Part shown: piece by piece, positions 1 to 33,677 of the stretch | Numbering within the stretch: position 1 is the first letter of the stretch | Layout of the letters: every line of letters starts with the position of its first letter | IMG/VR virus record: IMGVR_UViG_3300027741_000163 | Location: 1 to 33,677 of that record | Strand: one strand, 5' to 3' | Source of the DNA: a virus | Length of the DNA: 33,677 nucleotides | The notes under the pieces: model-generated | Databases searched by the model: none | What the model saw: the letters and a program-made list of their open reading frames with translations, nothing else | What the model was told of the DNA's origin: nothing | Position numbers and translations under genes: made by a program

Positions 1-57
1 GGTTCAGCGTTGGGTTACCCCTAGACTTATGTTGCACAATTTGTTAATTTAATTCGT

Positions 58-489
58 ATGAAGACTAAAACCAAACCTACTACTGACACCACCGTTCGTG
101 CTGAGTCCATGAAAGCAGCATCCTCCATGTACGGCGTCTCGGTTGCTGACATCCGCCGGGCAAAGTATGGTGGATGCACGGCGTTCCGTAATGGTCGAAT
201 CCACAGAGATGAGTTGATCCCGTGGTTGGCCGCAAACCCAGTTGATCCTACTGCAACGCTTGATGAGATGGGGTGGAAAGAGCGGCGCCTCAAAGCTCAA
301 GTAGACAAGCTTGAGATGGAAGTTGCCAAAGAGAAGGGCAAACTTGTTGAGCGTCAAGTAGTTACTGAGGAGTGGGGTAAGCATCTGGCCTTTATCTTTG
401 AAACTTTGGACAAGTCAATGGATCGCCATGCCTACAACGCTATCGTCAAGGAAGTGAGGACTTACTTAGGCAAATACGCTCTCGGGTAA
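58..489 (+). CDS. Terminase small subunit (Nu1-like)
   Basis: 143 residues. Likely the DNA-recognition subunit of the packaging motor. Residues about 20-60 have the look of a winged-helix domain of the Nu1 type (YGVSVADIRRAK, then a GRIHRDELIPWL segment that commonly closes such domains). Residues about 70-110 are charged and probably coiled coil (KERRLKAQVDKLEMEVAKEK), as expected for an oligomerising region. The length fits the family. The start follows an A/T-rich leader with no Shine-Dalgarno sequence. The gene lies upstream of a GpA-type large subunit, which supports the call, but about 740 bases separate the two where they normally abut. The family is inferred from fold-like patterns and position; no single motif is diagnostic. 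Confidence 0.72.
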   Translation: MKTKTKPTTDTTVRAESMKAASSMYGVSVADIRRAKYGGCTAFRNGRIHRDELIPWLAANPVDPTATLDEMGWKERRLKAQVDKLEMEVAKEKGKLVERQVVTEEWGKHLAFIFETLDKSMDRHAYNAIVKEVRTYLGKYALG

Positions 490-842
490 AATAGTTTGAG
501 AAAGTTCTTGCGTTCCATCAGATCATTGCGCATCTTGATGCTTCGTCGTGGATCTAGACAGGTTTTCTTAGCGTGTTGTTCGAGGTGGAGCGTACTGCTC
601 AACATTGCTTTGCTAAGACCATCGAAACCACCTTGGCGGCTCTTCGGAGCAGGCAACGACTGATTGGGGAGAACAAACCCCTTGAGGCGCATCGCTACAG
701 GCGGCGTCCGATCTGAGTAGGGGTAAGACCATTTATGAAAACGACAAAACCATAAATCTTCGCCCTACTGACTCCTCAAAAACGGTGCGTGGTTGAAAGG
801 CTGATCACGGCGGTGGGTATCGAGCATTTAAGAGTTTAGGAC
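490..842. other. Gap without a convincing gene (left part)
   Basis: No ORF of normal size starts here. A short + strand frame at 573-716 (GTG start, 47 codons) has protein-like composition (ERTAQHCFAKTIETTLAAL) and could be the remnant of a longer gene, because the same frame has a TAG just upstream. A reverse-strand frame covering 462-692 overlaps the end of the small terminase and looks like a shadow. A 7-bp inverted repeat (ATTTATG 731-737, CATAAAT 751-757) begins the hairpin-rich section that follows. Confidence 0.4.
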
Positions 843-1113
843 GGGGTGGCTGTATAAAAACATCCCTAGAGTTCTCTGGAGTCACGCGCTGCAAAGCGTT
901 GCTCGCAGAGGAAATTTCATTCCAGCTTTGAAATTTCCGACTTGGAAAACGACCTAATTCGATAGCGACGGTAGTAGTCTAAGATACCCACATCCTGCCC
1001 TCCTCACCATACGGTGGGAGGGTAGGGTGGGTCTCCTTGCTTCACTCCTATTCTCCTGCTCTGGTAGTAGGCTACCAGAGCGTGGGAATGCTAAGTTGCT
1101 TGGTATAAGCATT
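843..1113 (+). ncRNA. Candidate structured RNA between the terminase genes
   Basis: Consecutive hairpins can be drawn by eye. GGGGTG 843-848 pairs with CATCCC 861-866 (one G-U). GCGCT 886-890 pairs with AGCGT 895-899 around a GCAA (GNRA) tetraloop. GGAAATTTC 910-918 pairs with GAAATTTCC 930-938. A long hairpin spans 986-1032: ACCCAC, CCTGCCCTCC and CACC pair with GGTG, GGAGGGTAGG and GTGGGT, with only small bulges. CTCTGGTAG 1059-1067 pairs perfectly with CTACCAGAG 1072-1080 around a TAGG loop. AATGCT 1087-1092 pairs with AGCATT 1108-1113. No group I or II intron core, RNase P or tRNA signature was recognised. Strand is assumed from transcription. It could be a phage ncRNA, a packaging (cos/pac) structure or an inserted element. 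Confidence 0.35.
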
Positions 1114-1228
1114 TAACCTCTGCAACTCTAGGGCGTTCGACGGGGCGTTAAGCATAAGCAACACCATATTCAGACTGGCAATTTTCGGAGGATTAAAGAT
1201 TTGCAGAACAATTGATATTGCTTAGAAT

Positions 1229-3070
1229 GTGAGCATGACAGAACAGCAGATTTGGTTGGCAACATTGGCAAAGGGGATGATTCCCGAGAAGTTCGGCGGA
1301 TCGATGGTTGAATACTTTGATGGCAAGCTTCGACTACCTCACTCGACACGCTACCCAATGTACATCGCCGAGGAGTCGCCGTGGCTAATTGAGCCAATGC
1401 GAGCCATTGGTGAACCAGGAATCAAGCGTGTGGACGTTCGTGGCCCTGCTGGCGCGGCAAAGTCATTGATTGGCGAGATGCACATTGCTTGGACAATCGA
1501 CAACGAACCTGGACTCTACTACTACGTCCACCAGTCTGATCCCGATGGAACAGATGCAATGGAGGATCGAATCTTGCCAATGCTTCAAGCCAATGACTTT
1601 TTGGCAAGGAAGCTTCCCAATGACCGTCACAAGCAACGGATTGCCAAGATCGTGTTTCCGCACATGAGTCTGTACTGCGTTGGGGCGAATATGTCCTCGG
1701 CGCAAAGCAAGCGTGTCAAATATTTGACGATGGAAGAACCGCATATGTACAAGCCGGGAATGATGACCGCTTTTGAGAAGCGATGCGAAGGGGTGCGGAA
1801 TGCAAAAATTTTAACCCTTTCCACCGGGAGTGTCCTCGGCGACGAGTCAGACGCCGCTTACCAGTCTGGCACTTGTGAGGAGTGGCAAGTGCCATGTCCG
1901 CACTGCCGTCAGTTCCAGCGCATGATTGATAGCAGAGATCGACTGATCTTTGAGCGGTCACCAGAGACCATCACCGAGAATGGTGAGTACATCTGGAATC
2001 GGATTCTGCCAACCGTCAGGTACAACTGCGAGCATTGCGGACTAGATTGGCCGAGTGACGAATCAAGTCGCCGCTCTCAAGCTCAACTTGGCAGATATGA
2101 AGTGACCAATCCCAACGCTCCGGCAAACCATCGCTCATTTCATTGGGAAGCCGTAGCTGTGCATTATTTCAACCTTGGTCAAATACTCATGGAGAAGCTG
2201 AAAGCGTCAACAGCAGCCAAAGCGGGGCAAATTGAGCCACTCAGAGATTATATGCAAAAGCGACGAGCGTTGGCATGGGACGAGTCTCCCGCTGACAGTG
2301 AGGCAAATATTGAGTTTGATCGGATCAAGGGTGCGTATTTGAAGCGAGAACCATTCGATGGCGAGATCGGGCGCTTCCTGTGCATCGATAACCAAGCAGG
2401 GCGAGCCAGCAAAGGCGAAGGCGCTCATCGATGGTACGTCTGCCGAGCGTTCGGGCAGTCCGAATCCCGCATCATTGACGAGGGGCGAATCGTCACTTGG
2501 GAGGAGTTGGAGGAACTGCGGATCGAACTTGGCGTTGAACCTGGACGAACACTTGTGGACATTGCGTTTGACACTCAAGCCGTGCAGGAGGTGTGCGTTC
2601 GGTACGGATGGCAGGGTCTGTGGGGCGATTCAACCAATCGCCGCGAGTTTCCGCATCACGAAAATTTCAATGGTCAGCGGATTGTTCGCAAATATCCATT
2701 CTCCTCGGTCAACGTAGGCCATGTAGGCATTGGCAAAGGAGGCAAGGTGCGTCAATCCAGATATTTTTTCTGGGCGCAACAACCAATCAAGAATATGTAT
2801 CACCGGATGCGTGGCGGCATGAGTACCTACAAATTCACCGCTCCGCAAAATGTCTCAGTCGAGTATCAGAAACAGACCAGCGTTGAGTTTAAGCGGCAGG
2901 AGGTGGACAAATCTGGACAGAAAAAGTGGTCTTGGACAGTTAGCAAAGGGAAGGCAAACCACTTACTTGACTGCGACCAGATGTGTCTGGTAAGCGCCCT
3001 GCTTGACGCAAGACTGCGCTCAGTATTGTTTACCACAGGCGATGCGGCAATTGAAGAGGCAGAGGTTTAA
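1229..3070 (+). CDS. Terminase large subunit (GpA family ATPase-nuclease)
   Basis: 613 residues, close to the usual GpA length (lambda gpA is 641). ATP-driven DNA translocase and end-cutting nuclease of the packaging motor. Visible features: Walker A-like GPAGAAKS at 72-79; Walker B-like YLTMEEP at 165-171; two Cys pairs, CPHC 223-226 and CEHC 267-270, typical of the GpA zinc-binding insertion; and acidic motifs in the C-terminal half (FLCIDNQ, DIAFDTQ, LLDCDQM) consistent with the RNase H-fold nuclease. The first in-frame start is GTG 1229, just after an in-frame TAG at 1223; ATG 1235 is an alternative. A GGAGG at 1186-1190 is too far upstream to serve either start. Its stop overlaps the next ATG (TAATG). 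Confidence 0.95.
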   Translation: MSMTEQQIWLATLAKGMIPEKFGGSMVEYFDGKLRLPHSTRYPMYIAEESPWLIEPMRAIGEPGIKRVDVRGPAGAAKSLIGEMHIAWTIDNEPGLYYYVHQSDPDGTDAMEDRILPMLQANDFLARKLPNDRHKQRIAKIVFPHMSLYCVGANMSSAQSKRVKYLTMEEPHMYKPGMMTAFEKRCEGVRNAKILTLSTGSVLGDESDAAYQSGTCEEWQVPCPHCRQFQRMIDSRDRLIFERSPETITENGEYIWNRILPTVRYNCEHCGLDWPSDESSRRSQAQLGRYEVTNPNAPANHRSFHWEAVAVHYFNLGQILMEKLKASTAAKAGQIEPLRDYMQKRRALAWDESPADSEANIEFDRIKGAYLKREPFDGEIGRFLCIDNQAGRASKGEGAHRWYVCRAFGQSESRIIDEGRIVTWEELEELRIELGVEPGRTLVDIAFDTQAVQEVCVRYGWQGLWGDSTNRREFPHHENFNGQRIVRKYPFSSVNVGHVGIGKGGKVRQSRYFFWAQQPIKNMYHRMRGGMSTYKFTAPQNVSVEYQKQTSVEFKRQEVDKSGQKKWSWTVSKGKANHLLDCDQMCLVSALLDARLRSVLFTTGDAAIEEAEV

Positions 3071-3369
3071 TGTTGCGATGTGTAAAATTTCTGTTATCCA
3101 TATTCTATATGGCAGTCAGACAATTGCTGGTTGGATGTACCGTAGCCGAGTTAAATGAAATTCGTGCTGCGGCATTATCGTGTATCGTTGCCAATGCCGT
3201 TCGCGGTATTAGCTACTCTATTGCTGGACGGCAGTTTACTTTTCCAAGTTTGGAGTCTGCGGCAGGAATGCTTCAAGAGGCTAATTTTGCACTTGGCTTA
3301 CTTAACGGAACAAGGTCTATGAACGTCCGTGCAAACTTTAATCCATCCATTGGCAAGGGAACATCGTAA
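3070..3369 (+). CDS. Head-tail connector, gpW-like
   Basis: 99 residues as drawn. The central part, ELNEIRAAAL followed by SYSIAGRQFTFPSLESAAGML, resembles gpW-family connectors (a helix, a short beta hairpin ending in R.v.f, then a second helix). The position between large terminase and portal is exactly where gpW lies in lambda. Start choice is uncertain. ATG 3070 overlaps the terminase stop and would be translationally coupled, with AGAGG just upstream. It adds an odd hydrophobic leader (LRCVKFLLSIFY). ATG 3109 gives an 86-residue protein beginning MAVRQLL that fits the family better but lacks a Shine-Dalgarno sequence. Confidence 0.7.
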   Translation: MLRCVKFLLSIFYMAVRQLLVGCTVAELNEIRAAALSCIVANAVRGISYSIAGRQFTFPSLESAAGMLQEANFALGLLNGTRSMNVRANFNPSIGKGTS

Positions 3370-4923
3370 ATGAAACCATCACTGCTTGACCGAGCAATCG
3401 GAATCATCTCGCCAATGGCGGCAGTCCGCAGGTTTGCTGCCAAGCGCCTGCTCCACGAATTCAAATACGATGGAGCGCAATTTACCAATCGGCGATCTAA
3501 CGGCCCAGCGCAGATTGCTCCAAACTCGTTTCAAGTTCAACGTGATCGATTGCAGTTGCTGCGTGAGGCAACCGACTTAGAAAACAACTTCGCCCCAGCA
3601 AAGGTACTAAATCGGAAGTACGCTATGTACGTTGCACCTGTGGCGTATCACGCGCAGACTGGCGATGCAGCTCTGGACGCAGACATTGAGCGTTGGCTGA
3701 ATAACGAATGGTTTCCGCATTGTGACTCAGCCAACCGAGGAGTAGATTTCTTTCGCCTAATGGAATTTGGCGTCCTTGGCATGAACCGAGGTGGCGACTA
3801 CGGATGGGCATTCGTGCGTCCCGGCAGTGACCCGTCAATGAGTTACGAGGAACTGATCCGCTTGCCATTTCGCATTCAAGCAGTTGAGCCAGATCGGCTT
3901 GGCGGCGTTTACCAGAACGTGGTCTCCGAGGACTACGTCAGTGGCGTTTGCATTGGCCCAAATGGCGAGCCGACGGCATTTCGAGTATTCCGTCGCGGCA
4001 TGGCGGCAGGGCAGTATACCGATCCAGTCGATGTCCCAGCATCTCAATTTGTCCACTACACAGATCCGATGCAGATTGACGCCTACCGAGGAGTAAGCAA
4101 ATTAGACGCCGCTGTGGCAAATCTGCGTGACCTCTACGAGTTGATTGAGTTTACCAAAGGCAAATCAAAACTGGCATCGGCATTGACCATCTTCACCAAC
4201 TCCATTGGCGCATCCGCCGGATCAGGATCAATGGACGGATACGCATCCACGCATTTTGACAACCAGCAAACTGGATTGGCGCAGGACATTCAGTATGGGC
4301 AAATCAATCATCTTCCAGCGGGACAGGATGTAAAATTTCCAGACTCAGCATCGCCAGGAGCAGAGACACAATACCTCATGCAGTTGCTCCTCAAGATGAC
4401 GTGTATGAGTTACAACCTGCCTTATTCGTTTGGCCTCGACGCAACCAACCTTGGCGGCGTCTCCAGTCGCCTTGAAAGCGAGCAGGCCAAAGCGGAGTTC
4501 AACCGAGGACAGAAAGTTCTTGCTCCGTTGGCACACCGGATTAAGGACGCAGCTCTGCTCGACGCTATTGCTAAAGGCATCTTCCCAATCTCGGCAATGG
4601 AGAAGATTTGCTATGGACGCTGGAGCTACCGACCGCATCCCCAGCCGGACATTGGCAAGGAAGCAAATGCGAACATGAATCTCTATCAGAACGGACTGCT
4701 CAATCCAATGAGCTACTGGACTGAGGATTCCAAAGATCCCGAAAAAGTTGCGGATGACATGGTGCGCTGGGCAAAGATCAAGCGAGATAAAGCCTCTGCC
4801 GCCGGGTTTGCTGTTGAAGATGTCTTTGGTGCTGGCATGGCTCGCCCAACCAACATTTCGCAATCAGAGTCAATGTCCACCTCCATCGTCCCAGACCCTG
4901 CTGACGCGCCGCCTCAACAATGA
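3370..4923 (+). CDS. Portal protein (lambda gpB-like)
   Basis: 517 residues, the usual size for lambda-family portals. Forms the dodecameric ring at the capsid vertex through which DNA enters and leaves. Typical segments are the N-terminal basic region, the LREATDLENN...AKVLNRKYAMYV stretch matching the conserved portal helix that precedes the wing, the FRIQAVEPDRLGG segment, and the C-terminal LPYSFGLDATNLGGVSSRLESEQAKAEFNRGQ region, a strong lambda-portal signature (a D.T.xnySSxR-like loop followed by a long helix). Preceded by AAGGGA. Its stop overlaps the next start (ATGA). Confidence 0.93.
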   Translation: MKPSLLDRAIGIISPMAAVRRFAAKRLLHEFKYDGAQFTNRRSNGPAQIAPNSFQVQRDRLQLLREATDLENNFAPAKVLNRKYAMYVAPVAYHAQTGDAALDADIERWLNNEWFPHCDSANRGVDFFRLMEFGVLGMNRGGDYGWAFVRPGSDPSMSYEELIRLPFRIQAVEPDRLGGVYQNVVSEDYVSGVCIGPNGEPTAFRVFRRGMAAGQYTDPVDVPASQFVHYTDPMQIDAYRGVSKLDAAVANLRDLYELIEFTKGKSKLASALTIFTNSIGASAGSGSMDGYASTHFDNQQTGLAQDIQYGQINHLPAGQDVKFPDSASPGAETQYLMQLLLKMTCMSYNLPYSFGLDATNLGGVSSRLESEQAKAEFNRGQKVLAPLAHRIKDAALLDAIAKGIFPISAMEKICYGRWSYRPHPQPDIGKEANANMNLYQNGLLNPMSYWTEDSKDPEKVADDMVRWAKIKRDKASAAGFAVEDVFGAGMARPTNISQSESMSTSIVPDPADAPPQQ

Positions 4924-6329
4924 ATCCTCCTGCCTACATTGCCAGCGCCGCAAGAAGGGGACTTGATTTCCTTAAGCAAGGATTTGGTGGAGATGGATTG
5001 ACCGAGGGAACAAAAGTTGCCGCTCGCAAGATGGCATCTGGAGAAATTAGTGATGAGAAAATCATCCTTGCAAATGCTTGGGGTGCAAGGCATTCCGTTG
5101 ATCTGCAAGCAGGTAAAAACAACGATGCATCTCACAAAGATTACCCAGGCGCTGGAGCAGTTGCCCATTTGCTTTGGGGAATCAATCCTTTGAATCCGCA
5201 ACCAGCAAGAGACTGGTTCAAGAATAAAGCGGAGAAAATAGCCGCTGACAAAAAACTCAGCGTTGGCAACGCCGATAAAACTTCAAAACTTATGTTCCTA
5301 GAGGCCATCAATACCGAGTCGTTGGTAGACGAAAAAACCAACACCATCCATAACGTGTCGTTAATCTCCCTTGGAGAAGCTAAGGGGCATCGATCTGATA
5401 AGACTGGCGCAAAAGTGTTTGTTGATCAAACAACTCTGGCGCAAGTGTTTAAATGCTGTGAATCTTGCAACACTATCAAGGTCAAGGTTGATCACGGTAG
5501 CGGCGTTTTTTCCACCATTGGCTATGTGGACAAATTTCAACTGGAAGACTCTCGCGTTATTGGCGATCTGCACATTTACGACAGTGAAGAAGAATCGCCA
5601 AAGATATTTGAAATCGCCAGAAAGAACCCGGCACACATGGGATTATCGCTTGAATTTCTTGGAATAGATGAAGAGGCAAATGGAAAATGCATGGCAAGAT
5701 GCGATGAGGTTATGACCGCTGCTCTCGTTAGTGATCCAGCTGCAAATAGCTCCCTATTCTTTTCATCGAAAGAAAATGTTGACTTACCTAAACAATCTGA
5801 TACAAAAACAACAACTACCAGTAACAATATGAAGTTTGAAACACCTGCCGATCCAGAAACCAAGCCAGACGCAAAAGACAACAGTGACCTTGCTGAAATG
5901 TTTGCCGCGCACATGGCTGAATACGCTGAGTTTAAAGCCTGCATGGCCAAAGACTACCCTCTCAACGACACCGCTGATGGCGATGCTCCAAAGGGAGACG
6001 ATCCCAACATTGCGCCTGTTGCTAAAGGCAAAAATGTGATGGAAGAATCCGACATGGCAATCGACAAGGATACTCCTGCTGAAGCTGAAAAGGAAAAAGA
6101 ACTTAAGAAAGCTGCTCAACTTGGTGCGGAACTTGCGATCAAAGCGTTTGCTTCCAGAATTGGAATGCACCTTCCTTCCGCTGGTGCATCGACCGTACCA
6201 ACCAAAAAGAATTTTGCCGAGATTGTTGAGTCTGAAACTAAGCGTTTCGACGGAGACAAGACCAAAGCAATGCTTCACTGCATCAAGACCTATTCCAAGG
6301 AATATGCGGAATCCCGCAACGTCCGATAA
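4920..6329 (+). CDS. Prohead protease fused to scaffold region
   Basis: 469 residues in three recognisable parts. Residues about 30-95 carry a pattern common in phage head-maturation proteins (A..MASGEIS..K...ANAWGARHSVD, then G.GAVAHLLWGINP). Residues about 125-285 look like a capsid maturation protease: ISLGEAKGH, VDQTTLAQVF, KVKVDHGSG, IGYVDKFQLEDSRVIGDLHI, and a glycine-serine strand HMGLSLEF; the His and Ser in the latter two are candidate catalytic residues. Residues about 305-469 are charged, helical and acidic, as expected of a scaffold, with an Ala/Lys-rich helix near 395-425. Starts inside the portal stop (ATGA). No cleavage site can be assigned. Confidence 0.8.
   Translation: MNPPAYIASAARRGLDFLKQGFGGDGLTEGTKVAARKMASGEISDEKIILANAWGARHSVDLQAGKNNDASHKDYPGAGAVAHLLWGINPLNPQPARDWFKNKAEKIAADKKLSVGNADKTSKLMFLEAINTESLVDEKTNTIHNVSLISLGEAKGHRSDKTGAKVFVDQTTLAQVFKCCESCNTIKVKVDHGSGVFSTIGYVDKFQLEDSRVIGDLHIYDSEEESPKIFEIARKNPAHMGLSLEFLGIDEEANGKCMARCDEVMTAALVSDPAANSSLFFSSKENVDLPKQSDTKTTTTSNNMKFETPADPETKPDAKDNSDLAEMFAAHMAEYAEFKACMAKDYPLNDTADGDAPKGDDPNIAPVAKGKNVMEESDMAIDKDTPAEAEKEKELKKAAQLGAELAIKAFASRIGMHLPSAGASTVPTKKNFAEIVESETKRFDGDKTKAMLHCIKTYSKEYAESRNVR
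5829..6329 (+). CDS. Possible internal-start scaffold protein
   Basis: An in-frame ATG (MKFETPADPE) lies exactly at the border between the protease and the acidic scaffold-like tail of the protein at 4920-6329, after a Thr/Ser/Asn-rich linker. Starting here gives a 166-residue free scaffold, the arrangement seen in lambda, where Nu3 is read from within gene C. The upstream bases are A/C-rich and hold no Shine-Dalgarno sequence, but that is also true of many other starts in this genome. Inference from layout only. Confidence 0.3.
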   Translation: MKFETPADPETKPDAKDNSDLAEMFAAHMAEYAEFKACMAKDYPLNDTADGDAPKGDDPNIAPVAKGKNVMEESDMAIDKDTPAEAEKEKELKKAAQLGAELAIKAFASRIGMHLPSAGASTVPTKKNFAEIVESETKRFDGDKTKAMLHCIKTYSKEYAESRNVR

Positions 6330-6357
6330 CACTCAACCAATCAAATAACTCAAATTT

Positions 6358-6717
6358 ATGGCTTCTCAAAACGATAACGGATTCCGAACCTTCATTGCCA
6401 GTCCATCAATCTCCGCATTCCTTGTGGTTGATGTTCTTGCTGACGGCTCAATTAGTCCTGCTGCTGGCGGGGTAACCGCCGCCGTGGGTGTTCTTCAACA
6501 GGACGTTGCTGCTGGTGGATACGGTCAGGTTAAACTATTTACCGCTCCCGGCACGTTCATGGTTCAAACCATTGCACTCACCACCGCTGGCAATAATTAC
6601 TCTGTTGCCACTGGAGGATACGCATCTTTGGTTACTGGAACAACCTTTCCAATTGCGCTTCAAGCTCTCTCGTCTGGCGCAATCAGCTCCACAATTGAAT
6701 TTGCTGGCAAACTCTAA
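6358..6717 (+). CDS. Capsid decoration protein-like
   Basis: 119 residues, Gly/Ala/Thr-rich and predicted all-beta, with no charged clusters. Phrases such as AAVGVLQQDVAAGGYGQVKLFTAPGTF resemble small head decoration or DUF2190-like proteins, which carry a repeated 'G V ... G. V.v' pattern and sit just before the capsid gene. It lies 33 bases upstream of the major capsid gene, the place of gpD in lambda. It would stabilise the expanded capsid from outside. The start follows AATAACTCAAATTT without a Shine-Dalgarno sequence. Confidence 0.65.
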   Translation: MASQNDNGFRTFIASPSISAFLVVDVLADGSISPAAGGVTAAVGVLQQDVAAGGYGQVKLFTAPGTFMVQTIALTTAGNNYSVATGGYASLVTGTTFPIALQALSSGAISSTIEFAGKL

Positions 6718-6750
6718 CAATCAACGCAACACTTTACTATTTAACTACTT

Positions 6751-7719
6751 ATGCCCTACACAAATGCACAAGCAACGCCTCGTTCCGACATTTACGCGCT
6801 CGTCCAACAGGCCAACGCAGATTTTGGCAAGCTTTTTATTGGAGACCTCGTCCTTCCAGTAAAACCTGAAGATGTTCGCCGAGGAATTTACCTCAAGGCA
6901 AACCTCGCCAACGCTGAACTCCTCAACGCCGACGCGCAAGCTCGCGAAGGTGGATCTGGCTACAATCGCGTCAATCGCCGCTTTGACACCGACACGTTCG
7001 ACTGTCAAGAGTACGGACTTGAGTCTGTGGTCGATGACTCCTACGAAGCTGAAGTCGAGCGCTTTATGAATCTCGAGGCTACTGAGGCGATGCTTCTTGA
7101 GCGTTCGCTTCGCATTAGCTACGAAGCTCGCGTTGCGGCGGCAATCATTAACACTTCCACGTTCGACTCTACCGATGCGGTTGTAAACTACACGCAGGCG
7201 TTAACTGATACTACTGATCCCGCAAACGATATCGATGCGGCTAAGACTTTGTTGCTCAAGCGTGGTATCATTGCCAATGCAGTGATCATGTCGCAGAACG
7301 TCTTCAATCGCGTTCGCCGGGCTAAGTTGATGCAGAACCAAATCTACGGCGTTGTCCCTCGGACGGCAAATCAACGCGCCTTGCCAAATGAGCAGGACGT
7401 TGCGCAAGCACTCGGAGTGGAAACTCTTTACATTGGAAAAGCGCCTAAAAACACCGCTGGCAAAGGACTTGCGTTCTCCGGCGATTTCATTTGGGCAAGC
7501 ACTCACATCTGGGTTGGTCAAGTTTCTGGTGGCGAGTACACCGCTGGCGGAGTTGGGCGGACGATTCAATGGAGCAAAGATACCACTGGTCTCTTCACTC
7601 CCGAGACCTACCGCTCTGACGAGCGCCGATCCAACATCATGCGTGTTCGGCAGACTGTATCTGAAAAAATCATTGACGCCACTGCTGGCACATTGATCAA
7701 GACGAACTGGTCAGCGTAA
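6751..7719 (+). CDS. Major capsid protein
   Basis: 322 residues. The main shell protein, presumably HK97-fold. Position (after protease, scaffold and decoration protein, before a strong terminator) and sequence character support it: ADFGKLFIGDLVLPVKPEDVRRGIYLKA, the YNRVNRRFDTDTFDCQEYGLESVVDDSYEAE segment with an ELL-rich helix after it, RISYEARVAAAIINTSTF, and a C-terminal GRTIQWSKDTTGLFTPETYRS strand. This arrangement recurs in capsid proteins of uncultured siphoviruses. No N-terminal pro-domain is obvious, consistent with a separate scaffold domain in the upstream protein. Confidence 0.9.
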   Translation: MPYTNAQATPRSDIYALVQQANADFGKLFIGDLVLPVKPEDVRRGIYLKANLANAELLNADAQAREGGSGYNRVNRRFDTDTFDCQEYGLESVVDDSYEAEVERFMNLEATEAMLLERSLRISYEARVAAAIINTSTFDSTDAVVNYTQALTDTTDPANDIDAAKTLLLKRGIIANAVIMSQNVFNRVRRAKLMQNQIYGVVPRTANQRALPNEQDVAQALGVETLYIGKAPKNTAGKGLAFSGDFIWASTHIWVGQVSGGEYTAGGVGRTIQWSKDTTGLFTPETYRSDERRSNIMRVRQTVSEKIIDATAGTLIKTNWSA

Positions 7720-7742
7720 ACTTTGGGGGAAATTGGTGCTAG

Positions 7743-7783
7743 AAGGAGGTCAAGCAGAAATGCTTGACCTCCTTTCTTTTTTT
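7743..7783 (+). terminator. Rho-independent terminator after the capsid gene
   Basis: A perfect 14-bp stem, AAGGAGGTCAAGCA (7743-7756) with TGCTTGACCTCCTT (7761-7774), closed by a GAAA tetraloop and followed by TTCTTTTTTT. It lies 23 bases after the capsid stop and should end or limit the head-gene transcript. Confidence 0.95.
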
Positions 7784-7805
7784 GATACTTTGCATTTATT
7801 GACCT

Positions 7806-9278
7806 ATGAAAAAACCTCGTCCATTAATCGCGTTATCCGTAATCGTTGGAAATGAAGCAGATGTGCTTGAGCGATTTATTCGATCATTTTTCCCGGCAGT
7901 AGATACTGCGGTATTCACATTTGCTCGCGGCAATCTTCCGAGGGATGGAGGACAGGAAGTTATTGAGCGAGTATGCACCGAGCTTGGATTGCCATTCAAA
8001 ATCCTGCACTACGACAATGAGGTGGAGTTCGATCACGTTGACAACTTTGGTAAGGCTCGGCAGATGGGATGGTCAGCCTCCGAGAAGACAAAGGCAAAGT
8101 ACATAATGTGGGCAGACTGCGACGACATCTTTGACGAGGGGTCTGTCGAGCCTCTGCGGCGTCTGGCCACAGAAGGCAAGTATGACATCTTCATTTGTCC
8201 GTATAACGTGCGTGGTGGCATTGTGGTGCAACAGCAGGTGCTTCGTGAGCGAGTAGTGCGGAACAACAAGAAGGGCTACTGGCGTTATGCTATCCATGAG
8301 CAATTGGGATTCAAGAAAGAGGCAACCTATACCATCGCTCGGGAGGTGATTTTTTGGCATCGACCATTAGCCACTAAAGGTGGTGGTCGAGATCGCAACA
8401 CGAACATCCTTTCGCGGGAGGTTCGTGATGCATCCAGAAATTATTTCTACCTGCATCAAGAGGCGTTTGAAGGAAGGCAAGTTGCTAAGGCAAAGACATT
8501 TGGTCAAGCGGCGCTGAATTGCCCAGGGTTAGGCGTCCTAGAGCAATACGAGATCCTGCTAAATCTTGCTCAGTGCGAAGACGGGCCAATTGCTAAAAAA
8601 TATGCAGCCGAAGCATTTTCGGTCATGCCAGATCGCCGAGAAGCATTGGCATTGCTTTGTTCATACGCTATCGTGGACAAGAATTATCCAAAGGCAATGC
8701 AGCTTGCTACGGTGATGATTGGCATTCCAAAACCTGCACAAAGCTACTGGTGTCTGAATCATTTGTGGTACGCATGGAGAGGCACAGAACTTTTTGCTCA
8801 ATGCCTGCGGTTGACAGACGGTGAGATCGATGTATTTGAGAAGACCTACTTTGGAGAAGGAGGCCCAACTTTCTCAATCATCTACGCATCAGAGTCTTCT
8901 TATCAAATCGGATTGCAAGCTAGGGAGGCATGGCTAACAAACGCCGAGTACGCAAACAAGGTAGAGTGGATTTTTACGCTCAAGGACAGCGACAACGAGG
9001 CTTTGGAGATGTACAAGGGATTCCGCCATCAGATCTGCCAAAAAGACGCTACAATCGCCGATATGCTCGTTGCTGGAGCAAGCATTGCACGGGGCAAGAT
9101 AGTAATCCCGGCTGCAAACAACATTGTACCAAAAGACTTATGGGATTCGTGGATTAACAAGAACGCCACCATTCCAGAAACCAAAGAATTCTTGACTAGT
9201 GTTGTTGCTGAAGATTTGCTTCCAAATATTTACACGGTCATTGACAAGAGTCAAAATTTGAGTAACATTCCAACGTGA
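7806..9278 (+). CDS. Glycosyltransferase (GT2-like) in the virion module
   Basis: 490 residues. The N-terminus is a GT-A fold family-2-like domain: ALSVIVGNEADVLERFIRSF, then a YIMWADCDDIFD segment whose D-C-D-D is the metal and nucleotide-sugar binding DxD motif (about residues 102-108). Residues about 195-320 look like a TPR-type helical region (EAFEGRQVAKAKTFGQAAL, YAAEAFSVMPDRREALALL), often attached to such enzymes. Residues about 355-470 begin FSIIYASES and contain WIFTLKDSDNEA, suggesting a second, degenerate glycosyltransferase-like fold. It sits between capsid and head-completion genes, after a terminator and overlapping the next gene (GTGA). Possible roles are glycosylation of capsid or tail protein, or change of a host glycan. 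Confidence 0.8.
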   Translation: MKKPRPLIALSVIVGNEADVLERFIRSFFPAVDTAVFTFARGNLPRDGGQEVIERVCTELGLPFKILHYDNEVEFDHVDNFGKARQMGWSASEKTKAKYIMWADCDDIFDEGSVEPLRRLATEGKYDIFICPYNVRGGIVVQQQVLRERVVRNNKKGYWRYAIHEQLGFKKEATYTIAREVIFWHRPLATKGGGRDRNTNILSREVRDASRNYFYLHQEAFEGRQVAKAKTFGQAALNCPGLGVLEQYEILLNLAQCEDGPIAKKYAAEAFSVMPDRREALALLCSYAIVDKNYPKAMQLATVMIGIPKPAQSYWCLNHLWYAWRGTELFAQCLRLTDGEIDVFEKTYFGEGGPTFSIIYASESSYQIGLQAREAWLTNAEYANKVEWIFTLKDSDNEALEMYKGFRHQICQKDATIADMLVAGASIARGKIVIPAANNIVPKDLWDSWINKNATIPETKEFLTSVVAEDLLPNIYTVIDKSQNLSNIPT

Positions 9279-9625
9279 GTCTAAGCAGTTATCTAGCACA
9301 AGATTTGGCAGGGGTTTTCAAATACGATCTCCCTCGGACGGCGATTGTGATTACCAATGGAATTAGCAAAACCTACACCGTGTTGCTGAATGACATGAGC
9401 GAAGACGAGCAAGATGACTTTGGTGGGCCAATGATCAACATGGGGCAGACCATTCATTTCCTTACGTCAGACCTGCCGGGGCTTGAGCCTGGAGATACGC
9501 TTTACATTCTGGATCTAAACGAATCCGGAAAGATTGGGGACAAGATTAATCGCAAAAAGATTGTCATTAGCACGACAATTTCCGCAGATGAAAACGAACT
9601 AATTGTAAGGGTACGAGGAGCATGA
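9275..9625 (+). CDS. Head completion / head-tail joining protein (putative)
   Basis: 116 residues. Starts at GTG overlapping the preceding TGA (GTGA); no later Met gives a sensible start. The middle reads DMSEDEQDDFGGPMINMGQTIHFLTSDLPGLEPGDTLYI, a pattern seen in small beta-barrel head-completion proteins (gpFII-like and ATP-binding sugar transporter-like proteins), with a G..L..GD turn. The place between capsid and tail terminator fits. The assignment rests on position and general pattern, not on a specific motif. Confidence 0.6.
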   Translation: MSLSSYLAQDLAGVFKYDLPRTAIVITNGISKTYTVLLNDMSEDEQDDFGGPMINMGQTIHFLTSDLPGLEPGDTLYILDLNESGKIGDKINRKKIVISTTISADENELIVRVRGA

Positions 9626-10059
9626 TTACAAACAACGTCATCTCGCTGGCAGAGCAAGCCATCTCAAGCCTACTGATAACCAACCTCAAGTCTACGGTTG
9701 CCAAAGATCAAGTGTACATCAGTGATAACGACGAGATCAAGCAACCGATGCCATATGTGATTGTTCACGCTGAGTCTGCTGAAGAGCAGGTGACGCCGGG
9801 ATGTGGACTTTACCTTGTGCAAATAAAGGTGATGTTTCGCAGTCACGTGAAGGAGACATCAACCGATCAACGGACGGATGTGGTCAACGCCCTAAACAAC
9901 ATGGCGTACACATCTCCGGCGTCTGCATTGTCGGCAACTACAGGATTCCATTGCCACGGATTTGTCCCAGCATCGGGATCAATGATAGTTGACGGGGATT
10001 CAAAATCTTATGTTTACGAAATCAACTACTCGTTGTATTGTATGCCAAGAGACAACTGA
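9622..10059 (+). CDS. Tail terminator / tail completion protein (putative)
   Basis: 145 residues, overlapping the preceding stop (ATGA). Size and pattern (an N-terminal helix, IKQPMPYVIVHAESAEEQ, GLYLVQIKVMFRSHVKETSTDQRTDVVNAL, then a short C-terminal strand YVYEINYSLYC) match gpU/gpZ-like proteins that cap the tail tube and join it to the head. The location just before the tail tube gene agrees. No exact family was recognised. Confidence 0.6.
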   Translation: MITNNVISLAEQAISSLLITNLKSTVAKDQVYISDNDEIKQPMPYVIVHAESAEEQVTPGCGLYLVQIKVMFRSHVKETSTDQRTDVVNALNNMAYTSPASALSATTGFHCHGFVPASGSMIVDGDSKSYVYEINYSLYCMPRDN

Positions 10060-10099
10060 CGTATTTAACATGAAACCACCAACATTCAAATTTTAAAAT

Positions 10100-10468
10100 A
10101 TGCCAGTCACAACCATCGGAACAGCAGGAGTAGTTTGGGGAATTACAGCAGAAGGCGGGATGTTAGTTCAATCCGTCACCGCAAAAATAACTCGGGAAAA
10201 AAATCAAGTTCGCAATGAAGCGGGTGAGTTTGTGGCTTTGGCTTTTTACAATGCACTTCAAACGTACTCGCTTAATGCAGTTTTAATTAAACCGCAAACC
10301 CAGCTTGGAACGGTATCTCCCGGGTTCGCTTTCAATCTTGTCAATGTTCATATTGGCAATGGTGTTACCACTGGTGGAATTTATTGCGATGACGTTGAAA
10401 TCGCAAAATCAAACACTGAGTTTCAAAAAATCACGGTCAACGCAACTCAGTATCCATTAATTCAATAG
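10100..10468 (+). CDS. Tail tube (major tail) protein, putative
   Basis: 122 residues, largely beta with a helix near the middle. The segment VQSVTAKITREKNQVRNEAGEFVALAFYNALQTYSLNAVLI is typical of short tail tube proteins in uncultured siphoviruses: a strand, an acidic loop, then a strand with an aromatic pair. Tail tubes commonly follow the terminator gene and precede the chaperones, as here. It would stack in rings around the tape measure. Ends with TAG, one of several normal TAG stops in this genome. Confidence 0.6.
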   Translation: MPVTTIGTAGVVWGITAEGGMLVQSVTAKITREKNQVRNEAGEFVALAFYNALQTYSLNAVLIKPQTQLGTVSPGFAFNLVNVHIGNGVTTGGIYCDDVEIAKSNTEFQKITVNATQYPLIQ

Positions 10469-10487
10469 ACTTTGAAAATGACATATT

Positions 10488-10889
10488 ATGGTGGACAATA
10501 TTTACATTTGCGACATTAAGCTGGCGGCAATCCTAATTGCTCTAGGCATTCCTATTCGCAAGCAAGACCCAATAACCTGCTTAGTTACAGACACTAATGG
10601 CATCAGAAAGGAGACGTACACCTTTTGGTTTGATGTTATTGGAGTAAGGGATAAGGCATTGGAGATTGTCAATGCTTATGAGAAGGCAAGGAACTGGTCT
10701 GCATTTACGCTTCCTACTGAGCATCCCTTTTACTACATGAAGGGCGTCCTTGAGAACCGAGAGGTCTTGCTGAATTGGATTCGCAAGAAAGTTCCGCCAA
10801 TGAGAGTTATTAGGCATGGAGACAAGACTGTGCTAATTGGAGACAGAGCAAGCGCAACAATGAGAAGCAAGGTAAAATCGCTATTATGA
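10488..10889 (+). CDS. Hypothetical tail-region protein
   Basis: 133 residues; not recognised. Opens with an IKLAAILIALGIPIRKQDPITCLV segment, followed by ETYTFWFDVIG and a helix ALEIVNAYEKARNW, and ends strongly basic (PPMRVIRHGDKTVLIGDRASATMRSKVKSLL). Similar small proteins turn up next to phage tail chaperones and elsewhere in phage genomes, but I cannot give a role. Overlaps the next gene by ATGA, so it is co-translated with the first chaperone. Confidence 0.6.
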   Translation: MVDNIYICDIKLAAILIALGIPIRKQDPITCLVTDTNGIRKETYTFWFDVIGVRDKALEIVNAYEKARNWSAFTLPTEHPFYYMKGVLENREVLLNWIRKKVPPMRVIRHGDKTVLIGDRASATMRSKVKSLL

Positions 10890-11248
10890 CACAACCAGAC
10901 GAAAACGAAGACTACTTCAAGACCTTTGAGTTCAAGGGGATTGAGATTAAACCACTTACCTATGCTCGCCGAGCGTTGGTACTCAGCATGGTAAACCTTG
11001 TTGAGCCAACCTTTATGGACTTGCCATCGTTCATCTACGGATGCATCTGCAATGAACAGGACTTGATCAAGTGGCGCAGGACTCCAATGAAGTTTGACAT
11101 TGCTGTTGCCAAGTGGATTGATGAGATCAAGTACTCGGTCGAAGACTGCTATGCAGCCGGAGAGGTTGTGGGCGCTTTAATTAAGCACAGCAACGATGGT
11201 CGAGCAGCATCAAATGAGGATCCTACCCTTGACGCAGACCCAAACTAA
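10886..11248 (+). CDS. Tail assembly chaperone (gpG-like)
   Basis: 120 residues. Begins with an acidic stretch, then FEFKGIEIKPLTYARRALVLSMV, the usual opening of tail assembly chaperones that bind the tape measure, and ends in a flexible acidic tail (SNEDPTLDADPN). It stands between the tail tube and the tape measure gene, as gpG does in lambda. Its stop TAA 11246-11248 directly follows a CCCAAAC slippery heptamer, which would yield the longer gpGT-like form described in the next entry. Confidence 0.8.
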   Translation: MTQPDENEDYFKTFEFKGIEIKPLTYARRALVLSMVNLVEPTFMDLPSFIYGCICNEQDLIKWRRTPMKFDIAVAKWIDEIKYSVEDCYAAGEVVGALIKHSNDGRAASNEDPTLDADPN

Positions 11249-11442
11249 TTGAGCCGCCATCGTGCGCGGCCTATGTGGCTACTCTTGCACGATACTTCCG
11301 ATGGGAAGAACATTTCATACTTTGGGAGTTGCCTTTGTACCGAGGTAATGTTTATTGTCATGCATTGCTAAGACTGCACAACATTGGGACAAAACCACTT
11401 GAATTTACTCCGCTAGACAACGCTTTCGCAGATGAGGTTTAA
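10886..11442 (+). CDS. Frameshifted tail chaperone (gpGT-like), -1 at CCCAAAC
   Basis: The heptamer CCCAAAC at 11239-11245 is in the X XXY YYZ phase (C CCA AAC) immediately before the TAA. A -1 slip continues at CTA 11245 for 65 codons (LIEPPSCAAYVATLARYFRW..., ending FADEV) to TAA 11440-11442, overlapping the next gene start at 11432. The extension has good protein character and no start codon of its own in a sensible place. G/GT frameshifting at this location is a conserved feature of siphovirus and many other tail operons. The fusion would be 185 residues. The slip frequency and any downstream stimulatory structure cannot be judged by eye. Confidence 0.82.
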
Positions 11443-11908
11443 CGCTACAGCAATAGAAAAGTCATTCGTCAAGATTCAGAAAGAATCTCGGCGTCAAGGT
11501 GTCTTGATGATGCGTCAAGCGGGACGTCAGTTTGTGATGCGCTCTCGGCGTGAGAGCAAAGACTCTGTGATGAGCAGAGAAGCAATTACCGAGGTCAGAG
11601 ATCGATTGGGGTGGCGAATGATTTTCCGAGGCACATCTCAAACTCCAAATCAAGAATTGAAGCGCCGCTTAAAAGCGAGATACACATTCTCTAAAGCGTG
11701 GAGATTTTGGATGATTGACGCAAACAAAGAGCGAGTAAGGATTTGGATTCAGAACACGGTCAAATACTCTGGAATTATTGAGGAAAGGGATCACGTCACA
11801 ATCACTGCTGGCAATATTGTTGGAGCAACATTCCAGCGAAAACTTGCCGCCATCACTCGAAAAATTAATCAAGCTTGGAAGGCAAACACTTCTGGGCAAT
11901 ACCTATAA
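11432..11908 (+). CDS. Hypothetical minor tail-region protein
   Basis: 158 residues, strongly basic. Opens with a helical MRFNATAIEKSFVKIQKESRRQGVLMMRQAGRQFVMRSRRE, then a central TFSKAWRFWMIDANKERVRIWIQNTVKYSGIIEE segment. It overlaps the end of the frameshifted chaperone and its stop overlaps the tape measure start (TAATG). An SGIxE-type pattern (YSGIIEERDH) is reminiscent of HK97 gp10-like head-tail or tail-completion proteins (which carry 'Y...vEfG'), but the location is unusual for those. The role remains uncertain. Confidence 0.55.
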   Translation: MRFNATAIEKSFVKIQKESRRQGVLMMRQAGRQFVMRSRRESKDSVMSREAITEVRDRLGWRMIFRGTSQTPNQELKRRLKARYTFSKAWRFWMIDANKERVRIWIQNTVKYSGIIEERDHVTITAGNIVGATFQRKLAAITRKINQAWKANTSGQYL

Positions 11909-13221
11909 TGGCAGGCCCAGTCGCAACAGGATACCTTGAACTTGATCTTAGTGGATTCAATCGTGCGATTGAGTCTGCCAAGAAGGCGTTGACCGTGCTT
12001 ACGGGGGCGTTCGCTGCCATAAAAGTTGGGGAGTTTTTCAAGGACGGAGTCAAGGAGGCGATCAACTTTGGCAACGAAATGTACAATGCAGGGAAGGCAA
12101 TGGGCAATATTGACCCAGGAGTTCTTCTTATTGCTCAAAAAGCGTTGGAAGGAAGCGGATTAGCCGCAGGCAGAACAAACGAAGAAATTCTAAGAATAAT
12201 TGAATCGGGAGGAAAATTCTCAAGGCTTTTCAAAACTCCTGCCGATTACGACAAAGCGATAGCAAGAGCAAAAGACATTTACGGAAGTCAAGCAGCAGTA
12301 CTAACTGCAAGTGCAGCAAGTTTATCTAGAGCTTTTGAACACATTCAAGGCATTGCAGACAAGCTAAGAACATTCTTTTTGGCTATGACTGCCAAATTTG
12401 TTCTCCCGCTTGAGGCAGTGTTAAATGCGCTAAACAATATTGACGTTGCTGATTTTGGAGCAAAACTTGGGGATTCAATATCAAAAGTGTCAACAATTCT
12501 TGTTGGGCTTTTTCAAAATGGAAAAATATCAGAAGCATTTGGATTATCTCTAGCTATAGGCGCAGATAAATTTTTTGCATCTTTAGACACTTCGCTTAGA
12601 GCAGTTTTTTCTGGCGCGGCAAAGGGGTACGCTAAAGACCTTTTAGGTTTTTTTGCTGGTGGTCAAATGATGGCTATAAAAGATACATTTGTAGGCATTG
12701 CTGAATTATTTATTTCTAAAATATTAAGAGGTTTGAGTAAAATAAAAGAACTCAATCCATTTGATTCTAAAAAAGATGTAAGAGACAGAGAAAAAGAAAT
12801 ATCAAACAAAGAAATATCTGCGGATCAATATTTTAAAAAAGCTTTAGATAGATTGCCATCAGGAAAAGGATTTGGCGCAGGTTTTACCCAAGAGGGGGAA
12901 GCAGCAAAAAATAAGTTAAAGGAAATTACGGATGCCGCTAGTATTTCTGGAAAGGCATTTTTAGAAAAAAACGCAGGAGACAGGGGTAAATCTGAGCTTA
13001 ATTACTCGGCGCTCGGCAAGCAAGATCCGTTTTCTGTAATCGCATCGTCAATGTCGAAGATTGGTGGTGGCGGTAACTACATTCAGACTGGCATGAGTGC
13101 TGAAGCTAGGCAGTTGATTCTTAATGGGCAGGCGGCTCTTATTCAAAATGAACTGACCATAAAAACTAATTTGCTTTTAGAGCGAGCAGTAACAGGGCAT
13201 GGACTTCCGCTTTTAAACTAA
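11908..13221 (+). CDS. Tail tape measure protein (short)
   Basis: 437 residues from ATG 11908, which overlaps the preceding stop (TAATG); an in-frame ATG at 11875 exists but lies inside the previous gene. Begins GPVATGYLELDLSGFNRAIESAKKALTVLTGAFAAIKVGEFF, the typical tape measure start (an amphipathic helix with regular hydrophobics). Hydrophobic stretches around residues 150-260 (FFLAMTAKFVLPLEAVL, STILVGLF, GFFAGGQMMAIKDTFVGIAELF) are usual for the part released into the host membrane. At roughly 0.15 nm per residue the length would predict a tail of about 65 nm. The second half (about 12500-13000) is markedly A/T-rich compared with its neighbours. Confidence 0.82.
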   Translation: MAGPVATGYLELDLSGFNRAIESAKKALTVLTGAFAAIKVGEFFKDGVKEAINFGNEMYNAGKAMGNIDPGVLLIAQKALEGSGLAAGRTNEEILRIIESGGKFSRLFKTPADYDKAIARAKDIYGSQAAVLTASAASLSRAFEHIQGIADKLRTFFLAMTAKFVLPLEAVLNALNNIDVADFGAKLGDSISKVSTILVGLFQNGKISEAFGLSLAIGADKFFASLDTSLRAVFSGAAKGYAKDLLGFFAGGQMMAIKDTFVGIAELFISKILRGLSKIKELNPFDSKKDVRDREKEISNKEISADQYFKKALDRLPSGKGFGAGFTQEGEAAKNKLKEITDAASISGKAFLEKNAGDRGKSELNYSALGKQDPFSVIASSMSKIGGGGNYIQTGMSAEARQLILNGQAALIQNELTIKTNLLLERAVTGHGLPLLN

Positions 13222-13222
13222 T

Positions 13223-14077
13223 ATGGCCGTAACACTTATTGGAACACTGCCGTCTACTCTGAATGGATCTCCTTCAGATTCTGTTGAGCAATCTGAAGGA
13301 TATGAATTTCGAGTGTCATTTGACTCGTCTGTTACGGCAACAGTTACATATAAAATTTCCTCTGAAGGATTTAGTATTGACGATCTTCCAAAATTAAACT
13401 CGCCCCACCCTCACGATCAAACGTTAACTCTTTTTGAGTCTTCCGCATCTAGGGAAAGCGGAAAAATAATGAAAGTGGTTTTGACCTATAAGGGAGTTGT
13501 TGATTCGAATCTTTCGGAAAATTACGCACAATCAGAATTTAACGCAGGAACAACATCTGAGCCAATTGAGACGCATCCAAAATTTGCTTACCCATTCAAT
13601 AATCCAGGAGTAATTCCACAAGAGCTTTGCGCGATCAAAAAGTCACTTGAAAACAATATTGACTATGGAAAAAACAACAAATTCATCAATGAGACCGGAG
13701 ACTCCGTTCCAGCAACTCAACCGGGACGATTATTGTACATCCTTAAAAAATTTGGAATTGAGTCGTATTTAAATCTGACGGGCACTTATCGCAGGTCATA
13801 TGTAAAAACAGCGATTCCAACAGACTATTCCAATGTTGGATACATCACACAAGTTGCTCCATTAGGAACTCCTCCAATAACTCCTCCAGTAATTGGGTAC
13901 AGAAATTATTTACAGACTTCATTGACTTGGAAAAAGCAAGCGTCAATTGTTTCCATTAGTGAAGAGTATATGCTTTCTGGAGCATCTGGATGGAATGAAC
14001 ACATTTACACAAAACCACAAGACCCAGCTCAACCGCAAAAACTTACTGAAATAGATAAAAAAAGAGTTCCAAATTAA
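13223..14077 (+). CDS. Hypothetical distal tail protein
   Basis: 284 residues; not recognised. The N-terminal 100 residues are beta-rich (EGYEFRVSFDSSVTATVTYKISSEGFSIDDL) and contain PHPHDQTLTLFES. The C-terminal half includes a Pro/Gly-rich loop (APLGTPPITPPVIGY), then strands YLQTSLTWKKQASIVSISEEYML. Position straight after the tape measure suggests a distal tail or tip component. Local A/T content is high, like the end of the tape measure gene. Confidence 0.6.
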   Translation: MAVTLIGTLPSTLNGSPSDSVEQSEGYEFRVSFDSSVTATVTYKISSEGFSIDDLPKLNSPHPHDQTLTLFESSASRESGKIMKVVLTYKGVVDSNLSENYAQSEFNAGTTSEPIETHPKFAYPFNNPGVIPQELCAIKKSLENNIDYGKNNKFINETGDSVPATQPGRLLYILKKFGIESYLNLTGTYRRSYVKTAIPTDYSNVGYITQVAPLGTPPITPPVIGYRNYLQTSLTWKKQASIVSISEEYMLSGASGWNEHIYTKPQDPAQPQKLTEIDKKRVPN

Positions 14078-14086
14078 TCTACCAAT

Positions 14087-14455
14087 ATGGCATCAGAAAT
14101 CTCATTCTCAGCGTCACTTAGCTACGCAAAAAGCGGAACGTCACTTAATCGCCAATGCTCAACAACATTGGACGTTGCTGGGTTAAAATACGCCGATGTC
14201 GTGCAAGCAATCACCACAGCAGGCATCGCTGTCACTTTTGGCACGGTTGGCACGGTTGGGGTATTTATGCTTCAGAACATTGACACGGCGAACTATGTGG
14301 ACGTTGGTTTTGATGGATCTACTTATCCAATTAGATTGGCGGCAGTCTCCGGCACACAAGGCGGATTTATTATTGCTCCAAACAACGGATCAACAATTTA
14401 CGCCAAAGCAAGCGTGACTGGATGTAACTTGCTGGTGCGTGGCGTTGCTCCATGA
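14087..14455 (+). CDS. Small beta-rich virion protein
   Basis: 122 residues. The central pattern VGVFMLQNIDTANYVDVGFDGSTYPIRLAAVSGTQGGFIIAPNNGSTIYAKASVTGCNLLV recurs in small phage structural proteins ('N.D..N.V.vG.d......l.aG.......p....yakA......l.v'). It probably forms a beta-sandwich in the tail tip or fibre base. A short repeat, GTVGTVG, is coded by a 10-base tandem duplication (ggcacggttg, twice). Ends in ATGA shared with the next gene. Confidence 0.6.
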   Translation: MASEISFSASLSYAKSGTSLNRQCSTTLDVAGLKYADVVQAITTAGIAVTFGTVGTVGVFMLQNIDTANYVDVGFDGSTYPIRLAAVSGTQGGFIIAPNNGSTIYAKASVTGCNLLVRGVAP

Positions 14456-15810
14456 CACAAAACAAGCTTCCAGTATTTTCGGCAGGGAAACCTATCGCGT
14501 CTGAGCTTGCGTCTGAAAAACTCAACGCTTTTGTTTCTTATGTAAAAAGCATCACGCCAATTCCCGGAAACGGATTGACAATGACTCGAACGCCAGACGG
14601 CACAGTAATCAATATGTTGTCTGGTGAGTATATGGTTGGAGCATTTGACAATCCATATGTGCTTGCATCATGCCACTTTGCAAGTCTTGTGACCACAGCA
14701 ACTGGCGGAGGTGGCACATATGGGCCTTGGGGAGGCGTCAGCGATGCAGCGACTGCTACCTATGGCAATATCCCCACAGGATTTTCGCTTGAGTCAATGC
14801 AGGTCGATGAGTGGCATCGGGAGCGCAATCCTAGACAACCATTTGCAGTTACAGGATTTGCCAATGGAGATGAAACTAGGGGAGTAATTGCTCCATTTGT
14901 CCGAGCGTATGATGGATTTTACTCAATCTCCGCAACCGGATTTCGCACATTTATCACAGGAACGTATGCTGGTGGCCCAGTGTTTGGATTGGCTCGCAGG
15001 ACGCCAATGTTTGACCTTCGTGGAGTGTTGGTATCAATCTCGCCAGAAGTGTTGCTAGGGAGTGGCTACGGCGCGTACACGGCGCAGTACGAACTTGGAA
15101 CTTGTCGTTACGGATCAAGTTTTAGCGGCCCAAATGGCGTTACTGGGCCTTGGGGTGGATCTATTGATGCCATCACTGCCGGGTTTGTTAATGGCCCATA
15201 CATTGATCAATGGCACAGAGACAGAGCGCCGCTGACCGCTATTGGAAACCTGCAAAGCTTTGGAGTGAGTGGCCCATTTGTCCGAGTGGTGTCTGGACTT
15301 AGCCTTTGGTCTCCTGGGATAAGCGCCTACGTTTTTACCTCGCCTAGTGGCCCAATCAATCAGATCTACGCAAGATCTGCCCAGCACGATTGCAGGGGAA
15401 TGCTTCTTTCAATTGGCGAAGAAGAGCTAATCAACGATGTTGGCGTTATCCAGAATCCCTACATCCTCGGTGGTCAAAAGTATGGATCATCGATGGATGG
15501 TTCTCCCGCCATCACCCTTGGCCCTTGGGGAGGTGTTAGCGACGGCATTGCTGGAGTAGCCACAGATTCAGCGTTTCAAGACGAATGGCATCGGGATCGA
15601 CCACCATCAAACACCGCTGGAGTCCAGACATTTGGAGTGACTGGTAGTCTTTTTCGATCAGTTGGAGGAGTAAGCAACAGTCCAACCAATGGATATGTGT
15701 ACAACATTTACACTAGGTCACTCTCGTTCGATGCTAGAGGATCGCTTGTTTTTATCTCGAAAGAAGTCAAAACTACCATTACTGGAAGTCTTGGAACTAA
15801 TCCTCCTTGA
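14452..15810 (+). CDS. Tail protein with three internal repeats
   Basis: 452 residues. After an N-terminal segment (about 1-62) come three repeats of about 105-140 residues. Each has GPWGG (91-95, 232-236, 358-362), then WHR followed by an acidic or basic pair (121-123, 254-256, 379-381), a beta stretch with FxVTG or FGVSG and PFVR-like elements, and a closing DxRGxLxxIS strand (Arg-Gly at 190-191, 315-316, 429-430). The spacing between motifs shortens from first to third copy. I do not know the family. Repeats of this sort suggest three structurally equal domains on a tail fibre or tip, possibly for receptor or glycan contact. Overlaps the preceding stop by ATGA. Confidence 0.65.
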   Translation: MTQNKLPVFSAGKPIASELASEKLNAFVSYVKSITPIPGNGLTMTRTPDGTVINMLSGEYMVGAFDNPYVLASCHFASLVTTATGGGGTYGPWGGVSDAATATYGNIPTGFSLESMQVDEWHRERNPRQPFAVTGFANGDETRGVIAPFVRAYDGFYSISATGFRTFITGTYAGGPVFGLARRTPMFDLRGVLVSISPEVLLGSGYGAYTAQYELGTCRYGSSFSGPNGVTGPWGGSIDAITAGFVNGPYIDQWHRDRAPLTAIGNLQSFGVSGPFVRVVSGLSLWSPGISAYVFTSPSGPINQIYARSAQHDCRGMLLSIGEEELINDVGVIQNPYILGGQKYGSSMDGSPAITLGPWGGVSDGIAGVATDSAFQDEWHRDRPPSNTAGVQTFGVTGSLFRSVGGVSNSPTNGYVYNIYTRSLSFDARGSLVFISKEVKTTITGSLGTNPP

Positions 15811-15817
15811 TGACACT

Positions 15818-15825
15818 TGTATAAT
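15818..15825 (+). promoter_or_regulatory. Possible promoter (-10 TATAAT) before the fibre gene
   Basis: TATAAT at 15820-15825 lies in the 43-base gap before the fibre gene, preceded by TTG but without a well placed -35 box. The gene upstream has just ended, and base composition changes sharply at this point. Confidence 0.3.
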
Positions 15826-15853
15826 TTTGCAACTCCCTCTACAATAATCACCA

Positions 15854-17848
15854 ATGGCATCCATCACCATCCCTCTGTATTACGACCTTGACCTGCTCCT
15901 CTGGACGAGTGCCGCCGGAGGGATCGCCCGGCAACCTAATCTGGTTCTCGGCCAGTCAGACTCCATCGCATTCGCAGTGCAATTTGTGCGGTCTGGAGTG
16001 GTCATTGAACTGACCTCCCCAGCGTGGATTTGCGGGATCAAACCGATCAACGACACCGCAGGCGATTACCTCTGCCAGACGACCACAGGCGTCAAGACTG
16101 GCTCAACCACCACAACAGTTTACACCTTCACCCTGCTCCTCGACTCGACCGAGTTACGAGCGTGGTTATTGACTGTCACGGCGGTGACCAATTATGCGGC
16201 GTTTTCAATCAGGGACACAGTCAATCTGATTGCCACCTTGCCAGCGATCACCTGCACGATTCTCCCCGACTACACGCTTGCAGGCACAACGCCGACGGCG
16301 GCGAGCGGGACACTGATTGTGGGTAGTGGGCAGACCTTCACGGTGAGCAAATCGTTTGCAATGCCAACCGACAACGGCACGGATGCGTATGTGCTGAAGA
16401 CCAATGGCGCAGGGGTGGGTAGATGGGCGGTGGACAGCGCGGGAACAGGCACAGTGCAGAGCGTCAGTGTGACAACCGCTAACGGAGTTTCTGGCTCGGT
16501 GGCTACCTCGACCACCACCCCAGCGATCACGCTCACGCTCGGGGCGATTACGCCGACCTCTGGCTCTTTTTCTGGCACTGATGACGCAACTAATATTGGG
16601 AGCGGATCAATCAATACGCAGGGTGGAATGGGCGTAACAAAATCGCTATATGTTGGCACAAGAATTGAAGTTGGTAGTGGGGGGCTTAGCGAATCACTTT
16701 TTGATCAAGATTTGAAGATTACGGGCGACCTCATTGCGACCTCGCTAAAATCGACCGCAGGAAATCAGACACTCCTACTCTCCCCAGTCGCTGACAGCGT
16801 CAACTATGTAGCCATTGAGCCGAGCGTAGCTGGCTTACCTCCCCACATTTACGCGAAAGGGGCAACGGACACAAATATTGGTCTGCATCTCAGCCCAAAA
16901 GGCGCTGGCTACGTCAATGTGCAGGACGGAAATGACGATTCAAAACGCCTGCGATTCGGCGCGAGTGGCAACTCCGCCAACGTCATTACCACCCTTGAAT
17001 CCTCGTCCACAAGCTCGCAGACAATCACGCTCCCAAATGCCATCACATCGGTGACGCTGGCGGGACTGCAAATGATTCAGACATTTAGCGCGGCGCAAAC
17101 CTTTTCCTCAACTGTCAGTCTGACCCTCAACACTGACGCAACCAGCTCGACCGTAGGCGGAACGCTGACTGTGACAGGTGGCGCGTCGGTGAGTCGAAAG
17201 CTGTTTGTTGGCTCGCTTCTGGACATTGTCGCAACGACCTCGACGGCGGGGCAGATTACGCAGGCGGGGACGCGAATACTTCACACCTATGGTACAGACA
17301 ATTTGTTCCTCGGAGGCGGTGCGGGAAACACAACTAACACAGGTTTTTACTCTGTGGGAATTGGAACTCGAGCGTTGTTTTCCCTTACCACTGGCAGGCA
17401 AAATTTGTGCTTTGGGTGGCAATCTGGTTATTACATTACGACGGGTTGGGACAACACAGTTTTTGGCGGATACAATACTGGACTCGGTATCAGCACGGGC
17501 AGTGGCAACTTAGTTGTCGGGGCAGGTGCTGACATCACTAACGGCAATTATCGCGGAGCAATCGGGGCTTACTCTTCATGCACAGCAGACGATACCATCG
17601 TCATTGGAAAAGTTGCTGGAACATACTCAGTCAACGGAACTCCGGGTTCGCGCTCTGCTGATAATGTCATCATTCCCGGTTTGCTGACCGCAAATGGCGG
17701 CGTCACAATTGCCTCTGGCAAAGCCCTCAAGCTCGGAAACACCGCCACCACAGGACTTACGGCAGGTGTGCTTTCCGCCCTTACAAACGCAAGCATTACA
17801 ATCACCGACTCGGCAGGCACAGTCTATCGCATTCCTTGCATCATTTAA
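15854..17848 (+). CDS. Tail fibre / receptor-binding protein
   Basis: 664 residues, rich in Thr, Ser, Gly and Ala. The N-terminus (1-145) is a beta domain (ITIPLYYDLDLLLWTSAAGG, SDSIAFAVQFVRSG) that may anchor to the tail. The middle has strand-turn repeats typical of trimeric fibres (GGTLTVTGGASVSRKLFVGS, echoing GGMGVTKSLYVGTRIEVGSG earlier). Residues about 495-580 carry a YadA-head-like left-handed parallel roll pattern (GFYSVGIGTRALFSLTTGRQNL, WDNTVFGGYNTGLG, GNLVVGAGADITNGNYRGAIG). The end is ITDSAGTVYRIPCII. GC content is clearly higher than in the genes upstream, suggesting a different recent history. Probable role: host recognition. Confidence 0.8.
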   Translation: MASITIPLYYDLDLLLWTSAAGGIARQPNLVLGQSDSIAFAVQFVRSGVVIELTSPAWICGIKPINDTAGDYLCQTTTGVKTGSTTTTVYTFTLLLDSTELRAWLLTVTAVTNYAAFSIRDTVNLIATLPAITCTILPDYTLAGTTPTAASGTLIVGSGQTFTVSKSFAMPTDNGTDAYVLKTNGAGVGRWAVDSAGTGTVQSVSVTTANGVSGSVATSTTTPAITLTLGAITPTSGSFSGTDDATNIGSGSINTQGGMGVTKSLYVGTRIEVGSGGLSESLFDQDLKITGDLIATSLKSTAGNQTLLLSPVADSVNYVAIEPSVAGLPPHIYAKGATDTNIGLHLSPKGAGYVNVQDGNDDSKRLRFGASGNSANVITTLESSSTSSQTITLPNAITSVTLAGLQMIQTFSAAQTFSSTVSLTLNTDATSSTVGGTLTVTGGASVSRKLFVGSLLDIVATTSTAGQITQAGTRILHTYGTDNLFLGGGAGNTTNTGFYSVGIGTRALFSLTTGRQNLCFGWQSGYYITTGWDNTVFGGYNTGLGISTGSGNLVVGAGADITNGNYRGAIGAYSSCTADDTIVIGKVAGTYSVNGTPGSRSADNVIIPGLLTANGGVTIASGKALKLGNTATTGLTAGVLSALTNASITITDSAGTVYRIPCII

Positions 17849-17851
17849 TTT

Positions 17852-18163
17852 ATGTCCACCACTATCACCATCAATGTTGCCTTTCTGACCGAGGATCAGC
17901 GAGACGCCGCCACGCTCCTCTTCGCTCGCTCAGGCGGGTGGCAATCGCTCGTAGACGGCGAGCCAAACCCAGTCAGCGCAGAGGATTACGGCGTGACGAT
18001 GATCGCCAATTACCTGCGCCAGCGGGTGAGCGAGCAGTCAGCCTACGACGCGCAAATTGCGGCGGCTCAGGCGGTCGCTGACCTGCTCGACGGAGTGAGT
18101 GTGACGACTCCCGCCGAGTTCAACGCGCTCTTCCCAACGCCACCGATCACCACTCCTGTCTAA
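17852..18163 (+). CDS. Hypothetical protein downstream of the fibre
   Basis: 103 residues; not recognised. Contains FLTEDQRDAATLLFARSGGWQSLV near the start, followed by a long helix (IANYLRQRVSEQSAYDAQIAAAQAVADLL) that could be a coiled coil. It starts 3 bases after the fibre stop and shares the same GC-rich composition. It may be a fibre assembly partner or a capping protein; this is inference from position. Confidence 0.5.
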   Translation: MSTTITINVAFLTEDQRDAATLLFARSGGWQSLVDGEPNPVSAEDYGVTMIANYLRQRVSEQSAYDAQIAAAQAVADLLDGVSVTTPAEFNALFPTPPITTPV

Positions 18164-18420
18164 TGCTCCGCAACGAGATCTTTGGCGACGTGTGGCGTGG
18201 CTTAGTCGGCATTGCCGGGAGCTGGGTGGCAGTCATCTCCTCGGTGCACGAGGACATTGATAGCATAGCGAAAACGGCTGGAATGATCCTCGGCTGTCTC
18301 GCGTCGCTGGCAATGCTTATTTCTCTCTGCCAACGCATTATCAGCAATTGGCAGAGGGAAAATGACAGTAAAAATGACATCGACGACCTAAAGGACATCA
18401 AAGAAAAACTCGACGAATAA
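18163..18420 (+). CDS. Membrane protein, possible holin or antiholin
   Basis: 85 residues. Two hydrophobic segments (VWRGLVGIAGSWVAVISSV, about 10-28, and AGMILGCLASLAMLISLC, about 39-56) separated by an acidic loop, then a charged, helical C-terminus (ENDSKNDIDDLKDIKEKLDE). Start overlaps the preceding stop (TAATG). It opens a run of membrane proteins, a lipoprotein and an endolysin, so a lysis role is likely. Confidence 0.6.
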   Translation: MLRNEIFGDVWRGLVGIAGSWVAVISSVHEDIDSIAKTAGMILGCLASLAMLISLCQRIISNWQRENDSKNDIDDLKDIKEKLDE

Positions 18421-18424
18421 ACCT

Positions 18425-18637
18425 ATGAACACCAAAAACTTAGCTGGCTACGGCTCAATTATTATGAGTCTGCTCACCGCCCTCGCCGCCGCTCCATACT
18501 CCCTCGGCGAGGTGGCTACAATCATCCCGCCAGAATGGAAACAACGGGTGTTCATTGCAGGAGCAATTGCAACCCTGCTCCTGCGAATTATTCGAGACAA
18601 CACGACCCCAACAAACCCAACCCAACCAACACCATGA
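18425..18637 (+). CDS. Small membrane protein, possible holin
   Basis: 70 residues with two membrane-length segments (IIMSLLTALAAAPYSLGEVA, about 12-31, and RVFIAGAIATLLLRII, about 42-57) and a short polar C-terminus ending PTNPTQPTP. Either this or the previous protein could be the holin that releases the endolysin. The Pro/Thr/Gln tail is coded by CCCAACCCAACC-type bases related to the junction repeat further right (24155-24758). Confidence 0.6.
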   Translation: MNTKNLAGYGSIIMSLLTALAAAPYSLGEVATIIPPEWKQRVFIAGAIATLLLRIIRDNTTPTNPTQPTP

Positions 18638-19017
18638 ACCCAAAAACTCTCATCCTGTTACCCTCCCTCTTCATCCTCTCGTCCTGCTCCACCGAGTGGA
18701 TGCAGAGCAATGTAACCAAAGCAGTTCTGTCCGAGATTGGAACGATGGTCTTCAACGCTGCTGTTCAATCGTTTACCTCTGATAGCAAGGTAGACTTTGG
18801 TCATTCAATGGCACAAGGCTTGTGGCAGAATCCACAGGTGACCGCAGGATCGATCAAACGCATTGCCGATGCATGGAGTGCTGATCACCTCCCAAAACTC
18901 TCTACAGAGGCTTACAAGGCGTATGCGTATGCCAACCCACAGAACTCTAAACAGCAAGCGCAAGTAACAGATGCAATTGCCAGCGCGATTAGTAATGCGG
19001 CGCAAAACAAATTCTAA
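18634..19017 (+). CDS. Lipoprotein of the lysis cassette
   Basis: 127 residues from ATG 18634, which overlaps the preceding stop (ATGA). Starting here gives a clear type II signal: KTLILLPSLFILSSC, with lipobox LSSC and Cys at about residue 18. The mature part is mostly helical (SEIGTMVFNAAVQSF, GSIKRIADAWSADHL, QVTDAIASAISNAAQNKF) with no second membrane segment. An outer-membrane lipoprotein between holin and endolysin genes might act as an o-spanin-like partner in disrupting the outer membrane, but it is longer than typical Rz1 proteins and has no Pro-rich region. The signal is directly visible; the spanin role is inferred. Confidence 0.7.
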   Translation: MNPKTLILLPSLFILSSCSTEWMQSNVTKAVLSEIGTMVFNAAVQSFTSDSKVDFGHSMAQGLWQNPQVTAGSIKRIADAWSADHLPKLSTEAYKAYAYANPQNSKQQAQVTDAIASAISNAAQNKF

Positions 19018-19511
19018 TGAAACTTGCACAACGATTAGTTGACCTAGCCTTGAAAGAGGTTGGGACAGAAGAAGTTCGCAACACAAATTGTGGGCCTCGC
19101 GTCAACGAATACAAATCGGCAACGTGGCTCCCTCCGGATCAGGCGTGGCCGTGGTGCGCGGCGTTTATCGACTGGCTCGTTATGCGAGCGATGGAGGAGG
19201 AAAGCGAGCGAAAATTTACCTTTGAGCGACCCCGCACCGCCGGGGCTTGGGATCTTGAAAATTGGTCGATGAAGCAAGACGGCTCGACGTGGACAAAACT
19301 CAACCCGCAGGCAGGCGACATAGCCGCCGGGGACATCGTAATTTTTACTTTTTCGCACGTTGGGCTGGCGGTCGACTCGCCCGCGAAGGGGCTTGTGGCT
19401 ACGGTGGAGGGAAACTCCCAGGCCGGAACGACTTCACGCGATGGTGGTGGAGTTTTTAAACACAACCGAAAACTTTCGCTAATTAAAACAAGAATTCGTT
19501 TTACCGTGTAA
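19017..19511 (+). CDS. CHAP-domain endolysin with a replaced C-terminus
   Basis: 164 residues. Cysteine peptidase/amidase that cuts peptidoglycan. Catalytic Cys47 in WPWCAAFIDW, His114 in FTFSHVGLAV and the Glu131/Asn133 region in TVEGNS form the expected CHAP set. AGDIAAGDIVIF is the usual strand before the His. Starts inside the lipoprotein stop (TAATG). The last 25 residues (SRDGGGV to IRFTV, coded by 19434-19508) match the end of the following HNH protein at 20 of 25 positions. GC at third positions drops from 15/21 in the 21 codons just before (19371-19433) to 6/24 in the last 24 codons, so the 3' end appears to have a different origin from the body of the gene. Confidence 0.85.
   Translation: MKLAQRLVDLALKEVGTEEVRNTNCGPRVNEYKSATWLPPDQAWPWCAAFIDWLVMRAMEEESERKFTFERPRTAGAWDLENWSMKQDGSTWTKLNPQAGDIAAGDIVIFTFSHVGLAVDSPAKGLVATVEGNSQAGTTSRDGGGVFKHNRKLSLIKTRIRFTV
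19434..19511 (+). repeat. Recoded endolysin tail, upstream copy
   Basis: Codes 25 residues plus stop. Matches 20202-20279 at 20 of 25 residues but only 48 of 75 bases; 14 of the 20 shared residues use different codons. This copy is A/T-rich at third positions (6/24 GC) unlike the gene it ends. Confidence 0.85.
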
Positions 19512-19514
19512 TTC

Positions 19515-20279
19515 ATGACTGCAAAACAAGCATCTCATCGAAGGGAAAAAGAGCGCGTTAAAATGCGCTTACTGACCGAGCCGGATAGTGAATGGTCTTT
19601 GAATTTTAAGACCAAGAGAAAGGCACAGCAGAAGCGTTGGATTGCAAGGAACCAGGATGCGAAAAACCGACACGGCAAGACGTATTACGACAAGCACAAG
19701 GTAAAATTAATCGCTAAAAACGTCGCATTAAAGAGGCAAAAAAAGATTGAGAACGGATGGAGTCTTCGCAAACCACAAACAAAAGAAGAATCAAAAGCGC
19801 GAGTAAAGAAGTGGTGCTTTGATAACCGTGAAAGGCTCAACGCTAAACTGCGAGCCCGAAGAGCATCCGATCCCTCGTTTAAGATTAGTTGCAATCTTAG
19901 GAAACGCCTTTCAGCCTTGCTACGACTAGCATCTACCAAAAAGACATCACAAACGCTCGCTTTGCTTGGGTGTCCTCTTCCGTCGTTTATGTTTTATCTG
20001 GAAAGCAAATTTGAGGTTGGAATGACGTGGGCAAATTATGGAGAGTGGCACATCGACCACATTATGCCGTGTGCAATCTTCGACCTTACCCAGCTGGATC
20101 ATCAAAAGAGGTGCTTTCACTTCTCCAATATGCAGCCTCTTTGGGCGGGGGATAACCGCAGGAAATCGGACTCCATTCCAGACTCCGCTGATACTCAAGG
20201 AAGCAGAGACGGAGGAGGAGTGTGGAAAAAGGAGCGAAAGATTTCCCTGATTAAAAGCCGCATCCGCTTCACCGTATGA
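19515..20279 (+). CDS. HNH homing endonuclease fused to an endolysin tail
   Basis: 254 residues. Residues 1-140 are very Lys/Arg-rich and helical, as expected for DNA binding. The nuclease core is WHIDHI at 178-183, a second conserved part CFHFSNMQPLW at 200-210 (Asn205), and Asn214 in GDNRRKSD, the layout of phage HNH endonucleases of the H-I-D-H type. Residues 230-254 (SRDGGGV to IRFTV) are not part of an HNH enzyme but a copy of the CHAP endolysin end. Its codons (14/24 GC at third positions) resemble the body of the endolysin. Its TGA overlaps the following small gene (ATGA), the usual junction style here. I infer that the endonuclease gene was inserted into the endolysin gene and inherited the original 3' end. 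Confidence 0.85.
   Translation: MTAKQASHRREKERVKMRLLTEPDSEWSLNFKTKRKAQQKRWIARNQDAKNRHGKTYYDKHKVKLIAKNVALKRQKKIENGWSLRKPQTKEESKARVKKWCFDNRERLNAKLRARRASDPSFKISCNLRKRLSALLRLASTKKTSQTLALLGCPLPSFMFYLESKFEVGMTWANYGEWHIDHIMPCAIFDLTQLDHQKRCFHFSNMQPLWAGDNRRKSDSIPDSADTQGSRDGGGVWKKERKISLIKSRIRFTV
20202..20279 (+). repeat. Original-looking endolysin tail, downstream copy
   Basis: Second copy of the 25-codon endolysin end, in frame with the HNH gene. GC-rich third positions and the ATGA overlap with the next gene suggest that this is the ancestral end of the endolysin gene. Confidence 0.8.
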
Positions 20280-20377
20280 TCAGCGAAGGCTTAAAATCTT
20301 CTACTGCGTTTGCGCTAATCTGGGCCATTGCGGTGCTTGCGTTTGCGTGGATTTTAGGAAGATCAATCAAGGAATAA
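20276..20377 (+). CDS. 33-residue membrane peptide
   Basis: Starts at ATG overlapping the stop of the HNH gene (ATGA) and ends TAA 20375-20377. One hydrophobic segment (TAFALIWAIAVLAFAWILG) with short polar ends (MISEGLKSS, RSIKE). Because the downstream endolysin tail was probably the real endolysin end, this peptide would originally have followed the endolysin directly, making it a member of the lysis cassette (possible holin, antiholin or spanin-like peptide). Too short for a family call. Confidence 0.6.
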   Translation: MISEGLKSSTAFALIWAIAVLAFAWILGRSIKE

Positions 20378-20380
20378 TTT

Positions 20381-21016
20381 ATGAAAAATGACGTATTTAA
20401 TCGGCTCACTGCCGCGATCAAAAGCAACGGAGACATTGATCAGCATCTAGTCTTCCTCACGGGCGAGGCATCAAAATGCTCGTCAATCCTTGAGTGTGGT
20501 GTCCGAGGGATCGTCAGCACATGGGCATTCATTGCTGGACTGAGCATGAATCAGTTCGCAGGCAAGACGCTTCATTGCTGTGACATAGCGTACATTGGAG
20601 CGGATGCGCTTAACGAGGTGACCGGACATTGTGAAGCGTCTGAGATTGGATTTAACTTCTTTCATCAGAACGATCTGACGCTTCCAAACACTCGGTATGA
20701 CATGATCTTTATTGATACCCTCCATTGCTACGGGCAACTCCGCCGGGAATTGGAGAAGTTTTCACAGAACACGGACGTTATCATCCTGCACGATACGCAG
20801 ATTGATGGCGAGGTGGGAGAGCCAGTTAGGAATGGTTGGGATGTAGCTTCGTTGAGCGAGCAATTTGGATGGGACAAATCTGACTTTGAGCTTGGGTTAA
20901 CTCCGGCGATTGATGAGTTTTTGATTACCAACCCAAACTGGCACATCGCCTACAAAACCGAGCATCAGAACGGTCTCACAATGCTGTGCAGAGCAACACC
21001 TTGCGAGAAATTGTAG
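20381..21016 (+). CDS. Class I SAM methyltransferase-like protein
   Basis: 211 residues. SILECGVRGIVSTWAFIAGL is the glycine-rich SAM-binding motif I region (E.G...G). LHCCDIAY fits motif II, with an acidic residue at the strand end. RYDMIFIDTLHCYGQLRRELEKF and VIILHDT form the motif IV/V area usual in methyltransferase-24 and cephalosporin-hydroxylase-like proteins, where the D-x-x-H-x-Y pattern is typical. Such enzymes often modify sugars and occur near glycosyltransferases. Here the neighbours are the lysis cassette and a regulator. Substrate unknown. Ends with TAG and is followed by a promoter-like gap. Confidence 0.65.
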   Translation: MKNDVFNRLTAAIKSNGDIDQHLVFLTGEASKCSSILECGVRGIVSTWAFIAGLSMNQFAGKTLHCCDIAYIGADALNEVTGHCEASEIGFNFFHQNDLTLPNTRYDMIFIDTLHCYGQLRRELEKFSQNTDVIILHDTQIDGEVGEPVRNGWDVASLSEQFGWDKSDFELGLTPAIDEFLITNPNWHIAYKTEHQNGLTMLCRATPCEKL

Positions 21017-21038
21017 CAATATTTCAATTAAATCTGAG

Positions 21039-21067
21039 TTGAACTTTTTTTGAATTTGTGTGATGAT
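21039..21067 (+). promoter_or_regulatory. Putative promoter before the HTH gene
   Basis: TTGAAC (21039-21044), 17-base spacer including a T-run, GATGAT (21062-21067). It lies in the gap between the methyltransferase-like gene and the regulator, where a new transcription unit would be expected. The -10 box lies only 7 bases before the start codon, which would make a nearly leaderless transcript. Confidence 0.4.
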
Positions 21068-21073
21068 GGGCGG

Positions 21074-21391
21074 ATGACACAAGTAATTGAAAAATTAAAA
21101 GCAAAACTGAGCGGCACATCTGGAAAACTCATCCGCGGATCGGTGAGTCGAACCTCAGAGGTTTTGGAGATTAGCCCAGGCACAGTAGCCAATTGGCTCA
21201 GTGGCAAGAGCAAACCAAATCGCCGATGGAAGAAAAGCATCGAAGAATTCATTGAGATGGATGTTGATTTGTCCGCAAAACGGACTGGGCCTTGTGGGCC
21301 TTGGAAAAAGTTCCCAGTGGCAAATGTGGTTGCGGGAGAGGATCTTACGCCAGAACCAGTACCAGCATTGCAAGCTAATGAAATAATTTAA
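21074..21391 (+). CDS. HTH DNA-binding regulator
   Basis: 105 residues from ATG 21074, chosen because it begins MTQVIEKLKAKL just after a GGGCGG; an earlier ATG at 21050 adds an unlikely leader. SRTSEVLEISPGTVANWLSGKSKPNRRWKKSIEEFI is a helix-turn-helix of the XRE type (recognition helix about GTVANWLSGK). The rest (FPVANVVAGEDLTPEPVPAL) is unstructured. It heads the run of early-type genes and is followed by spaced GTTGAT repeats, so it may regulate that unit. It could equally be a DNA-binding protein with another job. Confidence 0.65.
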   Translation: MTQVIEKLKAKLSGTSGKLIRGSVSRTSEVLEISPGTVANWLSGKSKPNRRWKKSIEEFIEMDVDLSAKRTGPCGPWKKFPVANVVAGEDLTPEPVPALQANEII

Positions 21392-21406
21392 AAAAATCCT
21401 TGTAGT

Positions 21407-21422
21407 GTTGATTGAGGTTGAT
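21407..21422 (+). promoter_or_regulatory. Two GTTGAT half-sites, possible operator
   Basis: GTTGAT at 21407-21412 and again at 21417-21422, ten bases apart (one helical turn), in the short gap between the HTH gene and the next gene. Possibly a binding site for the HTH protein, or part of a promoter region; the evidence is only the phased repeat. Confidence 0.25.
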
Positions 21423-21435
21423 AGATTGCTTGCAC

Positions 21436-21774
21436 ATGAAATTAATCAACCTCACTCCACACGTCATCACCATTCACGCTGGCGACAAAACCATCGTAAT
21501 CAAGCCCTCGGGAATTGTTGCTCGCCTGATGGTCGAGCGCATCTCTCTTCCGACAATTGAGGTGGACGAAATCACCATCCCAATCGCGTCCACAGTCCTC
21601 CGAGATTTGATGGATATGCCTCCACCAACCGAGGGCATCTGGTATGTCGCCTCGGCATTGGTTGCACAGAAATGCGCTCAACTTGACCGAGAAGACACCT
21701 TTTCTCCCGGCGAATTGCTTCGCAACGAAGAAGGCGTTGTCGTTGGATGCAACGGTCTCTGCATCTACCTATGA
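21436..21774 (+). CDS. Phage protein of the NLTPH type
   Basis: 112 residues from ATG 21436. The opening KLINLTPHVITIHAGDKTIVIKPSGIVARL is a well known phage pattern ('i.NLTPH.i.i.......i.PSG.vARv'), found in small proteins of unknown function encoded among early genes. The middle IEVDEITIPIASTV and the later GIWYVASALVAQKCAQLDREDTFSPGELLRNEEGVVVGC fit the same family. Function unknown. Its stop overlaps the next start (ATGA). Confidence 0.7.
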   Translation: MKLINLTPHVITIHAGDKTIVIKPSGIVARLMVERISLPTIEVDEITIPIASTVLRDLMDMPPPTEGIWYVASALVAQKCAQLDREDTFSPGELLRNEEGVVVGCNGLCIYL

Positions 21775-21947
21775 GAATGAGATCTTACCCTTGGTTTCAC
21801 GATGAGGCCGAGCGCGTTAAGCGCCAGCACATTCAGAAGATGAATCAGTTAAATCAACTCAGAGCATCCAAAATCCTAACAATCAAACTCAGCATTATCC
21901 TACTAATCATCATCGGCATTATTACCTACCAAATCACACACCTATGA
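21771..21947 (+). CDS. Small membrane-anchored protein
   Basis: 58 residues from ATG 21771 (overlaps the preceding stop). N-terminal half polar and basic (YPWFHDEAERVKRQHIQKMNQ), C-terminal half a single membrane helix (ILTIKLSIILLIIIGIITYQI). Predicted N-in, C-out small membrane protein; function unknown. Ends in ATGA with the next gene. Confidence 0.5.
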   Translation: MRMRSYPWFHDEAERVKRQHIQKMNQLNQLRASKILTIKLSIILLIIIGIITYQITHL

Positions 21948-22186
21948 GCAAAACCATTACCCTAAGCATTGATTGCAAGCTAATCGACAAAGCAAAACTT
22001 AAGCCATACACACGGAAGGACGGCACAGAAGCGTTGTTTTTAGCGATGACCTTGGTGGAGACGCCAAACTCGCCGTATGGTGAATGGATGGTTAAGCAGG
22101 ACTCGACCAAGGAAGAGCGCGAGGCGAAGGTCAAACTGCCAATTCTTGGTAACGCCAAAACTTTAGGATGGAAGGCAGGAGCATGA
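21944..22186 (+). CDS. Hypothetical protein before the ERF gene
   Basis: 80 residues. Beta-rich with TITLSIDCKLIDKAKLKPYTRKDGTEALFLAMTLVETPNSPYGEWMVKQ, a pattern I associate with small phage proteins next to ERF or ssDNA-binding genes; it may be a ssDNA-binding OB-like protein, though this is not demonstrable by eye. It runs directly into the ERF gene with overlap. Confidence 0.6.
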   Translation: MSKTITLSIDCKLIDKAKLKPYTRKDGTEALFLAMTLVETPNSPYGEWMVKQDSTKEEREAKVKLPILGNAKTLGWKAGA

Positions 22187-22749
22187 ACAAGAGCGACTCA
22201 ATCGCGGCGTTGGCGGCGGCGCTTTCCAAGGCGCAGGGGCAGATGGGCGGCGCAAAGAAGGAGGTGTCCAACACTTTTTTCAAGAGCAAATATGCTGATC
22301 TTGCCTCAGTTTGGGAAGCTGCTCGCCTCCCACTCACGAATAATGGGCTGGCAGTCATTCAACTGCCAGGGCGTGACGCTCAAGGTCATTTCGTTGAGAC
22401 TGTCCTTACTCACTCCTCGGGCGAATGGGTGAGTGGCATCTTCTACATCACGCCGCTCAAAGATGATCCGCAACAAATAATGAGCGCCACCACTTACGCG
22501 AGGAGAGGATCGCTGGCTAGTATTTTAGGCATCGCTCCAGAAGATGACGATGGCGAAGGCGCGATGGGCAGACCAGCACAGGCAGCAGCAGTTCGTCCGG
22601 CATCTAAGCCAGTTAAGGAAGGGCCATCTGAAGAGCAGCAGGACAAGTGGATCAATGACCACAATGCAAGGGTGGCAGCATCAAAGGTGGTGCAGACAAA
22701 GCAAGACCTTCGCAACATGGAAATCGACAACTCAGACATCCCATTCTAA
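22183..22749 (+). CDS. erf: ERF-family single-strand annealing protein
   Basis: 188 residues from ATG 22183, which has GGAAGGCAGGAGC upstream and overlaps the preceding stop; an earlier start at 22168 is less likely. Typical ERF elements: AAALSKAQGQMGGAKKEVSNTFFKSKYADLASVWEAARLPLTNNGLAVIQ (the KskYADLasv...r..l..ngl pattern) and IMSATTYARRGSLASILGIAPEDDDGE, the conserved end of the core domain. The acidic tail (NMEIDNSDIPF) resembles those of recombination proteins that bind partner enzymes. Role: homologous recombination and DNA end annealing. Confidence 0.9.
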   Translation: MNKSDSIAALAAALSKAQGQMGGAKKEVSNTFFKSKYADLASVWEAARLPLTNNGLAVIQLPGRDAQGHFVETVLTHSSGEWVSGIFYITPLKDDPQQIMSATTYARRGSLASILGIAPEDDDGEGAMGRPAQAAAVRPASKPVKEGPSEEQQDKWINDHNARVAASKVVQTKQDLRNMEIDNSDIPF

Positions 22750-23003
22750 TGGAAAAATCACAACACGCTAAAGATGAGGACACGGCATGGGAACGCTGGA
22801 GGGTGAGAAACACCTTGCCAGATGGCAGTCAGGAGTTCTCTGACATCTCGCCGGAATGCATTCGCTTTGTTCGCTGGGAGAAAAATTGCATCAATCTGTT
22901 GCGAGAAGGAATTAATCCTCCGAGCAACGCCGAACGCGAGGCTTATCAGAAAGCGTATTACGCTCGTCAAGCGCAGATTCACAAGACCGACGAGACTCGG
23001 TAA
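22749..23003 (+). CDS. Hypothetical protein after the ERF gene
   Basis: 84 residues; not recognised. Charged and helical, with WERWRVRNTLPDGSQEFSDISPECIRFVRWEKNC and a C-terminal NAEREAYQKAYYARQAQIHK helix. Its start overlaps the ERF stop (TAATG). Followed by a 59-base gap with no clear signal. Confidence 0.5.
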   Translation: MEKSQHAKDEDTAWERWRVRNTLPDGSQEFSDISPECIRFVRWEKNCINLLREGINPPSNAEREAYQKAYYARQAQIHKTDETR

Positions 23004-23062
23004 ACAATAGGAAAACGTCATCCATAACGGCGTGACATCAGGAGAGACTGCACACTTTACTT

Positions 23063-23845
23063 ATGAAAAACGACAATATCAACCATCCCTCCCATTACAC
23101 GGGCCACCCCAGTGGCATTGAGTGTATCGAAGTAGCCCAATACATGGGGTTTTGCTTGGGCAATGCTTTGAAGTACATCTGGAGAGATGGGCAAAAAGCA
23201 GGGGAGGATGTTAACGATGACCTTCGCAAGGCAATCTGGTACATCCAATGCGAGATTGATAGACGGATCGATGAGCAGAAGTTGGTTGATGAGTGCAGCA
23301 CTACCGATTGGTCTTATGGGGATGCTCGACGGCAAGTTGAGCTAGGCGTTGAATACTGCCATGGCAAAAATGGCAAGACGCAAAATTATGAGACTGCTGT
23401 GGAGTGGTGGAAATTGGCGGCGGCACAGGGAGATGCAGAGGCACAATGGTTGCTTGGCAACGCTTATTTGTTTGGCCGAGGAGTAGAGAAAAACAAGGAG
23501 GAGGCAGAACGATTATGGAAACTTGCGGAACAAAATCGCAAGGCAAAACCTGATGATTTGGTCACGAAAACTGCTTCGTCACCAAACCTGACCGGGACGA
23601 CCCTGGCATACGCACAGGCAGGCGATGCGCGTCTTCAAAATGAAATGGGCAATATGTGCTATAGCGGCGATGGTATGCCGGAGGACAAGGAGCAGGCGGT
23701 GGAGTGGTGGCAGAAAGCGGCGGAGCAGGGCAACTACGCGGCTCAGACCAGTCTGTCTCGTGCTTATCGTTACGGCGAAGGCGTTGCTAAGGATGAGAAG
23801 CTGGCAAACTACTGGCTCGAGAAAAGCTATCTCGCAACAAGCTAA
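23063..23845 (+). CDS. DUF3310 domain fused to Sel1-like repeats
   Basis: 260 residues. Residues about 5-72 are a DUF3310 domain (HPSHYTGHPSGIECIEVAQYMGFCLGNALKYIWRDGQKA...DLRKAIWYIQCEI), common in phages next to nucleotide-metabolism genes and normally a stand-alone protein. Residues about 85-255 are Sel1-like repeats: YETAVEWWKLAAAQGDAEAQWLLGNAYLFGRGVEKNKEEAERLWKLA, then after a Thr/Ser linker GDARLQNEMGNMCYSGDGMPEDKEQAVEWWQKAAEQGNYAAQTSLSRAYRYGEGVAKDEKLANYWLEKS. Sel1 repeats make alpha-solenoid scaffolds for protein binding. The fusion is in one frame with no sign of a sequencing error. Confidence 0.82.
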   Translation: MKNDNINHPSHYTGHPSGIECIEVAQYMGFCLGNALKYIWRDGQKAGEDVNDDLRKAIWYIQCEIDRRIDEQKLVDECSTTDWSYGDARRQVELGVEYCHGKNGKTQNYETAVEWWKLAAAQGDAEAQWLLGNAYLFGRGVEKNKEEAERLWKLAEQNRKAKPDDLVTKTASSPNLTGTTLAYAQAGDARLQNEMGNMCYSGDGMPEDKEQAVEWWQKAAEQGNYAAQTSLSRAYRYGEGVAKDEKLANYWLEKSYLATS

Positions 23846-23854
23846 GGGCGCACA

Positions 23855-24172
23855 ATGACACCAGAACAACAACCAATCGCCAACAACCGTTATCGGCGTT
23901 GCCTCGCACGCCTTGTTCGTCGTCTTTGGCCGGAACCCGAGCGATGGGAACCAGTGGCACAAGGACTAGCGACAATCGACGGACTGCGCTACGAAATAAA
24001 GTCCGTGAGAATCGAGGGAACCTACGTCAAGGAGCGCAACCAGCACGGGCAGGAACGCTACCTCATCACCGAGCCAGATGGCACAACCTACACGCGAAAT
24101 GCCTCTCAAGTTTCTCCGACGAACGCCGACTGCGCGAAGCTCTGGAAACCAACCCCAACCCAACCACAATGA
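23855..24172 (+). CDS. Hypothetical protein ending PTQPQ
   Basis: 105 residues; not recognised. N-terminal basic helix (RYRRCLARLVRRLW), then IEGTYVKERNQHGQERYLITEPDGTTYTRNASQVSP, a beta hairpin-like segment. The first bases (CACAATGACACCAGAACAACAACCAATC) resemble the starts at 24387 and 24755, and its end (PTPTQPQ) is coded by the junction repeat. First member of a run of small genes that share ends and starts but not middles. Confidence 0.55.
   Translation: MTPEQQPIANNRYRRCLARLVRRLWPEPERWEPVAQGLATIDGLRYEIKSVRIEGTYVKERNQHGQERYLITEPDGTTYTRNASQVSPTNADCAKLWKPTPTQPQ
24155..24172 (+). repeat. Gene-junction repeat CCAACCCAACCACAATGA, copy 1
   Basis: 18 bases that code the end of one protein (PTQPQ, stop) and carry the ATG of the next (ATGA overlap). 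Exact copies at 24373 and 24741; the 13-base core recurs at 24946 without an ATG. Confidence 0.9.
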
Positions 24173-24390
24173 CAAGAGACGAATTAGACGAAATCCTCCA
24201 CCAATGCTACTCGGTGGAAATCTTTCCAGAAGAAGCGGCGGAGTTGATCTGGGGCAAAGTCTTCGACGGAGAGACAGAGAAGATCCAGCCATTTGCAGAA
24301 AAAGCCTTGTTATACGAGGATTGGCTCAAGCAAGCGGACTTGCAACTAACTGAGGATCAATTATCGCCAAATCCAACCCAACCACAATGA
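24169..24390 (+). CDS. Small acidic hypothetical protein
   Basis: 73 residues from ATG 24169 inside the first junction repeat. Helical and acidic (DELDEILHQCYSVEIFPEEAAELIWGKVFDGETEKIQPFAEKALLYEDWLKQADL), ending NPTQPQ through the second copy of the repeat. No family recognised. Confidence 0.5.
   Translation: MTRDELDEILHQCYSVEIFPEEAAELIWGKVFDGETEKIQPFAEKALLYEDWLKQADLQLTEDQLSPNPTQPQ
24373..24390 (+). repeat. Gene-junction repeat CCAACCCAACCACAATGA, copy 2
   Basis: Exact copy of 24155-24172. Ends the 73-residue protein and starts the interrupted gene at 24387. Confidence 0.9.
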
Positions 24391-24758
24391 AATCAGAACA
24401 ACAACGGATCGCAATCGCGAAGGCGTGCGGGTAGACAGCCGAGCAGGACAGCAACGGATATTGGAGAGCCGTAAGTCACAAACACGGCAACGCCGTTGAG
24501 CTTTGGCTGAGTGAGCGGAATGTCTGGAGCGTTGGCATTCCAGACTACCTTGCCGACCTAAATGCCTGTCACGAAATGGAGAAGGTGCTATTCTGCGATA
24601 AATGGAAATGGCTCGCTTACGTCAATAATCTCAACGAAATGCCATCTCTTCAAGACGAGTGGCTTTGCGTCAGTATCCACGCCACAGCCAGCCAACGAGC
24701 CGAGGCTTTTCTCCGCACCCTCGACCTCTGGCAAGAAACCCCAACCCAACCACAATGA
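24387..24758 (+). pseudogene. Phage gene interrupted by TAG at codon 16
   Basis: ATG 24387 (in copy 2 of the junction repeat) reads MKSEQQRIAIAKACG, then TAG at 24432-24434. The same frame stays open afterwards for 107 codons to TGA 24758, including PDYLADLNACHEMEKVL and SIHATASQRAEAFLRTLDLW. As I recall the family, EQQRIAIAEACG is followed by Trp and the protein ends with ATAxQRAEAFLRTxGxW, so this looks like one gene with TGG changed to TAG. A later ATG at 24576 would give only the last 60 residues. It may be a recent nonsense mutation, a readthrough site, or a sequencing error. Confidence 0.7.
24741..24758 (+). repeat. Gene-junction repeat CCAACCCAACCACAATGA, copy 3
   Basis: Exact third copy. 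It ends the interrupted gene and starts the DUF551-like gene at 24755. Confidence 0.9.
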
Positions 24759-24985
24759 CACCACAACCAATCTCCACCGCACCGAAAGGCACTCGGATTC
24801 TCCTCTACTGCCAGCGTAAAGCCACCGACGAGGGGTGGTGGGAAATCGGACAATTTTACGGGCAAATTGGCCGATGGATGAACGACGAGGACGAGCCAAA
24901 ATTAGGGACAACACAGCCAACACTCTGGCTACCATTGCCACCAATCCCAACCCAACCAGTTACCGAGGAATCCTCGGCAACTTGA
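24755..24985 (+). CDS. DUF551-like protein
   Basis: 76 residues from ATG 24755. PISTAPKGTRILLYC at the start, a central WWEIGQFYGQIGRWM and the closing PTLWLPLPPIP match the DUF551 pattern (PIsTAPkdGt.IL......w..g.w.......p.tlWmPLPp), frequent in phages and prophages with no known function. It ends beyond another core copy of the junction repeat (24946-24958) and contains a perfect hairpin near its 3' end. Confidence 0.72.
   Translation: MTPQPISTAPKGTRILLYCQRKATDEGWWEIGQFYGQIGRWMNDEDEPKLGTTQPTLWLPLPPIPTQPVTEESSAT
24946..24958 (+). repeat. Junction repeat core without a start codon
   Basis: CCCAACCCAACCA, the core of the junction repeat, inside the end of the DUF551-like gene. The bases after it differ and no gene starts there, as if the following gene had been lost. 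Confidence 0.7.
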
Positions 24986-25006
24986 ATAGTAAGGGAATCC
25001 TTTACT
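24963..25006 (+). terminator. Two adjacent hairpins, weak terminator candidate
   Basis: CCGAGG 24963-24968 pairs with CCTCGG 24972-24977 (AAT loop), and AGTAAGG 24988-24994 pairs with CCTTTACT 24999-25006 with one bulged T. Neither has a T-run after it, so termination is uncertain; they might instead shape the mRNA between two units. Confidence 0.3.
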
Positions 25007-25014
25007 ACTGATCA

Positions 25015-25227
25015 ATGACCTCAATGACAACTATAACCACGGAAATTATAATCTACTCAGAGGACGGAGATAGCAAACATCCAGCCTCAATAACCCTAAA
25101 AATGGACGACTCAAAACCAGATTGTCCAGTTACATTTTTGGCTGATGACAAACCTGTTTTTTCACTTGGTTATCAAGAAATCTCAAAGTTTTGCGAGACA
25201 CTGACATCCATGCAATCCGATAAATGA
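25015..25227 (+). CDS. Small hypothetical protein
   Basis: 70 residues (ATG 25024 would give 67). Acidic, beta-rich (TTEIIIYSEDGDSKHPASITLKMDDSKPDCPVTFLADDKPVFSLGYQEISKFCETL). Not recognised. Set off from its neighbours by short gaps of 29 and 28 bases. Confidence 0.45.
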   Translation: MTSMTTITTEIIIYSEDGDSKHPASITLKMDDSKPDCPVTFLADDKPVFSLGYQEISKFCETLTSMQSDK

Positions 25228-25255
25228 AAGACAAAATTGAAGGAAGAATCAATTG

Positions 25256-25552
25256 ATGGCAACCTGTGAAATGTGCGGTCAAGTCTGGGCAGGTGCAACC
25301 CTGGGTAAGATGTTCCATTGCCGACCACTCAAGTCAGCAGTTGTCGTAGTAAAAAAGCGCGACATCGTGCGAAAGGAGAATGGACAGAGATGCGAGTGTG
25401 GAAACTTTGCCACTACATTTTCAGCGGGAAACGCCTCGGTAAGGATTTGCCAACGATGCCGGGACTGCGAGTCACAAGGGCATCGTGGGACTTCCGCAAC
25501 TCCTTCAATTGGAGAGATTTACAATGTCCGGCTACCAAGGCGGGGAAAATAA
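25256..25552 (+). CDS. Small zinc-ribbon protein
   Basis: 98 residues from ATG 25256, which has GGAAG 14 bases upstream (a TTG one codon earlier is possible). Cys pairs CEMC near the start, CEC in the middle and CQRCRDC later suggest one or two zinc ribbons. Basic overall (KKRDIVRKENGQ). Possible DNA- or RNA-binding protein; no family recognised. Confidence 0.5.
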   Translation: MATCEMCGQVWAGATLGKMFHCRPLKSAVVVVKKRDIVRKENGQRCECGNFATTFSAGNASVRICQRCRDCESQGHRGTSATPSIGEIYNVRLPRRGK

Positions 25553-25563
25553 TTAAAAATTGC

Positions 25564-25592
25564 TTGCAGGACTGCGAATTAATTAATAAATT
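25564..25592 (+). promoter_or_regulatory. Putative promoter before the cytosine methyltransferase
   Basis: TTGCAG (25564-25569), 17-base spacer, TAAATT (25587-25592), in a 69-base A/T-rich gap. A 12-codon frame (ATG 25600 to TGA 25638) follows and overlaps the ATG of the second reading frame at 25635. Confidence 0.35.
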
Positions 25593-25621
25593 AAAGGCGA
25601 TGAACAACCCTACCTACCTTC

Positions 25622-26770
25622 ATGGACAATTTAAATGATCACGATCCCATTACAGTTATTGAGTTCTGCGCCGGATACGGAGGTCTTGGACTTGGCATCA
25701 AAGGCGTCCTTGGCGAAAGAATGCGGCTCATCGGACTTTGTGAACTTGAGGGGTTCGCCCAAGCTAATCTCATTAGTAAAATGGAAGCGGGACTCATGGA
25801 ACAAGTTCCTATTTGGTCGAATCTGCTCACCTTCCCATACCGAAAGTTTCGAGGACTGGTGGATATCGCGGCTGCGGGAATCCCTTGTCAGCCGCACAGT
25901 CTTGCAGGAAAGCGGAGCGGAGGAGGCGATCAACGATTCCTCTTTGACGACTGGTTGTGTGGACTTGAGCAAATGCAACCAAGAGCAATTTTTATTGAGA
26001 ACGTCGAAGGATTCCTCTCAAGCAAAATGCCAGATGGAACTCTTTGCGTCGAATGGACAATCAAAAGATTGGAAGCAATGGGGTATCAAACTGCGACAGG
26101 AATATTCTCAGCGCGTGAAGTCGGCGCACCTCACCAGAGAAAGCGAGTGTTTATCCTAGCCCACCGTGACGGCAAACGAGGACAGTTATCGGATTGGTGG
26201 AAACTCGCAGCAGAGTCATTGTCTGTCAGCGATGGCGAGACGCGGAGAGCTTGGCCTTCCCGCCCCGGCGAACCCCAGCACGGATGGGAGCCGCCTAGAG
26301 TCGTGGCTAACTCCGCGAGCCAACGAACCAACGGAGGACAGCAATTTCGTGGCGAGGAATGCGGACAGGGGGGAGCATTGCCACTCCAGTCTGACGACTC
26401 AGGCGAAAGCATGGGAAACGCCAACAGTATCGACAGGGGGACATCGACAATCGGACGGATCGATGACGCCGAAACTGGATCAGCAGGTGAAGCAGGAGGA
26501 CAGCGGGAAGCACAGGCTAGGCGAGCAGGCGCAACACAACTCGGGAGGCAAATTAAATTCGCAATGGGTTTGCCTATTAATGAATCTTCCAATGGGGTGG
26601 GTGACTCCGAGTTGTCCAGTCTCAGTAATCAAGAATTGGCAGAAATTTATGAGTGGATGGAACGATGTGACAATCGCACCGACGAACTGCGCCTGCTCGG
26701 CAACGGAGTCGTGCCAGCAACCGCAACCCTAGCGTTTCAAACCCTGCTTGATGAACTCCTTGCCTTATGA
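25622..26770 (+). CDS. C5 cytosine-specific DNA methyltransferase
   Basis: 382 residues, complete. Motif I EFCAGYGGLGLG (about 14-25), motif IV GIPCQPHS with catalytic Cys89, motif VI IENVEG (ENV 126-128), motif VIII QRKRVF (172-177), a variable target-recognition stretch (about 185-330) containing AWPSRPGEPQHGWEPPRVV, and the C-terminal LRLLGNGVVPATATLAF that carries the conserved Gly-Asn of motif IX/X. No restriction enzyme is nearby, so it is probably a solitary phage methylase protecting against host restriction or marking DNA. The stop at 26768-26770 overlaps the next gene (ATGA). A second, long open frame lies inside it (next entry). Confidence 0.93.
   Translation: MDNLNDHDPITVIEFCAGYGGLGLGIKGVLGERMRLIGLCELEGFAQANLISKMEAGLMEQVPIWSNLLTFPYRKFRGLVDIAAAGIPCQPHSLAGKRSGGGDQRFLFDDWLCGLEQMQPRAIFIENVEGFLSSKMPDGTLCVEWTIKRLEAMGYQTATGIFSAREVGAPHQRKRVFILAHRDGKRGQLSDWWKLAAESLSVSDGETRRAWPSRPGEPQHGWEPPRVVANSASQRTNGGQQFRGEECGQGGALPLQSDDSGESMGNANSIDRGTSTIGRIDDAETGSAGEAGGQREAQARRAGATQLGRQIKFAMGLPINESSNGVGDSELSSLSNQELAEIYEWMERCDNRTDELRLLGNGVVPATATLAFQTLLDELLAL
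25635..26732 (+). other. Second (+1) reading frame inside the methyltransferase gene
   Basis: Relative to the methyltransferase, the +1 frame is open from ATG 25635 to the stop after codon 26732, broken once by TAG 26157-26159 (parts of 174 and 188 residues). The product is protein-like and matches, from memory, a frequent phage family: WKQWGIKLRQEYSQRVKSAHL, then TVTANEDSY, SWLTPRANEPTED, SLTTQAKAWETPTVSTGGH and GGKLNSQWVCLLMNLPMGWVTPSC (compare the 'LNPxWVExLMGxPxGW' ending). In that family a Trp stands where the TAG is. ATG 25635 overlaps the stop of a small upstream frame (ATGA). It may be an expressed overlapping gene, a decayed one, or a by-product of conserved methyltransferase codons. 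Confidence 0.4.
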
Positions 26771-27174
26771 AAATGACCGAACAACAGGTGCGTGAGCATC
26801 AATACAAGCACAAATTTCAATGTGCGCTGGATCAACCGATCAGCGTTGTCGAGCAACCGACGCTGGCTCAAGAACGCTGGCAAGCAGGTGAAGAACGTGA
26901 ACTTAATGCCCTAGTCTGCACAGACCTGCGGCGCCGGGGCTACTATGTGCTGGTCAGCAGGACTGACAAAGAATCCACCATTCGCCGAGGTCATCCCGAT
27001 TTGACTGTGATGCACCAAGGTAAGGTGTGTTGCATCGAACTCAAGGCGTCTGGAGGCAAACTGAGCAAACATCAGACCGAGTGCATTGATGAGTTGAATC
27101 AATCGGGAGTGCCAACGAAGGTCTGTTGGAACTTCGATGAGGCAGTCAAATTTGCAATCGTTTCCCTACTATGA
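26767..27174 (+). CDS. VRR-NUC-type nuclease
   Basis: 135 residues. The C-terminal 80 residues carry the PD-(D/E)xK core of the VRR-NUC family: RRGYYVLVSRTDKESTIRRGHPDLTVMHQGKVCCIELKASGGKLSKHQTECIDEL, in which Asp of GHPDL and Glu-x-Lys of ELKA are the metal and catalytic residues and GKLSKHQ is the usual following helix. The family is thought to act on branched DNA and often takes the place of Holliday junction resolvases in phages. Neighbouring ERF and helicase genes agree. The N-terminus (about 1-45) is polar and unassigned. Confidence 0.88.
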   Translation: MKMTEQQVREHQYKHKFQCALDQPISVVEQPTLAQERWQAGEERELNALVCTDLRRRGYYVLVSRTDKESTIRRGHPDLTVMHQGKVCCIELKASGGKLSKHQTECIDELNQSGVPTKVCWNFDEAVKFAIVSLL

Positions 27175-27371
27175 GCAACCTAATCCGTATCACCTCCCCT
27201 CGCATAGAATGCATGGCCGATTCCTTTGGTTCACATGAGTATATAGTCAAACGAGATGGCAAGACATACCTTGTCCGCGCTCACTCGCTCACAGAAGCCC
27301 AAGAGACTGCTAGGGATTATGTTGAACCACCTCCGAGCAACGATCCTCCCGAACCTTTGCTCTGGGATTGA
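27171..27371 (+). CDS. Small hypothetical protein
   Basis: 66 residues, overlapping the nuclease stop (ATGA). Contains a beta-strand pair (HEYIVKRDGKTYLVRAHSLTEAQETARDYV) and a Pro-rich end (EPPPSNDPPEPLLWD). No family recognised. Confidence 0.5.
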   Translation: MSNLIRITSPRIECMADSFGSHEYIVKRDGKTYLVRAHSLTEAQETARDYVEPPPSNDPPEPLLWD

Positions 27372-27590
27372 ATGAGTAAGCCACCTCAATTGATTGACTC
27401 TAAAAGTGTCAATTATTGCGACTGTGGCACACGGGCCATTTATCGAATCGGCAATGCCAGAATCTGTGCTGGTTGCTGGCAAAAAGATCACTCGGACTCC
27501 CGGCGTGATAAGAGCAAAAAAACTGGCGACGGAAGAGGTTTGCCAGTTTATTTGGTGAATCTTCCCAAGGCATCTCGCGATGAAGTTTGA
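27372..27590 (+). CDS. Small Cys-rich (zinc-ribbon) protein
   Basis: 72 residues, starting directly after the previous TGA. CDCGTRAIYRIGNARICAGCW is a likely CxC...CxxC zinc ribbon; the C-terminal half is basic and polar (HSDSRRDKSKKTGDGRGL). Probably binds nucleic acid or a protein partner. Confidence 0.5.
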   Translation: MSKPPQLIDSKSVNYCDCGTRAIYRIGNARICAGCWQKDHSDSRRDKSKKTGDGRGLPVYLVNLPKASRDEV

Positions 27591-27744
27591 CCGCTCAATT
27601 CGATACGCCCCAACGCTTTGCATAAGTTTTGGTGATTGGGATTTAACCCATCGAAACTATTGCTTAGAGGCAAGATTGATGATCGTGTTAAGTGTTGTGC
27701 CACAAGGATTTGTGGAATCCGCCGTGGCTTTCAGCATGAACTAA
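27580..27744 (+). CDS. Possible 54-residue protein
   Basis: ATG 27580 overlaps the end of the Zn-ribbon gene, with AAGG 10 bases upstream, and runs to TAA 27742-27744. Composition looks like a protein (DRSIRYAPTLCISFGDWDL, LEARLMIVLSVVPQGF) but no family is recognised. It fills most of an otherwise empty 226-base interval. Confidence 0.4.
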   Translation: MKFDRSIRYAPTLCISFGDWDLTHRNYCLEARLMIVLSVVPQGFVESAVAFSMN

Positions 27745-27778
27745 TTCAAGAAAAGTGCTGGCGAACGAAAATAAATCA

Positions 27779-27807
27779 TTGACATCCATTTGATCTGCTT
27801 GCAGATT
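27779..27807 (+). promoter_or_regulatory. Promoter with overlapping palindrome
   Basis: Consensus -35 TTGACA (27779-27784), 17-base spacer, -10-like CAGATT (27802-27807). A perfect inverted repeat ATCTGC-TT-GCAGAT (27793-27806) covers the spacer and -10, where a repressor would block polymerase. The gene starts at 27817, so the leader would be very short. Confidence 0.5.
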
Positions 27808-27816
27808 ACTCGCCTT

Positions 27817-28203
27817 ATGACATACCAACAATTAATTGACCAAGAGTTCTGCCGAGTAATGCCAACCTTCGACATCCTGCAACAGCAGTTGCTGGTGTTG
27901 GCACAGTCTGTGCCACAGGAAAAACTGGATTTCAGTTTAAGCGTGGGCAAAGACTCAATCTTTGTGTTCGTTTACGCGAAGCACCTCGGCAGCATCCGCC
28001 AGCAGGCGACCATTGAGTTCTACCGCTGGCATTCCCCAACGCAGTGGATTGAGGCGCTCGGCATCATCCGCGACCGATGCATGACTCCTCCTGCCAAACC
28101 AGAGCCAAGCCACATGGAGATTTTGGTGGAGCAACTCCGCTCGGAGCGACTGGAGGTGATTCGCCTTCGCAATATCGTCAAATTTATGGAACAAGCATTA
28201 TGA
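27817..28203 (+). CDS. Hypothetical protein at the head of the replication unit
   Basis: 128 residues from ATG 27817, just after the promoter. Segments SVPQEKLDFSLSVGKDSIFVFVYAKHLGSIRQQATIEFYRW and a C-terminal coiled-coil-like helix (MEILVEQLRSERLEVIRLRNIVKFMEQAL). Not recognised. Translationally coupled (ATGA) to the RHH gene. Confidence 0.55.
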   Translation: MTYQQLIDQEFCRVMPTFDILQQQLLVLAQSVPQEKLDFSLSVGKDSIFVFVYAKHLGSIRQQATIEFYRWHSPTQWIEALGIIRDRCMTPPAKPEPSHMEILVEQLRSERLEVIRLRNIVKFMEQAL

Positions 28204-28403
28204 TTGAAATCGAAAAACCAGCACCAAAAAAGCGTGGTCGCAAGCCGCGCAAGATCAAGCGAGTGGCATTGACCATTCGCGTCGAACCACACGTTGCCGA
28301 GGGATTTGAAACCCTCCGCTTTGAACTAGGACTGAGCCAATCAGAATTCATGGCGCACCTAGTAAAGATGGCGCTTATCTCATCGATTGGAGGAATGCCA
28401 TGA
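28200..28403 (+). CDS. AT-hook plus ribbon-helix-helix DNA-binding protein
   Basis: 67 residues. An AT-hook-like KRGRKPR at 11-17, then a ribbon-helix-helix pattern: strand RVALTIRV (21-28), helix VAEGFETLRFELG, turn, helix QSEFMAHLVKMAL. RHH proteins dimerise and put the strand in the major groove, while the AT-hook would hold the minor groove. Possible repressor of its own unit, with the palindrome at 27793-27806 as a candidate operator; this is inference. Confidence 0.6.
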   Translation: MIEIEKPAPKKRGRKPRKIKRVALTIRVEPHVAEGFETLRFELGLSQSEFMAHLVKMALISSIGGMP

Positions 28404-28750
28404 TTGATCTTACAGGCATGGTCATCCCTAAGCATTTGGAGGCGCTTTGGAATCGCCGATTTGAGGTCGAAGACACCCTTCGTTATGTGCAGGTACTTCG
28501 TAAAAGTATCGCGTCTTCTTGGAAGGACGATCCCCTCTATCTGCCAGTCAGTCTCGTCAATGTTGCCAGTAAGCTTGAATCGGTCTACCGAGATCTGCTA
28601 TGTGCAGTGCCATATGCGGTCTGTCCCACCTGCCAAGGTGAGGCGACTCAAGCGTGTTTGATGTGCAAGAAGCGAGGATTCCTGTCGAAGACTCAGTGGA
28701 ATGTCTGTGTGCCACAGGAGATGAAGGACATTAGGAAGGCAATGCAGTAA
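28400..28750 (+). CDS. Hypothetical protein with DnaJ-like zinc motif
   Basis: 116 residues. The N-terminal 75 residues are helical (LEALWNRRFEVEDTLRYVQVLRKSIASSW). The C-terminus has CPTCQGEATQACLMCKKRGFLS, two CxxC knuckles of the DnaJ zinc-finger kind (CxxCxG...C..C.grG). It lies directly before the helicase (TAATG overlap) and may help load or bind it. No family certain. Confidence 0.55.
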   Translation: MIDLTGMVIPKHLEALWNRRFEVEDTLRYVQVLRKSIASSWKDDPLYLPVSLVNVASKLESVYRDLLCAVPYAVCPTCQGEATQACLMCKKRGFLSKTQWNVCVPQEMKDIRKAMQ

Positions 28751-30543
28751 TGGACTTCCTTAGACCATATCAAAAATTAGCGGCAGATTCGATCCTCAAG
28801 GAGTGGGAGACGAAGCAAAGCACGATGGTTGTGCTTCCAACGGGCGCAGGGAAGACCTGTCTATTCGCGGCAGTGATTCACAATCGACTGCCGGGTCGAG
28901 CATTGGTGCTGGCACATCGGGAGGAGTTGATCTTCCAAGCGAAAGACAAGATTGAGAAGTTTACGGGCTTGGACTGCGAGATTGAGATGGGCGAACTCAC
29001 GGCATCAAAAAGTTTTTGGTCTACCATGCCTGTGGTCATCGCCACAGTGCAAACACTGGTATCGGGGAGGGTCAGACCTCGGATGGAGAAATTCAATCCA
29101 GCGGACTTCTCGACGATTGTCATAGACGAGTTTCATCACGCCACTGCCAAAACATTTATCAAAATCCTCGATTACTTCAAGTCGAACCCTGACATCAAGA
29201 TCCTCGGCGTGACGGCAACGCCTGACCGGACTGACGAGGAGGCACTCGGTCAAGTGTGCAATAGCGTAGCGTTCAACTACACGCTGACTGAGGCAATCAA
29301 TGATGGATGGCTTGTTCCGATTTCGTGCCAGATGGTCAGCATCGCGGGATTGGATTTTAGCGAGGTTCGCACTACTGCCGGAGATTTGAATGGTGCTGAC
29401 CTCGCGGCGATCATGGAGGCAGAGACAGTCTGCCAAGGAGTATGCTCGGCGACGCTTCAGATCATTGGTAAGCGACAGACGATTGTCTTCACACCATCGG
29501 TCAAACACGCTGAGATGGCCTGCGCTATTTTCAATCGCCATCAGGATGGAATTGCCGAGTGGGTATCTGGCAAGACTGAGAAGGAAGCTCGCAGGAAGAT
29601 CATGGACAATGTGGTGTCTGGCAAGACGCAAATTCTCTGCAATGTTGGAGTAGCCACCGAGGGATTTGACGCCCCAGGCGTTGAGGTGATCGTTATGGCT
29701 CGCCCAACAAAATCACGCGCCTTGTATGCTCAGATGGCAGGACGAGCAACTCGGCCACAAGCGGGGCTGGTCGATCAGTTTGACACGGCAAGTGAGCGTA
29801 AAAATGCAATCAGCAACAGCAAAAAGCCGGGGGCGTTGCTCATTGATTTCGTGGGAAACAGTGGTAGGCACAAACTGATCAGCGGACTTGATTTGCTTGG
29901 CGGGAAATACACCGAGGAGGAGCGCCGAGTTGCCAAGCAAATCGTTGCCGACGGGGATCTCCACGATATCGAGGATGCCCTTGATGATGCCCGAGACGCC
30001 ATCATTGCCAAGGCGCAGGCGGAACGTGAGTTGCAGAAACGATTGGAGGAAGCTAGAAAGCGAAAACTGGTAGCAAAGGCCAAGTGGACATCGGCCTCAA
30101 TTGATCCGTTTGATGCGTTCGATATTCGTCCAGCATCTCCAGTCGTCGAACAGAAAAATCCTCTGACCAGTAAGCAGAAGGATATTCTTCGCAAGCAGGG
30201 TATTGATCCAGATTCCATGACTACCTATCAGGCAAAGCAATTGCTGAATGAGCAGTTCCGGCGTTGGCAGAACGATCTGTGTTCGTTGAAGCAGTCCGTG
30301 CTGTTGAGCAAACATGGCTATGATGGAGCGCACACGAAGCGGGATGATGCTAGGAGAATCATTGATGCACTGGCAAAGAATCGCTGGAAGAGTCTCCCAT
30401 CGGAGCATCCAATGTCTATTCGGCGAAGCGGAGCAAAGGCGCCACAGAAGCAACACCACACCAACCGCAGACCAGCATCGCCACAATACCAATCGCACAC
30501 CATGCAACAACGGCAGCGCCAGCGAGAGGATGTGCCGTGGTAG
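28750..30543 (+). CDS. SF2 DEAD/DEAH-like helicase
   Basis: 597 residues. Walker A PTGAGKT (30-36), motif II DEFH (126-129), motif III TATP (155-158), motif V region VGVATEGFDAPGVE, motif VI QMAGRATRP (328-336): a complete type III restriction/RecQ-like SF2 core (ResIII plus helicase C). Residues about 395-440 are a charged coiled coil (RDAIIAKAQAERELQKRLEEARKRKL); the C-terminus is basic and disordered (QKQHHTNRRPASPQYQ). Many phages carry this protein next to a TOPRIM primase-like gene and use it in replication. Ends with TAG, overlapping the next GTG start. Confidence 0.92.
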   Translation: MDFLRPYQKLAADSILKEWETKQSTMVVLPTGAGKTCLFAAVIHNRLPGRALVLAHREELIFQAKDKIEKFTGLDCEIEMGELTASKSFWSTMPVVIATVQTLVSGRVRPRMEKFNPADFSTIVIDEFHHATAKTFIKILDYFKSNPDIKILGVTATPDRTDEEALGQVCNSVAFNYTLTEAINDGWLVPISCQMVSIAGLDFSEVRTTAGDLNGADLAAIMEAETVCQGVCSATLQIIGKRQTIVFTPSVKHAEMACAIFNRHQDGIAEWVSGKTEKEARRKIMDNVVSGKTQILCNVGVATEGFDAPGVEVIVMARPTKSRALYAQMAGRATRPQAGLVDQFDTASERKNAISNSKKPGALLIDFVGNSGRHKLISGLDLLGGKYTEEERRVAKQIVADGDLHDIEDALDDARDAIIAKAQAERELQKRLEEARKRKLVAKAKWTSASIDPFDAFDIRPASPVVEQKNPLTSKQKDILRKQGIDPDSMTTYQAKQLLNEQFRRWQNDLCSLKQSVLLSKHGYDGAHTKRDDARRIIDALAKNRWKSLPSEHPMSIRRSGAKAPQKQHHTNRRPASPQYQSHTMQQRQRQREDVPW

Positions 30544-31388
30544 AATTCGCCTTTGACTCCACACCATTGCCAACTGGTCAATGGGAGAAGGTCACTAAGG
30601 TTAACCCTTGTGGAATCTGCCACAAGGGTGATTGGTGTACCATCGGCGAGAAGGGGCGATGCTGTATGCGAGCCGAGAGTGATCGTCCGATGTCTAATGG
30701 CGGATGGTTTCACCGATTTTATGCGGACGCTCCGGCGTATGTCCACCGACCTCCGCCGCCAAAGAAGGTAGAACCAACCGAGGACTTTGGGAGGATGATG
30801 AACGACTGGAGAGCTAGTGCCTCGGAAAAAAAATTGGAGGGGATGGCAGATGCTCTTGGCGTAACGACACACGCTTTGTGGCTACTCGGGGCGACATGGT
30901 GTGAGGAGAAGAGGCTCATGGCATTTCCGATGTATGATGAGCGAAGTTGGGGCATTGACCAAGTCTGCGGAATTCGACTGCGAACAATGGACGGGAAAAA
31001 GTTTGCGGTCACAGGTTCAAAGTCTGGCGTCTTCTTTCCATTCCGCGCCCAACTGCTGATCGACGCTTCTCGGTTATTCATTTGCGAAGGGCCAACCGAC
31101 ACCGCCGCTTTGCTATCACTCGGCTTGTTCGGAATTGGGCGAGCATCGTGCCGAGGTGGGATACCCATCATTGAGGCTATCGTTGATCAGATTGCTCAAG
31201 AGGTGGTGATCGTGTGCGATAACGATTCGCCTGGACTTGAGGGAGCGGATCTACTGATGAAGTCTATTCGCAAGCCTGTGGTCAAATTGATTCCTCCCAC
31301 AAAAGATATTCGCTCCTTCGTCCAGAAGGGGGCGACAAAAGCATTGATTGATTCGATGCTCAAAGACATGATCTGGAAGAGAAAATAA
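30537..31388 (+). CDS. TOPRIM-domain primase-like protein
   Basis: 283 residues starting at GTG 30537, inside the helicase end, with GAGAGGA upstream. N-terminal Cys-rich part (PCGICHKGDWCTIGEKGRCCMR) that may bind zinc as in DnaG-type primases. The middle holds MAFPMYDERSWGIDQVCGIRLRTMDGKKFAVTGSKSGVFFP. The C-terminal TOPRIM domain is RLFICEGPTDTAALLSLG (Glu of the first TOPRIM motif) and VVIVCDNDSPGLEGADLL (DxD). This arrangement is typical of primase or DNA-processing proteins acting with the phage helicase. A full RNA polymerase core, as in DnaG, is not evident, so primase activity is not certain. Confidence 0.8.
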   Translation: MVEFAFDSTPLPTGQWEKVTKVNPCGICHKGDWCTIGEKGRCCMRAESDRPMSNGGWFHRFYADAPAYVHRPPPPKKVEPTEDFGRMMNDWRASASEKKLEGMADALGVTTHALWLLGATWCEEKRLMAFPMYDERSWGIDQVCGIRLRTMDGKKFAVTGSKSGVFFPFRAQLLIDASRLFICEGPTDTAALLSLGLFGIGRASCRGGIPIIEAIVDQIAQEVVIVCDNDSPGLEGADLLMKSIRKPVVKLIPPTKDIRSFVQKGATKALIDSMLKDMIWKRK

Positions 31389-31391
31389 CTT

Positions 31392-32069
31392 ATGGATATT
31401 TTAAACACGCAGGAAATTATTAAGCAACCTGAAGGAGTAGAGGAGGATGTCTCTAGCGACCTGCTGTGTTCTAGCTTGGACTTTCAGATTGTAAAGGTTC
31501 ATCCTTCACTGATAACGTATGTGGACAGCCTTCAGAAAAAGAATGCGGAAGCCTTGAGTTTTTATCCGAAATGTGTTTTTGAGCGAGAGGCAGAAAATGG
31601 ACGCATTCTTTTGGGGCTATTAAACGGACAACCCGCTGGCTATCTCTATGTTGGCGCAAGGGGAAACGATGTGAAATGCCATCAGGTATGCATTGAGTAT
31701 GACGCAAGGCGACGACTCTACGGAGCGGCACTTGTTCAAGCGATGGAGGATTACGCTCAAGGTGCATTTACTCTTACTTTAAGATGTGGATTTGATCTTG
31801 ACGCGAACACTTTCTGGGCGGAAATGGGATACGATTGCATTGGCATTCAAGATGGAGGCATTCGACGCATGAGGAAAATTAACGTGTGGAGGAAGTCGCT
31901 GATGACAGAACTATTTGAGGATACCATCATAGAACCTGCCGTAGGAAAAGTGGATGCGTCCGTGTGGCGCAAGAACAAGCAGACTGGCATCGTCACGCAA
32001 TTTGTTCGCGGAAAGGCGATGAGAGACTACCGAGCAAAGATAGTTGAAGCGGGAAACCCAAACATTTAA
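31392..32069 (+). CDS. GNAT-family acetyltransferase
   Basis: 225 residues. Core fold: ILLGLLNGQPAGYLYVG (strands 2-3), VKCHQVCIEYDARRRLYGAALVQAMEDYA (strand 4 and the CoA-binding helix, where RRRLYGAAL corresponds to Q/RxxGxG/A), and TLTLRCGFDLDANTFWAEMGYDCI (strand 5, helix 4 and the typical F...GF/Y end). The last 45 residues (VDASVWRKNKQTGIVTQFVRGKAMRDYRAKI) are extra. It might acetylate a protein or sugar; substrate unknown. Starts after AATAACTT with no Shine-Dalgarno sequence. Confidence 0.75.
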   Translation: MDILNTQEIIKQPEGVEEDVSSDLLCSSLDFQIVKVHPSLITYVDSLQKKNAEALSFYPKCVFEREAENGRILLGLLNGQPAGYLYVGARGNDVKCHQVCIEYDARRRLYGAALVQAMEDYAQGAFTLTLRCGFDLDANTFWAEMGYDCIGIQDGGIRRMRKINVWRKSLMTELFEDTIIEPAVGKVDASVWRKNKQTGIVTQFVRGKAMRDYRAKIVEAGNPNI

Positions 32070-32079
32070 AAAATAACTT

Positions 32080-32790
32080 ATGAAAATTAAAAACTACATT
32101 GTGATTCCTGTGAAGGATCAGAAGGATATGACTACGAATTTGCTGAACCAATTGGATCGGCAGGGTGGCTACGATGGTATCATCGTGCTGGACAATGGTA
32201 GCGGCGAGCAGACCAAAAATTATCTGGCGGAGCAGTCAATCGCCCGAGTGATCGACGCGACTGGGGCGGGGATACATGAGATGTGGAATATGGGCGTTGA
32301 GATTGCTCTGAAGACTGGATCGAACTGCAACATCACCTTCCTCAATAATGACCTCATCCTCGGCGATAACTTCATTGAGAACCTAGAGGTAGCGCTGAGA
32401 GCAGGACATCGATTGATGGCGATCTCGCCAAACTACGATGGGCGAGAGATTCCCTGCACAACCATCTACGACCGAATCTGCGCCAATCAGTATGATGGCA
32501 AGGGTGGTGTTCCTGGGTTCGCTTTCATGGTCAAGGGTGAATGGTTCGCCACTGGTTACCGCTTTCCCGAGGAGTGTATGTGGTGGTTCGGCGACAACGA
32601 CATTCTCAACGAGATGCTCAAGAATGGATATTTTTGGGGGATCACTCCTAATACCACAGTCCAGCATATTGGGGGCGGGGGTCAGACTGGCGACTGGGAT
32701 GCATACATGGCAAGCCCGGTGTTTCAAGCAGACTCATCCGCATTCTTTGCTAAGTGGCCCAAGGGAATTTTCGTGCCGCCACCATTTTAA
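32080..32790 (+). CDS. Glycosyltransferase family 2-like protein
   Basis: 236 residues. KNYIVIPVKDQKDMTTNLLNQL, IIVLDNGSGEQT and ITFLNNDLILGDNFIENL (the N-N-D-L variant of the DxD motif) form the GT-A nucleotide-sugar domain. Later GGVPGFAFMVKGEWFATGYRFPEECMWWFGDNDILNEML matches the conserved acceptor-side ED/xD region (GDND). This is the second glycosyltransferase in the window. Same AATAACTTATG start context as the gene before, pointing to a shared leader type. Last gene before the non-coding repeat region. Confidence 0.85.
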   Translation: MKIKNYIVIPVKDQKDMTTNLLNQLDRQGGYDGIIVLDNGSGEQTKNYLAEQSIARVIDATGAGIHEMWNMGVEIALKTGSNCNITFLNNDLILGDNFIENLEVALRAGHRLMAISPNYDGREIPCTTIYDRICANQYDGKGGVPGFAFMVKGEWFATGYRFPEECMWWFGDNDILNEMLKNGYFWGITPNTTVQHIGGGGQTGDWDAYMASPVFQADSSAFFAKWPKGIFVPPPF

Positions 32791-32807
32791 GGGTATTGAA
32801 TTTTGAC

Positions 32808-32847
32808 CAAGGTGGGCGGGGGTATGTCGTAACCCTTGCCCACCTTG
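32808..32847 (+). repeat. 10-bp inverted repeat overlapping the repeat array
   Basis: CAAGGTGGGC (32808-32817) and GCCCACCTTG (32838-32847) pair perfectly around a 20-base loop, 18 bases after the last gene. There is no T-run, so it is unlikely to be a plain terminator. Confidence 0.6.
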
Positions 32848-33206
32848 AGCGGGGGTGTGGTTGCCGAGTTGCGCGAGTTGCACTGATGACCTAGGTGAGT
32901 CTGCCAAAATTACAAATGGACGCCATGTTCGGATTGGCCAGAAATTTCAAATAGGGGCGGGGGTATGCTATGATTTTTACCATAGGAGGGCGGGGGTACA
33001 TTGCCGAGGATTCCATAAGAGGGCGGGGGTGTGGTTGCCATTGGTTCAATTCCGCTGACCATCTATGTTCGGAATGGCAGTCCCGGCGATTGGCAAATCA
33101 AGCTCCGCCAATTCTATGAGTCGCCGGGGGTGATGCCTCAATTTCATTTTCAAATTGGAGGGCGGGGGTATGCTGCCGGACGCTCAGAATAGAGGGTGGG
33201 GGTGAT
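32814..33206 (+). repeat. Repeat family A, consensus GGGCGGGGGTATG
   Basis: Eight copies, with GGGC (or variant) starting at 32814, 32847, 32955, 32988, 33021, 33122, 33160 and 33194. Intervals are 33, 108, 33, 33, 101, 38 and 34 bases, close to a 33-34 unit or three units. Three or more copies are exact over GGGCGGGGGTA. The bases between copies differ. Confidence 0.85.
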
Positions 33207-33457
33207 GTTCGGAATGGCCCAAAATTGGAATGAGAATAATGTTCGGAATGGCAGTCCCCGGATACCAGATTATGTTCGGAATGGCAGGTTCGGGAAATCT
33301 GTAAAATATGAAAATTATAAAAAATATGGAATTTATAATAATGTTAAAACTAATGGAGAATATTGAATTTATATCAAGAGTGAAATTTATAAAAAATATC
33401 GATTAAAAATAATGTTCGGAATGGCCCGCTCTAGGTAAAAAATAATGTTCGGAATGG
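32925..33457 (+). repeat. Repeat family B, consensus ATGTTCGGAATGGC
   Basis: Seven copies at 32925 (one mismatch), 33065, 33205, 33239, 33272, 33412 and 33444; six are exact over 14 bases. Intervals are 140, 140, 34, 33, 140 and 32 bases. Interleaved with family A in the left half. Every copy begins with ATG and would code MFG(M/L)A. Confidence 0.88.
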
Positions 33458-33556
33458 CGCGTTCGGGGTATTCCGTATTCCAAAAATATATTATCAGAAT
33501 AGAATTGAAATAGAATTGGAATACAATTGAAATAGAATAAGAATAAAGAGTGAATA
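33300..33556 (+). repeat. A/T-rich block with 11-bp tandem repeat
   Basis: Very A/T-rich, many A-tracts. At 33502-33556 five 11-base units follow one another: GAATTGAAATA, GAATTGGAATA, CAATTGAAATA, GAATAAGAATA, AAGAGTGAATA. Eleven-base phasing of A-tracts favours bent, easily melted DNA, as at replication origins. Confidence 0.65.
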
Positions 33557-33594
33557 GATTTTATATTTCAAGAATAGGCGATGAAATAAAGCTT

Positions 33595-33677
33595 CGCCCT
33601 CCGATCCCCTTGCCCTCGCCCCAGCCCTCGCCCTCCGATCCCCTCGCCCTCCGATCCCCTCGCCCTCCGATCCCCTC
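33595..33677 (+). repeat. 16-bp GC-rich tandem repeat at the window edge
   Basis: CGCCCTCCGATCCCCT at 33595-33610, then an 18-base diverged unit (33611-33628), then three exact units at 33629, 33645 and 33661. The last base begins another unit, so the array is cut by the window edge, probably an assembly limit. Confidence 0.9.

Follow-up and report, generated by a model that had tools for sequence, protein, structure and literature searches.

Phage homing endonucleases are known mainly from intergenic sites, introns and inteins, as an insertion that disrupts a gene does harm. In the window, i.e. the whole stretch of 33,677 bases that makes up virus record G000, an HNH endonuclease gene follows the endolysin gene in the lysis cluster, and the two proteins end in nearly the same tail. 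This raises the question which of the two tails is the original end of the endolysin, and how the other came to be there.

Two copies of the endolysin end

The lysis cluster consists, in this order, of a lipoprotein-like ORF, the CHAP endolysin, the HNH ORF, a membrane peptide and a methyltransferase-like gene. The features relevant here are:

19017-19511, + strand: CHAP endolysin ORF
19017-19418, + strand: endolysin (CHAP) body, original to the phage lineage and ending with the EGNS codons (83% DNA identity to relative L001)
19419-19511, + strand: substitute, apparently foreign, A/T-rich endolysin 3' end, putatively carried by the element (42/81 bases in common with L001 vs 83% in the body); its left border is uncertain by some tens of bases
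19515-20279, + strand: HNH ORF, whole
19515-20189, + strand: HNH nuclease coding part, 225 codons (phrog_1035 match; relatives end at the domain)
20190-20279, + strand: displaced native endolysin 3' end, fused in frame to the HNH gene and supplying its stop (identity to L001 and ATGA junction)
19419-20189, + strand: complete inserted unit of 771 bp (257 codons), made up of the substitute end and the HNH gene (absent in relatives)
20276-20377, + strand: lysis-cluster membrane peptide, 33 residues, whose start lies in the ATGA at the native end of the endolysin
20381-21016: methyltransferase-like gene

Elsewhere in the window, a gene for an Erf-like single-strand annealing protein (22168-22749) is located near the lysis cluster, and a glycosyltransferase-like gene (phrog_13126, 7806-9278) directly 3' of the major head protein gene.

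Over their last 25 residues, the tails of the endolysin and the HNH protein (SRDGGGVFKHNRKLSLIKTRIRFTV vs SRDGGGVWKKERKISLIKSRIRFTV) are identical at 20 positions, with 48 of the 75 bases in common; for the last 27 codons including the stop the values are 21/27 residues and 50/81 bases, and 15 of the 21 shared codons differ. The DNA similarity score of 26 exceeds that of all 1000 dinucleotide shuffles (best shuffle 13), and the translated flanks score 102, whereas mismatched flanks have a median score of 34, with the 99th percentile at 51. Third positions are G or C in 6 of 26 codons of the endolysin tail and in 15 of 26 of the HNH tail, and the HNH-fused copy overlaps the next lysis ORF (20276-20377) by ATGA. 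Both the tail resemblance and the overlap had been reported in an earlier note on this DNA, and a recount reproduced them. The same note took the codon differences for a special recoding of the gene end, which we can rule out: in the tail pair, a fraction of 0.68 of the shared residues is encoded by differing codons, typical of diverged homologues, for which this fraction averages 0.66 over 787 natural tail pairs. Hence, foreign origin and not special recoding explains the new endolysin end, which looks as if it was acquired from a diverged homologue. A block to recombination between the two copies is a plausible consequence of their divergence.

Identification of the native end

Two related records, L001 and L002, contain no HNH gene. 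Their endolysins are 82% and 70% identical in protein to that of the window, their lipoprotein-like genes both show 85% identity to that of the window, the methyltransferase-like gene of L002 shows 92%, and collinear peptides are found at the place of the membrane peptide. In both records, the single endolysin end joins the next lysis peptide via ATGA, like the HNH-fused copy. This copy has 60 of 81 bases in common with L001, being slightly more diverged than the gene body (p 0.02), whereas the present endolysin end shares only 42 of 81 although the bodies are 83% identical (binomial 7e-11). The match of HNH-less relatives to 20202-20279, in DNA and in junction, had been predicted in the earlier note. 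Sequence comparison thus largely supports its core interpretation of an insertion, with the HNH-fused copy as the displaced native end and the A/T-rich end as the newcomer.

The position of the insertion near the EGNS codons, likewise proposed before, is borne out by an empty site in frame. Joining 19418 to 20190 takes out 771 bp or 257 codons and yields EGNSDTQGSRDGGG, in which EGNS is directly followed by DTQGSRDGGG; the joined sequence fits the family motif EGN[ST]DxxGSRxGGG without a change in length, while the present endolysin has one extra residue. Neither L001 nor L002 nor any of the 80 endolysin relatives examined contains the unit 19419-20189, and none of the 80 has a second endolysin tail. 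An HNH-less relative with the A/T-rich end was looked for as counter-evidence; no relative carries such an end. A search for its donor led to the L002 contig only in a pattern scan and to nothing with tblastn. The insertion and its polarity, the replacement of the gene end in frame, and the absence of the unit from relatives are established.

An HNH gene flanked by two copies of one gene end could also stem from a segmental tandem duplication within the phage's own endolysin gene that doubled its end, the HNH gene having inserted between the copies later. As it is the upstream copy which is diverged from L001 (42/81 bases vs 83% for the attached body), the downstream one being much less so, and as no relative has a tandem tail lacking the HNH gene, we consider this very unlikely. 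A single metagenomic virus record, as the window is, with an A/T-rich end found nowhere else would fit an assembly chimera of two phages. Yet neither reading frame is broken at either junction, the flanking genes on the far side match L002 at 92%, and P8625, an isolated and separately sequenced phage, has a similar architecture (see below), so that a chimera is extremely improbable.

The endolysin and the HNH nuclease

The endolysin matches PHROG endolysin families, and Pfam CHAP only below its cut-off. Its residues C47, H114 and E131-G132-N133 are invariant in relatives, and the best fold matches are LysIME-EF1, PlyGRCS, LysGH15 and LysK; it thus shows the CHAP fold with Cys, His and EGN motif expected of a CHAP endolysin. 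In the structure model (mean pLDDT 82), the substitute tail forms the two terminal core strands of the predicted fold. Without this tail the endolysin would, according to the model, stop just past the active-site motif. As the substitute end appears to complete the CHAP fold, the endolysin would remain whole.

The HNH protein matches phrog_1035 (E 7e-13), a family which carries the PHROG label 'endonuclease VII'. The motif W-H-x-D-H, N205, N214 and K217 are invariant in 20 relatives, and D181, H182, N205 and N214 provide the DH, central N and distal N of H-N-N nucleases. Neither Pfam nor NCBIfam has a profile that matches the window protein; for one relative, there is a weak match to HNH_4. 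The structure model is poor as a whole (pTM 0.46), so the low pLDDT of residues 219-254 (<50) says little, and a fold search with it gave no match below E 1. HNH relatives normally end at the nuclease domain, with tails of mostly 0-5 residues compared with 32 in the window, and hence the tail is borrowed. A tail conserved across the HNH family, which would have spoken against the earlier note, was not seen; relatives without such a tail rule it out as a part of this family.

Other classes of mobile element were considered. A group I intron or intein is not indicated: in 18900-20500 no Rfam match came near the gathering score, no intron RNA was found, and neither the endolysin nor the HNH protein has an intein domain. 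F-CphI and other Endo VII-motif (DHHRN) endonucleases are likewise phage-borne and adjoin a conserved gene (PMC6083498), but have a DHDH core and flanking CxxC pairs; the window protein has neither, reading WHIDHIMP with N205 and N214, and was not assigned to this group.

Proposed mechanism and known systems

The arrangement is probably due to a homing-type HNH element of ~771 bp, inserted after the EGNS codons with a substitute 3' end that displaced the native one. The element, comprising the substitute endolysin 3' end and the HNH gene, would enter the endolysin gene after the active-site motif EGNS, and its substitute end would complete the CHAP fold and keep the enzyme whole. The original end has come to lie 3' of the HNH gene, which continues into it in frame and uses its stop. 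By analogy with the systems below, the HNH protein may cut uninterrupted endolysin genes near the EGNS codons or the corresponding codons of the conserved EGN motif. The HNH-bearing copy would then serve as template for repair of the break by phage recombination, whose two arms would be the upstream body and the displaced end, and the Erf-like protein could perform the joining. The occupied allele would be immune to cutting, because the cut site is split and the end differs.

In its layout the locus resembles the WHO elements at FBA1 of Torulaspora and Lachancea (Coughlan 2020, PMC7282813), in which the nuclease cuts FBA1, a resistant 3' end takes the place of the old one, and the latter is pushed downstream, where it serves as a recombination arm. 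In both cases a full-length host gene with a replaced, foreign 3' end, the nuclease and the displaced old fragment follow one another in this order, and splicing is not needed; in yeast the unit consists of the nuclease and the resistance-giving end. WHO nucleases, however, are HO-like, intein-derived LAGLIDADG-type proteins with zinc fingers, and their cleavage was shown in yeast. The phage protein has an HNH-type motif, belongs to phrog_1035 and is fused in frame to the displaced end, and its cutting is proposed by analogy. Hence, the element would work like WHO, without being a member of the WHO protein family.

Fungal mitochondrial mobile ORFs with inserted C-termini, known from Allomyces atp6 and from Glomus atp6, atp9, cox2 and nad3 (Beaudet 2013, PMC3630166), are similar in that a foreign end keeps the host protein whole and the native end is found behind the nuclease ORF. 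For atp6, the inserted end has only 63.5% DNA similarity to the native one, and it is the latter that matches relatives (PMC3630166). These ORFs encode LAGLIDADG or GIY-YIG nucleases, in contrast to the HNH nuclease in a phage lysis gene. By analogy, the mechanism proposed here best matches these two groups of elements, from whose likeness both HNH cutting and repair by copying of the unit are inferred. Free-standing homing endonucleases of T4-like phages (seg, mob) are also lone nucleases beside a conserved gene, near or overlapping the upstream ORF; they usually stand between genes, or split a gene, as mobE does in nrdA and mobA in gene 60, and the available part of the review in question describes no replaced gene end (PMC2988022). 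According to a survey, phage nuclease genes occur at boundaries of exchange (PMC10448857).

Parallel loci beside related HNH genes

Related HNH genes were examined for sequence that recurs on their two sides. The terminase of P8625, an isolated Verrucomicrobia phage, ends in KMAMVCASMCKNLGIERVEKG and a stop, followed by an HNH gene and by a stretch encoding AVCAAMCKNLAVAVDET and a stop. The terminases of the HNH-less L300 and L303 end exactly in AVCAAMCKNLAVAVDET and a stop, with 48 of 51 bases of the end in common and a closely matching downstream region. Judged from this alignment, the P8625 terminase is a parallel case polarised by relatives; the genome paper of this phage makes no mention of an endonuclease. 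In L217, a helicase ends in QSKARRKVYKTLGLKEA and a stop and the HNH protein in frame in QSKARAKVYKTLGCKEG and a stop, as in the window; polarisation within its order failed, the helicase being found in no other of 142 genomes.

Elsewhere the HNH gene is antisense. It lies between two copies of the 3' end of a small phage gene, a DUF7178 gene in L192 and a Pyr_excise gene in L151, where the displaced copy has the usual ending of the gene's family. In L365 (1603-4143), a DNA ligase end of ~80 residues is found on both sides; since the displaced end here continues, as a fusion, the first half of another gene, this locus has been further rearranged. The repeated end is tmRNA in L203 and L267, records titled Pelagibacteraceae, and tRNA-Met in the Pelagibacteraceae assemblies L212 and L241. 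At L203:2359-3768, L267:3-1521, L212:2519-3458 and L241:2504-4106, the antisense HNH gene is placed between the intact RNA gene and a partial 3' copy, and in the first three no other sizeable ORF was seen between the copies.

Translated flank copies were found for 8 of 159 HNH genes and 4 of 294 control ORFs of the same loci (p 0.02; one tandem-HNH hit left out), and copies at the DNA level for 6 of 169 and 1 of 304, respectively (p 0.01). This enrichment is modest and, as the thresholds were chosen after seeing the hits, only a lead; the strength of the parallel evidence is in the individual polarised cases. For most related HNH genes, a gene-end copy was not detectable. Matches in L128 (merely two adjoining HNH genes) and L219 (a truncated-ORF artefact) were discarded, and the ligase of L131/L123 (KYLYGDSRDT vs KILHGEERDI) and the terminase of L032/L034 (ITGI before the stop) are suggestive, yet too short for counting.

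The parallel loci bear on a further explanation, in which the HNH gene was free-standing behind the endolysin of a diverged phage and the break was repaired by one-sided copying of the donor end and the HNH gene, with illegitimate joining on the right. The foreign end would then be the co-conversion tract of one event instead of travelling cargo. It is established that sequence around the sites of phage homing endonucleases undergoes co-conversion (PMC2988022), and several HNH relatives adjoin a gene without a visible displaced end, e.g. L286 behind a terminase. At the right junction, however, the frame is kept and the motif regains precisely its length, and unrelated genes show displaced ends of a similar kind; this course of events is thus unlikely. 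We favour the homing element with its own substitute end.

The earlier note regarded the endolysin as a lone phage case, which is too narrow in view of the eukaryotic precedents and of several other genes beside related HNH genes. These arrangements suggest a recurring way into important genes without destroying them. Whether this HNH family constitutes a widespread, hitherto unnamed class of homing elements that replace gene ends in phages and bacteria, making chimeric host genes by means of a substitute 3' end, with terminase, helicase, ligase, endolysin, tmRNA and tRNA as targets, appears to us evenly balanced. In the literature searched, which included few subscription journals, we found no earlier account of such replaced gene ends from either phages or bacteria. 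A unit that brings the missing gene end avoids the harm of gene insertion without splicing. It would account for chimeric phage gene ends and for misleading terminase and lysin trees, and would be a natural counterpart of the 'rescue' in gene-drive designs. As the window, P8625 and L217 retain both end copies, cut sites, immunity and mobility are directly testable.

Two loci deviate from this pattern. In L374, copies of the terminase end flank the HNH gene, and the gene's own end matches relatives while the displaced copy does not; the polarity is therefore unlike that of P8625. In the set L374:2601-3610 and L397-L438, a terminase is accompanied by an HNH gene and by a further terminase end of decayed appearance, and in >20 close relatives without the HNH gene the sequence just past the terminase stop is very variable. 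In L186 (2618-5692), the HNH gene (2710-3423) is located just 5' of a 754-codon gene with an intein-like Hint region, and ~17 codons from the start of this gene occur a second time on the upstream side of the HNH gene, which may be the same behaviour at a 5' end.

Follow-up and report, generated by a model that had tools for sequence, protein, structure and literature searches.

M.EcoHK31I recognises YGGCCR, and the gene for its small chain overlaps the gene for the large one in another frame. The multispecific C5 methyltransferases of Bacillus phages contain exchangeable modules of about 40 residues between motifs VIII and IX. In M.AquI, the alpha chain carries motifs I-VIII, and the beta chain carries the distal variable region and motifs IX-X. 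According to the accessible text of PMC3404938, M.AquI and M.EcoHK31I are two-polypeptide C5 methyltransferases, the large chain of M.EcoHK31I bears motifs I-VIII and X and the small chain motif IX, and the predicted target-recognition domain of this enzyme is assigned to the large chain. The same text places motif IX behind the variable region in C5 methyltransferases, and M.EcoHK31I is described as naturally split in the accessible part of PMC3439449. For S. thermophilus phages, C5 methyltransferases in total overlap have been described, with a pneumococcal phage and Tn5252 cited in the same text (PMC5601072, accessible part). Two-chain C5 methyltransferases are already known, and so is a total overlap, although the latter, from streptococcal phages, is of another kind (PMC5601072). 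In the literature searched, which has most subscription journals outside its coverage, no description was found of full-length overlapping genes for an alpha and a beta chain with a fused start.

Here we describe a locus that very probably encodes a two-chain C5-cytosine DNA methyltransferase of the M.EcoHK31I and M.AquI kind from two reading frames of the same DNA. The window, by which we mean the whole stretch that was analysed, comprises 33,677 nucleotides of the IMG/VR virus record IMGVR_UViG_3300027741_000163. An earlier note on this DNA had reported an intact C5 methyltransferase gene with motifs I, IV, VI and VIII, inside which the +1 frame is open for about 1.1 kb with a single TAG. 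The reading of the open frames agrees with this description, and all of these motifs lie in one chain that is matched by PF00145 at residues 11-188 (E 4e-25). The +1 frame is open from 25635 to 26156 (174 aa), is interrupted by the TAG at 26157-26159, and is open again up to its stop at 26730-26732. The frame-0 product will be called alpha and the +1 product beta (Table 1). The ATGA junction, in which the start of beta had been placed, is real: the ATG at 25635 overlaps the TGA at 25636-25638 of the 12-codon upstream frame, and this upstream frame is open back to 25318. The next gene, at 26767-27174, encodes a VRR-NUC nuclease (PF08774, 1.5e-8) and overlaps the alpha stop by ATGA. Four 35-nt copies of a repeated element (about CCCAACCCAACCACAATGA; at least 62% identity) are found at 24140-24174, 24358-24392, 24726-24760 and 24932-24966 of the window, where they are placed at the ends and starts of small genes.

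Table 1. Features of the overlapping methyltransferase genes, with positions in the window.
Feature	Position	Strand	Remarks
Alpha, C5-cytosine methyltransferase catalytic chain, 382 aa	25622..26770	+	Motifs I, IV, VI, VIII and X, without motif IX; PF00145, 4e-25; phrog_363, 6.1e-44; AlphaFold model, Foldseek match M.HhaI 2z6q, E 2.9e-12
Alpha stretch, residues 228-325	26303..26596	+	Frame-0 reading of the module array; mostly pLDDT < 50; probably a disordered pass-through
Alpha motif X (LLGNGVVPATATLAF), residues 358-372	26693..26737	+	Read from sequence
12-codon upstream frame (MNNPTYLHGQFK)	25600..25638	+	ATG at 25600; its TGA overlaps the beta ATG
Beta N-terminal half, +1 frame, 174 aa	25635..26159	+	Opposite alpha motifs I-VIII; ends at TAG 26157-26159; relative with 62% identity in L002; frame open in almost every relative
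In-frame TAG of beta	26157..26159	+	At the W of the first WxTP module; overlapped by alpha codon CTA
Beta C-terminal half, +1 frame	26160..26732	+	Variable module array and putative motif IX; possible restart at GTG 26166; own stop TAG 26730-26732; phrog_1008, 4.9e-6 alone
Beta module 1 (TVTANEDSYRIGGN...)	26157..26303	+	Family present in 8 betas
Beta module 2 (WLTPRANEPTEDSNFVARN...)	26304..26411	+	Family present in 9 betas
Beta module 3 (WETPTVSTGGHRQSDGS...)	26412..26552	+	Family present in 15 betas
Beta motif IX-like segment (LNSQWVCLLMNLPMGW)	26553..26600	+	Not in the alpha frame; position after the variable region as in the accessible text of PMC3404938

The +1 product of the window, with the TAG written as X, matches phrog_1008 over residues 78-325 (E 1.2e-10), and the part behind the TAG matches this family on its own. 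The family also takes in the beta frame of phage N15 and the separately annotated proteins gp50 of Diva (1.1e-73), gp5 of Catdawg (5.2e-59) and gp82 of Alma (2.8e-68). This bears out the earlier note, according to which products of this kind are known as separate phage proteins. That note did not contain the identity of the product. Most likely, phrog_1008 corresponds to the portion of C5 methyltransferases that comprises target recognition and motif IX, and the +1 product is in all likelihood a second chain of the alpha enzyme, bearing these two elements. No model in Pfam or NCBIfam matched beta, a sequence search with beta against the PDB gave no match, and modelling of beta alone gave a poor result (mean pLDDT 56).

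A comparison of 130 non-identical betas revealed that their variable region is an array of modules starting with WxTP. Motif IX was recognised in 114 of these betas, the other 16 having none by the pattern used, and 111 of the 114 carry between one and seven modules while three carry no module. The median module length is 39 residues (356 modules). When the 355 modules of at least 20 residues were clustered, 147 clusters were obtained, 36 of which are represented in at least three betas with varying positions and neighbours. The variable region of beta is thus made up of shuffled modules of about 39 residues, which are kept in the beta frame but not in the alpha frame. In this respect it resembles the multispecific methyltransferases of Bacillus phages with their several exchangeable modules of similar size. 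Unlike in those enzymes, however, the array is located on a separate chain and in another frame. Behind the array, the betas of the relatives show the consensus LNPRWVETLMGLPVGW, which we take to be motif IX from its place after the variable region. The segment of the window to which we presume the same assignment, LNSQWVCLLMNLPMGW, is atypical in having C and N where the relatives carry E and G, and the beta in which it is found is the one interrupted by the TAG.

M.HhaI and M.HaeIII were among the best profile and fold matches of alpha in the PDB, the fold matches spanning 173-207 columns. In the sequence profile of alpha, the match to M.HhaI stops behind motif VIII. A model of alpha based on 69 sequences (mean pLDDT 72) is confident for the catalytic domain, mostly with values above 90, and also for the helix of motif X. 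Alpha is a large chain with motifs I-VIII and X that lacks motif IX. The low pLDDT values of residues 228-325 in this model suggest that alpha probably traverses the variable region as a disordered pass-through, which only needs to stay open.

Relatives in viral contigs were collected by scans, of which that with alpha yielded one locus and that with beta nine loci. Further scans used a profile of seven aligned alphas (A1: the window, L001 found via alpha, and L002, L003, L005, L006 and L008 found via beta), for which the best 80 of 594 confirmed viral loci were taken, and a profile of seven betas (A2), for which the best 80 of 474 were taken. The same A1 alpha profile served for bacterial loci, with the best 80 of 540 confirmed. 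As five of the seven A1 sequences came through beta, the viral and bacterial A1 scans may be biased. The 171 alphas were reduced by shared 12-mers to 109 representatives, of which the A1 scan contributed 68 and the A2 scan 36, while five had been found earlier. Stops were counted over a region that begins with the profile match and ends 40 codons short of the alpha stop, an end limit that was picked after a count to the end of alpha had included the terminal stop of beta itself.

In the 68 non-redundant viral genes that had been selected by their methyltransferase, only 4 stops were found in the +1 frame, compared to 343 expected upon shuffling of synonymous codons within each gene. Indeed, 66 of these genes have no +1 stop at all, where 0.4 such genes would be expected, and the +2 frame of the same genes contains 1129 stops versus 1148 expected. 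Of the two remaining genes, L034 has a single real internal stop, and the three stops of L041 are all located past the end of beta. The absence of stops concerns both halves of the overlap, with 1 stop versus 187 expected over motifs I-VIII and 3 versus 136 behind motif VIII (63 genes). No +1 stop was detected in the 36 beta-selected genes (182 expected), and the five genes found earlier contain 2 stops versus 21 expected, one being the TAG of the window and the other the end of beta in L002. Taken alone, the window shows a modest excess of openness (1 stop versus 4.8 expected). The earlier note had proposed to compare +1 stops in homologues with codon-shuffled controls, and the outcome of this comparison strongly supports dual coding. 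On the age of the arrangement, that note was wrong: it had considered overprinting in the recent past, but about 100 non-redundant viral genes share the arrangement, as do bacterial genomes from several phyla, and this spread over lineages leads us to reject recent overprinting.

Among the 80 bacterial loci, 41 have a core score of at least 170 bits, and these contain 4 stops in the +1 frame versus 92 expected, 40 of them having none and all four stops belonging to L205. Motif IX of these 41 loci was assigned to the +1 frame in 34 cases and to frame 0 in none, with 7 undecided. The 39 more distant loci gave a mixed picture (motif IX in the +1 frame in 17, in frame 0 in 6, in both in 1, and undecided in 15) and contain 295 +1 stops versus 383 expected. 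The six loci with motif IX in frame 0 showed 63 +1 stops versus 70 expected, and the canonical methyltransferases L239 and L251 showed 23 versus 22.8 and 11 versus 11.3, respectively; all of these served as negative controls. Chance openness was rejected on the basis of the codon-shuffled controls and of these canonical enzymes with the expected numbers of stops. It should be noted that some GC-rich bacterial genes are individually of little information, since 0.1-0.7 stops are expected in them (e.g. 0.5 in L183 and 0.1 in L219). Matches to phrog_1008 (E <= 1e-8), counted whether overlapped or not, were found in 24 of 149 genomes of the bacterial family of L183, and none were found in 14 control genomes. 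Searches of plasmids with two betas for an EcoHK31I-like system gave matches, none of them in enterobacteria.

The two genes start together in most of the relatives. An ATGTGG start, in which the beta ATG is followed two bases downstream by the alpha GTG, is present in 77 of the 109 representatives, and in 48 of these 77 there is no alternative alpha start within 60 nt upstream. A further 12 representatives have the alpha ATG 5 nt after the beta ATG; 5 of the remaining ones have GTG or TTG instead of ATG, 14, including the window, differ, and 1 is cut. With fused ATGTG starts, one ribosome-binding region can serve both chains. The overlap in the relatives of the window has a median length of 355 codons.

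Divergence between relatives points to selection on both frames. Over motifs I-VIII, the four-fold-site divergence of alpha is 0.20 compared to 0.32 for flanking ORFs at 85-95% amino acid identity, and 0.10 compared to 0.20 at 95-99.9% identity. For the same locus pairs the values are 0.22 for alpha and 0.40 for flanking ORFs, with lower values for alpha in 125 of 153 comparisons that share loci and are not independent. Synonymous constraint in the methyltransferase frame, the other check on homologues that had been proposed for this locus, is thus visible as a reduced four-fold divergence relative to flanking ORFs. In Leu and Arg codons, the ratio of synonymous changes at position 1 to those at position 3 is raised (0.71 versus 0.39 at 85-99.9% identity), which is expected if the second positions of beta are guarded. 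In the module region at 75-85% DNA identity, the amino acid identity is 0.88 for beta versus 0.55 for alpha, beta being the higher in 172 of 174 pairs, and the differences are distributed over beta codon positions 1, 2 and 3 as 527, 339 and 1712. Constraint is thus stronger on alpha over motifs I-VIII and stronger on beta over the variable region.

The extent of the overlap varies among phages. Alpha and beta are almost separate genes in Alma (gp83/gp82, 50 nt overlap), overlap partially in Catdawg (gp6/gp5, 209 nt), are nested in the Paenibacillus phage Diva (gp49/gp50, the latter annotated as 'g49 internal gene') and in phage N15, and overlap fully in the relatives of the window. In N15 (NC_001901), an unannotated +1 frame within gp58 (L260:1489-2133), with AGGGAGGA before its ATG, matches phrog_31772 (1.7e-34) and phrog_1008 (2.1e-25). 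This laboratory phage thus seems to have a hidden beta chain. Diva gp49/gp50 and N15 gp58 are like the window in the two protein families involved and in how their frames are placed relative to each other, but unlike in the relatives of the window, their beta begins inside alpha from its own start site, without a fused start.

The division of the motifs over the two chains varies as well. In the loci L049, L061, L069, L077, L082, L089 and L170, motif X is missing from the end of alpha and is read in the beta frame instead. Together with Catdawg gp6/gp5 and Alma gp83/gp82, these loci resemble M.AquI, with motifs I-VIII in alpha and the modules, motif IX and motif X in beta. The window differs from M.AquI in that its motif X is located in alpha, in frame 0, and not in the small chain. 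A third division is seen in a Streptomyces locus (L266, G007) and in phage Darolandstone (L175), where motifs IX and X are in the alpha frame and only xxTP modules are in the +1 frame. Common to all divisions is that the modules are always in the +1 frame. Gp38 of the Streptomyces phage Darolandstone was considered as a single-chain fusion and rejected, since its modules are in the +1 frame and only motifs IX and X are in frame 0; consequently, none of the loci proved to be a true single-chain fusion with WxTP modules. In two close relatives, L009 and L010, frame shifts in opposite directions near alpha profile positions 96-99 swap the frames of both genes simultaneously, which may represent either assembly errors or phase variation.

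Compared to M.EcoHK31I as described in the accessible text of PMC3404938, the window is similar in that alpha has motifs I-VIII and X without motif IX. Motif IX is clear in the +1 frame of the relatives, and the putative counterpart in the window is the atypical segment of its interrupted beta. The window differs in that the overlap spans nearly the whole of both genes, with fused starts in most relatives, and in the long N-terminal half of beta that overlies motifs I-VIII. Moreover, the predicted recognition domain of M.EcoHK31I is assigned to the large chain (PMC3404938, accessible text), which is at odds with our reading, whereas the modules are kept here in the beta frame and the corresponding alpha stretch is mostly of low pLDDT. 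The published streptococcal pair P0095 gp50/gp51 (PMC5601072, accessible part) shares with the window a second frame within a C5 methyltransferase gene, on the same strand and in +1. However, gp50 of P0095 is canonical and complete, its motif IX lying in frame 0, and gp51 is a protein of 139 aa that belongs to phrog_16143. The +1 product of the window did not match phrog_16143, and P0095 gp51 did not match phrog_1008. Identity of the two arrangements was therefore rejected, P0095 being canonical with a different family of +1 ORF. In P0095, this 139-aa ORF (L268:1280-1699) lies over motifs IV-VIII of the complete methyltransferase.

Altogether, the comparative evidence makes a strong case for dual coding with a target-recognition chain in the +1 frame. 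We propose that frame 0 would yield alpha, a chain with motif X and a domain for SAM binding and catalysis that comprises motifs I-VIII, and that the +1 frame would yield beta with its N-terminal half over motifs I-VIII, the recognition modules of about 39 residues and then motif IX. Beta would be translated as a chain of its own and would assemble with alpha into one enzyme, which may mark the phage DNA against host restriction. The beta modules, swapped among phages, would set the sequences that are methylated. Alternatively, a programmed +1 frameshift near motif VIII might produce one canonical chain with motifs I-VIII, modules, motif IX and in some cases motif X. Such a shift would account for the module half being in the +1 frame, and in the seven loci with motif X in the beta frame a single shift would yield all motifs. 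It leaves unexplained, however, why +1 stops are nearly absent from motifs I-VIII and why the beta start at the fused ATGTG is conserved; a fused start followed by an N-terminal half free of stops argues against ribosomes entering beta by a frameshift. The type represented by the window would even need a second shift back, because motif X is in frame 0, and the betas of Alma and Catdawg are annotated with gene starts of their own. We therefore regard a frameshift as very unlikely. Even less credible is the view that the open +1 frame is a by-product of base composition and amino acid usage and that beta is not made. While the openness of some GC-rich bacterial genes such as L183 and L219 says little, the codon-shuffled controls keep both the composition and the protein and yet predict 343 stops where 4 are found, canonical enzymes with motif IX in frame 0 show the expected stops, and the positions of change in the modules fit a protein that is read in the beta frame. 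Two chains made from two frames remain by far the preferred reading.

The TAG within beta of the window requires separate consideration. It falls on the Trp of module 1, where the two domains of beta meet, and a GTG follows 6 nt downstream, at 26166. The idea that it arose by a change from CTG to CTA that is silent in the methyltransferase is plausible, as aligned relatives carry Trp at this position, but a sequencing error remains the alternative. Recoding of TAG was judged unlikely because TAG serves as an ordinary stop here, ending beta itself and 3 of 41 long ORFs. The beta of the window may thus be made in two pieces by a restart at GTG 26166, may be broken, or may contain a base error. 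A dead beta, leaving alpha alone and useless or being lost, is a serious but still doubtful possibility that concerns the window and not its relatives. It would fit the TAG as an ordinary stop and the atypical motif IX segment, but beta is otherwise open, and the families of its three modules recur in 8, 9 and 15 betas. In addition, the break falls exactly between the two halves of beta, closely before the GTG, and other phages begin beta within alpha. It is rather unlikely that the locus is intact and that the TAG came in through an error of sequencing or assembly. This view is favoured by the metagenome type of the virus record and by the rarity of real stops, the one in L034 being the only real internal stop among the 68 methyltransferase-selected relatives. 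On the other hand, a scan of viral contigs found no other contig with the same stretch and an A or G at the base in question. One bacterial beta frame (L265, G032) also contains a single TAG, which is located in the N-terminal half, unlike that of the window.

It is difficult to prove that both frames of a long same-strand overlap are under selection. In the present case, each frame encodes part of one known enzyme across many lineages, which makes the function of the second frame testable. Annotation often shows one frame and hides the other chain, as is the case for the beta frames of N15 and a Streptomyces plasmid, and cloning or prediction of specificity from the annotated methyltransferase gene alone may therefore make use of half an enzyme. 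With the fused ATGTG start, the two subunits could be kept at a set ratio in a simple way, and the module array amounts to an experiment by nature in which recognition modules are swapped while the DNA codes in two frames. On balance, we lean towards the view that about 1.1 kb of DNA encodes a catalytic and a DNA-reading chain from fused starts, each chain being half conserved enzyme and half overprinted, and that modules are traded in the beta frame while the alpha frame only has to remain free of stops. These loci would then represent a widespread and largely unannotated class of multispecific two-chain anti-restriction enzymes with translationally locked subunits.

Follow-up and report, generated by a model that had tools for sequence, protein, structure and literature searches.

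A conserved array of two interleaved repeat families beside an A/T-rich block, a putative replication origin in a freshwater phage contig

Introduction

Replication origins of lambdoid phages and iteron plasmids are defined by initiator-bound repeats lying beside an A/T-rich unwinding region, according to the excerpts cited here (PMC7466680, PMC4980987). In the Streptococcus thermophilus phage Sfi21 the annotated origin is a 302-bp non-coding element that follows the primase gene. Phage T4 starts from R-loops, as described in the cited excerpt (PMC3016281).

Here we analysed a linear IMG/VR phage contig of 33,677 bases from a freshwater bacterial virus, referred to in its full length as the window, in which the recognised genes run rightward (Table 1). 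An earlier note on this DNA had described two interleaved repeat families at its right end and proposed that they form an origin or a multi-site regulatory region.

Results

Motif B, ATGTTCGGAATGGC, occurs seven times with up to two mismatches, always on the + strand, while shuffled sequences held 0.23 copies on average and 2 at most; every match of this quality in the window is confined to the repeat region. Motif A, searched as a 13-mer with up to two mismatches, gave seven matches against a shuffle mean of 0.48, one of them (32673) in the upstream gene. For counting, its 10-base core GGGCGGGGGT was used with at most one mismatch, yielding seven non-coding cores and three inside genes, at 20143, at 32264 and at 32673 in the glycosyltransferase gene. 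The seven B copies previously claimed were all recovered; of the eight claimed A copies seven are non-coding cores, and the eighth is either the coding copy at 32673 or a degenerate copy near 33122 that sits about 5 bp off the spacing grid. The A copy at 33194 is directly followed by a B copy. All non-coding A copies have their G-run on the strand that is co-directional with the upstream genes and are located ahead of the A/T-rich block. The claim that no gene is present for nearly 900 bases holds, as no open reading frame of at least 70 amino acids covers 32807-33677.

The perfect A core at 32673-32682 lies exactly 141 bp ahead of the first non-coding copy and is unchanged in the two close relatives described below. 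It encodes a glycine run, and given this coding role its presence may be a coincidence.

Table 1. Positions of genes, repeats and other features in the window
Feature	Position	Strand or direction	Remarks
terS	58-489	rightward	PHROG 57
Large terminase terL, GpA-type	1229-3070	rightward	
Portal, lambda-family	3370-4923	rightward	
Major head protein	6751-7719	rightward	
CHAP/endolysin-like protein	19017-19511	rightward	
ERF annealing protein	22168-22749	rightward	
DNA methyltransferase	25622-26770	rightward	
Resolvase-like nuclease	26767-27174	rightward	
Small protein, AT-hook-like KKRGRKPRK and ribbon-helix-helix-like part	28197..28403	+	candidate array binder
SF2 DEAD/SSL2-type DNA helicase	28750..30543	+	PHROG 16, E 1.6e-87
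Primase-like (Toprim) gene	30537..31388	+	PHROG 239, E 2.6e-10; Toprim below Pfam cut-off
GNAT-like acetyltransferase gene	31392..32069	+	relatives on many other viral contigs
Glycosyltransferase family 2-like gene	32080..32790	+	directly upstream of array; Pfam PF00535, E 5.6e-5
Hairpin just past glycosyltransferase stop codon	32808..32847	+	inverted repeat; left arm contains first A copy
Family A array	32814..33203	+	non-coding cores 32814, 32847, 32955, 32988, 33021, 33160, 33194
Family B array	32925..33458	+	copies 32925 (1 mismatch), 33065, 33205, 33239, 33272, 33412, 33445
Unit 1			A1 32814, A2 32847, B2 32925
Unit 2			A0 32955, A1 32988, A2 33021, B1 33065
Unit 3			A1 33160, A2 33194, extra B 33205, B1 33239, B2 33272
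Unit 4, past A/T-rich block			only B1 33412, B2 33445
A/T-rich block, between B copies 5 and 6	33302..33411		13.6% G+C; 9/18/36-bp periodic; candidate DNA-unwinding element
Second least stable stretch	33476..33575		overlaps 11/22-bp GAATAGAATTG-type repeats at 33496-33558
C-rich 16-bp tandem repeat at contig end	33594..33677		other C-rich units at same place in G001, G002

The copies follow one another at 33-34 bp within clusters, with larger steps of about 140 bp, and both distances reduce to a single super-period of about 173.5 bp. Comparison of 32791-33470 with itself gave peaks at 33, 173, 34, 207 and 347. When seven plus seven sites were placed at random, with the period left free, none of 20,000 placements was as regular as the real copies, whether judged at the short or at the long scale; together with the shuffle counts this confirms the two interleaved families and their steps as first described. 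Arithmetic on the copies distributes them over about four units of about 173.5 bp with the slots A0, A1 (+33), A2 (+33), B1 (+44 from A2) and B2 (+33), and this one scheme accounts for the 33-34 as well as the 140-bp steps. The region thus holds the several, regularly spaced direct repeats that mark an iteron-type origin.

The A/T-rich block is the 110-bp stretch of lowest G+C in the window, and the weakest duplex of the window, scored over 100 bp, starts at 33313 (5.1 s.d. above the mean). In the relative G002, of which a 6.6-kb stretch (L008) was examined, two of the three least stable stretches, starting at 1104 and 1285, fall within the array and immediately past it, and the third, starting at 5139, is close to the opposite repeat flank. 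An adjoining A/T-rich element of low stability, another mark of iteron origins, is thereby present, and so are short repeats within it, with periods of 9/18/36 bp in the window and 9 bp in G002. The A/T-rich block of the earlier description is therefore real, except that the last 84 bases of the contig belong to a separate, C-rich tandem repeat.

C-rich tandem repeats stand at this same place in all three sequences (33594-33677 in the window, about 7555-7673 in L007 and 1434-1690 in L008). Others were seen at the opposite flank of the right-end genes (L017, 1695-1753) and in a more distant phage (L066, 4200-5450). The repeat unit differs completely between close relatives, so that these elements look like fast-changing minisatellites, and they probably cause contig breaks. 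Approaching the array the G/C skew has a positive sign, which becomes negative within the C-rich repeat; in G002 this change of sign also falls where the genes change direction. The cumulative-skew check proposed earlier did reveal a switch; running from plus to minus, it would be explained no less well by a terminus or by the turn in gene direction than by an origin.

The hairpin that follows the glycosyltransferase gene is kept in the alignment of all three sequences and carries no T-run; it possibly marks the end of rightward transcription. A structured RNA was considered for the array and rejected, since folding was not markedly more stable than in shuffled sequences (z -1.38 and -1.28), the covariation term of the three-sequence consensus was unfavourable and no Rfam match was found at E<=1. 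Sigma-70 promoters and intrinsic terminators were likewise dismissed, being present inside the array at chance level only.

A protein search with the glycosyltransferase identified two close relatives, G001 (34,484 bp) and G002 (11,759 bp), and one distant relative without motif B. The array is found with near-identical spacing in both G001 and G002, that is, in three of the three contigs known to cover the place, all of them close relatives from the same phage group. Between the window and G001 the bases changed amount to 2/91 in B copies, 2/68 in A cores, 56/364 in G+C spacers and 106/276 in A/T spacers; the corresponding values for G002 are 1/91, 6/69, 54/364 and 99/276. In both relatives 15% of the G+C spacer and 36-38% of the A/T spacer positions are changed, and in the neighbouring gene 22/87 (G001) and 22/78 (G002) four-fold degenerate sites are changed, so that the G+C spacers are also less changed than silent sites. 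Because they have fewer changed bases than the spacers and the four-fold sites, motifs A and B are, judged from these alignments, under stronger constraint than their surroundings.

Both motifs were found in G001 and G002 only, and no further carrier emerged from searches with paired B, paired A (22 stretches) or a conserved 19-mer, nor among neighbouring proteins, 33 terL relatives and longer stretches of those contigs. Of the paired-A stretches two are the known relatives and the rest are without a B array; the stretches in L080 and L089 resemble local tandem repeats, and those in L095 and L097 are G-rich with A-like words in them. L097, an unrelated virus contig, has three such words spaced by about 34 bp at its end (minus strand, 4129-4206); the G-rich sequence around them is apparently non-coding and has no B. 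L078 and L079 hold a few B-like words only. GenBank phages gave no match to the array, and a plasmid match in Borrelia recurrentis (78% over 71 bp of A/T-rich sequence) was dismissed as composition. No description of motifs A or B was found in the literature searched. A repeat dispersed throughout a host genome, which the earlier note had considered, finds no support, as B pairs 15-24 nt apart had zero matches in 84,980 species genomes. A chimeric assembly or vector sequence was also rejected, as the same array occurs in two other contigs of the phage group, from two datasets.

G002 shows what lies beyond the window. Its order is glycosyltransferase, array, C-rich minisatellite, about 3 kb of leftward small ORFs, second C-rich repeat, A/T-rich repeats and window start, and the array is situated where rightward and leftward genes meet. 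Whether the contig end joins position 1 had been raised before with regard to reads; at the level of contigs G002 does bridge the two, through about 3.8 kb absent from the window (window about 33594 to window 1, equal to L008 1433 to 5262). The leftward small ORFs absent from the window (L008 1700-4600) include a GP88-family protein (PF17338, E 1.1e-43), and at 1701-1734 a strong hairpin of terminator type ends the leftward block.

The window start, GGTTCAGCGTTGG, is also the exact start of contigs L016 and L018. Further groups with a common start beside terS are L030/L033/L034, L037/L038 and L021/L022, so that contigs of different phages in the group share start points just before terS. Such groups comprise 10 of the 20 contig starts printed, from samples of one lake series that may not be independent. 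Because of the common contig starts and the GpA-type terminase, this pattern suggests a lambda-like cohesive end (cos) just before terS as the physical left end of the packaged genome, about 4 kb from the array. Scanning species genomes with terL gave no relative that could name the host; the named terL relative listed at the top is Akkermansia phage Moulinsart (23.5%), and Verrucomicrobia as host is only a guess.

Two further observations concern the genes of the window. The non-coding stretch of about 740 nt between terS and terL (490-1228) has relatives in L015, L016, L017, L018, L044, G001 and G002 and folds far better than its shuffles (z -4.73, 20 shuffles); in six sequences 13 of 195 predicted pairs were changed on both sides yet still paired. 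It had no Rfam match, two weak ones at E 4.5 and 8.9 in one search aside, and is a candidate for a new phage RNA. The GNAT-like protein has relatives of 64-91% identity on 43 viral loci, and because these span a G+C of 32-64% its gene is probably a frequently exchanged cargo gene.

The helicase is a homologue of the one found in the replication module of Gram-positive phages, and it was used to find phages with a comparable module. A tblastn search matched 1,916 GenBank phage records, 49 of them at a coverage of at least 80%, and identities were 32-36% among the matches listed with at least 90% coverage; the values were 34% (E 3e-77) for Javan17 and 30% (E 3e-30) for Sfi21. A homologous SF2 helicase thus lies upstream, as in Sfi21, while the non-coding element does not directly follow the primase gene and two genes intervene. 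BLASTP showed no homology between the primase-like protein and the Javan17 primase, the only primase of a Gram-positive phage compared.

Seventeen records were fetched, eight from the top of the list and nine spread over it, and gaps were chosen by eye from the annotation. Twelve gaps of at least 190 bp directly after an annotated primase or replicative helicase were scored by counting repeated 9-mers against 300 shuffles. The repeats beat all 300 shuffles in 10/12 of these gaps and in 1/21 other gaps (Fisher 7e-6), where Streptococcus phages make up 8/12 of the scored and 7/10 of the positive gaps and are not fully independent. Positive were Aster, Lugh, Javan85, BCJA1c, KSM96, Javan17, Javan131, Javan311, Javan539 and Javan235; negative were EFC-1 (32/300 shuffles) and Javan377 (148/300). 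The single positive comparison gap, in KSM96 (L150 1811-1992, 0/300), lies between oppositely oriented genes, and the BCJA1c gap with annotated repressor sites came close (4/300). The post-primase gap of KSM96 reaches the end of its circular record, so its far border is uncertain. A scored gap was missing in Hayley (30-bp gap), Castelnaud (none), Dulem virus 35 (75-bp gap), YDN12, whose primase is on the other strand and whose 626-bp gap went into the set of 21 comparison gaps, and LE1, which has no annotated primase and contributed two gaps to that set. Sfi21 was fetched afterwards and stands outside the 12; its annotated origin fails the 9-mer test (0 repeats), and because this element goes undetected the test is neither necessary nor sufficient for an origin.

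The motifs themselves are not shared with these gaps: B had no significant match in 11 of the 12 and a weak one in Javan539 (21/500 shuffles), and A was not significant in 6/6. On visual inspection several gaps of Streptococcus phages combine two kinds of motif, e.g. AGGGACAAA with CGAAAATGTCC, which weakens the earlier view that a grid shared by two different motifs is out of the ordinary. In the post-primase gaps L151 11379-11747, L156 10555-10918 and L157 8839-9239, AGGGACAAA repeats are interleaved with CGAAAATGTCC/TTCGGGAATGTCC-type words, and these gaps are possible origins of their phages.

Discussion

The most plausible explanation of these observations is that the region from about 32800 to 33590 is a phage origin of DNA replication of the type that combines iterons with an unwinding element, and on sequence evidence we hold this to be probable. 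The earlier alternative of an origin or a regulatory region thereby shifts towards the origin, which gains from conservation in three genomes, from the lowest duplex stability of the window and from the arrays of the helicase relatives; regulation is retained as a rival. Helicase and primase-like genes do lie upstream, as had been stated, but not just upstream, the GNAT-like and glycosyltransferase-like genes being placed between them and the array. This distance weighs against the origin, as do the direction of the skew switch, the lack of words in common with nearly all comparison arrays, the failure of the Sfi21 origin in the 9-mer test, the repeats in gaps beside regulator genes, the A-like words of L097 and the small set of three close relatives that carry the array.

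We infer that the A and B copies would be bound by one phage protein, or by two of different specificity. The fixed spacing, 33-34 bp within a cluster and about 173.5 bp between clusters, would let the bound proteins touch each other, and the assembled complex could strain and melt the adjoining A/T-rich block, at whose far edge two more B copies are found. The SF2 helicase and the primase-like protein would then work on the opened DNA together with replication proteins of the host. One candidate for the initiator or array binder is the small protein encoded at 28197-28403, near the helicase; its KKRGRKPRK stretch is presumably AT-hook-like and its match to Pfam RHH_1 (E 0.079) is below the cut-off. 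Profile matches named no initiator homologue among the window ORFs scanned. The array contains no DnaA box (TTWTNCACA), an optional feature present in many iteron origins but not in all.

One may speculate further that A and B are two iteron classes on one register, read by two proteins or domains on a shared scaffold of about 173.5 bp, and that a higher-order complex of fixed geometry, and not simple head-to-tail binding, melts the block. This elaboration is compatible with the data from three related genomes, and we regard it as rather unlikely.

Among other explanations, a multi-site operator or enhancer, whose copies would bind a phage regulator of neighbouring genes or of its own level, deserves consideration as direct repeats are also present in two comparison gaps near regulator genes, those of BCJA1c (annotated repressor sites) and KSM96, and as a small DNA-binding-like protein is encoded upstream. 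It is nevertheless improbable: the array of G002 is not in front of a gene but where the two gene directions meet, the terminator-like hairpin closes the leftward genes ahead of it, and sigma-70-like sites, the only promoter type sought, are at chance level in the window stretch (2 vs 1.7 expected). Plasmid partition offers another precedent, with arrays of direct repeats bound by ribbon-helix-helix proteins, and the ribbon-helix-helix-like protein of the window could by analogy bind a centromere-like partition site or another DNA-organising site for packaging or recombination. We rate this as still less probable, since neither a ParA-like ATPase nor an integrase was seen among the scanned window ORFs, a set that leaves out some small ones, or the nine right-end ORFs of G002, and since the presumed packaging end lies well away from the array, next to terS.

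The orientation of the A copies brings R-loops into the discussion, given the phage T4 precedent in the cited excerpt (PMC3016281). Their G-rich + strand could stabilise an R-loop that primes replication into the A/T-rich block, and the G-runs do point that way; yet transcription may be halted by the conserved hairpin that directly follows the last gene, and neither the fixed spacing nor the preservation of B within the A/T block would be explained, so that a transcription-primed origin seems very unlikely. Just as doubtful is a functionless leftover of repeat growth, an old tandem duplication of about 173 bp kept by descent. Tandem duplication does occur here, as seen from the super-period and the minisatellites next to it, but mere descent is hard to reconcile with B copies that stay nearly unchanged while the surrounding A/T spacers differ by more than a third between the window and its relatives.

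If the region is an origin, it provides a defined and conserved target for a phage group known from metagenomes only, and the 10/12 gaps suggest a rule, namely that a phage encoding this SF2 helicase would have its origin, in the form of a repeat array, shortly after the replication genes. Should the reading with two iteron classes hold, the fast-changing minisatellites alongside would complete a new origin architecture in phages of an uncultured freshwater host.

Compared with described systems, the array resembles the Sfi21 origin in being non-coding and low in G+C and in lying after the genes for a homologous SF2 helicase and a primase. It differs in its greater length, its two motif families and the two extra genes after the primase, and the repeats of Sfi21 are short (AAGTAAC type). 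Direct repeats near the primase in a homologous helicase module are shared with Javan17, Javan311, Javan539, Lugh, Aster and BCJA1c, phages of Streptococcus, Faecalibacterium and Bacillus, although the words differ and their gaps, putative origins only, are shorter (197-423 bp). With the origins of lambdoid phages and of the iteron plasmids RK2 and R6K, as far as the cited excerpts describe them, the locus shares direct repeats next to an A/T-rich unwinding element; that of RK2 contains short repeats of its own (PMC7466680, PMC4980987), as does the A/T block here. Lambdoid origins differ in placing 4-6 iterons inside the initiator gene, whereas the window has two motif families in an intergenic position and no known initiator homologue.
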